Below are positions 1 to 64,000 of a stretch of DNA of 64,000 nt, one piece after another. A model generated the notes under the pieces. That model did no database searches and was not told where the DNA came from. It saw only the letters and a program-made list of their open reading frames with translations. The position numbers and the translations under genes are program-made. Each line of letters begins with the position of its first letter. Positions within the stretch are counted from its first letter, which is position 1. This DNA is from Ovis canadensis (taxonomy: Eukaryota; Chordata; Mammalia; Artiodactyla; Bovidae): positions 70,674,501 through 70,738,500 of the forward strand of contig NC_091263.1 of NCBI RefSeq assembly GCF_042477335.2, in the 5' to 3' direction.

Positions 1-913
1 CGCACTGATGCGTACATACTGGGAGCCAACCAGAGACAGGCTCCTGCAGGCTGGGGGAACGGGCACTACCCGGGCATGCCCCATGGGCCCCCAATGCTTC
101 TCTCCTGGCAGGTGAACTGATGGGCTGCAGCCCCGCCCACCCTGGGCAGCTGTCCATGAGAAGGCCTCTTCAGAGCCATCAGTCAGCGTGGTGCTGTCCC
201 ACCTCTGTGAGTTTCAGACAGGGCAGAGTCTGCCCCCAGTGACCAGGGAGGCCCCTCTAACTTAATGCCTCCACAGTGAACTCTGAATCTCCCACCAGCC
301 TATTGCTCTCAGCCTCTGGAAGAGGAAGCCCCAGGCTGGTGAAGCACCCGACCTAGGAAGTCCCTGCCTGGACCCTGCCTCTGCTCACCCCAGACCACAT
401 CGTCGTCCCCCAGTCCTCAGGAGTCCCTCTTCCTAAGAACCCATCTCTGGCTTCCTGCGCTTGCTGTGCAGTCAGGGGGCTCTCCCTGGCCTTGCCCAGC
501 CCTCCAGCGCCTGGAGAACCCATCCCACCCCACCCTCCTCCAGCAGAGCCCCCAGCTCACCTTCTCTGCGCCTCCAGGGGCCACGCACTGCCCACTCCAG
601 CCGCTGCCCTGGTCCTCGTGCTGGGAAAGCTCTCCCGTGAGCGTCCTGCAGATCTCAGCTCAAGGGTCACTGCCCCAGGGAGGCCCTTGCTCACCCCAAG
701 ACGGACTCAGGTCCCCCCCCTGCCACCGCCGCAAGAAATCCTCCTGGAACCACGTGGTGTTGCCCTTTGTCGAAGCTGTGGCTCTTCACAGTTATGTGAT
801 TATTTGCGCTATTTGATTAAAGACCGTCTTGCCCATAAGACAGAGACCGTGCCTGCGGGGTCCCCATAATATCCCCAGGGCTTGGCAGAGTAGGTGCTTG
901 GTCAGTGGTGGTG

Positions 914-932
914 GAAGGAAGGAAGGAAGGGA
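914..932. repeat. (GGAA)n short tetranucleotide repeat
   Basis: Four tandem GGAA units within an L2-like context. Short, and likely variable. Confidence 0.8.
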
Positions 933-2251
933 GAACTCTGTTCTGGTGTTTCATTCCACCCAGGGTTTTGCCTGGAGGCGGCAGGACCCTCAGAACCACA
1001 CCAGGAATCGGGCTGAGGGGTCACCTTGAGGGCCAGTGGGTCTTCCAGGCACAGGGCAGGATGGCCTGGTCTTGTGAAGGGGGGCAGGCAGTGTGGCCAC
1101 GTGGACAAAGTGGGGGTCGTGGAGGCAGCTTTGGCAGAATGTGTCTGGCGTCGCCCAGGAAGGGGTCTCCAGAGGCCAGCGTGACCATCCCATCTGCTCC
1201 GTCGATGTCCTGGGGTGGGGACACAGCGGTCCATCCATCCTAACATTTACAGGCAGTGATCACGTGTCCACCCGGGAAGACCAGCCAGTCCGCTGGGGAG
1301 GACAGATGCTCTCCCACTGTGAGGAGAGCAACCTGATGAGAGGAGCTTCTGATACTGCTCCAGAAAGTCCTCTGGAAGGAAGGACTCAAGGTAGTCCTCT
1401 CAGAAAGACAGCCATGTAGACTTGACCTTGAGGGAGGCCTGGAAGCTCAAGAGGAAAGGCTTTCCGAAGGAAGCGGCATCTGGACTGGGTGTGGAGAGAG
1501 GCGTGTGAGGTGACCGAGAAAAGAAGACGCGCGTCTTCTCCGGACACTGGGTTCTCTTTAGAGACTTGTGCAGGCCAGAGGGCCAGTGAGACCGGGCCCT
1601 GCTCGTCCATGCCAGCCTCGCCCACACATGCGTGCCAACGAGAGCATCTCTGCCCTGTCCTAGAGCCAGGAGGACTTCCCGGTTCTTGTGTGTGCCCCAC
1701 TGGAGTGGACGGGGTCTCAGAATCGGTTCAGTTGCAGGCCAGGCCCAGGGCACACCTGCTAGGCAGACTCCAGGGAGCCAATGAGGAAAGATCCAGCTCT
1801 GTCCTGAGCAGAGACCAAACGCCACCGGCCAACTCTGTTGGGAAGCAGATGCATCGTCCCATTTTACAGAAGAGACAACTGAGGCTCAGAGGAGCATGCA
1901 GTCTGGAGAGGACAAAAGGGTCTTGAGATGAGGCCCTGACTGCAGGGGGAGGAGGTGGCGGCAGGGGGAAGAGGTGCCTCTGTGGGTACCTGACACCCAA
2001 GCCAGCTCTGAGCTCCATCCAGGTGGGGCGGGGCGGGGCAGGGCGGGGCAGCCAGAAGCCAGAGCTGGAAGGATGGGGTTGGAGTGAGGGGGAGCAACAT
2101 CTCCTTGCCATCCATGACTTGAGTGATCAATATGATTGATTCTTTACCACAGGCCAAATGGCTGGCAGCTGTACATGCTCTAGAGAATATCTCATTTTGC
2201 TCTGCATGGTGTAGAGAGGCTGGGACTTTCAGACCCATTTCACTGAATGTT

Positions 2252-2518
2252 CACTGGAAGGACTGATGCTGAAGCTGAAACTCCAATACTTTGGCCACCT
2301 GATGCGAAGAGCTGACTCATTCGGAAAGACCCTGATGCTGGGAAAGGTTGAAAGCGGGAGAAGGGGACGACAGAGAGTGAGATGGTTGGATGGCATCACC
2401 GACTCTATGGACGTGAGTTTGAATAAACTCCGGGAGTTGGTGATGGACAGGGAGGCCTGGCGTGCTGCGGTTCATGGGGTCGCAAAGAGTCAGACACGAC
2501 TGAGTGACTGAACTGAAC
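2252..2518 (+). mobile_element. BovB (RTE) LINE 3' end
   Basis: Translates to the well-known end of the BovB reverse-transcriptase ORF ([39 protein letters not shown]), open over 81 codons but without the catalytic part, so it is a dead 5'-truncated copy. CACTGG occurs at both edges as a possible short target duplication, and MIR-like sequence flanks both sides, so it appears to have inserted into a MIR. Confidence 0.93.
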
Positions 2519-5500
2519 ACTGGTGTGGAGACTGAGACCTGGAGAGCCAAAGGGACTCACCCTGGGTCACACACATGGGAAGCAGACGGATCTGAACCCA
2601 GGGCCACGGGATGACACAGCCTTGACTGGACTTCCCGCATGGAGAAGAGGGAACAGCCAGACCTAGGAGTTCCTGCTCCAACCTGAGTAGCGGGTGGCCC
2701 TGAGCAAGTCACTTCCCTTTTCTCCTCCCCCGTAAATGGGCCTGACAGTCCGTGCGGTGTGAAGGATGAAGTTCATGTTCAATCCTGAGTCATCCTGTAA
2801 GGGCTCTGTAAACCCTGGGGCTCGGGTGCCCCTTCCCCTGGGAAGCCTGCCTTGGTTGCTTCCAGGGGCCTGGTTGCCTGAACGCTCCTCTGTGTACCCT
2901 CAAGGCATTGTCACGGCTGGGTCCCGGGGCATACAGTAGGTGCTCACTCAAAATCCGCTGGAATGAGGATGGCCAGACAGGCTTGGGTTCAAATCCAGGA
3001 CCACTGCCTTGCCTCCCTGAGCCTCAGTTTACTCATCCATCAAATGGGATCACTAGCACCTCCCTTTGATGGCTTCCGTGAGGATTGACTGGGACGTGTC
3101 TGGCGCACAGTAGGTGCTCAGCCCCCATGACTGTTCGGTGAACAGTAGCGTCCTGCTCAGCTCTGGGCTTCCTCTGCCTCCTCGGGGCTCCATCTGTGGG
3201 GCACTTCCCCTCTGTTCAGGGATCGCCTGCCCCAGGCAGCTGGCCCCCTGGAGCGGGCAACAGCCTGAGAATGTGGGTGGGGTCCCCGGGGGCGGCCCTG
3301 CCCCCGGCCCCCCGCCGCTGCTGGACAGAGGCCTCAGTGTGGAGCTGCCGGGGTCCTTTCCCGGGCCCAGACCCATGACTGGACGTCTGAGAATGCCGCC
3401 CATTATCCAACTCACAGAGCACAAAGGCCCACGCAAGGGCTTGGCAGGCCCGGCGCCCGGGGTGGGTGCACGGGGGCTCCGGGTCCCCACCCCAGAGGGC
3501 AGGGCTGTGCCCAGAGCCGGGAGAGGGCGTCTCTCACACGCAGGAAGGAGAGCCATTTCCTCTAGCCTCTTGGGGAGACAAAGACAGACAGAAGCGGGCA
3601 GGGGGCTCATCACAGGCGAGGGGGGGCGCCCCTCGGGAGCCCTGACACCCGACCTAGAAGTCTACCCACCCCCTCCCCACCCTGCCACCCCCCAGGGCAT
3701 CCATCCTAGGGGACGGAATGCTCCAGAACCCTGAAAAAGGTCCACCCCCTGGTCTTCCCCAGAGCTGGCCATGGGCAGACACCCACCAAACCTCCCCAGC
3801 AGCACCAGGGGTCTGTAGTTGAAACCCAGGACGGTCAGGGGTCCCGTGGCCCTGCCCACGCTGGCACGCAAGGGCCACCCAGCCCCACCCTGTCCACTCC
3901 TGTAGGATGCAGAGACAGTGATGCTCCGGAGACCCAGCGTGGAGGGGCAGGGCTGCCTAGAGGGGGGCAGGGGCCACTTCAGGCCGACTCTGTACTGTGT
4001 GACCTCAGGCAGGCCCCTAGGCATCTCTGAACCTGGCATCCAGGTTGATAAGAAGAGGGGAGGAAGACCGGGCGGAGGGTTGATTAACAGAGGCGATCTT
4101 TTGCATCCAGGTGGGTAACGGCAGTGGCGTCGGCAGCGCGTCTCAGTGGCAGCTGATATGAGGGTGACGTCGTCATCTGGGTCTGGGGGCCTCTCCCGAG
4201 TGGGGTACAGATGATCCCATTGGAGGGGCTAGGGGAGAGGACCCCCGTGATCCAGAGCTGGAAAGTCACTGGGCGCCCTACCTCTTGACCTGCCAGGCCT
4301 TTGATGTGTCGGTTTTTCCATTCTCACCGCAGCCTCATGAGCCGGCTCACCCTCCCCTTTGCCAGATGAGGAAACCGAGGCTCAAAGAGAGGCAGTTGCC
4401 ACCAAGCTCACCCAGGCAGCTGGGGCAGACACAGCTGGGCCTGGAACTCAGGCCTCCCCAACACCAGGGCAGGACATAGAGGGTCACAGTGGCTTAGAGC
4501 GGGGTTCAGAAGCCGCTGAGCCGTGCCACTGTGGGCAAAGGGTGGCACCTCCCTGACCCTCAGTGTTCCCATCTGTAAAATGGGGCTGAGAAAACCCACC
4601 CATCAGGCTTGTTCCCAGGGAGAGTGAGATGGGCAGAGCCTTGAAGAGGAGCTGCAGGGGGGCCCCTGGTGCTGTCAGGGGGCCCAGGCTGGGGTGCTGA
4701 GCTGTCCCGGAGGACCCTGTCCCTGTCACCACGGTGGTGCGCGGAGCAGGGAGCATGTGGGGATCACTTCCTGCAGGGGAAGCGCTGGGGGAGGAGGCCA
4801 GCCCACGGGACCGGAGGGCAGGGGCCCCCTCCTCCCTGCCAGCCCTGGCCCCACTGTTATTTTTTCCAATTGAAGAAGGAAAACATTTCCTCCTCCTCCT
4901 CCTCCTTGCACTCTGCCCTGGGCGGCCAGAGAGCAGAGGACAGACGTGTCAGGATGGGGAACCCCCTGCGCCCTGGCCCAGCCCAGGCGACGGGGAAAGG
5001 CCCAGGGCCCCCTTTCTCTGGGTGGGCTTGGCCGCTGGACCCCTGGGTGTCGAGGCAAGGACCTGCCCCATCTGGGCACCGTGTCCTCATCTCCAAGCAC
5101 ACTGGTTTCTATCAGTGTTTCCCAAACGTTAGACTCTTCATACCACCTGGATTATGACCCTATTTGTCTTTAAATCAACCCACATTTTAAAGACTTCCAT
5201 AAATGCATTTATCAAGCATGCTTGACATCGGTATTACTTGGAAAGCCAGCTTCACTTGCCCAAGCCATAAAATAAGTGCCAACATTATAAAGAAAACAAG
5301 GAGCTATAAGCAAAATTCTAGAATGCTGAGCTTGAGACCGCGTCTCTATTAAAAATGGACAGTGACAAATGTTAGAGAGGTATTAAAGATACCTGGGCCC
5401 CAAGCAGAAACTTCCTCTTGAGCAGACACAGAGAAGGGCCTGATCACAGTGCGACCCAGGGTAGCTGGCAGCCACTCCAGGGTGGGTTAATCCGGGTGAG

Positions 5501-5640
5501 TTAACTCAGCGTGGGTTGATGGTGGGTACCACCTAACCCCCCCTGCCTGGGGACCATCCATCTCCCCCTCTAAAATCCCTTCTCAAAGGATACCCCCTAC
5601 CCCTCCAGCTCTTAGCATGACTAGGGGAGATACGGGCTCT

Positions 5641-5669
5641 TCCCTTCCTTCCTTCCTTCCTTCCTTCCC
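5641..5669. repeat. (TTCC)n tetranucleotide repeat
   Basis: Six tandem TTCC units with slightly imperfect ends; probably polymorphic. Confidence 0.9.
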
Positions 5670-5994
5670 TCAGCCTGCAGCTATCAGCACCTCTCGGGGG
5701 TCCAGCACGCCCAGCCGGGGGTCCAGTGTGGCCGCCACCACGATCCATCGTGGCCTGAGGGCAATGAACGGGCAGAGGGGGAAAAGCATGTGATCTGGAG
5801 AGAGCTGGGTTCAAACTGTCACCTCGCTGATGCCCCCTCCATTTCTCCATCTGTGAAATGGGTTTGATGACCCCTGCGTTTTCCGCTGACTGTGAGGATG
5901 GCATGAGGTTGTGCAGGGCAGTGCTGGGTACAGTAGTTTGCTCTTGGTGGAGAGTGGGTCTGCGAGCTGCCACGGGGCCCTGATATAAGGGGAA

Positions 5995-6160
5995 AAGCAG
6001 ACAGTTACCCAGGGCCTGCTGTGTGCCCAGCACTGGGCTGGCTTCACATCCACAGCCTCCCAGGGGCTGGAGGCCTGTTACGACTCTCCTCATTTTACAG
6101 ACAAGGAAACAGGCTCAGAGAGGGCAAGGGTCTTGCCCTAGGCCACACAGCACTTTCACC
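5995..6160. repeat. MIR remnant
   Basis: Shows the MIR core pattern CATTTTACAGACAAGGAAAC followed by GGCTCAGAGAGG, preceded by the tgtgccaggcact-type arm. Ancient mammalian tRNA-derived SINE. Confidence 0.8.
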
Positions 6161-6399
6161 TCCAGCTTCCGTGAAGACGCTTAGCCCCTGGCCGTGGCTT
6201 CCGCGGCTCACCTGGCCTGCGTAGCCCCAGCTCCCCGGCATCTCCAGAGACCCAGCCCTTGGCTTGGAAGGTAGTTTGGTGTCCAGAGCTCCCAGAACCA
6301 TCCACCATGCGCAGACTGAAGTTGCGACCACAGAGAGCATTCTCCTCAAGGCTCGGTGGGGGGAGCTGCAGGATGTGGCAAGATGAGCTGGGAGCCAGG

Positions 6400-6615
6400 A
6401 AGGAAGCTAGGAGGGGCGAGGGGGGTGGGGAGAGAGAGGGGTTGGGAGATCGGGGGAGGGAGACTAAGAGAGGCAGAGACACAGAGAGAGATGCCCACAC
6501 AAAGAGACAGAGTGGAAGGGTTGGGTGGGAGAGACAAAGAACGGGGGAGAGACCGGGAGGAGTGAGAAGGCAGGCAGAAACAGAGACCAGAGACGGGGTG
6601 GGGAAGGCTGAGGAG
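6400..6615 (+). repeat. Polypurine tract (GA-rich)
   Basis: About 215 bases in which the + strand is overwhelmingly A and G, made of irregular GAGA, GGGGA and AGACAGAG units. A second, weaker tract lies at 8,080-8,360 just before the CpG island. Confidence 0.8.
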
Positions 6616-7499
6616 GATGAGATGGGGCGGGATTTATTCAGAGGGAGGGGAGCCCCGGGGAGGGGGGCGAGGTGCACTGGGGCAGCCCCCGCACCCGTCC
6701 CGGGCTGCCCCACAGGTAGCACAGCTAAGTGCTCCCCACCAAGGCTGGAGGTGGGGACATGGGTCTTATCAGGCTGTCTGCTGAGTGGCCTTGAGCCCCG
6801 GGGGGTGGGGGATGGGGCCCCAGAAGCAGAACCTCTGGCTTCCTGCGTGGAGTGCTCCCGGCTGGCTGTCAGGGCAGCAGTCAGACCCGTCGGAGGGCTT
6901 GGAAAGAGGCAGGCTGACGCGCACATCCTGATGGCAGGAAGCCGGGGCGTTTGGGGAAGTGGGGGCCTGCTATCAGCCTGGCCTTTCCTGTCTGCCCCGT
7001 GGGGCCCTAGAAACACCCCCCCCATCCTTCCTTCCTGGCCAGGTGGGAACAGGTGAGGGAGGCTACACTCCCCATCACAGTCTAGACCCAGGCCACCATG
7101 TGGGAGCTCCCCCCACCCAGTTCTGAGAGGCTGGAGCTGGCGGACCGGGGCTTTCAAACATCATAGCTCTGCTCCTTAGGAGTTATGTGTCTGGAGCCAG
7201 TCCCTCCACCCCTGGGGCCTCAGGCTCTGAATCTGTAAGGTGGGACAGCAATCTGAGCAGCCTCAGAGGTGGCTGCGAGGGCCGAGTGAGTCAGAGTGTG
7301 CTTGGTATGGCGTATGGCAGGGGGCGAGCCTTGCCTGGGCACCTGCAGTGGTCAGATGCCACGCGTGTGCGTGCGCCTTGTGCAGGCCCCGTGACCTGTC
7401 CTCATCGCTGCCCACTGCTGCCCCCAGTGCCCACCTGCTCCTCCCACGTGAAAGGAGAAGCAAGCCTGGGGCCAGCTTACCTGTGGCTGTGCCCACAAG

Positions 7500-7712
7500 C
7501 AAGCGTGCTAAGTCAGTCCCGTCGTGTCCGACTCCCTGTGACCCCATGGACCGTAGCCCACCAGGCTCCTCTGTGCATGGGATTCTCCAGGCCAGAATAC
7601 TGGAGTGGGTTGCCATGGCCTCCTCCAAGGGATCTTCCCAGCCCAGGGATCAAGCCCGCCTCTCTTGCACTGGCAGGCGGATTCTTTACCGCTGCACCAC
7701 CAGGGAAGTCCC
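7500..7712 (-). mobile_element. Bov-tA type SINE
   Basis: Reverse-oriented ruminant tRNA-derived SINE: starts with the GTCGTGTCCGACTC family signature, contains CCAGAATACTGGAGTGGGT and ends at the tRNA-like arm CACCAGGGAAGTCCC. It lies 0.7-0.9 kb before the CpG island. Confidence 0.93.
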
Positions 7713-8821
7713 AATGTGGCTGATCTTCCCCTAAATTTGGGGGGATTTTAGATCCTCCTAGAGTTCTGAATAAAGTGGGTGGAAGGGCAGCTTCCACCCT
7801 GTGGGCCTCCTGGGGCCATCACACAGACCCCCCAACCAGGACCAAGGCCCCACTCTGGGTGCCCTGGGCTCTGCGCGGCCCTGAAATAGTTCCTCTCTGC
7901 TTTCCCCTGATCTGTGTGCTGACCCTTGAGTCCAGGCCCCTGCCACTGGTCAAGGCCCCTTCCAGGCTGAAGATCATGGAATCTGAGGGGGTGGTGCCCC
8001 TGCCCAGCTGACCTGGGGGTGCCCAGGCCCTGGGCTCTGAGGCCTGGACAGTATATCCTGTGAAAAAGACTGGAGTGTGAGGTGAGGAGAGACCAGGAGG
8101 ACGGGGATGAGGAGGGTGGACAGAGGTGGACGAGACGGGACAGAGGGCTCCAGGGAGACAGAGGGCCCGAGGGGGCGGGCTCAGAGGGAGCCACCAGGCC
8201 AGAGCAGGGGAGGGTGGGTGAAGCAGAGACCAGAAAAAGGAGAGACGGCGCGCACGGAGCTGGGGTGAGGGGCGGGCCACGCAGAGACGGGGAGACGCCG
8301 AGAGACATTCAGCGAGAAAGACAGACACAGAGAAAGAGACGGGAGAAAAGAGGAAGGAAAAATGAAGCACAAGAGACAGGCCAAGGCAGCCAACAGGGAG
8401 AAGGAACTCAGCAGCCAGCGACGGAGGCGGGGGCAGCTCCGAGTGCCGCGCGAGGGCCGTGCAGGGCGCCGGGCAGCCGACCCACCGACAGCCGAGCGGG
8501 AGCCGGCGGGGCGAGGCCCCTGGCCGCCAGGGGCGGGGGGACCCGGGGTGCGTGCGGGAGCGGGGCCCGCGGCCGGGAGGGGGCCCGGGAGGCGGGGCGC
8601 GGCCGGGCGGGGCGCGGCGGGGGCGGGGCCCGAGGGCGTGTCCGCGGCGGAGCCGCCCCCGCCCCGCCCCCGAGCTGCGCGGAGCGACGGAGCCGGGCCG
8701 GGGCGCCGGGGCCGGGGGCGGCTGGCTGGCTGGCGCGGGCAGGAAGCGCGCCTCGCGGCCCGGGCCCGCCCCCCGCCTCCTGCCGCCTCCGGGCTCCCGG
8801 CTCCCGGCCGCGCCGCGCCCC

Positions 8822-8893
8822 ATGCACTCGCCGTGCCGCGCAGCCCGCGCACGCCCGGATGGCTCGTCGCGCCGCGGGCGGCGCACCCCTTAG
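8822..8893 (+). CDS. Upstream ORF overlapping the PLXND1 start
   Basis: An ATG 37 nt before the plexin-D1 start opens a 23-codon frame that runs past the main ATG in another frame and stops at 8,893. Its initiation context is weak (C at -3, C at +4). If the mRNA starts upstream of it, ribosomes using it could not reinitiate at 8,859, so it would lower plexin-D1 output. Whether it is in the mRNA or translated is inference. Confidence 0.35.
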   Translation: MHSPCRAARARPDGSSRRGRRTP

Positions 8894-10187
8894 CGCCCGG
8901 GCCGCCGCGGCCAGCCCCCTGCCGCCGCGCCCGCCATTCCGGGCCCCGCAGTGCCCGCCGCCGCCGCCGCCGCTTTGGCTGCTGTTGCTCCTGGGGGCGG
9001 CGCGGGTCGGCGCCCTGGAGATCCAGCGCCGGTTCCCCTCGCCCACGCCCACCAACAACTTCGCCCTGGACGGCGCGGCGGGGACCGTGTACTTGGCGGC
9101 CGTCAACCGCCTCTACCAGCTGTCGGGCGCCAACCTGAGCCTGGAAGCCGAGGCGGCCGTGGGCCCGGTGGCCGACAGCCCGCTGTGTCACGCCCCGCAG
9201 CTCCCGCAGGCCTCGTGCGAGCACCCGCGGCGCCTCACCGACAACTACAACAAGATCCTGCAGCTGGACCCGGGCCAGGGCCTGGTGGTCGTGTGCGGCT
9301 CCGTCTACCAGGGTTTCTGCCAGCTGCGGCGGCGGGGCAACATCTCGGCGGTGGCCGTGCCCTTCCCGCCCGCCGCGCCGCCCGCCGCTCCCGTCACGGT
9401 GTTCCCCAGCATGCTGAACGTGGCGGCCAACCACCCCAACGCGTCCACCGTGGGGCTGCTCCTGCCACCCGCGGCCGGCGCCGGGGGCAGCCGCCTGCTC
9501 GTGGGCGCCACGTACACGGGCTACGGCAGCGCCTTCTTCCCGCGCAACCGCAGCCTGGAGGACCACCGCTTCGAGAACACGCCCGAGATCGCCATCCGCT
9601 CCCTGGACGCGCGCGGCGACCTGGCCAAGCTCTTCACCTTCGACCTCAACCCCTCCGACGACAACATTCTCAAGATCAAGCAGGGCGCCAAGGAGCAGCA
9701 CAAGCTGGGCTTCGTCCGCGCCTTCCTGCACCCTCCCGACCCGCGACCCGGCGCGCAGACCTACGCGTACCTGGCGCTCAACAGCGAGGCGCGCGCGGGC
9801 GACAAGGAGAGCCAGGCGCGGAGCCTGCTGGCGCGCATCTGCCTGCCCCGCGGCGCCGGCGGCGACGCCAAGAAGCTCACGGAGTCCTACATCCAGCTGG
9901 GCTTGCAGTGCGCGGGTGGCGCGGGCCGCGGCGACCTCTACAGCCGCCTGGTGTCCGTCTTCCCCACGCGCGAGCTGCTCTTCGCGGTCTTCGAGCGGCC
10001 GCAGGGGACCCCGGGGGCCCGCGCGGCTCCCGCCGCGCTCTGCGCCTTCCGCTTCGCCGACGTGCAAGCCGCGATCCGCGCCGCGCGCACCGCCTGCTTC
10101 GTGGATCCTGCACCCGACGTGGTGGCCGTGCTCGACAGCGTGGTGCAGGGCACTGGGCCGGCCTGCGAGCGCAAGCGCAACATCCAG
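8859..10187 (+). CDS. PLXND1: PLXND1 exon 1: signal peptide and most of the sema domain
   Basis: Encodes residues 1-443, ending in phase 0 at CAG|gtagga. The N-terminus ([19 protein letters not shown]) matches plexin-D1, which fixes the ATG at 8,859 although the frame stays open upstream to 8,082. A run of six CCG codons (8,955-8,972) gives six prolines just before the leucine-rich signal core; cleavage is expected before LEIQ, after about residue 52. The rest is the sema propeller with several N-glycosylation sequons, for example in GANLS, RGNIS, HPNAS and PRNRS. Initiation context is moderate: C at -3, G at +4. The single large first exon is typical of this gene. Confidence 0.97.
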
Positions 10188-13100
10188 GTAGGACGCCCAG
10201 GCCGCCGGGGCTCGGGGACCGTCCCAGGGCGCCGGCGGGAGGGCGTGCGGGTAACCGGGCAGGTTGTGCAGCTGAGCAGGTCCCACGTGTGAGCGTACCT
10301 CGACCCAGATGTGCGTGTATGGGGACCCAAGTGTGAACTCTGCGCCCCAGGTGCTTTTGCGGAGTGCTGGGTGTTGCCCGAGGATACAGGTGTCAGCCGA
10401 GGTGGGGGGCACTGGCCTGAATATGGTGTGAGCCCGTTGGGCAGTCCTAGGAGTGCTCCCTTACAGGTGCCCGTGTCTAGGTGTAGGGGCATATCTTCTA
10501 AAGAGGCATCTGAAAGACATGTTCTGAAGAGAGGTGGGTGTGCAAGTGAGGGTCGTAGCAGTGGGCTGAGGGCACAGAGTGAGTGCCGTGTCTCCCCAAG
10601 GTGTGTTCAGGACTGGCTGTGTGGGCCCCTCAGAGCCGCCTTTGGGAGCTGGCAGATGTGTGCATGGGTGTGGCAGGTGTGTGCCAGGGCCCTGCTGGCG
10701 GGGGGTGGGGAGAGGAACAAGCGTGTGCAACAGACCCGCGTGTCACTGAGCTGGGTGACGCGGGAGTGGAGGCAGTCCAATGTGGGCGGCACAGGGACCC
10801 TGGCATTTGGGAACCCATCAGTGCTCCAGGGAGGCTGCCGGTTGGCAACAGCACCTTTACTGAGCATTTAGCGTGCACCAGGTGTGGGGTTTCGCCTACT
10901 AAGCACATCCCAAGAGCGTGACTCTATGTTCAAGCAGTAGTCCTCTCAAGTAGGCTCTGTTCCCATCCCCGTTTTATGGATGAAGCAACTGAGGCCCAGA
11001 GAGGTTGAGTAACTTGCTGCAGATCACACAGCTCAGGAGGAGCAGAGGCGGGATCTGGGTCCAGGCTGTGTGGCCTGGAGCTCAGAGTGTGAGTGTCCGA
11101 GGAGGAGTGGAGGGAGGCGAGCAGGACTGTGTGTGTGTGTAGCACCTGAGTGGGAGCTGGAGGGAAGGGGGAGGGTCAGGTACCCCAGCAGAAGAAGGGG
11201 AGGCGGCCCAGGCATCTGGGGCTGGGCTTGGCAGGGGCGAGGGGATGTCCAGGCTGGGGGTTCGATATCTCCGTTGATCTGGGGTGAACGTGACTCGAGG
11301 GCGCTGGAGGGAATTATGTGGTCCTTAAGGAAGCCAACCAGCAAGGGGTCCCTTCTTCAGGGGGCCCTAGAGGTGGACCCCCGTGCCTTTTCCGCTTTCT
11401 CCATCCCCAGCTGAGTCAGGGGACCCCTGGCCGCTCCCCTCGGAAACCTCGACTTCTTCAAGTGCAGAACTCAGCCTTCCCTGGAGAGGACGGGAAGGAG
11501 CCCTCCCTGGGGCTGGTCAGCAAGCTGGTCACGAGATGAATTATTCCCCCTGTGGGTGTGCCCAACACTGGAGCTTTGGGAAAACACAAATTCCTTCGCT
11601 GCAGCTGGGCTGGCCCCCGCCCTGGCCCCCACCAGTGCCCACCACTTGGCTGGCCGGCTGCCCTGAAAGTGAAGGTCACGGTGGGTGAGCGGGGTGGGCG
11701 GACCGGGAGACAACAGCCGCCCAGCGCCGTGCTTGGGACATCCACTCTTCCCCTCCCTGAAACCCTCAAGCTCTGCCGGGCTGTGGGACACAAGCTTTGT
11801 GTCCAGGGTGGGTCTCAGAGCTGCAGGAGGGGAATGGGGAGTCTCCCTGATCCCTGGAGGAGAGACCCCGTTGGAAGGGCCTTTCCAGGCCTGCGCGGCC
11901 GTCCGGGCCCACGGTGTGAGGCCATCTGTGGGATTCCTCAGGCCGCAGCCTCCCTTCCCCCTCCAGCAGGAGCCGCCCTGGTTCCCACGGTCCCTCGTCC
12001 CCAGTCTGGCCTGGCCTGCTGCCGTGAGTCACTCTGCTGAAGGGGGCTGGGGCTTCCCTTTCCTGAGGGGCAGGGCCTCTGCAGGGACACCGCCCCAGGA
12101 ACAGTGGCCCAGTGCCTCCTTGCCACCCCAGGGCCGATTCTTGGCCCTGCCTGGCACTCTCCCTGTGTCCTCCACACCCCCTTCCCTTCCCTGTGCCCAG
12201 CTGTGGGCACAGGCCAGGGCTGCTCCCAGATGTGTGCAGGGTCCCCGGGGGGACAGGCGGCAGTGGGAAGGGCAATGGTTTTTCTCGCCCGCTCCCCCCT
12301 TAAAAGCTAAGGATGTGGACTTTGCACACTGGGTTAAATCCTGCTCTTGCTGCTTCCCAGCTGTGTGACCTCGACAAGTGGCTTATCTCTCTGAGGCTTA
12401 GTTGCCTCCTCTGTAAAGTGGGGACCTTAGATCACTAAGGATTCAGTTCAGTTCAATTCAGTTTAGTCGCTCAGTCGTGTCTGACTCTCTGCGACCCCAT
12501 GGACTGCAGCACGCCAGGCCTTCCTGTCTATCACCAACTCCCGGAGCTTGCTTAAACTCATGTCCATTGAGTCAGTGATGCCATCCAACCGTCAACCCTC
12601 GTCTCTAAGGATTGATAAGGACCAAATGAGTTAATTTTCAGTATCCAGCACACAACGGGCGCCTGGGGTGTTAGTAGCACGTCTGAGCGTAGTCCTGGAC
12701 ATCAACCAGTGACCTCTCCTGGCTTATTCTGCAACCCTGAAGACCCCGGAAACATTGCCTAAGTCCCTGCGGTGTTACTGGGGCCCAGTGGAGGCTCCCT
12801 CACCGTCTGCTCTCGTGGACCGTGCTAGGCGAGCGGAGGCCCGGACACGTGGCCAGGGCGTGGGCGCTGTGATGGGGGAGCTCAGAGGGGCCTCCAGGCC
12901 TCTGGGGAGAGTGGTGTCAAAGCACAGGTAGGTGGGTGAACAGGAGTTGGGCTCATAAAGATGGCAGGAGAAGAAGGAAGGGGTCCAGGTCAAGGGTCAC
13001 AGGTCCAAGGGCCTGGAACGGCAAGGCGGTGCAGGGTGAACAGTGTGCCGGGGCGGGGATTGGGAAGTATGAGCTGGGTCAGAGGGGTAGGCGGGCCTGC

Positions 13101-16100
13101 CCTCTGCACGGCTGTGTCCTGGGGACACGGGGTAGGGTGTTGGGGGATTCTAAGGGCTTCAGCCAGAGCATCCTATCTGAAGGAGCATCTCAGTTTCCCC
13201 GTCTGTAGAATGGGAGTGATAACAAAAGTACCACCCTTCCAGGACTGCGGTGGGATTAAATAAGATGCCACAGGTGAGGCCCCTAGCAGCGTGCTGGGCA
13301 CAGGTGCTTGCAGTTACTGGGGTTATATTTAGAGGAGCTGGTTTAGAAAGTTGCTAGTTGAGAAGGACAGAGGAAAAGCAGGGTGAGAAGGAAGGAGGCT
13401 GGTGCCATCTTGCAGGCAAGTGGGTTCCTCCTGTATTTGCACATATTTCTTAAGCACCTACTGCGTGCTGGGCCCTGTGGCGGACGCTGGGGCAGCCGTG
13501 GGGGCAGCCAGCCGGGCCTTGTTCCTGGGGGACGGGTGTGAGCAGCCTGGCGGGCCTGGTCTGAGCGCGTGGAGGGAAGCAGGGGGCTCTGGATGGGTTC
13601 GCATGCCCCAGAGGTGGGGACAGACAGGATGGAGGAGGGAGCGGCCCCATCCAGCCCAGCACCGGGGTAGAAAGCGGGGTAGGGGCTAGACAGGTGCCTC
13701 TTGGGGAGAGAGTGAGTTCGGTCGGGGGTTGGGGTGAGTACCAGGTGCCTAGAGTCCGTCTCCCTCCCAACCTCTTGGGGCCTGACCGCCGCAGCAGCAG
13801 CGGCCTCGGTGAGGCTGACCACAGGGGCCAGGACCCTGGTCTCCCATCTCCTCTCCAGGGATGTCTGACCCCCAAGCCAGGTGGCTCCTCCAGACCTGTG
13901 GATACCCGACCCTCATGCTCTTTCCTTTGGGGCCTGGAACTCCAGAGCCCCGGTTGGGGTGGCCTTGGACATTCCAGCTCCTCTCCTGGCAGGCTCTGCC
14001 CCTTGCCCGCCACCTTGAAGACAACGAAGAGGTGGGGAACCTTGGCCCCCAGGCTTCAGAGGCCCTCAGCTTTGTCACTGATTGTTTTGGGCGTATTTGG
14101 GTCTTTGGACTATTCTGAGAAAGTGAGGGAGGGAATGAGCCTGCATCGCGTGTAGATAGGATCCCTTCCCTCACTTCGTGAATGCGGTTTGAAAGTGGGA
14201 CAGGAGGTCGCCTCGTGCTGTCATTGGGGAAACTGAGGCACAGAGCCGCCCAGCATGGCGAGGGCAGGCTGAGTCCAGCTCCCTTCCCTGGGTCTTTCCC
14301 TTCAACCTTTGAATGACCGAAAGTTCGTGTTTTTAAATCAAAAAGAAAACCAACCGGGAAATGTCAATGCTGCATTTTCAAGGTGTCTTTTTATAGTAAA
14401 GGTGGAAAAAAATTGCTCAGGCAGTTTTAAACTGGCATGCAGTGGGTGGGTGCCCGTTGTCAAGAAGGCGTTTTCTGAGCCGATTTAGGGGCTGAAATAC
14501 AGGGTGGAGGTGGAGGGAGATAAGCTTGCAAGATGGCTTTCCATTTGGAGTTGGGCTGGAGGCTGGGAGTGAGCTCCCCGTAGTCAAGGGTATGAGCAGA
14601 GACACTGGGTGGGATTTAGGATGGGGTTCCAGTGGGGTTGGCAGAATGACCTTCTAGCCTAGAAAGACAGACAGGTTCCTCGGCCAGGAGATGGTTACCA
14701 TCCCTCTCTGCCCAGGGCACGTCATCAGTCTTGACCGCCAGGTACATTAGGGTAAAGCTGATGGTGACTCGTCTTCCTCCTGCCTGTAAGCTGTGTGACC
14801 CAGGGTAAGTCATGTACCTTCTCTGGGCTCCATGCATTCTCCTGGTCAAATGGAACAGTGTCTCCTCCTGAACTGAAATCTCACATGAAGCACTCAGGCC
14901 ATGGCAGGTGGAGGTACTGGTACCAGGAGAAGAGAAATCCCTCTGGGAAAAGTGTGCTCAGTGTATGGAATAGCCACTGGGAAAGGGAGCACTCAGAGGC
15001 GGGAGGAGATGGGCCAAACCAGGCCCTGCAGGTGAGCGGGGTGTGGGGTGGTGGGGAGAGAGGGGAGTGTCAGGTGTCCCCCAGCCCAAGCTCCCTGGTG
15101 GTAGGCACACCCCAAAATAAACCAGGCCTGGCATCACCACTGCTATTCGTGGTGCAGGCGCTGCGTGTCTGGTGGGCCTGAGGGGTGTGTGGATGGCTCT
15201 TTGGGGCTGAATAGGAACCATGGCTGCGTTCCTGGTTCTGAGAAGAAAGCTCTGCGGGCCCTTCAGAGGCATCAGTGTGTTTGTTCTCACAGCCCCCGCC
15301 CCCAGCCTGTGAGGGAGGGAGTGCTGTTATCCCCACTTTACAGATGGGAAAACTGAGGCCCAGGGTCTCACACATCTGGTTAACAGAGTAGGGTCTGCAG
15401 ACTGGCTGGCTGGCTGGCTCTGGAGTCCGCGGTGGATGTCCTCCCGTGTTAGCTGTGGGCTCTCAGCTGGGGGTCTGCAGTTACCCCCGCACCCCAGGGA
15501 AATTTGGGAGGGCCTCTGTGTTGACATGAAACGCCCTCTGTGACAGCACCTCCCAGCTGACCCCAGATGGAAGCCAAGAGCCGCCGCGGCAGTGACTCAG
15601 TTCCTGGGCAGCGTGATGCTGGTGAGGATGTCTGCAGAGGCCAGGCCACAAGTTGGGGGCTGGGGGTTGCTGATCGGGTCTCCTAGAGGAAGTGAGGGCA
15701 TCAGGGAAGGTGCCTGGTAACACTCATCTCTGAGAAGGGGATTGTTTGTTAGCCCTGGCCCTTTGGGTGCGTGAGTGAGAGGTGTGGTCGGTTTGAGTGA
15801 CTTGACAGCTGCTTTCCGCCCTGACCGCAGGCCTGGATGGTGCTGTGTCCTGGGGCAGGGCAGTGCTTCAGGGTCTGGAGTTCACTAGGAAGGTGGAGGG
15901 TACGTCGCTGCCCCTGCCACGCCCAAACCCGTGGACAGACTGGTGCAGACTCCCTGGATGCAAATCCTGCCTCTGCACCTCCTCCCTATGGCCTCCAGCT
16001 AGTCACCCTCCTCCTCCCAGCCTGTACTTCCCCATCTGTAAAGTGGGCTCGGCTGTCAACGAGAACAGGGCTGCCTGGAGTCCAGTGGAGGCCGAGCATG

Positions 16101-19100
16101 CGTCGGCTCGGGCCCTGCAGAATCTGCCTCTACAGGAGTCTGACTTGCCCGCGGCCGCGGCTGGTGGATTTCATGGAGATGAAGGAAGCAGGCCGGGTTC
16201 TGGGTTCTGGTTGCCAGAGGGTAGAGAGCAGATGCAGCGTGTACAGAAGAGGAGCCTGAGGGACCCCCTCCCCGTTCTGGGCCTCGGTTTCCCAGCCTGA
16301 ACTGGGCTGCGGGGTGGCCAGAAAGCCCTCACTGTGCCGCCAGAGCCTCTGTCAGCAGCAGCATGGTTACTATTCCCCTATTATTGTTGCTTCCTGGGAA
16401 CTGATTTTCTGTTGGGCACTTCGTGAAATTGCATGTGATGTGTATCTTTTAACCCTGCCAGAAACAGAATGGGGTTAGGATTACCCCCAGGCTACAGAAA
16501 GGGAAAACAGAGGCCCAGAGAGGGAAAGTGACTTGCCTGAGGTCACACAGCGGTGGAGCAGGTATTGGGCTTCAGAGTCCGCGCTCATCGCCTTCCCTTC
16601 TTGTTTGCTCTGAAAATGCTGACCTGATGGGTGTGAGCCACAGAGGCCCTCAAGGTCACGGTGAGAAGGGGTAGGTGGGTCCCTCATGAAGGTGAAGGAC
16701 CTGAGACCCAGGGACGTCCTTCCCCTGCTGGGGCTGTGGCGAGAACTCCCGTGCCCAGCATGGTCCCAGGCTGGGACCAGGTCCCCTGGGTGCGGGGCTC
16801 CTGACCCCATGATGACAGCCGTCTCCAACTTCGCCCACCAGAGCCCAGACCTCCCAGGCAACATGCCCTGCCTGTCTGCGCTCCTGGTGGAGGGTGCTCT
16901 GGAGTGTGGCAGGGAGGGGGGCTCAGCTCTGTTACCTGGAAGCCCCTCAAAAGAGATGAATCAGCCCCTGCCTCTGTCCTCCAGGAGCCCCCAGATGGTC
17001 TGGCAGGAGATCAAGACAGGAGGTAGAACACCCAAGCCAGAGCTGCATGCTGACCAGCCTCCTCTGAGGCAGTCAGGGAGGGCTTCCTGGAGGAGGGGAT
17101 ATTGCAGCAGAGCCTTTGACGGATAGGGCTGGAGGATGCCTTCCAGGCAGAGGGCCTGGCTGGGGCAGAGGTCCAGAGAGGCAGCAGAACACCGCCTGGG
17201 TAGCTGGCAGAGATGAAGCTGAGAAGTCTGTGAGGCCTGGGGTGCAGGCCAAGGGTCTGGACGCTGTCCTGTGGGCTGCGAGGAGCCAGCAAGGCCTTGG
17301 GGAAAGAGTGAGACACAAGCGGTCTGGCTCTGGAGCAGACCCAGCGCTGTCTGCCCTGCATCAGTCCTGCCTGGAGCCGGCAGGAGCCCCCACTGGGGCT
17401 GGACCAGGTGACTCCTGAGGGCCCACTGGCTCTGCCAGTGGCGTGGGGGTCGCTATGGAAACCAGCTGGTCCCCGCGTGGGCACAGGCCCGGGAAGTCTC
17501 CTAGCGCCGGCCGCATGGATGTGGATCCCGGCTGTCCCCAGAGCTTGGCCGCTTCCCTTTTCTCCAAAGCCCGTGTTGGGCCAGGGCTGAGCCCAGCAGG
17601 CCACCTGGAAGGACCCCGAGCCGCCCACTCTCTCCAGCAGCCCTGGGTCCCGGTGTGATGCCAGTGCTCCTGCGATCGGCTGGGCCAGCAAGGCTCGCCC
17701 CGCCCCGTCCACCATCCGTCACCCTGAAATTCAATAAATCATGCGCTGCGGGAGGGAGGAAGCTTGCAGCTCCATTACGAGGCCCCACGAGGCCCCGGTG
17801 GGGCGTTAATCACGGAACGCTTCTGCTCTGATCGGTAAATAATGAGGGAGCGGGCCGTGGGCAGAGGCCTTGAAGCGGAGGCCGGGCCAGTAACAGAACT
17901 CAGCCACCATCAGCGCTTACCTCCACCCCCAGCCCCTCTCAGAACCCTCCACTGTCTGTGGTGGAGGCGGTCATCTCCTTGATGGGCCCCAGTTTCCCCA
18001 GCTCACAACCCAGGGCCTTTCCAGCTCCACGCAGCCAAATTCCCAGCAGCTGTTGGTGGTCTGCAACAGAGCAGGGGGGTGGCGGGACTGTGGGGTTCCG
18101 GAGCCAGCCTGCCTAGGTGTGAGGCTCACGTCCGGCTCTTCAGGCTGTGTGACCCAGGGCAAGTCACTTGACCTCTCTGTGCCTCAGCTTCCTTTTCTAT
18201 AAAGTAGCAGTAGCAAGTGAGGATCTGGTGAGGGTTCCATGAGGTTCTCCGGACAGAGGTCTCTGCACACGGGAAACCATCTCTGCTTTCTCTTGTTGTG
18301 TTACCCGTGCTATTGCGTTGCTGTAGTTGTAAAGCTGTCCCTTCTCCGTTGAGAGTCGGCCCCTGGACTGGGATGCTGGCAGCTAGAGAGAAGGGACACG
18401 TCTCCGTGTCTCCAGCACATGGGACCCAGCCCAGAGATGTTTGCTCAGGGCCCCCCCCCGCCCAACTGCCCTGGGCTGCGGTCACAAGCCGTTGTAAGAT
18501 GACTCTGGGACCCAGGCCAGCACCCCGGAGGATGGGGAGGAGGGTGTGAGTTCCAGCCTCCAGGCCCCCTCAGCCCCTGGAGGAGGAGAGCCCAGCGTCC
18601 CCAGGAGAGACAGCTGCTCCCAGCTCCTCCTGGCCCTCGTCCCTTCAGGGGAAGGAGTGGGGACCCAAACCCGTCCCCCCAGGGCGAGGAGCTGCCCCGC
18701 CCCCACTGGCGAACCATCCACCCCCCCCACCCCCGCCCAAACCCTGCAAGCCCCCGCCCCCGCCACTTTGGCCTGAATCCTGGCTGCCCATCCCGTCCTG
18801 GGCTCCTCTGGGACCCAGGGGGAGGGCTGGAAACGCGGCCAGGCTGGGCCGGAATGAGAAACAGCTTCGAGAAGGGGGAGCTGGGTGTCCAGGGGGCCGC
18901 GTCCAGCTAACAAAACAAGGGCTGCTTGAGTCAGCGGCCGCGGCGGCAGTTCCCAGGCAGGCCCCGGGTGAGAGCGGCACGGATGGTCCAGCCTCTGATG
19001 CTCGACTTCAGGGAGTGGGGGAGCAGCTGCTCCTGGGGGGGCCCTCCTGTCCTCGAGCATCCTGGTCTCTGCCCGGTGGCCTGCAGAACTAATTGGGAAC

Positions 19101-20184
19101 GTAGCCACCCCCTAGGATTGGGGGCTGCTGTGAGCTGAGCCTCTATGGCGGGTGCAGGGCCTATCCCCATTTCACAGATGAGGACTCGGAAGCTCAGTGA
19201 GGGTGGGGCAGCCCACAGGGAGTTGAGAGACTTGGCACTTCAGGAGCCTCAGTTTCTCTGCCTGTTAAATGGGAACACGCTGGGAGAGTGTGCTTAGCGC
19301 CTGCACATGGCAAGTCAGCAGTGTGGCCCAGCCTCTGACCCCAGCCTGGGGCCATCCCTTCAGACTGGCAGGTCAGGGGTGCCTGTTGTGGGTGGGTGGA
19401 CATGTGGTGCTCAGGGTGGCCCGGCTGGCTGGTCCGCACAGCCCTTGACGCTGGGTGACCCACCTGCTCCAGAGGTCAGGGGGTCGGGAGACCGAGGCAG
19501 GCCTCGCGGAAGCTTGGAAGGGTGCGTGCAAGCTGCTGTGCCTGTTGCCACTGGCCGGTTTTTCCTGCCTGATTCAGGCCAGGTCAGGATAACCGCACCG
19601 CGTGTCCTAAGGGAGCCTCTGCCCACTCTGTGCCTCAGTTTCCCCAGCTTTCCCCCTGGGCTCAGAGCCAGGCCTCCTGACTGACTTGTCCTCTGGCCTG
19701 GTTGGCTGTTCTTTCCCACCCTGCCCCGCACGCCCCCCGCCCCAGGAAGTGAGCATCTTGACTGCCAACGGGGAGGTGCTGGTATTTCCTCTCTTGGCGG
19801 CAGGCAGCCTCCTCCTTGGTGTGGGGGCTGTTGCCAGAGCCCCCCCCAGCCAGCCCCCCAAGAGCTGGATCTGTTCTACCCCCTCCCAGGGCCCGCACAC
19901 AGTAGCCCAGCTTTTCCATGCCTCAGTTTACCCTCTATGGAGGGTCACTCAATGGGGTTGTGTCCCGGGAGGCCTCTCAGGCTGACGTGGCTGGGAGGAG
20001 TTTGGGTTTGAGGGTCACAGGGGTGGCTTCCAACCTGGAGCCGACCGGTGCCCTCGGAGGCCTCAAGGACCTTTCCCTTTAACCGCAGAGCTTCGGAGGA
20101 AGCTTGGGAGAGATGTTGCTCAGCTGAGCTCTGCAGGAAGCAGCGTTCAGTGCGTGCCCTGTTTCTAGGCCTGCCTTTTGAGGG

Positions 20185-20215
<31 letters not shown>

Positions 20216-23200
20216 TGTGGTGTGTGTCTGTGTGTTGGTCGCTCACTAACTTTGCAGCCCTGCAGATTGTAGCCCTCCAAGGTCCTCTGTCCATGGACTT
20301 CTCCCGGCGAGAGTACTGGACCTCCGCTGCTACCCTGCTGGGCCCTGCTGGCTCCTGCTTCTCCAGTCTTGTTCAGTGTGCACCCTCCCAGGCCCACACT
20401 GAGGGAGAAGGAGCCGTGGGGACAGGGGCTGAGGGGAGCCACAGGGGGCAGGCCAGGTGCACCAGGGCTTTGAGGGCCCGGGAGCAAAATTTGGGTTTAT
20501 GTTCAGGGCACTGGGGAGCCACTGAAGGCTGTAGAGCTGTGGGAGGGGCACCACCTGCTTTGCATTTTTTCATTTGTTTTCCGATGGCCACGCAGCTGGG
20601 CACATGGGATTTTAGTTCCCTGACCAGGGATTGAACTCGTGCCGCCTACAGTGGGAGCTCAGAGTCTTAACCACTGGACCACCAGGAAGGTCCCTCTTTT
20701 TTTTTTTTAAAAAAAAAACTGATTTAGTTATTCATCTGCATCGGGTCTTGGTCTCAGCACATGGGCTCTTTCTTGCTTCATCCGGGATTTTTTGTTGCAA
20801 CACACGGACTCCATAGTGTGGTACTTAGACTCAGTAGCTGCAGTGTGTGGGCTTAGCTGCTCTGCAGCATATGGTATCTTACATCCCTGACCAGGGATCG
20901 AACCTGCGTCCTCTGCATTGCAAGGTGGGTTCTGAACCAGTGGACCCCCAAGGATGTCCCATCGTTTTTTTTTCTTAAACAACTTTTTAGTTCAGAATAC
21001 CTTTAGGTTTACAGGAAGTTATAAAGACAGTACGGATAGTTCCTGCGTACCCTTCCCTTGGGTGCTAGTGGTAAAGAACCCGCCTGCCAATGCAGGAGAC
21101 ATAAGAGACACAGGTTTGATCCCTGGATTGCGATGATCCCATGGAGGAGGGCATGGCAACCCACTCCAGTGTTCTTGCCCGGAGAATCCCATGGACAGAG
21201 GAGCCTGGGGGGCTGCAGCCCATGGGGTCACACTGAGTCGGACACAACTGAAGCAACGACACACGTTGCATATGGTGCTTTGCAGTTGTGAAGGCTCCTT
21301 CTGGCTGCTGTGTCAGAGTTGGGGAGGGTCTCGGTCCAGCCCCCAGCCCCCTGTGATGAGCGCAGGCCCCCCTGCTGCCTGCTCTTCACGCCCCAAAGTG
21401 ATCGTGTTCTTTCAGCTCCTCGGCAGTGAAACCTCACCTTCCTGGGATCAGGGTTCGATAGCAATCAGAAACCTCGAGGCAGGAAGGTACCCCCCATTTC
21501 CCAGACACAGAGGCCCCACAGCTAGTGTCCTCTACACTGGGGGCGGAACAGCCGGGGTTTGTAGTCGGCTGTTGACGCCTCATCCTCCTTGGAGCCACCT
21601 GCCGTGGGGCTGAGGTTTGGTGGGGTCTGCAGGCAGGAGGCGGGAGGCCTGAGAAGCAGGCTCTGGATGCTCCTGTTCCACTGGCTTCCTGGGGAGAAAA
21701 AGTCAACACAATTACAGTTGGTAGTGAAATCAATATGTCAGCGCTCTAATGTGAGAGTGGGCAGAGCTGAGCTTTGGCCCCGGGAGGCAGCCAGCCAGCC
21801 TGGGAAGGGAGGGAGTGTTCCACTCTCCTGGAAAAGAGCTGAGGCCAGCAGCCGCCTGCTGCTCATCCCATTTTCGAGAGGGATAAACTGAGGTTCTCAG
21901 AGGAACCAGAAGTAGCAGCCAGGTGCTGCCTGGCCCCAAAGACCTGTGTTGTCACACACACCATCGACATACAGTTGACTCGTGTTTTTCCTTCAGTTCA
22001 ACAGCACCCAGCATGGGCGGTGTTGTTCTCAGTATTTCTGCTTGGCAAAGAAGCAGCTGAATACAGTCATTCACACTTTAGTGAAAGCGAGTTTCCTTTC
22101 TTTAGTTAAACCCAGAGCACAGTCTCCTCCCTAAAGGAGCTCATGGAGGAATCAAAGTGGTGAGCAGCACAGAGGAGGGGAGAGGTGTTTTTTTTTTTTT
22201 TTTTAGCTGCATCTTGAAGGCGGGCTGAAAGCTTGCTGCTTGGGCGCACCCAGCAAAGGGAGCAGCAAGGGTCAGGACTAGAGGGCCAAGGGGGGGTCAG
22301 GGGCTCAGAGGTTTGGGAGGGCGTTGGTTGCTGAAGGAGCAGCATTATGAAGGTTCAGCCGCCCTGGGAGGAAAGTGTGGCCACATTTGAGAAAGGGCAG
22401 AGACTAGTGTGGTGGGAGCCAGGGGCGAGGCAGAGAGAGAAGTGAGACTCCAGGCTGGAGCCGCCGGAGGAGCCAGCTCACCCAGGCCTTGAGTGCCAGC
22501 TTGACCCAGGGTGGCCAGGAGCCAGGGAGGGGCTGGCCAGTCCTGTGCTGGGAAGGTGGCCCCCATGGGTTGGAGGAGGCCGCCGTGGGCGCCCAGCCCT
22601 CTCCTTGCACTGGGGAATTGGTGTTGTGAAAGGCCAAGGCCGAGTGAGACTCGAAGGCGGGCCGGTGCTGACGGAGGAATTTCAGGCCATGTCACAGGGT
22701 CAGGGCAGGCGGTATTTTGGACCTTGGAGCCGCCTGCCACCCCTTGGAGACCGAGTTCAGCTGAGGCCACACTTGGGACTGCCGGCCGCCAGGTCCCCGG
22801 AGCCCGCCGACCCCCTCTCCCGGGCCGTATCCCCCCAAGAGCAGAGGCCTCGCTTGCCTACCCACTGGACGTGCGTGTCCAGCTTCCGTTTTCGAGGCAG
22901 TTGAAGCCTTGTGATTTCCCCTGGCGGCTGGGGAGCCAGCCTCCCCCTCAGATCACAGATCGTGCAGTGAGCAGCCAATGGGTGACTTCTCCTTTAAACT
23001 TTTTTTTTTAAAATTTTATTTTTAGGATAAGGAAAAAAAAAGTCAGAGGAAAGGCTTTTTAGAGAATTCCTCCGGTGCAGAATTAATGGCTCTGCACTTT
23101 GGGGCGGGCAGGCTAGTCAGATTCCCAGGCTGCCCTGCCTGGCCCTCTCTGCCACCCTGGCCCGCAAATCACCCTGGTCCATGCGGTTCCCAGGACCCCC

Positions 23201-26200
23201 CACCCTGCTGGACCGGGGACCCACATCTCGGAAAACCCCAAAGGTGTCCCCCGGGCCTCCCAGGTGGCCCTTCCTGCCCCCCTGCCACCCCCAGAATGCA
23301 GGGAGGAAGCTTGCGTCCCCTGGGCCAGGGTTTGCAATGTTAATTTTAGAACAACGTAGTATTTAATGACGCCCGTCATCCGTATCCAGGAAAGAGAAGT
23401 TACGCAATCCCTGGGGAAGGCGTCCTCGTGAAGGTCTGGGGCCCAGGTGCCCACTTTCCTGGTTGCTCGCCGCCTTACCTGTTCCCTGCAGCCCTGGGAA
23501 GGGAAGTGGGCCCTGGGAAGAGGAGCAGGCCGCCGCCTTCCAGGGCCGTCCCCCAACTCAGACCCCGCGATGAACACAGAGGATGAGTCAGGTCCGAAGC
23601 TGGAAGATGAGGAGCGAAAAGTGATAAGACAGTGTGGGCGGCGGCATCCGAGGCCGAGGGACTGACACGTGCAACGGCCCTGGGGCAGGACCCAGCTTGG
23701 ACCGAGGGGCAGAGACAAGGCCCGTGGCTGGAGTGGAGGGGGGAGGGTAAGGGACGGGCCCCGGCTCCTCAGGCCCCTGGGAGGGGTATGAGGGAGGTTT
23801 AGGATGTGAGGCTTATTCTCAGTATCGCATCAACCATCAGAGAGGGATGGTTTGAGACCTCTCTGCAGAGGAGCGCTCCGCACCTTTACAGGGCTTGCTC
23901 GGCACCTCTGTTCCGGGGGAAATGTTGAGGACAGGGTCAGCCCAGAGAGCAGGGGCCAGCCAGGAGAGCCTCCTTTATGGGAAGACGGCTGTCTTGAGGT
24001 GGTCCCAGGGGTCCAGGTGAGAAAGCTTCTGAGGCAGGCATGATTTACCCCTAAATTCCACTTGGTAACAGTCATGTCAGGGGCCATCACGTGTGAAACA
24101 GCAGTAGTGTCAGTTCACACTTCCGGGGCGTTGACCGTGGGCCACGCTGCATGCTGGCGCTCCACAGTGAACTGTCTGATCCACGTGCCTGTGAGGGGGG
24201 CGCTGGAGATGCACCAGTGTTGGTTTTTTTTTAAGGTTTTTGAAAAGTTGTTCATGTCTCTAGTTCTGGCTGTGCTGGGCCTTCACTGTTGCGCGCGGGC
24301 TTTCTGAAGCCCGTTGCAGTGCTGGGGCTTTGCGTTGAGGTGGCTTCTCTTGTTGCGGAGCTCAGGCTCTGGACTACAGACAAGTTCAGTAGTTGGGCCG
24401 CATGGGCTCCGTTGCTCCGAAGTGTCTGGGGCCTTCCCAGTCTAGGGATCGAACATGTGTCACCTGCATTGGCAGGCAGATTCGAAACCACTGGACTTAC
24501 CCGCGAAGTCCCAGATGCACCCACTTCACAGCTTGGTAAACTGAGGCTTGGGAGTGACGTGACTTGCTCAGGTCGCCCCTAACTCTCCTGCAGAAGGCCA
24601 CCCCGTGGTGGGTTGTGGCCCCGGGGCCCTCCCCAGCCCCACCTCATCTCTGGGCTCAGGGCTCAGCTGTGTTTATTTTTCCAAGAATGAAGGACCTGGT
24701 ATTCATGGTTTGCTTTTGAACACTAGCAGAGATTGTGTACAAAACCCATGTGGGCACATCACTGGCAGCTTCAGCATGCAGGAAAGCACAGGTAAGGGAG
24801 GAAAGCTTCTCTCTGAAGCCGTGCCATAAAGCCAGTCCTGCCGGCTTTAGTGCTGGTGGCCTCACGTCACAGCCGGTGACCTGGAGCGGGCCATGTCCCC
24901 GCTGAGCCTCAGTTACCCCATCTGTGACATGGGATCTCAGAGCGGGGCCAGGATTCAGCAAACCACAGGCCTGGTGCAGGGTCCGTTCCCAGCAAGCGTG
25001 GCCTGTGATGCGTGTGCTGCCGTGACTGGTGACGTTTATGTGCCCCTCTTACCAGAAAGGCCCCCTGACGCCCTGTGAGTTTTCTCAGCCAGAGTCTCCT
25101 TCTTCGCCATCAGTGTAGGTCTGTGGTGTCGCCCGGGCTGGGCCGTCCCTGCCGGGTGGTGCACGCCATCCTGTCTGCCCCTGCCATCCACTCTCCCAGA
25201 CCACCCTGTGTCCACATCCTGGTGGATCTGCACAGTTGCCTTCTCAGAGGCACTTCCTGGAGGCCTGTGTTGTATTTTTGTGCAAATTGCAAAAGAAACC
25301 TTCAAAAGATCATCCTGTCCCTGTGAGCTGGGGCTGATGTGGATGCCAGGAGTGTGCATTTGGGCACCCCTGGCCTCGACTTGCCCATCTGTAACATGAG
25401 CAGATGAAGGGATGTGTGTTGGGGCCTCAGTTTGGAGAGGCCTCAACCTTTGTCTAGTAACCTGTTGGGAAGCTGGGGGGTGGGGGTTGCTGGGGTCAGA
25501 GCAGGAATCTGGCGGAGGGGAGAAAAACCCCACGGTTGCTATGGAGACCCAGCCAGACAGGATGGACACCTCTTGGGTATCAGGAGGTAAGTTGGGGCAG
25601 AGGTTGCCTCCCTCACATGACCCTTCCTGGCCAGCTCCTGTGTACCTGGGACGGACCCCTCTGCTAGGGGCAGCTCCATGACTGAAACCAAGGGCAGGGG
25701 TTGACCTGGGCTCGGAGACGTGGTCCTGCTTGCATCGGGGCCTGAGCCCAGCGCAGAGCAGGAGCAGGACTTTGAAACCTCGGAGGCGGCGGCCGGAGGT
25801 TCCGGCTGGCCGCGGGGGGCTGGGAGCTGCAAAAGGTTCTGGAACCGTGGTCTGACGCGCTGTCTCTCTTGCAGCTGCAGCCAGAGCAGCTGGATTGCGG
25901 GGCTGCCCACCTGCAGCACCCGCTGTCCGTCCTGCAGCCGCTGAAGGCCTTGCCCGTGTTCCGAGCCCCGGGCCTCTCCTCTGTGGCCGTGGCCAGAGTG
26001 GGCAACTACACCGTGGTTTTCCTGGGCACGGTCAGCGGGCGGCTGCTGAAGGTACGGCTGGGCCGGGGTGCTCGGCAGGGGCGGGGGGCCCACAGGTTAG
26101 ACGGCGTCTTCCACGTCTGTTCCTTCCACTCCGGTTCACACCAGTGAGTTCCCGTCATGCAGACGAGGGAAGCAGAGCTCTGGGGGCCTCCAGGATCCGG

Positions 26201-29200
26201 CTTCAGAAGCCGGCGGATCTGTGTTCAAGTCTCTGGGCTCTGCCACTTGGCAGGCTGTTTGACCTGGAGCAGTGAAGGTGTTCTCTCCCAGCTTCAGTGT
26301 CCCCAGCCATCAAAGGCTGAAAGTTCAGCCTCTCAAGACTCTTGCAGGGCTTTGACAGGGGGTGGGGGAGGCCACAGCCTGGCAAGTGAGGGTCTTCCCC
26401 TTTCCCCCGTTTCCTCCATTCCTCCACCAGCCTCTGAGGATGCCCCAGCTCCCAACCAAGGTGACTGGTTTCTGCAGGTAATGCTTCCTGCCCCCGAGAT
26501 GCCAAGAGCTGGGTGAGAGGAGTCAGTCTCCCTACTAAGCGGTCCCAGGGGAGGGCATGGACCCTGGGTGGCCCTCCAGCCACCTCCCACCCCCGGCCTG
26601 TCCAGAGCGTCAGCCGTCTGGCCTGGCTCCGACGTGCACCAGGCCCTGGTAACTAATTGATTCAGATCTGATAATGCAATTCACTCAGCTTCCCCGGGCA
26701 GACGCCACAGGCTGGTGGTAAGCAGTGGGGGTCAGAGTCCCAGCCTGCCTGGCCCCGGGACCCCAGTTGCTGACATCCCTGGGGGAGATCCCAGTCGTGG
26801 GAGCAGGGGCAGGGGCCCTTCTCCACCTTCACAGCTTCCACTGAAGGTCCATAGACCGTGCTTGGGGTCAAACACTTGCATGTGGCTCCTGGCTCTCGCC
26901 CTCCCAGCTGCAGTACCTGGGGAGGTTTCCCCATCTGTCCAGGAGTCTCCCCGACCCCAGCCCATGAGGCCGCAGTTATTAGGCGCCACTGTCTACCCAG
27001 CCTCAACAGGCACATCACGGGCATTCTCACGTTTAATTCTCACATTGCTTCGAGGGAGGCAGAGCCGTGATCCCCATTTCACAGATGAGGACACTGAGGT
27101 TCTGCGAGGGGAACCGAGTGTCCCAGAGTCACATAGCGGGAAAAGTGAAAGTCGCTCAGTCGTGTCTGACTCTCTGCGGCCTCATGGACTGTATAGTCCA
27201 TGGAATTCTCCAGGCCAGAATACTGGAGTGGGTAGCCTTTCCCTTCTCCAGGGGATCTTCCCAACCCAGGGATCGAACCCAAGTCTCCCACATCACAGGT
27301 GGATTCTTTACCAGCTGAGCCATCAGGGAAGCCCACACAGCAGGAATCGGGGAGGAATCCAAGTCTAGTCAGCTCAGAGGCTGCCCCGCCCCTCAGTCCT
27401 GACCTCTACACCCACCACCCTGCTTCATGCCCGCTCATCTGCTGCCCACTCTCGCCTCACTTGAGGCTTTGATCACAGCCCCCAGCCCAGGCCCCAGAGC
27501 ATGCCAGGTGCTTGGTAGACTTTGGAAAGAGTGGAAACATGTCTGCTGGATGCCTGGGGGACGCAGGGGGCCAAGCTGCCTGGGACAGACTCTGCCAAGA
27601 GGCCGCTTGGGATGAGGCATGTCCCAGGGGCTGGGGAGAGAATAATTGCAGTTTAGGGTTGGGGAGGGTGCGTCAGGGAGGCTGTTTTGCTGAAGACATT
27701 GGGAGGACAGCTCCCGGCCCAAGGGGGAGAGGAAGGTGTTTGAGACCGGAGCACAACAGGGAGAAGACATGGGGGCTGGATGTTGAGTTGGGTTCAGTGA
27801 CTAGAGAGGAGGCTCATGGAATAAGATGGGGTGGACGGTCAGGGCCCCGAATGCCAGAACACATTGATTCCACAAGCAGGAGCAGCTGTTAAAGGTTCTG
27901 GAGCCCACGGAGGAGGACTAGGGGGTTGGAGGCCCCCTCGCCCCAGCTCAGAGCTTGACAAGGCCTTGACAAGGCAACATGGAATGTGAGATCAGCAGAG
28001 AAGAGCAGTTTGAGGAGTCTCTGACCAGCCTTGTCAGGACTCTGGGGGACGTGCAGAGGGGCCCTCAGCCAGAGAAGCTTCCAGACCCCAGCTAGTCCTG
28101 GTCCTTCTCCTGCCTGGACATTGGACCCCAGCCTTGGATCTGGGGTCAGATGGACCTAGACCTCCATCGTGACCCTGAGGCATCTTCCTTTTAGGACTCT
28201 TGCCAAGTCCCTTGGCTCCTCTGGGCCTCAGTTTCCTCATCTGTGAGATGGGCATGTGAGAGGGGAGGAGTGAGACCAGTGGGCCTGCCGCCTCTCCGGG
28301 GCCTGGCCCCAGCAGCGCTTCCCCTGCATCTTCCCCAGCACGCCCCACAGCCCCGCAGGGCAGGTCCCATCCTCAGCCCCGTGAGCTCAGAGAGGGGAAG
28401 TGACTCGAATGGCTCGGGCCTGTGCAGCTTGTAAATGTCAAGGCCAGAATTCAAACCCAGGTCCCCACTCCCTGGCATGATGCCCACAGCCTCCCAGAGA
28501 ATGTTTTCTTAACTGTGAAGCCCGGCCCTGTGCATACCAGGGTAGGACGTGCTGGTGAGGGCAGGGAGTGGGGGTTCCTGGGGGGAGGGGCGCACAACAG
28601 AGGACAAAGTGTGGGGACTGCCACCGCCAGTCCTGGAAGGGCCCGAGGCTGAGACTCCCAAGCTTGGGGCAGCCCGCCCCCCCCCCCAACAGGGCCGGTC
28701 CCCAGCCTGCCCCTACCTGGGGACGCCCTCCTGGTGCCCCATCCCCTGACGGACACCCCCCTCCGCACCCCCCCAGATCAACCTGAATGAGAGCATGCAG
28801 GTGGTGAGCCGGAGGGTGGTGACGTTGGCATACGGGGAGCCTGTGCACCACGTGATGCAGTTTGACCCCGTGGACCCTGGTTACCTGTATCTGATGACGT
28901 CCCACCAGGTATGGCCGGGCCTCAGCCTGACGAAGCCCCAGGATGCACTGAGCCCCAGCCCCCCTTGCCTCTGCATGAGAGCGGCTGCTCCTGCCGGAAG
29001 CGTCCCCCCCTCCCTTCAGGCCTGCCGTGGCCTCTGCAGGGAAGCCTCGTTCCCCGCACCCCCCACGCCGTGACAGCCTCAGTTTCCCCAGCCTCTCCCG
29101 GCCCTCACCCAGCTGCCCCTCCCCCGCTGAGCTGGACCCCCCCAACACCCCCTGCCTCTGTCTCCAGATGGCCAGGGTGAAGGTTGCCGCGTGCGCCGCG

Positions 29201-32200
29201 CACACCACCTGCGGGGACTGCGTGGGCGCGGCCGACGCCTACTGCGGCTGGTGCACCCTGGAGACACGGTGAGGCCCCTGGGGCACAGGCTGGGCCCGGG
29301 AGGCCTCGGGGGTGGGGGCGCCCCAGACCCTGACCTGCGCCGGGCGTCCCAGGTGCACTCTGCGGCAGGACTGCGCCAACTCCAGCCAGCCACACTTCTG
29401 GACCAGTGCCAGCGCGGGCCCCAGCCGCTGCCCTGCCATGACCGTCCTGCCGGCTGAGATCAACGTGCACCAGGAGTACCCGGTGAGTCTGCGGGGGCCA
29501 GGACCCCAGCTCCGGGCTCAGGGGTGCGGGTAGAGAGCAGCCCTTCCCTGGCACCCAGACCCGACAGGTGGAGCCTCCTGGGTGTGGCGCCCCAGGGACC
29601 TGGAGGCAGATGATGAGACCAGTGCCTGGGTGCTCTTAACATCCTCATCATACAGATGGGGAAATTGAGGCACAGAGCGGTAAAGTGACTTGTTCAAGAT
29701 TATACAGTGAGGAAGTGCCCAAGCTGGGAATTGAATTCAAGTAGCTGCCCCCCTGCTCCCACAATCCATGTCCAGGAATGCCTAGGCCTGCCGCAGCTGG
29801 CTCCCTGCTTACCTGTAGCAGACAGCCTCGGTGCAGGGGATTCCAGGGAGCAGGAGCTGAGGGGCAGACAGGCTTGGGTGCCCCCCACCCCAGTCCTGCC
29901 CTCAGAGACTTCTCTGGGGCAGACATCCTCGTCTGTCACGTGATGGTTCTGATGACCAACAGGACGTGGGGCTCCCGTGCTCCCCGCTCCCCATCGTTAC
30001 ACATCATAATCCTGCACATAGGTCCTCTGGTCAAGCAGGCAGTCCGGGGCTTTGTCCATCCATTCATTCATTTAGTCATTCATCAATAACAGTAGGTGTT
30101 ATTGAGCACCTACTCTGTGCCATGTACAGCCCTGGACTTTGGGACACAGCAGTGAACAAGAGAGGCAAACCGCTGGTCCTTGAGGGGTGGACACACTCCC
30201 AGAGGAGAGAGCGGAAACAAGATAAAATGCCAAGATGGTGATAAGTGCTGTGGAGAAGAAGGAAGCAGAGCAGAGGACAGGGTACAGAGCATGCAGCCTG
30301 GCAGGGGCTAGTATTGACATTTTAGATCAGGTCGGGGTGGTGGGGGGCTCACTGCAAGGTAACATCCAAGCAGCGATAGGAAGCCAGCGTGAGCATCTGG
30401 GCAGAGGGATCCACCATTGCAAGGCCCTGGGGTGGGGGCAAGACTCATGACTGAGAGAGTGTTAAGAGGCTAGCATCTAAGGTCTGGGGCCAGATTGTAC
30501 AGGGCCTCTGGCTCCTGCAAGATGGTCAGTTTTACTTTGCAGAGGGGGAAACAGGCCCTCGTAGGCTGCATCCCCGTGGCCCTGGAGTCAAGGCTACTGA
30601 CCAACCTCTTCTCCCCAGGTTCCGGGGTGGGGGTGGGGTGGTGCGTGGCGTGGCCTCCCCTACCCCCGCACTCCCAGCTAAGGGTCCCTGGCTTCCAGGG
30701 TATGATCCTGCAGATCTCGGGGAGCCTGCCCAGCCTCAGCGGCATGGAGATGGCCTGTGACTATGGCCACGGCATCCGCACGGTGGCTCGGGTCCCGGGC
30801 CCAGCCTTCGGCCACCAGATCGCCTACTGCAACCTCCTGCCCAGGGATCAGTTCCCGCCCTTCCCGCCCCACCAAGGTAGGCACCTCATGGCCCGGGGTG
30901 CAGGGACGGCTGATGGGGCCCTCGGATGGTGGACTCTCAGGCATGGGGGGCTCCTGATGGCGCAGCTGCTGGTGTCGGTGGGCCCCCCCGCGTCCCCTTG
31001 TCCTTCTCTCCCTGGACGCCCTGCTCTGTTCCAGACCACGTGACTGTCGAGATGTCGGTGAGGGTCCAGGGGCAGAGCATCGTCAGGGCCAGCTTCACCA
31101 TCTACGACTGCGGCCGGGTTGGGCAGGTGTACCCGCACACAGCGTGAGTAGGGTGTCGGGACTAGCTGCCGCTGGGGGCAGGAGGCTTTGCTCTCGGGGA
31201 AGCTCCTCAAGAAAAATGGTGGTGTCACAGAGGCAGACGGGACCCTTGGCTATTCACCTGACAGCTCATTTGTGCAAAAAACTCTCATCACCCAGTGTGC
31301 CCGATGTCTGTGAGCACCCAGGCTAGTCGAGGCTCAGAAAAGTGCTTTGATTAGTCCCCTGGAGGCCCTGCTTGCCTGTCTCCTCCTTACATAGCTCCTG
31401 GACTGGGGAGCTCATTACCTTACAAAATGCCCAGCCCCTCTGGACAGCTCTGATGTTGAGCAAGACCTGGTTTCACTGTGCTGGGATCTGTGTCCTGGGT
31501 CCCCGCTGCTGGGCACAGGGATGGGGAGCCAGGTAGCTGAGGGAAGCCCCCCCTGTCTTTCAGTTGCACCAGCTGCCTGTCGGCACAGTGGCCCTGTTTC
31601 TGGTGTGCCCAGCAGCACGCCTGTGTCTCCAACCAGTCTCGGTGTGAGGCCTCACCAAATCCCACGGTAAGCCAGGCCCAGGGGTGCCCTCTGCCTCCAC
31701 TGTTCTTTTTTTTTTTTCATGTAGCACGTCGAGAACATTTCCGTGTCGTTACAGTGTCTTCTTTGGCTCCGACTTTTAACAGCCGCCGTGCTGGGCTCGT
31801 CACAGTGCATGTGACCAATCCCCTGTTGCCATTCTCTTCTCCAGGGGTTCTTCCCAACCCGGGGATTGAACCCGGGTCTCCTGCATTGCAGGCAGATTCT
31901 TCACCATCTGAGCCACCAGGGAAGCCCCTCCAATCCGCTGTTGTTGGACGTGCTGAGCGCGCCTCTTTCTTTTTTGTGTTCTGATACGTGCAGGGCATTG
32001 CACGGCCTTGACGGTCCCCTGGAGACCAGTTCTTCAACATGGCATTTTGGGGTGAAAGCCCATACTTTTAGCTCAGCTGACCCCCAGAAAGCCTGCGCCT
32101 GTTTACACTTCCAGCCTTTTAGGACAAGGCCCCTTCTTGCACATCATACTGACTTTCAATTTTATCTTCAAAGTTTTCCGCAACCCTCGCGGGTCAGGGA

Positions 32201-35200
32201 GTACCAGGCCTTGAATCGAAGTCCCTCTTGTTGGCAGCCCATGTACTCCCCGCTTCCCCAAGTCAGGGGCTGGGCCGAAAGACCCCAGCCTCCGTCTCCC
32301 ACAGGCACTGGGGCCCCAGGGCCAGGGATTGCTGTGGCTCTCGCTGGGTGGAGAAAGCGAGTGACCTCCAGAGCCGCAGGTTCCCAGGCCCTCCTGTTTG
32401 GCTGGCCTGATGGCGCCCTGAGCTAGGGGACAGCATGCCATCAGTTACATGGGGCGGGCATGTTGGGGAGGGCGGGGATGGGCAGAGACACAGGCCGAGG
32501 TGCCACGTACCTTGCCGCCGGCTGGTTTGAGCATGGTCACTTGCGGGGTGGCTTCACGTCTTTACCCAGAGAGCCTCTATGGCCGTCCCAGCCTTGTGCC
32601 AGGGACGACTGGGCGGGACTCCCGAGACTGGTTGAGGTGGGATGGCTGGACTGCGTTGGGTGCCAGGCTGGGATGGCTGGCCCGGGATGGTGCCAGGTCA
32701 TATGCCAGCTCATCCCCCATCAGGCCCGCCCGCTGGATCTTCCGTCTCGTATCAGGGCCATGAGAGGCTCGGGGTGAGGTACCAGGTTCTTGCCTGCAGC
32801 TCGTCTCTCCAGGAAAGGGGAGTTCCCACTCATTTTCCAAATGGCACAGTTGAGGTAGTCAGCGTAACCCCTGGCTCCCAGCAGGGAGAGGTCACTGAGG
32901 CCCAGCCTGCATCCCTAGGAAGCAACCTGGTGCCCACTGGGGAAGCAGCTGATCAGACACGGTTCTGCCCTCCCCATCATGGACGCAAGAGCCTGAGGCG
33001 TGAGTCGTGGCTGTGTGACCCTGGGCAGGCCGCCGCACCTCTCTGTGCCTGTCTTCCCGTCTGTGAAAGGGGGCCTGTCTCAAAGGGGGATCCAGAGCGA
33101 CACCAGCTCCGTACCCAACACGCTGTGGGTGGCCCCTCAGCTGGGAGGACTTCTCCAGGAGGGGAACCTTCTGCCAGGTTCTGGCAGACGCATAGGAGCT
33201 CACCAGCCTGGAAGTGTTTCTCGACCAGCACCCCCAGGGACACACCCCCTCCCCACCCCAACTTGCTGAGGTCTGCAGGTCAGAGATGCGTTGGGGGCAC
33301 AGAGAGGGCCTGTCTCAGAGGATTATGGTAGTCCAGAGGGAGAAGAGGCCGCCCCCGCCTGGGTCTGGCCTGCTGCTTAATCCAGCATTTAATTTGGAGC
33401 CAGCCGGTCGGTCGGTTGTGGAGGCCTCAGGGCTCGGGCCAGGCTGGAGAGGGGTCTAGGGGCAGGCGCGAGCCAGGGACTATGTCTCCTGACTTCCCAT
33501 TGCTTCATGGGCCCCAGAGGAAGGAAGTAGGGGGTATAGGATGCTACGAGGAGGGCTGCAGCTTTTTTCCAAGGAGGGGAGGGGAGTGGAGAAGGCTACT
33601 GCGTCCGCCCCTTCCAGTTGTCCTGGAGGAGGTGGCTTCCGCAAGGTGGGGTGACCTTAGGCGGTGAGGGTTTGGGCGGGTGCCGGGGTCAGGCTCCCTG
33701 GATGGGCACCTCTACGAAGTTTGGCTTTGTTAGGAGCTGGTGGAGAGGGCAGTTGGTGGGAACGTGGGGGCAGTTTATAGAAGCGGGGCAGGGCGACTCA
33801 GAAAGGCAGGGAGGGAGCAGGTCGGGTGGGTTCAGTGGGGCCACTTGGTGCTCCGCCGGGTTGGGTCGCGAGCTCTGAACCCTTGCATGTGGAAAGACCT
33901 TGGGGGAGTCTGTGAGCTCCAGCGCAGAGTCAGGCGAGGCCTTGCCGTGGCCCGCACGCACTGGGCTGACATCTGGGCTTCCTGGGGCTCCCACCTCCCT
34001 GTCCCCCCAGCTCCTGTTCTCCCACCTTCTCGGCTCTGCCCAGAGTCGGGCCGTGGTTTCCTGAGCCTGGAGGCTATACTCTCGCCAAGGAGGAGAAGCC
34101 ACTCAGCTTGTCTCTGAGGCTTGAATGGTTTGGCTTGGGACGGGACAAGGAGGCCGTGGTTCTCTGCGAACCGCCGGCCACGGCCCCAGCAGAGGCGGTC
34201 AGCCTTTGTGAGTGCAGAGTCCCAGGGGCGGCATCCCCTTCGGGCTCAGCTGGATCCGGAGGCACTGCCTTCGTCACCAGGGCTTCCCCGCCCCTCCGAG
34301 TGGCCTCGGGCGCTCCGGCAGGCCCTCCCCTTTGGCCATAAGACGACTTAGCAGCCACGGGTGGGGTCCTGATCCCCGGCAATCCCAGGAGACCCTCCTT
34401 CTTGTTGGTTCTGCAGAAGTTTTCCAGGGGAACTGGATCACATCCACTCCCCCGAACCAGTCCTGAGCCCAGGACAGGCCTGGGTGCCTGCCCATCCCTG
34501 GGGCTAGGGAGGAGGGTCAGTCCTCCCATACCACAGGCCTGGGGGGCAGGGAGAGGCAGGCACTCTTGGATCAGCTGTCCCCAGGGGAGATGAGTGACCC
34601 TGGGGGCGGCCCTGGAAGAGGGCAGAGGCGCACCCACACTCTCCCAGACTTGCCCGCTCTGGAGAGTGCATCCACAGTGGGTTATGAGAATCAAGGAGAG
34701 GTGGGCCCTCCGGGATGGTCCCACGTTGTTTCCTCTGGACCGGCACGCCTCCAGCCCCTGCTGGCCACCTCCCTTTGGCTGGGCCGGAGCCAGGGTCGCA
34801 GCCGCAGGGCCCCCGGCCAGCTGTGAAGCGGGCTGGCAGCGGCGGTGAAATCCGATTGGAAACATGTGGGTTCCATTCCCCGAAATTCCACGGGGCTTAC
34901 ACATGGGACGGCTCAGGACGGCAGCTCAGGGGAGGGACGGCCTTGCGTGTCACACAGCAAGCCGGACGCCAGCTCCTGCCTTGCAGCCCTGCAGTGGTGG
35001 CCGGGCTGGGCAGCCTCCTTGGCCCGTGTGGTCGGCAGCAGGCAGCGCTCCCAGGGAAGCTCATCGTCTGGGCACGGTGTCTGGCCTGGGGGTCTGCAGC
35101 AGGGTCTGCGCCGTTAGAGCCCACTGTGCTGCACACCCCGTCCTGGGCACACCACTCTGTTTCTCTGTGCCTCAGTGTTCCAGTCTGTCAAGTGGGTATA

Positions 35201-38200
35201 ATGGTGGTACCCACCTCACAGGGCATTTGGGGGGAGGGTTTGGTGAATTAATACAACACAGGGTGCTTGGAACTTTCCAGGTGCACGTGGAGGGCTGTGG
35301 GTGCCGGCTGCTAACCACCGTCACTACCCTGTCACTATTTATGACCGTGGTCAACGATAATAAATGACGCATTGGTGTCCCTCAAGCTCTGGTTTCACAC
35401 TGGGCCCCTGAGGGTCCCCTCAAGGAGCTCCTTGTCTGCTGAACAATGCTGAGAAAAGACCCCGGGTCCCCGTCTCTCACCTTGGTCCTCAGTTTCAGGC
35501 CGCAGTCTCTGGCCCGAGAACCCGGGAAAGATTGAAGGAAGGAGGAGAAGGGGGTGGCAGAGGATGAGCTGGTTGGTTGGCATGGACTTGAGTTTGAGCA
35601 AACTCCAGGAGGTAGTGAGGGACAGGGAAGCCTGGCGTGCTGCAGTCCCGGGGGTCGCAGAGAGTCAGACACGACCGAGCGACTGAACAACAGACTCCAC
35701 ATCTGACACGGGAATGCAGATGCCCAGGCCCCCTGCTCGGGGCCCGTGACGTGTCCAGGCAGTGGGGAGGAGTGTGCAGCCTCACACCCTGTTTCTGATG
35801 GGCCGCTCTGAAGTCTGCGGTTTCCTCTTTCGTGAATCATTCATCGTTTGTCCATCTGGAAACTGGAATTCCAGAGCTGGAGGGAGCCTCAGAAAGTGAG
35901 TGCAGCGCCTCATTTTACAGCTGGGGAAAGATGAGGCCCAGAGCCGGGGAGGTCTTCCCTAAGAGGCTCTCCGTGGAGTGGCCATGGGGATACCACTGGG
36001 CGGGTTACTGCCTCTTTCCGTGCCTCAGTCTCGTCTGTGAAATGGGGCCAATACACCTTCCCGCTCGGAGGATCAGGTGAGATGGTGTGTGCGCGGCGGT
36101 GGATGTGGCTCTCGTTTTATTAGCAGCGTTTCCTGTCTGCGTAGGCTGCCCAGCGCCTCCCCAGGGAGATGGGACGGCACCGGCTGGCTGGGGTGGTTGT
36201 GAATCCCGTCTCCTCTGGAACACCCCAGAGTCAGCCCTGCTTCTTTGTGTTTTGACTGCAGAGCCCTCAGGAGTGCCCGCAGATCCTGCCCTCCCCCCTG
36301 GCCCCCATGCCTACTGGCGGCTCCCAGAGCATCCCGGTGCACCTGGCCAGTGCCACCTTCTTCCAGGTAAGCGGGGGCGGGGCCCACCGCCCATGCTTTG
36401 CTTTTCCACTTACGTATTTATTTGGCTGCCTGGGTCTTAGTTGCAGCGTGCAGGATCTCTAGTTGCGGTATGTGGGATCTAGTTCCCTGACCAGAGATTG
36501 AACCCAGACCCCCTCCATGGGGAGCTCAGAGTCTTAGCCACTAGCCCACCCAGGAAGTCCCATGCTTCGGTTTTCTTCGTCTGAGTTTCTGGGCTCTGTT
36601 GGAGAAAGCCCTGCCCTGGTTGCACGGAGGTAGGGGGAAGGAAGGTGGGTGGTGGGCACAGGTCTTGGGGACAGCCAGCTGCCCCTAGCTCCTGCAGGAA
36701 AGGAGGGTCTGGCCAGGACCCCAGACCCTATCCCCTGTCATGCCCCCCGACAGGCCCAGCCCCTGCCCAGTGCTGCAGCCCACGGGTGACTTTGTCCATG
36801 TCCACCCTGCCCTGCCCCCAGGCTGGGTTGTGACCCTGGACATACCCCGCCCCTAGTTTGAGGCCTACACGTCTTCCCTGGAAAATGGCCCAAGACCCCC
36901 TTGGCCGCCCCATCCCCATCATCCCGGTGGGAAAAGCAGGAGGGGAAGCAGACGCCTCCAGGGACACGGCATCGGGCTAGACTCGCACCCTAGCCCTGGG
37001 CTCCTTGTCCAGTGCTCTTCCCCACCACCAGCCTTCCCTGCCTGCGTGCCGCCCCCGACACCCCCGCCACCCATCTGGGCTGGGGGAATGGAGGCCTTCC
37101 CTTGCTGGGTCCCTCCTGGAGGAGTGTCCTGGGTGGGAAGCGTTGACGAGTCCTGGATGTGTGCCAGCCACCCTCTCCCCAGCTCTCAGGGACTTGCCAT
37201 CTGTCGCTTCCACAGGGGAGCTGGGGCCCTTGACGACTTGTCACACGTGGGGGCCACGTGCCGGGGAGCCTCGTCATGGCAGGGGACGCTGCCCTGTGAA
37301 GGGCTGGGGACTGTGCCCTTGGTCCTGGGGCTGGCGGGGGGGCTGTGCCCTCGGTCCTGGGGCTGGCGGGGGGGCTGTGCCCTCGGTCCTGGGGCTCCTC
37401 CCCATGGTGGGCAGGGCAGAGCTTCCGGGGCATTTGGAGGAGGGAAGACCATGCTGCTCCCCTGGGCTGCCGGAGCCTGGGTCAGGGAGGCCCAGGGCTT
37501 GAGTGTGGGTCCTGCCTCCTGCTTTTGAGCAGAGTGTAACTGGGGGGCCCCCGTCTGCCTTCCTGGGGCCTTGGTGATCCTGGCCCGCCTTCCCCTGGGC
37601 CTGTTTCTGACTCTGCCTGGGCTCTGCAGCAGCCCGATCCATGGAGCTCACCCTCGGCAGAGCCCCAGACAGGCTGGCCGGCTACCGTGAGCCCAGACGC
37701 TCAGGAGACCCAGCTCAGTGTGGCAGGGATACAGGAGCTCTCAGCCTGTCAACAGCCACTTCCCTGTGTTAGTTTCATAGCGAAGCGGGGAGGGGCAGGG
37801 CCAGGGGGTGGCTGACCTGCCTTCTCCTCAGGGTAACATATCTACCTACGACAGGGACATAAACAGGAAGTCCTGCCACGCAGCTAGCCTAGCCCTCTTG
37901 AAACTTGGGTTTGTTCACTCAGCAAATATTTACTGATGGCTGCTCCCGGGAAGCCTGTGCTGGGCTGAGGGCAAGATGGCATTGGGGAATTGGCCCTGTT
38001 TATTTTTTCCCCCCAAACAAAGCATTTATTGAGCACTTCCTGCATACTGATCACAGCCAGCATATATTAGGCGCCCACAGCGTGCAACCCACTAAAGATA
38101 CATGGTGTCCAGTCTCCTTAGAGTCTGCAGAGTAGGGGGGTCTCTTTGCATTGCTGAGTTTAGAGGCCCACACAGCTCAGAGGAGGAGCCGCCTGCACAG

Positions 38201-41200
38201 AGTCACACAGCTAGGAGGTCGCAGAGGTGGAATTCGGACCTGAGTGGGCCTGTGTTAAGGTTGAGCCTGCGCTCTTTCAACTGCCATCTTCCCGGAGGTG
38301 TCAGAGGGCCCGAAACCCAGCCCCCCACCTCCTCCCCAGTGGGTGGAGAGACAGGTGTAGACAGAGCCTGGGCAGGGGATAGGGGAGCAGGTTGGGGAAG
38401 GCTGTCGGAGCTTAATGAAGCCCCCCAGCACACACCCTAATATTATTCATTGCCAAATGGATGGATGCTCAAGTGAGGGGTGTCCCTGTGATTTGGGTGA
38501 GGGGCGGTCTGGGAAGGCTGTTGGAACATGGGACGTTTGAGCTGGATTTTGAAGGCTGTGTTGAGGTTTGCTGGGGTGGAAGTATGGACTTGGACGAGGC
38601 TGAGGGCAAGACGGCGTGTGCGTTGTCAACCCGCATCCTGTGTGACTGATTCCAGGCCGTGGGGGGTTTTGAGGCTGCAGGGCAGGCGGAGTCTCCTGGG
38701 ATGAACCTTGTAAGTGTCGTTCATGCCGAAGAGTCGGGGCTTTACCAGCAGAGTGAAAGGCCCCGGGGTTAGGCCACTGGAAGTTGTCAGTGAGGTTTTT
38801 AGTGGTGTGAGAGCACAAGGCCAGAGTTCTGGGTGTTCGTGTGTACCCCCCCCACCCCGTGCCCGCCCCCGCCTCTGTCAGACGTCGGGCCAGGAAGGAA
38901 CATTCTGGAGGAGACGTAGTCCAGGGAGAGAGCCCCCGCCTACTCCTCCGGACAGCAGTCTCTGGCATCCTGAAGAAGGTAGGGGGCGGTGGGTGCTGCC
39001 TGGATGCCCCCTGACCCCCGTGTCCTGCAGGGTGCAGCCCTGGAGTGTAGCTTCGGTCTGGAGGAGACCTTCGAGGCTGTGTGGGTGAATGAATCGGCCG
39101 TACGCTGCAAACAAGTGGTGGTGAGCGACATGGCGTCACGGCGGGGGTAGCGGGGTGGAGGGGAAGGGCAGGCCAGCCCGAGTCCAGATACATACACGCC
39201 TTCCTTTCTGCCTCCCCTTTTGGGTCCCCTTGCTCCCAACGGCCCTGCCCTCGTCTCTCCCCCGATGTGCCCTCCCCCCAACAGAGACCCAGACAGCGTC
39301 CACACCCGTCACGCATTTCCCCGTCTTTTGCAGCTGCACACGACCCAGAAGAGCCAGGTATTTCCGCTCAGCCTCCAGCTGAAGGGGCGGCCGGCCCGGT
39401 TCCTGGACAGCCCTGACCCCATGACAGGTGGGAGGTGCCCCCCAACCTCGCATGGCCACAGTGGGTGGGACGCAGCCTTGGGGGGCTCCATCCAGTGCTC
39501 GGGTATCCCCCCACCACTCCCTGACACACACTGTCTCTCAGGTCCCAACCCCGCCTCTCTGCCGGCTTGCTCACTCCGCACCTCACTATGGAGCCGCTCC
39601 TCTGGGCTGGCACCACACCCTCGGGGCATCCGCATGCCCGTGTCTCTGCCCCCCAGCACCCACTCACCTGCCCTTTCTCAGCCTCAGGGTCCTTCCGTGA
39701 AGCGCAGGCCCGGTTGCAGAGGGCGGGGCCGAGGGTTTGCTGAGACGATGCATGCAGAGCCCTGCAGGGCTGTCTGGGACACAGTCTGCGCCCCTAGATG
39801 GTGGCGGGTGGCCTTACTCTTATTAGACGTGTCGAATCAACTCTCCAGGGGCCTGTTTAGCAGGAGGTGGGGCCTGTGCACATCTACCCCACCCCCCGCC
39901 CCACTTCTGTACTATAAGGTCCCAGACAGAAGCCCCAGAACCAGCTTGTACGCCCTGGGGACCCACCCTGCACTCCTGCCTGGGCCTGTCTGAGAGCCTG
40001 AGGCTTGCACAGCCCGCATTACTCAGTGGTTCTCTAGTGTCCCAGAGCTCCGCTGGGGGCTCAGGAGACCCACTTGGGCCTGGCTATGACTCCAGCTCTG
40101 CCACTCACAGGCTGTGTGACCTCGGGCAAGTCACTCTGCCTCTCTGAGCCTCGTCTCTTTACCTGTCAATTGGGGCTGATAAACAGCCCCCACTGGATAG
40201 GATCCCTGTGCAGATGACTGTTAACGGGGCTGTAGCTGCACTGAGCTTATTATTAGCAGCCCCCTGGGGTGGGGCTGGGGGTTGGAGAAGGTACTAAGAG
40301 CTTCCTGGGCCCTGACTCTTAAGAAGCAGGACCCAGCTGAGCTGGGCCGGCTCCGTGTCTCCCGCAGTGGAGGTCTACAACTGCGCCGTGGGCAGCCCCG
40401 ACTGCTCCCAGTGCCTGGGCCGCGAGGATCTGGGCCACCTGTGTGTGTGGAGCGACGGCTGCCGCCCGCGGGGCACCATGCAGCCCCTGCCTGGCACCTG
40501 CCCCGCCCCTGAGATCCGAGCGGTAAGCACCCCACCCCCACTCCCCCCGCCTCTGGAACCTGTCACACCCACACACCTGACTGTGCGCACGCACAGCACC
40601 CCACATGGGCTCTGGGACCCGCAGCTCAGGTGCTTGCATGTACCCAGGCCCCCACGCACTGCATCACCCACTGAGCACCCACTGGGTGCCAGCTCCCCCC
40701 TGCCGCCCCATCCCAGGGCTGGAGACATAGCAGTGAACACGCATGTGCCTATCTTCATGGAGCTCACGGTTCCATTGGGGTTGGGGGACAATGATGAGAA
40801 AGGAGGTGATTTGCATAGAGAAGATGGTGAGGGCTGCGGACAGGCCGGGCATGAGGGAGGCGTTAGAGTCTGGGATAGAAGAGAGGCTGGGGTTGAGTGT
40901 CTTTATAGTGAGGTCTCGGTACCCTTGCTGATAAGGGGAAAACTGGGGTAACCCACGAGCCTCCTTTTCAATTAAGAAAACGTCTCAGGGAAGGGTTCTG
41001 TTTGCCTTAGCCTGGTTCTCCTGCCCGTCCCAGGCCCAGCCAGCTCTGCCTGGGATTTAGGGTCATGTGGTCAGATATGGGTCCCCGTGGCCACGGGGAC
41101 TGGACCTCAGCGTCCCCAGGAGACGCCCCTCCAACAGCACTGGCTCTGTCCCTGCGCACTGGTGTCCTTGGGCAGGCTGCGCGTCTCACACACGTCCCCG

Positions 41201-44200
41201 GTGGCAGCCCTGGTAACCTGCCTCCCCGGACACCCCAGCCTCAGAGCCCCATCCTCCTGTCTCTCCTATTGCCTGGCAGATTGAGCCCTTGAGCGGCCCT
41301 TTGGACGGCGGGACCCAGCTGACCATCCGCGGCAGGAACCTGGGCCGGCGGTTCAGCGACGTGGCCCACGGCGTGTGGATTGGCAGCGTGGCCTGTGAGC
41401 CGCTGGCCGACAGATACACGGTGTCGGAGGAGTGAGTGGAGGGTGGTCCCGGGGACCCTTCAGTGACCTGCAGGCCCCATCCACCTGGAAGTGCCAGCTG
41501 CACCTCTGCCCTCCCCTCACCACCCCCACCCCTCTGCCCTCGACCACCCCACCATCCCTGGATCCCTTCTGCTCCCCAGAAGTCACTCACTCCCAGGTCT
41601 CCCAGACTTTGCTCAGACCATTCCCACCATGCGTCCTGCCCTTCCCTGCTTCACCACTCCGGAGCCTGCTGCCCCAGGAAGCCCTCCCAGGTTCCCCTGA
41701 GCAGCCCTGCTTCTACAGGAGCCTCGCTCTGAGGGAAACAGCTGCTGTTAGGAAAGTGCAGGTCTGCTGCTGTGTGCAGAGACCTGGGCCTGCAGCCATG
41801 GGGCCCGGCCCGGACAGGCTTGAGGAAACATAATGGGCAGGGACTGAGCCCGGTTTCCTTTCCGGAGATCATAAGCCAAGCTTGCAGATAAGGGCATCAG
41901 TCTCCCAGCCCAGCAGATGTTCTCATGGTTGGAGAACTTTCAAGTATCCCCTTGGGCTTCCCTGGTGGCACAGCGGTAAAAAAGCCACTTGCCAACGCAG
42001 GAGACACAGGATCAGTCCCTGGGTCGGGAAGATCCCCGGGAGGAAGAAATGGCAACCCACTGCAGTATGCTTGCCTGCAGAATCCTGTGGAGAGAGGAGC
42101 CCTGAAGGCTACAGTCCATGGGGTTCCAGAGTCAGATATGACTTAGCGAGTAAACGACAAAAGACCACCTTATCCAATCCCCTGCCTGCTAGTCTCAGAA
42201 TTGTGGTAGACTCAGCGAGGGCAGTTCCGGAGAGGAGCTCAGCACCAGGGTGACACCTGGGAACTCGGTGGCTGTTCAGCTGACCGGGAATTGGTTCAGG
42301 ATTTTGCTGAGGGTGACGCCGTTGGGTGTCCTGGCCCAGGTGCCAATCCCAGCTGAGTGGGGGGTGGGGGGCTGAGTGCAAGGAGACGGGGCTCACACGT
42401 CCTGGGAGTCGAGAGGGGGCATTGTTTGAGGGAGAAACCAGGGGGCGCCTGCCTGGCCCCCGGACCCCACTGGCTGCTCCTTGACCAGACTCACCTCCCC
42501 GACCCAGGATCGTGTGTGCCACGGGCCCAGCCACAGAGGCGTTCTCAGACGTGGTGACGGTGAACGCCTCCAAGGAGGGCAGGTCTCAGGAGCGCTTCTC
42601 CTATGTGGTAAGGGAATGCAGCCTGCCCCCACCCCCACCCTGCCAGGCAGGGCAGGCCTGGGGCCTGACTGCCTGCCTTCTTCCCCACAGCTGCCCCTGG
42701 TCCACTCCCTGGAGCCCGCCATGGGCCCCAAAGCTGGGGGCACCAGGATCACCATCCACGGGAGTGACCTCCACGTGGGCTCCGAGCTCCAGGTCCTGGT
42801 GAATAACACGGAGCCCTGCACAGAGCTGCTGTAAGTCCCTGGTCTGGGGGGGCCAGAGGGCTGGGAGGAGAATGTCCTGGCACTGAGCATCACCGGGGAC
42901 GTCACTGGCTGTGTCCCCTGGCCAGGCCCCTTACTCTTTCTCAGCCTCAGTGTTCTCGCCCAGTACGGACAGTACCCATGAGTTGTGGGGAGTACTGTGC
43001 CCTTCATAAGGGATCTTAACCTGTGGTGAAAACGGTGATGATTGTGCATGGTCTGAGACCTGTAGCCGGCCCAGGGGTGTGGCCAGAGGCAGGGGCGTGG
43101 TCCAGAATATCTCGGTGAAATGCCCATCTGTATTATGCACTTACTGTGTACCAGGTCCCATTGATGGGCACAAGATGAGCCCCACTGTCTTAGCCCCCAG
43201 GGGACCACAGTCTCGCGGGAACTAGGAACATCCAGTGGGGTTGGGGTTGGGAGGAGGGCTTTCAGGGCTGTACGGGTTAGAGCTCTTGCAGAGGTGGAAG
43301 CCAGGAGGGTATCTCTGGGGAGGCTTCTTGGAGGAGGTGGGAGGAGGCAGGGTCAGAGAGAAGGGGAGGTGTCCAGGGTGGGGTGGACAGCCGAGCGAAG
43401 GTGCGGCAGTGGGAGCGTGGAAATGGTGTCTGTGTGAGGCGGGGGCTGGCGGGTGGGTGGCTCTGGGCCATGGGATGATGGGCAGGGGTGGTGGTGGGAA
43501 GCGGGTCTGTGCTGACCGAGGCCTGCTGCTCCTCCCGCAGGCGCTCGGACGCCAGCATCGCCTGCACGGTGCCGGGGGGCACCCTGCCGGCCGTGGTGCC
43601 GGTGTGTGTGCGCTTCGAGCAGCGGGGCTGCGTGCATGGCGGCCTCAGCTTCCAGTACATGCCGAACCCGGTCATCACGGCCATCAGCCCCCACCGCAGC
43701 CACGTCAGGTGAGACCTGGGCGCCGCCCTCCGCCCCGGCACGCCCCGGGGCTGCGCGTGGGCTCACGGGGCTTGCTGTCCACCCGCCCCCCTGCAGTGGC
43801 GGCAGGACCATCACGGTGGCCGGCGAGCGCTTCCACATGGTGCAGAAGGTGTCCATGGCCGTGCACCACATCGGCCGCGAGCCCACGGTGAGGGCGGGGC
43901 CCGGCGGGCAGGGTGGTCGCGGCCGGCTGACCAGGCCTCCCCGTGCCGTGTTTCTCATCTTTGCCCCGCCTCTCCTTCTCTCCTTCCATGTTTCCCCTGC
44001 CGACTGTCCACCCCATTCCCCACTTTGGCCCCCGTGACCCTCCTCAGCTCTGCAAGGTTCTCAACTCCACCCTCATCACCTGTCCGTCCCCCGGGGCTCT
44101 CAGCAACGCCTCAGCCCCCGTGGACTTCTTCCTCAATGGCCGGGTCTACGCGGACGAGGCGGCGGTGGCCGAGGAGCTGCTGGAGCCCGAGGAGGCCCAG

Positions 44201-47200
44201 CGGGGCAGCCAGTTCCGCCTGGATTACCTCCCTGACCCGCAGTTCTCCACGGCCAAGCGGGAGAAGTGGATCAAGCACCACCCTGGGGAGCCCCTCACCC
44301 TGGTGATCCACGTGAGTGCTGGCGGGGGCGCAGGGCGGGGAGGGGGCCCGTGAGCAGATCAGGCGCGGGGCGGGGAGAGGGGGACCTAAGCAGATCAGGC
44401 GTGGGGCGGGGATGGGGGGGCATGAGCAGATTCTCCTGAGCGCCCCTGGGTAGGGGGAGCGGTGTGAGCAGATCGGGCTCTGCCCTGGGCCCCGGGTGAG
44501 CACCCCTTCTGCTCCCGCAGAAGGAGCAGGACGGGCTGGGGCTCGAAAGCCATGAGTACCGTGTCAAGATCGGCCAAGTGGCCTGCGACATCCAGATTGT
44601 CTCCGAGAGAGTCATCCACTGCTCCGTCAATGAGTCCCTGGGCACGGCTGAGGGGCAGCTGCCCATCACAGTGAGTGGATGGGGCGCCGGAGGCAGGGGT
44701 GGTCCCCCGGGTCCTGCCCTCAAGGCCTGATCACCTGCCCTGCCATCCAGGGCATCTCAGCTGAGCACCTTCACACTCAGGAGCTCAGACAGTGGAAGAA
44801 AGCAGAGCTTTATGTCCCCACTGGGCAGATGAGGAAACTTGAGGCCTGAGTGACCTGTTCAGGGTCCGTGACTGGCCCCCAGCTGGGCCCAATGGGCTGG
44901 ATTCTGAGAGGCCATGAGAGGCGGTCCCTGTTCCACCTGGTGGCATACCCAGAGTCTGGGCCGCCAGTCACCAGGCAGTCACAGAGGGAGGGAAGCAGGA
45001 GAGGTGAGGAGAAGGCCCGGAAAGGGGGGGGTCTCTTCTGCACTTTACCTGCTTGCATGCCTCCCGGGATGGGGAGCTCATTCCCTTCCTGGCAGCACAC
45101 ACACCCCATGATGGCTGTGAACTGCAGAAGCTGCCTTTCGCCTGCACCCCAGTCCCAGTTCTGCAGTCTGAGCCCTAAGAACTCACTTGCTCCCCTGGTC
45201 CTCGGGCAGCCCAACAGATACTTCAGCTCACAGGCCAGGCTCTGGGAACTGCCTGTAGTCATCACAGAACTAGTAATCACAGTTTCCTGTATTTCTCGAG
45301 TTGCCCGTTCCGTGCCAGGCCCAGGACTAAGGGTTTGACAAGTGTCATCTCTTGTAGCCCTCACAGTGTCCCCAGGAGGCGGGTGGGGTTCTCTCTTCTA
45401 TTGATACTTAGGGCATCCGAGGCTCAGAGAGGTCAGGTGAGTTGCTCCAGGCCATACAGCCAGTGAGGAGAAGAGCCAGGGCGTATGTCCAGGAAAGCTA
45501 CTGCTCCCTCATCACAACCTCCCATCCCCACAGATCCAGGTAGGGAACTTCAACCAGACCATCGCCACGCTGCAGCTGGGGGGCAGCGAGACCGCCATCA
45601 TCGTGTCCATCGTTATCTGCAGCGTCTTGCTGCTTCTCTCCGTGGTCGGTAAGGAGCCTCTGAAGGTCGGCGGGTAGGACAGAGGTGTGTTGGGCCGGGC
45701 ACACTGAATAAAGGTGTGGAGCTGGGAGCGGGTTAGGTGCTCAGAGTGGGGTGAGGAGGGCATCTCAGCGACCGTGCAAAGTGTGCAGGACGGGCCCTGT
45801 CGGGAGGTGTGCCGGCCCGGGCCCTGAGTGCCAGGCAGAGGGCCTTGGAACCGTGGGCTGTAGGGCTACTGAAGCTACTTCTGAGGGGGCTGCTCGGGGA
45901 AGATGACCCTACGCATTAGGTAGGCTATACCCCTGTTAAAATAATGGTCACAAAAGTACTATATTCAGTCGCAGGGCAGTGGAGCCCTCGTACACTGCTG
46001 GTGGGAATTTACCTGGTGCCGCTGCTATGGCAAACTCACCACCAGTTTCCTCGAAAGGTTAGCGTTACTGCATGACCCAGCAATTCCCTACCCTGGGCAT
46101 CTGCCCAGGAGAATGAGAACAGTCATCCGCACCAGCCCCTGTGTACCAGGGTTCACAGTGGCAACTGCCCAAAATGTCCATCCGCTGATGGACAAAGAAC
46201 ATGTGGTTTAGCCACGTGGGGGAATAGTGTTAAGTCATACAAAGGAAGGGAGTTCTGACACGTACGTCAGCGTGGGTGACCCTTGACATCATCATGGTAA
46301 GTGAAAGACGCCAGGTATAAAAGGCTACCTCTCGTTTGGTCCCACTTATATAAAATGTCCAGAACAGGTAAATCAAAAAACACAAGACACATTAGTGGTT
46401 CCTAGAGGCAGGAGGAGGCTGTATAGGGACTGATTACTTGTGGTCGTGGGTCTCCTAGTGGCAGGAAAAGTGTGCTAAAATTCGATCGTGGATGGTGTCA
46501 CAACCCCATAGTATACTAGAAGGCAGTGAGTTGTCTACATAGGTAGATTAGATGGCATGTGTATTATCCCAAAGAAGCTGGTTTTTAAAAAGCAATATAT
46601 TCAATGTAGAAAATTTTAGGGAAAACAGAGATAGAAGAAATCACCCATCATTCTCGTAGCTAGAGCAGTCCACTGTTGATCACTATTTTATGCTTTTCGC
46701 TCCACAAGTAACTTACTTTTTCAATTAATTTTATTAGAGTTAATTTACAGCGTGGTGTTAGTTTCCAGTGTGCTGCAAAGTGACTGAGCTACACGCAGAC
46801 CTCTGTCCATTCTTTTTCCATGTAGGTTATTACACAGTATAGAGTTCCCTGTGCTAGGCAGTAGGCCCCAGTTGGTGAGCTGTTTTATATAAGTAGTGTG
46901 GATGCGTCCCTCCCCTCACCTTTCCCCTTTGGTAACCGCAAGTCGGTTAAAGTCTGTGAGTCTTTCTGCTTCGTAAATAAGTTCATTTGTATTATGTTTG
47001 TCTAACTCCCTTCACTTGGAACGATAGTCTCTAGGTCTATCCATGATGCTGTAAATGGCTTTACGTCCTTCTTTATGGCTGAGCAGTATTTCATCGCATC
47101 CTCCTTATCCACTCCTCTGTCGATGGACATGCAGGTTGCTCCCATGTAAATTGCAAATAGTGCTGCAGTGAACACTGGGCTGCATGTATCTTTTGGAAAT

Positions 47201-48944
47201 TATGGTTTTCCCCAGATATATGCCCTGGAGTGGCATTGCTGGGTCATATGGTAGCTCTCCAGGAGATGGTGATGGGCAGGGAGGCCTGGCGTGCTGCGAT
47301 TCATGGGGTCGCTAAGAGTTGGACACAACTGAGTGACTTCACTTTCACTTTCACGCACTGGAGAAGGAAATGGCAACCCACTCCAGTGTTCTTGTCTGGT
47401 GGGCTGCCATCCACGGGGTCGCACAGAGTTGGACACGACTGAAGCGCCTTAGCAGCAGTAGCCTCTTTGATGATGGCCATTCTGACCAGTGTGAGGTGGT
47501 ATGGAGTTGTTGAGATTTGCAGTTCTCTACTCATTAGTGACGCGCGTCTTCTCATGTGCCTCTTGGCCCCCTGTATGTCTTCTTTGGAGAAATGTCTATT
47601 TTAGGATCTTCCACCCATTTGTTGATGGGGTGGTTTGCTGTTTTTGGCGTTGAGTTGAGTGAGCTGCCAGAGGAGCTGAGGCTCGCAGGCAGGCTGTCTC
47701 CCTTCCACCCAGGCCCTGCACACGGCAGGTGACAACACACACTCGGACACTGAAGGGATCACAGGCCTGACCCACCTCTCTGCTGCCCACAGCCCTGTTC
47801 GTCTTCTGCACCAAGAGTCGCCGTGCCGAGCGCTACTGGCAGAAGACGCTGCTGCAGATGGAGGAGATGGAGTCCCAGATCCGGGAGGAGATCCGTAAAG
47901 GTAGCGGGGCGGCCGCGCGGGGAGGAGATCCGTGAAGGTAGCCGGGCGGCCACGTGGGGCCTCGGGCCTTGGCATCGCCCCCTGATCCACTCACGGCCAC
48001 CTGACTGCCCACCAGGCTTCGCAGAGCTGCAGACGGACATGACGGACCTGACCAAGGAGCTGAACCGCAGCCAGGGCATCCCCTTCCTGGAGTACAAGCA
48101 CTTCGTGACCCGCACCTTCTTCCCCAAGGTCAGGGCAGGCTCCCACCAGCTGGTGATACCTCAGGCGTTCCTTGAGCCTGCCCTTGAGCAGTGTGAAACC
48201 TGCATACCCGCCTATGGCAGCCCAGCCACCTTCCCTGGCCGCCCTGCCTGGCCCCAACTTGCTTTCTCTGCTGATTTGATGTTTGAGTGTGCCTACTGAA
48301 GTCAGCTGTCAGCCCCGCTTTCCTCCTGGGGTGCTGGGCCTGCCTCTCCTCTCACCAAGGAGCCATCCCCTCTCCATCTCTTCCATCTCTCCTGTCCACT
48401 GGACTCAGTCCCCTCGCTTCCATGCCTCCTCGTGCTGTTCCAGGGGCCGCTGCCCCATCCCCACCTTCCTCGGCCTGTCAAGAATCTCTCTTAGGGTGGC
48501 CCCACTCTTCTCAGTGGGACATCAAGCCCCTGTTGGGTCCCCTCAGGCCTCTCTGCCTCGTTTCCTCCTTCCACACCGGGCTGCTTTAGCTTCCTCTTAC
48601 GCCTGTGCGCTCCAGCTTCGCCACCCGTGGACTTCAGGCTGGTTCTGCTTTTCCTCCAGGAAGCCCCCCTTGGACTCCCCTCCCCTCTCCTCTGGAGTCC
48701 TGTGGCCCCTGGGTGTGGCCCACTGCCTCTTCCTGTTGAGTGGGCTTGCGCATTTGTGGGGCAGACCCTGCGTGGGTCGGGGGTACGCAGCCCTGCTGAG
48801 ACACTGGGGGTCTGCTCCACAGTGCTCCTCCCTCTATGAAGAGCGTTACGTGCTCCCCTCCCAGACCCTCAACTCCCAGGGCAGCTCCCCAGTGCAGGAG
48901 ACCCACCCGCTGCTGGGAGAGTGGAAGGTGAGTAGCCCCCGACC

Positions 48945-49005
<61 letters not shown>

Positions 49006-52000
49006 GGGGCTGCCTTGGGGCACCCCCACCTCTCTCTGGGCCCTGCTTTCTAGTTCATCTGATCCGTTGATCTTAATCTTGGAAGTTGGGAGGAACTTGC
49101 CATTGTAAGGTAGTGAGCTCTCCATCCCAGCAGGTAGTCAAGTGGCCATTCAGGGTATTCTATATACTGAGTCCCAGACCAGAGAGGGGAAAGGGTTGGG
49201 TCCCCCTGGACATCTCTCTCCCCCTGCTGCCTAGAGAATGGGAGAGGGGTCCCCACACAGGGATATGGGGTGGGCAACCTCACCTGAGCCCCCCTTTCCA
49301 GCTCAGCTGAGCCACTGTTCCTGGTCACAGGGAGTTAGGCATCTCCCACTAAGGGGTAATGAGCTCGCCATCCCAGGAAGCATTCAAGGTCCCACTCTGG
49401 GCATCCCGAGTGCTCAGACCTGGGACCCCGTCGACATCCCTCACCGCTTGCCCCCACAGATCCCTGAGAGCTGCCGGCCCAACATGGAAGAGGGCATCAG
49501 CCTGTTCTCCTCGCTGCTCAACAACAGGCACTTTCTCATCGTCTTCGTCCATGCGCTGGAGCAGCAGAAGGACTTCGCGGTGCGGGACAGGTCCGGCTGC
49601 AGTGCGGGCTCTGGGGAAGGACAACGCATCCTGGGTCTGCCAGGCTGGATCCAAGGCTGGGGCAGTTTGCAGGGCACCGTGTCCTTGGGGCAGCTGGCAT
49701 CTCCCCAGAGTCAGGCCCTGAGGCCTTGGCCCGTCTCCCCATTCTGCCCCTTCCTGGTCCTGCCTGCCCAGGACGGGGCTCGTGGGCATGGTGGTTAAGC
49801 AGCAGGGAGGGTAGGCTTTTCTCCAGGGAGATTTCTGCTGCACCTGCCTCATCCAGTGACAAGGGGGGCACTGGAGCCCCCGCAGTATGGTCCTTGGGTC
49901 CCAGGGCCTCACAGTGTAGCTGACCCCCCACTCCCACGCCTGCCCACAGGTGCAGCCTGGCCTCCCTGCTGACCATCGCGCTCCACGGCAAGCTTGAGTA
50001 CTACACAGGCATCATGAAGGAGCTGCTGGTGGACCTCATCGACGCCTCAGCTGCCAAGAACCCCAAGCTGATGCTGCGGCGCACGGAGTCCGTGGTTGAG
50101 AAGATGCTCACCAACTGGATGTCCATCTGCATGTACAGCTGCCTGCGGGTGAGGGCACCAGGCAGCCGTGCCCCTGCCCCGGAGATCTCACTTCATCTTC
50201 CTGCCATCTCTGCCAGGACCAGTGACTGTGGTCTCTGCACACATGTGGGAAAGGGGCTGGCCCACAGGGTCCATTATACGGGTGGGGGAATCAAGGTTCA
50301 GAGCTACCCTGGGAACAGAGGCCGGGTCAGGAAGACACTCTCTCAGCCCCCGAGCCCTCCCTGGCATGCCTTTGAGTCCAGCTCTGCCGCCTCCCTGCTG
50401 GGTGACCTTGAGCAGCTTGCTTGCCCTCTCTGAGCCTCGCCCGTGAGGATGCTACCGCTACCTGGAAAGGTTGCCAGCGCGATAAAATGAATGCGGCCGC
50501 CCAGGTTGGGCGATGTCTGAGCTGGGAGTCCAGGGAGACGCCCTGGGTGTGGGGATGGGAGGGCTGAGCGGCACCAAGATCAAAAGGAAGGTGTGAAGCA
50601 GGCAGCTGCGGGGGGGTTGGTGGAAGCGGGTATGCAGGGGTCCAGGTAGGGGCCACAGGCTCGGGGCTGGAGTCTGGAGAGTGGGCAGCTGGCTTCAGCC
50701 TCTGACCGCCCCCCGCCCCCAGGAGACGGTGGGGGAGCCCTTCTTCCTGCTTCTGTGCGCCATCAAGCAGCAAATCAACAAGGGCTCCATCGATGCCATC
50801 ACGGGCAAAGCCCGCTACACGCTCAACGAGGAGTGGCTGCTGCGGGAAAACATCGAGGCCAAGCCCCGGGTGAGCCGGCTCGAGGGGTGGAGGGGCTCCC
50901 AGCTTCGCTCCTGACACCCCCGCCCGCAGGCTGTCTGCCCGTCCGGTCGGTGGGCAGCTGCTGAGCCCCCTGTCTTTCTCCTGCAGAACCTGAACGTGTC
51001 CTTCCAAGGCTGCGGCATGGACTCGCTGAGCGTGCGCGCCATGGACACGGACACGCTGACGCAGGTGAAGGAGAAGATTCTGGAAGCCTTCTGCAAGAAC
51101 GTGCCCTACTCCCAGTGGCCGCGTGCTGAGGACGTGGACCTAGGTGGGCTGGGTGGGAGGGCGGCCGACGGGCCCCGCTCAGTCACGTGTGTGCTGTCTG
51201 GGGCTCTAGGGATGTGGAGACGGTGCCCATCAGCCAGGAGCTGATGTTGGGGCCCCGTGGGGAGTTCGCCGCAGGTGATGAAGGCCCGGCCACCCGGTGA
51301 CTGCCCCGCGGATGGCTGTGTGGAGCCGCGGCTCCGTGCCCCCGCCCGGCCCCCCCCCGCCCGGCCTTCCAGATGCAGGAGTAGAGGTTCAGAGAGCTCT
51401 GGGGGGACCCCTGCTTCTCTCCCCGTGGGGGACACCCCGGCCCTCACCCCCGGTCCCCCACCCCTAGAGTGGTTCGCCTCGAGCACCCAGAGCTACATCC
51501 TGCGGGACTTGGATGACACCTCGGTGGTGGAGGACGGCCGCAAGAAGCTCAACACGCTGGCCCACTACAAGGTGGGCCCCGGCCCTGCCCGCCCCGCCGC
51601 GCCACCCTCCCTGACCTCTGCCTTCTGACCGCGGCCTCTCTCCCTATCAGATCCCCGAAGGCGCCTCCCTGGCCATGAGCCTCACAGACAAGAAGGACAA
51701 CACCCTGGGCCGAGGTAGTGCGGGCGGACAGGGGGCCGGGCCCTCCTGAGTAGCCCCGGCAGGGGGTGGGTAACTGAGGCTTCCAGGGGCAGGGCCGGGC
51801 TGGGCCGGGTGCGGCGCCCTGCCGCAGTGCTGCTCGGGTGGGGCCTGTGGCCAGGCCTCCTCGGCGCTGGGTTCCTGCAGGCAGCCGAGAGGGGCCCCAG
51901 GAGCAGGGAGGCGGTTGTAAGAGGTCTGGGCAGGCGCCAGGCCATCAGGGGTTTGGGCTGTGTCCCTGCCTCACCCCCGCATCCCTACCTTCAGATGCCC

Positions 52001-55000
52001 CAAGCTTGGGGGTCCTAGGCTCCTGGAGGCCTTGGGGTCCCTTCCAGCAGCTGGTGAGGTCTGGGCTCGCGGCAGTGGGCCCTCGTGGGGAGCTGCCCCG
52101 TGTCCATCTGTGATCATCTCCCTGCTTCTCCTGTCCCCTGTGGACGCCTTTCTGTCTCTCTCAACGCCTCTGTCTTTCTGTCTGGGCCTCCTTCCATGCG
52201 TGTCTCTAGCTCTCACTCTCCACTGTCTTTCTGTGCATTTCTCGTCTCCTCTCCACACATCTATTTGGCTGTGCCCATCTCACTGGGTTTCTTTCTCCAG
52301 CTTTTTGCCTCCATTTCTCGTTTGCTCGCTCTCTCTCCCCCTGCTCCTGGCTCTTGTTTATTTATCGTGTGTGTTTCCCTCTCGCAGTGAAAGACTTGGA
52401 CACGGAGAAGTATTTCCACTTGGTGAGTGCCCTGCCTCTGGCCCTGGGGGTGCCCGCCCCTCACTGGGAGTGGACTTGGCCTCCTGCCACCCTGGGCCTC
52501 TGGAGGCCGTGCTCCCAGGCCTGGGGAAGGCTGGGCTGGGGAGTGTGCAGAGCCAGGCCCCCGCGGGGGCCGGGTAGGGCCTCCCAGGGGCAGCTGAGGG
52601 TGGTGCCCGGCGCCAGCACTGACCCAGCCCGGGCCTCCCAGGTGCTGCCCACAGACGAGCTAGCAGAGCCCAAGAAGTCCCACCGGCAGAGCCACCGCAA
52701 GAAGGTGCTCCCGGAGATCTACCTGACCCGCCTGCTCTCCACCAAGGTGGGCCCGCCCCCCGCATGTCCTCACTCCCGGGGGTCAACTGGGACCACACGC
52801 TGGGGGAGCGGGGGACAGCTCTTCTCCTGCAGGGCCAGCCGCAACCCCAGCTTGAAGGGTGCCCGGCAACAACTTCTCTGTTCGCTGGAGTGACAGAGAA
52901 GGCAGTAGTGGCCCAGAAACATCCCCAAGGCCACATGGCTAGAGGCAGAGAGCCCACACCCCAGCCCACCAATTCCCTGCTCTGTTTCCAAGTCCTTCCG
53001 ACACTCCTGTGCCGTGGGTTTCACCAACCCATTTCACAGACAGGAAAACTGAGGCCCATAGCACTTAGGAGGCCAGCCTGGGGCCACACAGCTTCCCATT
53101 CACCCAGCACTGCTCAGCCCCAGCACCACGGGCTCCCCACAGCCGCCAGAGGTGCCTGTCACCAACCCCCTCCCGCCCCCACGTGTTCCTGGGCTGATGG
53201 CCGCCACTCACTCCCCTGCAGGGCACGCTGCAGAAGTTTCTGGATGACCTGTTCAAGGCCATCCTGAGCATCCGGGAAGACAAGCCCCCACTGGCCGTCA
53301 AGTACTTCTTTGACTTCCTAGAAGAGCAAGCCGAGAAGAGGGGCATCTCAGACCCCGACACACTGCACATCTGGAAGACCAACAGGTGGGGGGCCCTCAG
53401 GGGGTCCGGTAAGGGGCGGGGCTGCTTCACTGGGTCACGCAGGCAACAGTGGGGTTGGGGTTCAGAGCCTGGATTCAGTCCCTTATGCCATTCCAAGCTG
53501 TGTGAGCTTGAACAAGAGACTTCTCTGAGCTTTAGTTTCCCCCAGCTGGAAAACCAGGGCAGTAAAAGGAACCCTCCTTAATTGTAAGGATTAACTAGAA
53601 GTGAGCATTGTCTAAGTTTTGCCCTGTTGTCCCTCTCCCCACCCCCCACCCCTCCCCCTTGGGTGGGCACTGTCGGCTCCATTTTGCAGACAAGCACTCT
53701 GAGGCTCGCAGAGACGTGCCTGCCTCCATCACATCCCTCCTTGGAGGCATGTGTTAGCTTTTCAGAGACCCAAACCCCAACAGGAAGTTGTTGAAAAGTT
53801 CAGCCTGACTCTCGAAGAGTTGCCACAGACGCAGAAGTTTCTCTGTTGTTGCAGGGGCTGCTCTGAGCCATTGGTGATGGGGGCGGTGTGTGTGTCCCCC
53901 TGTCCCAGGCCCCCAGCCACTGGGGAGGCAGTTTTACCAACCCTCCAGCCATCTTAGGCCTCGCCCACCCTCAGCCCTTCCTGGTGACCCAGCTAATGAT
54001 GGACTGACTCCTCACAGCCACACAGGGCTGGGGGAGGAGCCACAGGCTGCCAGGCAGGGCGGGGACTCTAATGAGAACCAGGATTGGGCCCTGGCTCCCA
54101 GCTCCTGCGTGTGAGCAGGGGACTCTGTGGGGGATGGGGCGGGCAGCGAGGGCCAACTCAGGCCTCTCTGCCACCCCTCCCAACCCCCTACCAGCTAGGG
54201 ACAGTCACCAACCCCGTTTTGTGGAGGAGACACCGAGGTTCCCAGAGCTTCCATCCAGTCTCCACTGGCCTCGGGAGCAAAGCCAGCCTGTCCTCTGGGC
54301 CTGCTGGCCTCCCTGGCCGAGCCCCCATCAGTGACCGCCTCCTCCGCGACCCACCCTCAGGCGGGGCTCATGCCACTGCCTCCCTCTGTCCCCCAGTCTT
54401 CCTCTGCGCTTCTGGGTGAACATCCTGAAAAACCCACAGTTTGTCTTCGACATCGAGAAGACGGATCACATTGACGCCTGCCTCTCGGTCATCGCTCAGG
54501 CCTTCATTGACGCCTGCTCCATCTCCGACCTGCAGCTGGGCAAGGTCAGCTGCTGTGGGCGGGCCGCCCAGTGCTGCAGGGACGGCGGACTTTCTGGGAG
54601 GGAACCGGAGGAGCTCGGATGTAGGGTGAATGGGGTCATCAGATGGGGGTTGTCCCGGAAACGGGCACCCACAGTCACAAACTCCAGGGCTGCAGCTGCC
54701 TCAGCTGTGCCCAGCACCAGCTCCCGAATCTTCAGGCCCTAGAGCCAGGCGGGGAGAAGCCAGGTGGGCGTGGAAAGCCCAGGTGGTCTGATACCTTGTA
54801 GGCGAACAGCCGGGCTCCAGGCGACAGCCCTGACGGTCAAGAGCCGCAGGAGGAGACCGGAGAGAGAGCGGACTGTAGGGAGAGGGCGCAGCAGGCCTGA
54901 GAGAGCCCGGCGTTCCAGGCCGAGGGGCTGTGAGTGTTCATGAGACGGGAGTTAGACCTGGCCCTGCCGTTAGCCCGTGACTTTCAGAGACAGACTACAA

Positions 55001-56253
55001 AAATGGCAGAAAACGCCATCACCTCTCACAGGCTATCTGGGAGAGCAGGACACCTGTGACAGACAAAGAACCAGGAGCGTACTTGGCACGCTTCGCTCTC
55101 GGGAGTAGGAAACACGTGCTGGGAAATATTCCACTGAGACAGCAGTCAGGCTTCCAGAAATCTTAGCCACCGAGACCCATAACCCTCAGCAAGGACGCAA
55201 ACTAAATAGCCTGCGTGTCCAAGAGCTGGCACGAGCCCGTGCACTTTCCCCTCCAAGTAGGTCCCCCGTGAGGTTGTCACCCTGAGGGTCGTGCAGAAAA
55301 CGGGGCGGAGAGGAGAGGAGTGGGGCGCCCCCGGTGCACAGCCTGCAGCGCAGGGATGCTGGCTCAGGGGTGGCCCCGTGCGTGCGGCGGTGTCGACACG
55401 GGCCGGCCCAGGAAGAGCCTGCTGTCTCCACCCGGCGTCTTACTCCCTGGCTCCTGTCTGCCCACCCAGGACTCACCAACCAACAAGCTGCTCTACGCCA
55501 AGGAGATCCCCGAGTACCGGAAGATCGTGCAGCGCTACTACAAGCAGATCCATGACATGACCCCGCTCAGCGAGCAGGAGATGAACGCACACCTGGCCGA
55601 GGAGTCGCGGGTGCTGCCGGCCCCACGGGGTCCTCGCCGGGAGGACGGGGGTGGTGGGCAGGACTCGGCCGTCAGAGCTGGGGGCAGTGTGGGGCTGTGT
55701 ACAAGCAGCGGGTCTTGACTGGGCTGGGCCTGGCTCGGACCGTGGAGTCTCCACTGCAGTCCAACTCCCGCCCCGTCTTTCCTCACAGAAATACCAGAAT
55801 GAGTTCAACACCAACGTGGCCATGGCAGAGATCTACAAATATGCCAAGAGGTATCGCCCGCAGGTGAGCAGCCCCCGGCGTGAGGCCCGGGGCACCCCCC
55901 CGCCCCACATCAGCCCTTCCCAGCCGCTCATGGAAACCCGGGAGCGCGGGGCTCAGGTACTCCGGGCCCCAGGACAGCGGATTGTGCTGTGGGCGTGGCT
56001 GCCAGCACCGGGAATCCAGGCCACGTGTGCGCGTGCGTGTGTGTGCGCTCCCCGCAGATGTGTGGTGGGGCCGGGCGGGGGTGTCCTGGGCCCTGAACTA
56101 AATCCTCTGCCAACCACTCGCCCTCCACCGCCCCAGATCGTGAGCGCCCTGGAGGCGAACCCCACGGCCCGGAGGACACAGCTGCAGCACAAGTTTGAGC
56201 AGGTGGTGGCCCTCATGGAGGACAACATCTACGAGTGCTACAGCGAGGCCTGA
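8859..56253 (+). CDS. PLXND1: Plexin-D1, complete 36-exon coding region
   Basis: Cell-surface semaphorin receptor (SEMA3E and others) that signals through an intracellular Ras/Rap GAP; it guides endothelial sprouts, axons and thymocytes. I joined 36 exons, each with GT-AG sites and compatible phases, to a 1,931-residue protein (human is about 1,925). Order: signal peptide to about residue 52, sema domain to about 546, PSI domains near 547-600, 719-753 and 850-901 separated and followed by IPT/TIG folds up to about 1255, membrane helix 1277-1300, juxtamembrane coiled coil about 1303-1350, GAP segment C1 about 1370-1560, GTPase-binding domain about 1563-1690, GAP segment C2 about 1715-1925. GAP arginines R1490/R1491 and R1776 are present. 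The protein ends SEA, the known GIPC PDZ ligand. No break, frameshift or missing catalytic residue is seen. Identity rests on recognising plexin-D1 over the full length, not on a search. Confidence 0.98.
10860..11070. repeat. MIR remnant in intron 1
   Basis: Near full-length MIR: tgagcatttagcgtgcacca arm, then GATGAAGCAACTGAGGCCC and GATCACACAGCTCAGGAGG. Confidence 0.85.
12444..12604 (-). mobile_element. BovB/Bov-A fragment with target duplication
   Basis: Reverse complement of the same BovB 3' tail as at 2,252 (TTCAGTTCAG start, TCGTGTCTGACTCTC, CACCAACTCCCGGAG). It is flanked by the 9-bp direct repeat CTAAGGATT (12,435-12,443 and 12,605-12,613), which marks its insertion. Confidence 0.92.
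16385..16600. repeat. MIR remnant in intron 1
   Basis: Shows GAGGCCCAGAGAGGGAAAG then CTTGCCTGAGGTCACACAGC, the conserved MIR core. Confidence 0.85.
17449..17462 (+). promoter_or_regulatory. RFX-type X-box candidate
   Basis: GTCGCTATGGAAAC is a near-palindromic match to the RFX X-box (GTNRCC-N0-3-RGYAAC). Position only; binding is inference. Confidence 0.35.
17720..17900. promoter_or_regulatory. Unique block with forkhead and homeodomain-type motifs in intron 1
   Basis: Contains AATAAATCA, TTAATCA and GTAAATAA (17,835-17,842, forkhead type) within 110 bases, in non-repetitive sequence that differs in composition from its GC-rich surroundings. A possible intronic enhancer; conservation could not be checked. 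Confidence 0.3.
18080..18265. repeat. MIR remnant in intron 1
   Basis: Reverse MIR pattern: GGCTGTGTGACCCAGGGCAA followed by GTCACTTGACCTCTCTG and CTTCCTTTTCTATAAAGTA. Confidence 0.85.
18920..18975. promoter_or_regulatory. AP-1/MARE-like motif in a small GC block
   Basis: TGAGTCAGC (18,927-18,935), inside TGCTTGAGTCAGC, matches AP-1 and half of a Maf recognition element, and abuts the CpG-dense GCGGCCGCGGCGGC. Candidate enhancer core only. Confidence 0.3.
20184..20236. repeat. (GT)n microsatellite
   Basis: GT repeat with two GGTGTG interruptions, directly upstream of a degenerate SINE, as is common for tails of Bov SINEs. Confidence 0.95.
20237..20330 (-). mobile_element. Degenerate Bov-tA SINE fragment
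   Basis: Retains TTGGTCGCTCACTAACTTTG and CTCCCGGCGAGAGTACTGGA, diverged from the family signatures seen elsewhere in the window; the rest of the element is missing. Confidence 0.7.
20565..20965 (-). mobile_element. Two adjacent tRNA-derived (CHR-type) SINEs
   Basis: Two reverse-oriented copies in tandem, split by a T/A run near 20,700. Each ends in the tRNA-like arm (CTGACCAGGGATTGAACTCG and CTGACCAGGGATCGAACCTG, then ACCACTGGACCACC-like sequence). Confidence 0.85.
21050..21268 (+). mobile_element. Bov-tA type SINE
   Basis: Forward copy: GGTAAAGAACCCGCCTGCCA, CACTCCAGTGTTCTTGCCC, GGACAGAGGAGCCTGG, ending in GAGTCGGACACAACTGAAGC. Confidence 0.93.
24222..24515 (-). mobile_element. tRNA-derived (CHR-type) SINE
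   Basis: Reverse copy opening with a T run and ending GGGATCGAACATGTGTCACC, GGCAGGCAGATTC, CGCGAAGTCCC. Contains the typical GTTGCGGAGCTCAGGCTCT segment. Confidence 0.88.
25535..25548 (+). promoter_or_regulatory. RFX-type X-box candidate upstream of exon 2
   Basis: GTTGCTATGGAGAC closely matches the RFX X-box palindrome and lies 327 bp before exon 2. Second such site in intron 1. Confidence 0.4.
25875..26051 (+). CDS. PLXND1: PLXND1 exon 2: sema domain
   Basis: Residues 444-502, phase 0 at both ends, acceptor ttgcag|CTGCAG and donor AAG|gtacgg. It continues the propeller with [11 protein letters not shown], the typical late-sema strand. The following 2.7-kb intron holds MIR remnants and a Bov-tA SINE at 27,140. 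Confidence 0.97.
26630..26700. promoter_or_regulatory. Homeodomain/GATA-type motif cluster in intron 2
   Basis: AT-rich island in GC-rich sequence containing TAATTGATT (26,654-26,662) and CTGATAA. It could be a conserved element; nothing more can be said from one sequence. Confidence 0.2.
27140..27336 (-). mobile_element. Bov-tA type SINE in intron 2
   Basis: Reverse copy from GTCGCTCAGTCGTGTCTGAC to GAGCCATCAGGGAAGCCC. Imperfect 12-base repeats (acatagcgggaa / acacagcaggaa) at the edges look like an aged target duplication inside a MIR. Confidence 0.93.
28777..28908 (+). CDS. PLXND1: PLXND1 exon 3: end of the sema domain
   Basis: Residues 503-546, phase 0 at both ends; begins [10 protein letters not shown] and ends YLMTSHQ. 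The acceptor follows a long C-rich tract. It closes the propeller; the next intron is only 259 bp and shows nothing else. Confidence 0.96.
29168..29268 (+). CDS. PLXND1: PLXND1 exon 4: first PSI domain
   Basis: Residues 547-580; begins MARVKVAAC and carries the cysteine pattern [15 protein letters not shown] of a plexin-semaphorin-integrin knot. Donor ACG|gtgagg splits an arginine codon after its second base. The next intron is 84 bp. Confidence 0.96.
29353..29482 (+). CDS. PLXND1: PLXND1 exon 5: end of PSI-1
   Basis: Residues 580-623. The first base completes the arginine codon, followed by CTLRQDC, the remaining PSI cysteines, and a link to the first IPT-like fold. Donor CCG|gtgagt, phase 0. 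The following 1.2-kb intron holds a MIR near 29,610 and otherwise old repeat debris. Confidence 0.96.
29610..29745. repeat. MIR remnant in intron 5
   Basis: ATACAGATGGGGAAATTGAG, GCACAGAGCGG and GTGACTTGTTCAAGATTATA match the MIR core. Confidence 0.85.
30699..30876 (+). CDS. PLXND1: PLXND1 exon 6: IPT-like segment
   Basis: Residues 624-683; begins [15 protein letters not shown] and includes [13 protein letters not shown], an IPT/TIG-type strand pattern between PSI-1 and PSI-2. Donor CAAG|gtaggc leaves one base of an aspartate codon. Confidence 0.96.
31035..31143 (+). CDS. PLXND1: PLXND1 exon 7: IPT-like segment
   Basis: Residues 683-719; [13 protein letters not shown] to QVYPHTA, finishing the first IPT-like fold. 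Donor AGC|gtgagt. The 420-bp intron after it shows nothing recognisable. Confidence 0.96.
31564..31666 (+). CDS. PLXND1: PLXND1 exon 8: second PSI domain
   Basis: Residues 719-753 with the compact PSI cysteine spacing [14 protein letters not shown] followed by CVSNQSRC. Acceptor tttcag|TTGCACC, donor ACG|gtaagc, ends in phase 0. Confidence 0.96.
31829..31927 (-). mobile_element. Truncated Bov-tA SINE in intron 8
   Basis: Only the tRNA-side half remains (GGGGATTGAACCCGGGTCTC, GCATTGCAGGCAGATTC, GAGCCACCAGGGAAGCCC). Confidence 0.92.
35520..35694 (+). mobile_element. BovB/Bov-A 3' fragment in intron 8
   Basis: Same family tail as at 2,252: GGTTGGTTGGCATGGACTTG, GGACAGGGAAGCCTGGCGTG, GTCAGACACGACCGAGCGAC. 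Confidence 0.9.
36262..36366 (+). CDS. PLXND1: PLXND1 exon 9: IPT-like segment
   Basis: Residues 754-788, phase 0 at both ends; begins [11 protein letters not shown], which follows directly on NPT of exon 8. It opens the fold between PSI-2 and PSI-3. Donor CAG|gtaagc is strong. Confidence 0.96.
36393..36562 (-). mobile_element. tRNA-derived (CHR-type) SINE in intron 9
   Basis: Reverse copy beginning about 27 bases after the exon 9 donor; contains TTAGTTGCAGCGTGCAGGAT, CCTGACCAGAGATTGAACCC and CACCCAGGAAGTCCC. Confidence 0.9.
37313..37396. repeat. 32-bp minisatellite in intron 9
   Basis: About 2.6 near-identical copies of a 32-base unit starting GTGCCCT(C/T)GGTCCTGGGG and containing GGCGGGGGGGCT. 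Confidence 0.93.
39031..39120 (+). CDS. PLXND1: PLXND1 exon 10: IPT-like segment
   Basis: Residues 789-818, 30 codons, phase 0 at both ends: [12 protein letters not shown] to CKQVV. Donor GTG|gtgagc. As a symmetrical 90-nt exon it could be skipped without a frameshift, but nothing here shows that it is. Confidence 0.96.
39334..39427 (+). CDS. PLXND1: PLXND1 exon 11: IPT-like segment
   Basis: Residues 819-850; [18 protein letters not shown] to SPDPMT, ending the second IPT-like fold. Donor ACAG|gtggga leaves one base. The 940-bp intron after it contains a MIR at about 40,055-40,260. Confidence 0.96.
40055..40260. repeat. MIR remnant in intron 11
   Basis: Reverse MIR pattern CAGGCTGTGTGACCTCGGGC, AAGTCACTCTGCCTCTCTGA, TTTACCTGTCAATTGGGGC. 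Confidence 0.85.
40368..40522 (+). CDS. PLXND1: PLXND1 exon 12: third PSI domain
   Basis: Residues 850-901, [18 protein letters not shown] and LCVWSDGC, the third PSI cysteine cluster. Donor GCG|gtaagc, phase 0. The next 757-bp intron shows MIR-like remains near 40,660-40,830 and nothing else. Confidence 0.96.
41280..41431 (+). CDS. PLXND1: PLXND1 exon 13: IPT/TIG domain
   Basis: Residues 902-952; [18 protein letters not shown] is the classic opening of an IPT/TIG immunoglobulin-like fold. Donor GGA|gtgagt splits a glutamate codon. The 1.1-kb intron that follows contains a Bov-tA SINE at 41,955. Confidence 0.96.
41955..42165 (+). mobile_element. Bov-tA type SINE in intron 13
   Basis: Forward copy: GGCTTCCCTGGTGGCACAGC, GGGTCGGGAAGATCCCCGGG, CAACCCACTGCAGTATGCTT, GTCCATGGGGTTCCAGAGTC. 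Moderately diverged. Confidence 0.92.
42508..42607 (+). CDS. PLXND1: PLXND1 exon 14: IPT/TIG domain
   Basis: Residues 952-985; [10 protein letters not shown] to FSYV completes the IPT begun in exon 13. Donor GTG|gtaagg; the next intron is 83 bp. Confidence 0.96.
42691..42830 (+). CDS. PLXND1: PLXND1 exon 15: IPT/TIG domain
   Basis: Residues 986-1032; [18 protein letters not shown] opens the next IPT. Donor GCT|gtaagt splits a leucine codon. The 710-bp intron that follows has MIR-like debris around 42,880-43,190. Confidence 0.96.
43541..43708 (+). CDS. PLXND1: PLXND1 exon 16: IPT/TIG domains
   Basis: Residues 1032-1088; RSDASIAC to [11 protein letters not shown] ends one IPT and [12 protein letters not shown] begins the next. 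Donor CAG|gtgaga splits a serine codon; the next intron is 88 bp. Confidence 0.96.
43797..43887 (+). CDS. PLXND1: PLXND1 exon 17: IPT/TIG domain
   Basis: Residues 1088-1118; [17 protein letters not shown], a typical IPT strand pair. Donor ACG|gtgagg, phase 0. Confidence 0.96.
44048..44311 (+). CDS. PLXND1: PLXND1 exon 18: membrane-proximal IPT region
   Basis: Residues 1119-1206, phase 0 at both ends; [16 protein letters not shown] closes one IPT, and [16 protein letters not shown] with [12 protein letters not shown] begins the membrane-proximal fold. The 209-bp intron after it contains a 36-bp GC-rich tandem repeat. Confidence 0.96.
44352..44430. repeat. 36-bp tandem repeat in intron 18
   Basis: About 2.2 copies of a unit starting (G/A)AGCAGATCAGGCG(C/T)GGGGC, G-rich on the coding strand; a fourth diverged AGCAGATC follows at about 44,478. 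Confidence 0.85.
44521..44670 (+). CDS. PLXND1: PLXND1 exon 19: membrane-proximal fold
   Basis: Residues 1207-1256; [17 protein letters not shown] and HCSVNESLG, including an NES glycosylation sequon. Donor ACA|gtgagt, phase 0. The 863-bp intron ends in a MIR that reaches nearly to the next acceptor. Confidence 0.96.
45290..45490. repeat. MIR remnant before exon 20
   Basis: Near full-length MIR ending about 45 bases before the exon 20 acceptor: CCGTGCCAGGCCCAGGACTA, GAGGCTCAGAGAGGTCAGGT, CCATACAGCCAGTGAGGAG. Confidence 0.85.
45534..45648 (+). CDS. PLXND1: PLXND1 exon 20: transmembrane helix
   Basis: Residues 1257-1295. After [13 protein letters not shown] comes the hydrophobic stretch [18 protein letters not shown], which continues into exon 21; the membrane helix spans about 1277-1300. 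Donor TCG|gtaagg leaves one base of an alanine codon. Confidence 0.97.
45935..46600 (+). mobile_element. L1 LINE 3' fragment, forward
   Basis: Old L1 3' region in sense orientation: TACACTGCTGGTGGGAATTT, ATGACCCAGCAATTCCCTAC, and AAAATGTCCATCCGCTGATGG-like sequence. No intact reading frame. Confidence 0.8.
46715..47645 (-). mobile_element. L1 LINE 3' fragment, reverse
   Basis: Bovid-type L1 3' end in reverse orientation: GCTGCAAAGTGACTGAGCTA, GGTTATTACACAGTATAGAG, GCATTGCTGGGTCATATGGT, GATGATGGCCATTCTGACC. Interrupted by a Bov-A2 SINE at 47,256. No intact frame. Confidence 0.88.
47256..47462 (+). mobile_element. Bov-A2 SINE nested in L1
   Basis: Dimeric element: both halves end alike (GGGGTCGCTAAGAGTTGGACACAACTGA-like and GGGGTCGCACAGAGTTGGACACGACTGA-like). 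It splits the reverse L1, so it is the younger insertion. Confidence 0.88.
47793..47900 (+). CDS. PLXND1: PLXND1 exon 21: end of membrane helix and juxtamembrane coiled coil
   Basis: Residues 1295-1331; ALFVFC ends the helix, then [13 protein letters not shown] and [13 protein letters not shown] form the charged juxtamembrane coiled coil. Donor AAAG|gtagcg leaves one base of the glycine codon. The last 18 exonic bases plus the donor are duplicated immediately downstream (period 37 bp); see the repeat at 47,883. I chose the first donor because it gives the reading frame GFAELQ known for plexin-D1. Confidence 0.95.
47883..47956 (+). repeat. PLXND1: 37-bp tandem duplication covering the exon 21 splice donor
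   Basis: Copy 1 is 47,883-47,919 and copy 2 is 47,920-47,956, with four mismatches. Each contains GGGAGGAGATCCGT(A/G)AAG followed by gtagc, so the intron starts with a second donor at 47,938. Splicing there would add 37 nt to exon 21 and reach an in-frame TGA at 47,933-47,935, after the membrane helix. Use of the second donor is inference. Confidence 0.9.
48016..48128 (+). CDS. PLXND1: PLXND1 exon 22: juxtamembrane segment
   Basis: Residues 1331-1368; [18 protein letters not shown] continues the coiled coil, then [16 protein letters not shown] leads into the GAP domain. Donor AAG|gtcagg, phase 0. The 694-bp intron is C/T-rich with nothing recognisable. Confidence 0.96.
48823..48927 (+). CDS. 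PLXND1: PLXND1 exon 23: start of the GAP domain
   Basis: Residues 1369-1403, 35 codons, phase 0 at both ends; [14 protein letters not shown] to LLGEWK. Donor AAG|gtgagt is strong and is followed 21 bases later by a long CA repeat. Confidence 0.96.
48949..49004. repeat. (CA)28 microsatellite in intron 23
   Basis: Fifty-six uninterrupted bases of CA dinucleotide on the + (coding) strand, immediately downstream of the exon 23 donor. In RNA it would be a CA-rich binding tract of the hnRNP L type, and its length is likely to vary between animals. The rest of the 532-bp intron shows nothing I recognise. Confidence 0.98.
49460..49590 (+). CDS. PLXND1: PLXND1 exon 24: GAP segment C1
   Basis: Residues 1404-1447; [20 protein letters not shown] and [16 protein letters not shown], strongly conserved plexin GAP sequence. 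Donor ACAG|gtccgg is weak (C at +3). The 359-bp intron after it shows nothing else. Confidence 0.96.
49950..50148 (+). CDS. PLXND1: PLXND1 exon 25: GAP segment C1 with first arginine finger
   Basis: Residues 1447-1513; [17 protein letters not shown], then [17 protein letters not shown] with the catalytic arginine pair R1490/R1491 that plexins use to stimulate GTP hydrolysis on Rap/R-Ras. Both arginines are intact. The 574-bp intron holds MIR-like remains near 50,250-50,500. Confidence 0.97.
50723..50869 (+). CDS. PLXND1: PLXND1 exon 26: end of GAP segment C1
   Basis: Residues 1514-1562, 49 codons, phase 0 at both ends; [17 protein letters not shown] and [20 protein letters not shown]. Donor CGG|gtgagc; the next intron is 117 bp. 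Confidence 0.96.
50987..51143 (+). CDS. PLXND1: PLXND1 exon 27: GTPase-binding domain
   Basis: Residues 1563-1615; starts [19 protein letters not shown] and contains [15 protein letters not shown], the ubiquitin-like Rho-GTPase-binding domain inserted between the two GAP halves. Donor CTAG|gtgggc leaves one base. The 324-bp GC-rich intron shows nothing else. Confidence 0.96.
51468..51571 (+). CDS. PLXND1: PLXND1 exon 28: GTPase-binding domain
   Basis: Residues 1615-1649; [19 protein letters not shown] to LNTLAHYK. Donor AAG|gtgggc, phase 0; the next intron is only 79 bp. Confidence 0.96.
51651..51714 (+). CDS. PLXND1: PLXND1 exon 29: GTPase-binding domain
   Basis: Residues 1650-1671, only 64 nt; [21 protein letters not shown]. 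Donor CGAG|gtagtg. The following 673-bp intron includes a pyrimidine-rich stretch of about 270 bp leading up to the next acceptor. Confidence 0.95.
52388..52422 (+). CDS. PLXND1: PLXND1 exon 30: 35-nt small exon
   Basis: Residues 1671-1682, [12 protein letters not shown], the smallest exon of the gene. It is held in place by a long C/T-rich acceptor tract ending ctcgcag and by donor TTG|gtgagt. Together with exon 29 it adds 99 nt, so the pair keeps frame although each alone does not. Confidence 0.95.
52642..52746 (+). CDS. PLXND1: PLXND1 exon 31: link to GAP segment C2
   Basis: Residues 1683-1717, phase 0 at both ends; [19 protein letters not shown], a basic stretch, then [11 protein letters not shown]. 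Donor AAG|gtgggc. The 475-bp intron contains a MIR near 52,900-53,100. Confidence 0.96.
53222..53385 (+). CDS. PLXND1: PLXND1 exon 32: GAP segment C2
   Basis: Residues 1718-1772; [32 protein letters not shown] and [11 protein letters not shown], among the best conserved plexin sequence. Donor ACAG|gtgggg. The 1.0-kb intron shows old repeat remains near 53,640-53,720 and nothing else. Confidence 0.97.
54397..54544 (+). CDS. PLXND1: PLXND1 exon 33: GAP segment C2 with second catalytic arginine
   Basis: Residues 1772-1821; [19 protein letters not shown] carries R1776, the second catalytic arginine of plexin GAPs, and is followed by [16 protein letters not shown]. Donor AAG|gtcagc, phase 0. The 925-bp intron shows no recognisable element. 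Confidence 0.97.
55470..55610 (+). CDS. PLXND1: PLXND1 exon 34: GAP segment C2
   Basis: Residues 1822-1868, 47 codons, phase 0 at both ends; [18 protein letters not shown] to [10 protein letters not shown]. The donor CGG|gtgctg lacks the usual A at +3/+4 and G at +5, so it is the weakest donor in the gene; the next exon's KYQNEF supports its use. Confidence 0.95.
55789..55863 (+). CDS. PLXND1: PLXND1 exon 35: end of GAP segment C2
   Basis: Residues 1869-1893, 25 codons, phase 0 at both ends; [20 protein letters not shown]. Donor CAG|gtgagc is strong. Confidence 0.97.
56137..56253 (+). CDS. PLXND1: PLXND1 exon 36: C-terminus and stop codon
   Basis: Residues 1894-1931 and TGA. It ends [10 protein letters not shown]; the terminal SEA is the known PDZ-domain ligand for GIPC, which links plexin-D1 to endocytic recycling. 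The exon continues into the 3' untranslated region. Confidence 0.97.
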   Translation: MVSALEANPTARRTQLQHKFEQVVALMEDNIYECYSEA

Positions 56254-56914
56254 GCCGGGGGGGCGGCCCCCGCCCTGCGTGCCTCCGACGCCGGCTGGGA
56301 AAGGACGCTGCACCAGGGGCTTTTTCTGAGCCCAGCAGAGGAGCCCCCGTCCCGGCCCCTCAGGCGCCGGCCCCTCCCACCTGCCCTCAGACCCCAGCTC
56401 CAGGCTGAGGCCTTGAACGCCGTCCACCCAGCACAGCCTGGACAGTGCCGCCCCCAACTCGCTCTGTCCTGGCCCAGCGCCGCCGAGGCTGCCGACGGGC
56501 AAGGAGGGCCGCCTGGGCCCCAGGCCACAGCCAGAAACGCTACCTCATCCTGCCTGGCGGAGAGGGAGGCCCCGTGACCCAGCCCTCGGTTCGCTTCTGC
56601 TTCCACCACCAAGACGTTGCCCACCCCCGCCATCTCCACTCGCCTGTGGAGGAGCCTGGCCCGCTCCCGGCTTCCGGCGGCTCCAGCGGACACCAGCGGA
56701 GCGGGCAGCGTCCGCTGCCTGCAGGAGGCTCCCCGCTGTCCTGGGAGCCAGGCTGAGGCCAGGGGGGCCGTCCCGGGGGGGCGGGCAGGGGCGGGAGAGG
56801 GTGGGTGAAGGGGGCTGAGTTGCACCAAGGCTGTAGCTGGGCTACGTGATCTTGCTGGAAGTGTTTCTAAAGATAGCACCACTTTTTTGTTTTTTTAAAA
56901 AGAAGCTTTTATAT

Positions 56915-56920
56915 ATTAAA
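56915..56920 (+). terminator. PLXND1: Proximal poly(A) signal ATTAAA
   Basis: The common variant hexamer sits in an A/T-rich context 662 nt after the stop codon. It would give a 3' UTR of roughly 0.69 kb. The downstream sequence is not clearly GU-rich. Confidence 0.6.
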
Positions 56921-57197
56921 GAAACTTATCACGCGCCAACTGTGAATAGCTGCCGCTAGTGCGGAGGCCCCGGGAGGGGCCCCCCCGGGGCTCCCAGCGC
57001 AACACTGGAAATGACTGTTCCAGGGGCGGGCGGACCCGGCAGAGACGCCCCGCCCCCAAACCCCTATCCCCGAGATCATCGCCCTTTCTCTTCTGTCGCA
57101 AGCGGCCGCCTGGGGCTGGCCTGGTCAGTGCCTGGACAGGCTGTGGCCCACGGGGGCGGGGCTGGAGGGGGAGGCCAGGACGCTCTGGAACCTTTAT

Positions 57198-57203
57198 AAT
57201 AAA
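57198..57203 (+). terminator. PLXND1: Distal poly(A) signal AATAAA
   Basis: The canonical hexamer lies 945 nt after the stop codon and is followed by a G/T-rich stretch near 57,245-57,262. It would give a 3' UTR of about 0.97 kb and looks the better of the two. Confidence 0.65.
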
Positions 57204-57687
57204 AGCCTGATGGAAAAACCTGCCGTGAGCTCCAGCCTTTATCCTGAGGTGGCCGTGCTTGTAGCAGAAAGGAGGGCGGGGAGCCTGGCTTAGGACCCCG
57301 CCCAGCCCCCTTCGCAAGGGGCAGGCAGACACTGACTCTTGCTTCTGAGCAGCTCCGCGGGATAACCACGCCCGTGCCCACTGGCCACCAGGACGAGGTC
57401 ACAGCAGCTGTGTGTCACCTACCGCTGCCCCTAACCTGCTTACCCGTGTAACAGGCCGTGAGGAGAATGTGTCCCCACTTGACAGATGTAGAAACAGACT
57501 CTCAGCACAGGCGGGGACTCTCCCAGGTCTTGGGACAGGGAGGGTGCCACACCAGTGTGCTTCCTCCGGGCTGCGTGTCCACAGTGGCCCCCAGACTGCG
57601 TGGGGAGCTCCAAGCTGACCACCCTGAGAGAGACTGGATGTTTACATGCTTATCCTGAGTTTGTCAACAGTCTTGACAAATATGCAC

Positions 57688-57897
57688 AGGCTTCCCCGGT
57701 GGCTCAGATAGTAAAGAATCCACCTGCAATGCAGGAGATCTGGGCTCAATCCCTCGGTAGGGAAGACCCCCTGGAGACCGGCACGGCAACCCACTCTAGT
57801 ATGCTTGCCTGGAGAATCTCATGGACAGAGGAGCCTGGCAGGCTACAGTCCAGGGGGTCGCGCAGAGTCGGATACAACTGAGCAACTCACTCAACAC
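57688..57897 (+). mobile_element. Bov-tA type SINE downstream of PLXND1
   Basis: Forward copy: GGCTTCCCCGGTGGCTCAGA, GCAATGCAGGAGATCTGGGC, GGACAGAGGAGCCTGGCAGG, ending GATACAACTGAGCAACTCAC. Confidence 0.93.
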
Positions 57898-59604
57898 TTT
57901 GACAAACATGTACCATCAACCCCGTTATGCAGATGAGGAAATGCAGACTGCTCCGGGCTGGTATAACCCTGGACTCTTCCTGCCACTGTCCTTGACTTGG
58001 GATCAGCAAATACCACAGAGACCCCCAGCCCTGCCTGCCCCCCAGTTGGCTCTGGGCCTGAGCCGAGGCTAAAGATCACTGAGCCCCAAGAACGGTCACT
58101 AGAGGACCAGCCCCAAATTAAAAGTGGCTTTTTTTTCCTTTTAGGAAGGAGAAATAACCACACATATATATCAGGAGTAAGAACTAGGACAGAAACATAT
58201 ACAATTTAAACAAAACCCCACCAACACCAGTTCTAGAATTAATGAGCACAGCAAAGTGAGGAGAGAAAAGTAAACAATTTTTAGCTTTAAAAATAGCCTC
58301 TTCCTGTCGTGCCTTCTGGGTGGAGAGAGATTATCTTTTCAAATTTTCTATTCTGATCACTGATGCGTTTTTATTAAGCAGCAGATTTTCTAATGTGAGT
58401 TATTGACACATTTGATGGGTTTTTTTTTTTGGTGGGGGGGAGGTGTGATTCTAGAATGAATACATGTTTTCTGCAGAACTGTCAAGGAGGACAGAAAGCA
58501 TGGAGAAAATAAAAGCCACCCTAACCCACTCGTGGTGTGAATCTCAGAGAATGTTGTCCCAAAGCCCAAATCGTGTACCCGCCTGGGCCGTAGGCAGACG
58601 GGTAGGAACTGGAATCAGGACGTGCTCCATCCTGCAAGCTGCCTTTTCCCCATGAGGCCTTTCGTCAGCACCATCTTTCTATGCCATTAAATATTCCACA
58701 GCCTGTTTTAATGCCTGATTAACATGCGAGTCCTCCTTGAAGTTTAAAGACACATTGCGAGTGGAGGAAATCTCTCGCCTCTGGGGTCGTCTGCTCACCA
58801 CCCCCAGTCCTTGCCTGGGCCCCCGGAGGCTTGCCTTGCGGCTCCAGGTGTCCCTTGGCTCTGTCTGTGGGCCACAGCAGGTGGGGACTTTGGTGGACTG
58901 TCTGTCCTCAAGCCGGGGAGTAGGCTTTCCCGAATCTCGTGGGTGCTCCATGCTGTCCAACCTTGGTCAGGTCAGGGCTCCTGGCCAGCCCCCAGCTCGT
59001 AGAGATGCCCAGTGATGCCCACCCCCAAGAGCCTGCCCGGGGTGCCTCCCACAACTGGACCCCTCTCGTGGAAAGTGCCAGCCCAGTTCCCTGCCAGCTG
59101 CTCACGGTGCCCCTGGGGGCTCTGCCGGCAGCCCCATGACAGAGGCCCCAAGGAAGCTGCGAAGCCCGACAAAGCCTCGCGTGGGATTGGCAAGGCAAGG
59201 GCGGGGCTGAGAGGAGGGCAGGGAGGGAAGATAACACGGGGCTGCCTCAGTTTCCCTTTGTGTCCATCTGCCCCTGCCAAGTGCTGTCCAGTTGACCTCT
59301 GATGCCCCTCAAAACCATTCCGTTGGTCTCCACCCCCCTCCCTGGCTCAGCGGTCACCCCTCATCTGGACCATCTCTCAGCAGCCTTCTGAACGAGCTGA
59401 GTTCTCACCCCACCAGGTGGGTGCGCCAAGCAGGTACTCATGTGGACCCCACATTATGGACTCATCACTGACCCCTTTCTACACACACTCCCCCAACAAA
59501 TCCCATCCACCGAGCGTAAACATCTACCTAGCATCCACCACTTCTGACCCCTCCCTCTGTGGCCAGCCACCCCTCAGCTGGACCACAGCAGGGGCTACCA
59601 CCCT

Positions 59605-59815
59605 GGCTTCCCTCGTAGCTTAGACAGTAAAAGACTCTGCCAGCAATGCAGGAGACCCACGTTCGATCCCTAGGTCGGCAAGAGCCCCTGGAGAAGGGAA
59701 ATGGCTACCCACTCCAATATTCTTGCCTGGAGAGTCCCATGGACAGAGGAGCCTGGCAGGCTACAGTCTATGGGGTTGCAGAGTCAGACACGGCTGAGGT
59801 ACTCACACACACATA
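59605..59815 (+). mobile_element. Bov-tA type SINE
   Basis: Forward copy: CTGGCTTCCCTCGTAGCTTA, GCAATGCAGGAGACCCACG, CATGGACAGAGGAGCCTGGC, with a short CA-rich tail. Confidence 0.93.
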
Positions 59816-59984
59816 CACCTCCCTGGCCTCCCGTGGCTGCCCGTGTCCCCCTGTGGGCACTCAGCTGCTCAATGGCCTCAAATGGGCATTTATCACAATT
59901 AAAACCCAAAGTTCTTACCCTGGCTCGAGAGGCCCTTCAAGATCTAACCCTTGTCCACCCTGCAGCTCTTGTTATAGTGTCTAC

Positions 59985-60445
59985 TGCTGCGTAACAAACC
60001 ACCTCAGTACACAGTGCGTCTCGTGCGTCTGTGATCAGGGCAGGGCTCGCAAGGGAAGGCCCGTCCTTGGTGTCAGTGGGGCCACTCAACAGGGGCAGAA
60101 GATCCAGTTACAGGATGGCACATGCCCAAGGGGGCCAAATTGGCGCTGGCTGGTCAAGGACCTCAGTTGGGGCTGAGAACTGGGGTGTCTCGATTCTCAT
60201 CCAACAGCTGTTTAGGCTTCCCCACTGCATGGCGGCTGAATTCTAAGCACAAGTGTTAAAAAACGGAAAAGCAACCCGCACACAGGAAGCAGAAGCTGCC
60301 GGTCTCTTGCACCCTGGGCCCAGAAAGTGTCCCCGTGTCATCTCCTCAGTACTCGATTCAAGTGATCACAAAGCCCAGAATGAAGGTGCAGGGAGGCAGA
60401 CTCAACCTCTCCTCGCGCAGAGTGTCAGATATGTTTAAAGATAAC
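59985..60445. repeat. Old interspersed repeat, family uncertain
   Basis: Begins CTACTGCTGCGTAACAAACC and later has CTCAGTTGGGGCTGAGAACT, GCATGGCGGCTGAATTC and CAGGAAGCAGAAGCTGCC, the pattern of an ancient mammalian LTR or DNA-transposon repeat (MaLR/MLT1-like is my best guess). Non-coding. Confidence 0.45.
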
Positions 60446-60569
60446 CGCAGCCCTCACCTCCGCGCCTCCGGCTACCGTCTCTGTGCGGGCTTCAGCCGTT
60501 ATGAACCACCCTGAGTTCCGTAGCTCACTCCCCAACTAGGGCCCCGCACTTCCACTCCCTTCTGCAGAT

Positions 60570-61070
60570 TCCCGTGGGACCCACAGTCCTGCTCAGTGAC
60601 CAGTCCAGTGATCCACACTTCCTCTCAGCCCCTCTAATCCTTCCTCTCTGCAGCCACAGAGCTCCTTCTCAACACACACGTCAGTCTCTCCCAGCCTGTA
60701 ACCCTCCCTGGCTGCCACTGCCCCCAGGATGCCGCCTGCCTTCCCTAGCCTACTCCGCCATGCCTTGCTGCCCCATCCCCACGGCCCAGGGGCTCATGCC
60801 ACCCCTCCCCGACTTGTGCTCCTCTCAAAGCCACAATTCGCCCCCGTCCAGTCTTATCCCACTGCCTGCAAGCCCTCCTCCCCTCATCTGTCTGGCAAAC
60901 CCTGCTCACCCTTTTAAGACCAAAAGCTGCCTCCTCCAGGAAGCAGTCCCAGATCTCAGGTTGGACGAAGCACCTCTCCTGTGCCTCCACATGCCCCTGC
61001 ATGCCTTTGGATCCCTGTTGCAGTCTGCATCTCCCAGGGCAGGAGCTTCCATCCTGTCCATCTGGGTCCA
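60570..61070. repeat. L2-like LINE remnant
   Basis: CTGCCTCCTCCAGGAAGCAG, TCCCTGGCTGCCACTGCCCC and similar stretches resemble L2 3' sequence. A further L2-like piece lies at 63,290-63,365. Confidence 0.55.
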
Positions 61071-61114
61071 TGCCCTGGATAGCCAAATCTTTAGACCTCA
61101 GCCTCCTCTTGCAC

Positions 61115-61224
61115 CCATGAGTGGGGAAAAAAAGCTTTATTGATAAATAGGTTCTAGTGAAATAAACAGAGTGATAGTTTCTAGGGGAGTAAAAAAGTAG
61201 AATCTGCATCTCTCCACCTCGCCT
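61115..61224 (-). other. H1-8: H1-8 3' untranslated region
   Basis: A very short 3' UTR of about 100 nt. On the mRNA strand it contains TTTTTTACT, TTTATTT and TATTTATC in the 70 bases before the AATAAA, a spacing seen in maternal mRNAs controlled by cytoplasmic polyadenylation. That regulation is inference. Confidence 0.75.
61136..61141 (-). terminator. H1-8: H1-8 poly(A) signal AATAAA
   Basis: Reads TTTATT on the + strand, that is AATAAA in the H1-8 direction, 83 nt after the stop codon. Cleavage is expected near 61,115-61,125. Confidence 0.85.
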
Positions 61225-61461
61225 CTAGCCCTCGGCTTCTGCCTTCTTGCTCGCCGCTTTGGACACTGAAGACTTGGTGGGGATGCCAGGCTTTCTCGGG
61301 CCCTTAGAGGCCTCAGCCTTCCCAGCCAGTGGTACAGGCTCCTTCTTGGACCCAGCACCCTTGGGAGGAACAGGGGCCTTGGCTTTGGGCCCCTCCCCAG
61401 CAGCCTCTTTAGGGACCTTGCCCCCCATCTTCTTTTTGGCCAGGGAAGTACCATTCTCACC
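61225..61461 (-). CDS. H1-8: Oocyte linker histone H1.8, last coding exon
   Basis: H1-8 (H1FOO) is the linker histone of oocytes and early embryos. This exon gives the last 78 residues and a TAG stop. It begins GENGTSLAKKK after acceptor cttacag and is a lysine-, alanine- and proline-rich disordered tail (PKAKAPVPPKGAGSKKEP, KGPRKPGIPTKSS) as expected of an H1 C-terminal domain that binds linker DNA. It lies tail-to-tail with PLXND1, as in human. The orthology call rests on the tail motifs shared with human H1FOO across three exons and on the neighbouring gene. Confidence 0.93.
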   Translation of the reverse strand, partial: GENGTSLAKKKMGGKVPKEAAGEGPKAKAPVPPKGAGSKKEPVPLAGKAEASKGPRKPGIPTKSSVSKAASKKAEAEG

Positions 61462-61751
61462 CTGTAAGAAAGCAAACCAGGAGAAGGTGGCAGGGCTGGG
61501 CACACCACTCAGAGCCCATGAACTCAGGGTTGAAAGCCCAGCTCTAGGTTGCTTTCGACAAGTGCCCTCCCCTCTCTAAGCCTCAGCCCCCTATCTATAA
61601 GGTGGGGACGGTGATCTTCCGGGCACTGGAGGGCTGGGAGCAGAGGAAACTGAAGTAGGTTACCCTCTTCTTACCCACCCTGGGCTTCGGTGGGGACACT
61701 CGAGCTCTGGCCACTGGAGATCAAGACAAGGGAAGTCAACCCGGCACCTAC

Positions 61752-61816
61752 CTTGGTGACTGTGGGTTTTGAACTCTGACTTGCAGGCTGTGTTTTCCTG
61801 TGGGCCTTGGTATCTG
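61752..61816 (-). CDS. H1-8: H1-8 penultimate coding exon
   Basis: A 65-nt exon encoding ADTKAHRKTQPASQSSKPTVTK, where the leading alanine codon is shared with the exon before. The acceptor is a CAGCAG tandem. I chose the first AG because it gives the same length as the human protein at this point (Q-G-D-A-E versus Q-A-D-T-K). Donor AAG|gtaggt, phase 0 into the last exon. Confidence 0.9.
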
Positions 61817-62184
61817 CTGGAAGAGGGATGCCGTGTGAGACAGACTTTTTTCCAGAGGAGCTGCCGCTCGGCAGCAGGGTTGAGGGGCCCCACAGCCCGC
61901 AGCCTGCCCAGGGCCCAGTCCTCATGCTGACGCTTGCAGGCTGTGCGACCTGGGACAAGTCGTTCAGCCTGTCTGAGCCTGGTGCCCGAGTCTGCCAACT
62001 GAAGGTCGCAGCCTCTGGCCCATGGGACAGCAGGAGGATTAAGTGAAGGAGGGCAACCATCCCTCATTCCATTCACAGCTCCCCATCCACCCACTTTATC
62101 TTCAACCCATCTTCCACGCGGCGGCCAGGATACATTTTAAAAAAATGCCTCAGGCTCTACCTGTCCCCTGTTCAGAGTCTTTCC

Positions 62185-62903
62185 ATAACTTGATAAAAAC
62201 CATCATGGAGAACAGTATAGAATTTCCCTACTCAACTAGGAATGAAACCACCATGTGACCCAGCAATCCCACTAGGAGGGCATGTATCCTGAGCAAACCA
62301 TAATTCAAAAAGACACACGTGCCCGCCCTGTTCATTGCAGCACTGTCTACAACAATCAGGACACGGAAGCAACCTAGATGTCCACCAACAGATGAACGGA
62401 TGAAGAGGCTGTGGTCTACCTATACCACGGAATATTACTCAGCCATAAAAAGGAATGCATTTGAGTCAGTTCTGTTGAGGTGGATGAACCTAGAGACTGC
62501 CATACGGGGGGAAGTCAGTCAAGACGAGAAAAACAAATATATGTTAACGCATATACATGGAATTTAGGAAACTGGGATCGAACCTTTTCGCAGGGCAGGA
62601 AGAGAAACGCAGACATAGAGAATAGACTTCTGGACACAGCTGGGGAAGGAGAGTGGGACGAAGTGAGAGAGCAGCACTGAAATATACACACTGCTGTGTG
62701 CAAAATACATAGCTGGCGGGGAGCTGCTGTATAGTACAGGGGCGCAACTTGGTGCTGTGATGGCTGGAGGGGTGGCAGGGGGGTCACCAGGGAGGGGATA
62801 CACGTATACAGAGAGTGGATTCACATCGATGTTCAACAGAAAAATATTGTAAAACAATCACACTCCAATTTTTATAGTTGTTTTTTTTTTTTAGATTCGT
62901 AAG
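62185..62903 (+). mobile_element. L1 LINE 3' end in an H1-8 intron
   Basis: Bovid L1 3' end: CATGTGACCCAGCAATCCCA, TGTCTACAACAATCAGGAC, ATTACTCAGCCATAAAAAGG, GGGGAGCTGCTGTATAGTAC, ACTCCAATTTTTATAG. 5'-truncated, no intact frame, antisense to H1-8. It lies between two copies of a 46-47-bp flanking repeat. Confidence 0.9.
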
Positions 62904-63062
62904 AAAAAAAGCACCTCGGGCCCTAACTGTCCCCTGTCCAGGGTCTTTCCGTGGCTCCGCACCGTCTTCAGGATCAAGTGCAGCCTCCCGCCGCCCTTCA
63001 CGGCGTCCCCTTCTCCCGCCCCCAGTGCACACAGACAGGACTATTTAGACTTCTCCACCTTT

Positions 63063-63285
63063 GGTCTTCCCTGTGGCTCAGATGGTAGAGAATCCGCCTG
63101 CAACGTGGGAGACCTGGGTATGATCCCTGGGTTCGGAAGATCCCCTGGCGGAGGGCATGGCAACGCACTGCTGTATTCTTGCCTGGAGAATCGCCCATGG
63201 ACAGAGGAGCCTGGCAGGCTACAGTTCATGGGGTCGCAGAGCTGGACACGACTGAGCAACTAAGCACAACTCAGCACAGCCACGT
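63063..63285 (+). mobile_element. Bov-tA type SINE in an H1-8 intron
   Basis: Forward copy: GTCTTCCCTGTGGCTCAGAT, GCAACGTGGGAGACCTGGGT, GGACAGAGGAGCCTGGCAGG, GGACACGACTGAGCAACTAA. Confidence 0.93.
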
Positions 63286-63542
63286 CCTTCGTGCCTTCAT
63301 GCCTCTGCACAAGCTGGTCTTCTGTGTGGGCCACCTCCTCCAGGAAGCCTCCCCTGACCTCTCTCAGAGCTGACCCCTCCTCCCACCCCCACCAGCTACC
63401 CTGAGTTCTCTGTCTGGGTCAAGCCAAGTGTCTTTGGGCACACCGAGTAGACACCCCCTCCTCCCCAGAACTGACCCCTCCATCCATGCGGCCAGTGGTT
63501 GCCAGAAACCCCATCCCATGCCCACCCCATTCACACCCATAC

Positions 63543-63891
63543 CTTGGCGGCTCCCTCTTTCTTTGACCTTCAACTTCCCGCCAGGCCCACTGGCGCTGGG
63601 AGGGGCCTGAGCAGCCTTGTCTGGCCGTTGGGAGGACTTCTTGGCCTCGCCCAGCCTTGCCTCTGGGTCCTTGGTCTGCATGCCTTTCTTGGGGGCATTC
63701 TTGGCTGCGCCTGGTTTGGAGGGAGCTGCCCTCCCCTCTCTGGGCTTCCTGGCTCCTTTTTTCACCTCGCCTGGGTTGGCAGGGTCCTTCTTTGACTCAC
63801 TCGGCTTCTTGGGGTCTTTCCCCTCAGCCTGACCGGGCATCCTGAGGGCTGTCTTCCTGGGTGGGATTTTCCTTTTGTCTTTGGGGACTAA
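63543..63891 (-). CDS. H1-8: H1-8 exon for the start of the C-terminal tail
   Basis: 116 codons plus one base, starting LVPKDKRKIPPRK directly after the globular domain and running through lysine/proline-rich repeats (KDPKKPSESKKDP, EVKKGARKPREG, KPGAAKNAPKKG) to KVKERGSRQ. Acceptor ctgccag, donor CAAG|gtatgg. The globular winged-helix domain and the start codon are encoded by exons beyond the right edge of the window, so the gene is partial here. Confidence 0.94.
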
Positions 63892-64000
63892 CTGGCAGAA
63901 GAGAGAATGGGGTGGAACTGAGAGCAGAGGTCTGGGCATCTCCTGCCCCGACACCCTGCGTGAGGCTCAGAGAAGACCCCATCCCCAGGGAGCGGGTGAA

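Follow-up and report, generated by a model that had tools for sequence, protein, structure and literature searches.

Introns are reportedly gained when a segment bearing AGGT is duplicated in tandem. Competition between neighbouring 5′ splice sites (donors) has been described for DOK7: when SRSF1 is bound immediately upstream of the donor pair, the intron-distal donor is disfavoured (PMC5585400). An enhancer between competing donors is reported there to favour the intron-proximal one, and the global analysis of that paper gives this no clear corroboration (PMC5585400). In Paramecium, 92-98% of the splice variants of median-expression genes are attributed to error (PMC5663052). Here we describe a 37-bp tandem duplication over the boundary of exon 21 and intron 21 of the plexin-D1 gene, PLXND1, in Ovis canadensis. 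It is probably a neutral, slippage-born change that gives a minor splice form bound for nonsense-mediated decay (NMD). The window referred to below is the whole stretch of DNA that was analysed, 64,000 nucleotides long.

Exons were placed by local tblastn with a human plexin-D1 sequence as the query, and splice junctions were picked by reading frame and protein match; for each of the 35 introns exactly one solution came out best. The resulting PLXND1 model spans 8859-56253 on the plus strand and consists of 36 coding exons with an open frame of 1931 codons (1931 aa) followed by a stop codon at 56251-56253. Apart from the duplication, PLXND1 is intact in the window. The part of the product from the membrane helix to the C-terminus has Plexin-D1 (5v6r_A, 1302.7 bits) as its best solved match, the next being Plexin-B1 with 630.8 bits, and the C-terminal part also matches the Plexin-D1 chain 3h6n_A. 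Pfam matches in the cytoplasmic part are PF08337 (Plexin_cytopl) and PF20170; the product thus has the plexin cytoplasmic GAP and RBD domains, and its closest match is Plexin-D1. Exon 21 (47793-47900, plus strand, 108 nt) encodes the last part of the membrane helix together with the juxtamembrane segment, and is followed by exon 22 at 48016-48128 on the same strand. Both were located by tblastn and the splice model, and in the ungapped tblastn segments both match the human protein at 100% identity.

Exon 1 (8859-10187) should carry most of the semaphorin-like domain; scanned alone, it gave no Pfam family at E 0.001. Intron 8 contains a tRNA-Cys (GCA)-like gene on the minus strand (31850-31923; Rfam tRNA, 34.7 bits), which may be a tRNA-derived repeat. 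A SINE-like stretch at 47400-47460, just upstream of the region described below, resembles Bov-tA elements, in keeping with a ruminant source.

The repeated unit of 37 bp is present in two head-to-tail copies on the plus strand. Copy 1 (47883-47919) is composed of the 18 nt that end exon 21 and the 19 nt that begin intron 21, and copy 2 (47920-47956) repeats this exon end and its donor with identity at 33 of 37 positions (89%). Tandem Repeats Finder reported the same repeat as 47883-47959, with a period of 37, 2.1 copies and a score of 126. The copies differ at unit positions 15 (A/G), 24 (G/C), 33 (G/A) and 36 (C/T). A reading made earlier from the sequence only had proposed just such a duplication with four mismatches, taking in the last 18 bases of exon 21 and lying after the membrane helix. 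Tandem Repeats Finder and a pairwise repeat search bear out the repeat, its exonic part is 47883-47900, the exon concerned is indeed the 21st of 36 coding exons in the spliced model, and the position of the donor relative to the helix was likewise correct.

In 20 first-order Markov resamples of the window there was not a single tandem pair with a period of 25-60 and at least 89% identity. By the same criterion the real window returned five rows, three of which belong to one AC repeat, one to an array at 37305 and one to the PLXND1 donor pair. Chance is ruled out as the origin of the pair at the exon 21 boundary. The unit starts with GGG, and GGG also stands directly after it, an arrangement that fits slippage between short matches. 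Two further tandem arrays were found in introns of the gene: one of 32 bp × 2.8 at 37306-37396 in intron 9, with 96% matches, and a GC-rich one of 36 bp × 2.9 at 44327-44431, which begins 15 nt past the first base of intron 18 and leaves the donor of that intron (44312) outside the array. With such arrays present elsewhere in its introns, duplications of this kind are ordinary in PLXND1, and the unusual point of the 37-bp duplication is that it covers a splice donor. Among the titles of the matches listed in the open-access literature, no like case of a tandem duplication at an exon boundary was described.

The sequence here is GC-rich and repetitive, as would suit an error of assembly or polishing. 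The two copies differ at four places, however, and two of the four differences are of the CpG-transition type, as expected of old copies. Moreover, a 291-base query over exons 21-22 against the 2.97-Gb, 42-contig assembly returned the self match and one 80-base plexin paralogue exon and nothing more (E 0.001). The argument from the mismatches, already made in the sequence-only reading, therefore holds and is aided by the single locus in an assembly of 42 contigs; an artefact is so improbable that we give it hardly any weight.

The divergence of the copies (4/37, with a 95% interval of 3-25%) gives, by hand arithmetic at a neutral rate of ~2.2e-9 per site per year, an age of some 7 to 70 million years, a range too wide for placing the duplication on the ruminant tree. 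When two degenerate DNA patterns were searched against viral contigs, 30 and 1 IMG/VR contigs were matched; in a BLAST of 47793-48128 against 33 loci, viral ones among them, the viral entries among the best 10 rows were only short pieces of 14 to 51 bases, with a best E of 0.006. A search of the genome contigs collection with one degenerate DNA pattern gave 0 matches. In the same genome a paralogue of exon 22 lies at C19:74752565-74752644, whose sequence reads like that of a plexin A.

The geometry at intron 21 is that of an alternative 5′ splice site, with two complete donors (GT at 47901 and 47938) and one acceptor (AG ending at 48015). Donor 1 (47901-47902, plus strand), AAAG|GTAGCG, keeps the reading frame; the duplicated donor 2 (47938-47939, plus strand), GAAG|GTAGCC, shifts it. 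Within these stretches the two differ only at −4 and +6. Scored with human donor frequencies, for which the consensus reaches 8.84, donor 1 has 1.25 and donor 2 has 0.86, as compared with a median of 4.14 for the other 34 donors of PLXND1, only four of which score 1.25 or less. Position +5 is C in both copies and G in 32 of the 34 other donors. In terms of pairing with U1, donor 1 is the third weakest of the 35 model donors (−6.2 kcal/mol); the value for donor 2 (−6.6 kcal/mol) belongs to a duplex that is out of splice-site register and is unusable as a measure of strength. The earlier description of the donors as about equally strong was thus right about their equality but conceals that both are weak. 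The donors at 51715 (intron 29) and 55611 (intron 34) also lack G at +5; the latter, GCGG|GTGCTG, has the lowest score of the 35 (−2.78), and its modelled position is best taken with some caution.

Counted from donor 1, intron 21 (47901-48015, plus strand) is 115 nt long, and from donor 2 (47938-48015) it is 78 nt long, which is exactly its length with one copy omitted, and the candidate branch points keep the same spacing. One of three matches to the branch-point consensus, identified by consensus only, is the A of CTGAT at 47985 on the plus strand; it precedes the end of the acceptor AG by 30 nt and lies 84 nt from donor 1 and 47 nt from donor 2. Donor 2 thus stands at the distance from the acceptor at which a single donor would stand, and its use is mechanically plausible. 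A new intron between the copies was considered and rejected: only 37 nt separate donor 1 from the AG of copy 2, too short a distance to be spliced. This is below the length limit of mammalian splicing.

RNA structure decides nothing between the two donors. The fold of 47850-48020 is no better than that of shuffled sequences (z +1.51), 189 of 200 of which reach an equal or better fold, and the order of predicted donor accessibility flips with the folding window, so that local pairing favours neither site consistently. The purine-rich GGGAGGAGATCCGT is identical in both copies and could favour donor 2 beyond the minor use assumed here.

Read in frame, use of donor 2 would add an 11-residue tail past exon 21 and then reach a TGA at 47933-47935 (plus strand), 2 nt before the new end of the exon. 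The tail and the stop agree with what had been predicted from the sequence before. The whole Plexin_cytopl match would be removed, as it starts at query residue 79 and exon 21 ends at residue 58 (hand count). It had been claimed that almost no cytoplasmic part would be left; more than that would remain, ~41 cytoplasmic residues if the helix ends at ...VFC. A stop more than ~50 nt upstream of a later junction generally directs a transcript to NMD. Both the exon 21/22 junction and 14 further introns follow the TGA, as is typical of AS-NMD, and NMD is therefore expected and a stable receptor devoid of the GAP domain unlikely. Between the two fates that had been offered for the transcript, NMD is clearly the likelier, and a stable decoy would need to escape it. 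With the base that copy 1 has at the exonic mismatch, the TGA of copy 2 would become TAA. The codon is a stop with either base, so it need not have been selected or acquired for a purpose.

The duplication also changes what retention of intron 21 would mean. If either copy is omitted from the sequence, the intron is 78 nt long, in frame and free of stops, and a transcript retaining it would gain 26 aa and escape NMD. In the two-copy state the frame through the retained intron of 115 nt ends at the TGA at 47933-47935, as it does with donor 2 use. Because of this common stop, the transcripts from retention and those from donor 2 use would both be bound for NMD and encode the same protein end. 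Of resampled 78-mers, 81% have no stop in that frame, and a third of all lengths keep the frame. Moreover, introns 6, 14 and 30 are also stop-free when retained (13 introns of up to 260 nt were tested), and intron 30 is in frame as well. A stop-free single-copy intron is thus common, and the change in the fate of retention is a consequence of the duplication and not proof of selection. The duplication could matter more through the visibility of intron 21 to NMD than through donor 2, as an error trap for retention and wrong donor choice possibly kept for that in the lineage, a reading to which we attach only a slight probability. With either copy absent, the 26-residue insert from retention would fall in the linker between the membrane and the GAP domain. 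Intron 30 (52423-52641, 219 nt), being a multiple of three and stop-free, would upon retention insert 73 residues inside the stretch matched by PF08337.

Taken together, these observations make a neutral duplication with a minor, NMD-cleared splice form the most likely explanation, a silent donor 2 the next, and a decoy unlikely. A small tandem duplication, probably arisen by slippage, straddles the exon 21/intron 21 boundary and so copied a weak 5′ splice site, leaving two donors that presumably compete. Since plexin-D1 is made only through donor 1 and the gene is intact, this donor must handle a sufficient share of the splicing. The use of donor 2 is probably minor, perhaps depending on the tissue, and the transcripts made from it, like those retaining intron 21, would end at the same TGA and be removed by NMD. 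The expected net effect is nil or a small drop in receptor output, and a stable decoy devoid of the GAP domain would not be expected. The extent of use may differ from this in either direction, with donor 2 silent or employed more than to a minor degree.

The case for donor 2 having no measurable use, with the second copy as inert intron, draws on the absence of both G at +5 and A at +4, on its low score relative to the median of the other donors, and on the fact that, of the 3388 GTs in the window, ~10% reach its score or a higher one; with sites of this score so frequent, only a few can be true donors. Yet donor 1, which is necessarily used, has a nearly identical sequence and score, and the distance from donor 2 to the acceptor is the one a single donor would have, so that we regard complete silence as rather unlikely. 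If donor 2 is used, its product could in principle persist as a membrane-anchored plexin-D1 without the GAP domain, a putative semaphorin decoy, since the frame ends past the membrane helix and before the Plexin_cytopl match. The position of the stop ahead of so many junctions speaks against this, as does the fact that no selection needs to be invoked for the stop. Moreover, no title among the open-access matches listed names a PLXND1 isoform of such a kind, which is weak evidence of absence as subscription papers fall mostly outside the scope of that literature, and none is mentioned in passages of PMC6499541 and PMC3389612. We consider a stable decoy very improbable. Competition between the donors could also act as a putative regulated dial of splicing plus NMD that adjusts receptor abundance in certain tissues. 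Donors of equal strength should respond most to the balance of SR proteins and hnRNPs, and in DOK7 nearly a quarter of the transcripts use the intron-distal donor in three tissues with low SRSF1 mRNA (PMC5585400). However, such a short duplication, whose copies differ at four places, is not in itself evidence of selection, and a regulated dial seems to us improbable.

If the minor use of donor 2 that we favour does occur, the lineage would lose part of the output of an important vascular guidance receptor through a leak inherent in the gene, and the locus offers a natural experiment on the way in which splicing is divided between near-identical donors 37 nt apart and on how much loss of plexin-D1 is tolerable. 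If donor 2 is unused, the locus is a clear natural example of a copied donor silenced by its context. Whichever way donor 2 falls, the decoy claim needs RNA evidence before it is taken any further.

The locus shares features with several known systems. As in DOK7 intron 4 (PMC5585400), neighbouring donors are joined to one acceptor and the choice is between the full protein and a frame-shift with a truncated protein. In DOK7, however, the donors have a spacing of 11 nt, with the intron-proximal one being canonical, whereas in PLXND1 they are 37 nt apart, were born by duplication, and the intron-distal one is canonical. Splice-site-creating variants collected in a registry (PMC11718197) resemble PLXND1 in that a sequence change makes a new donor near the old one; those variants form a new motif, whereas in PLXND1 a whole donor was copied. 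Use of the DOK7 donors was seen by RT-PCR, and the created sites were detected via new transcriptome junctions, whereas the use of donor 2 of PLXND1 is a prediction from the sequence. Where introns arise from the tandem duplication of a segment with AGGT (PMC4974935), the tandem copy carries AGGT, as it does in PLXND1, but PLXND1 gains no new intron, 37 nt being insufficient in length. Finally, although the use of donor 2 and any benefit of it are predictions from the DNA, the locus is like AS-NMD or noisy splicing (PMC5663052) in that an alternative donor brings a premature stop upstream of many junctions.
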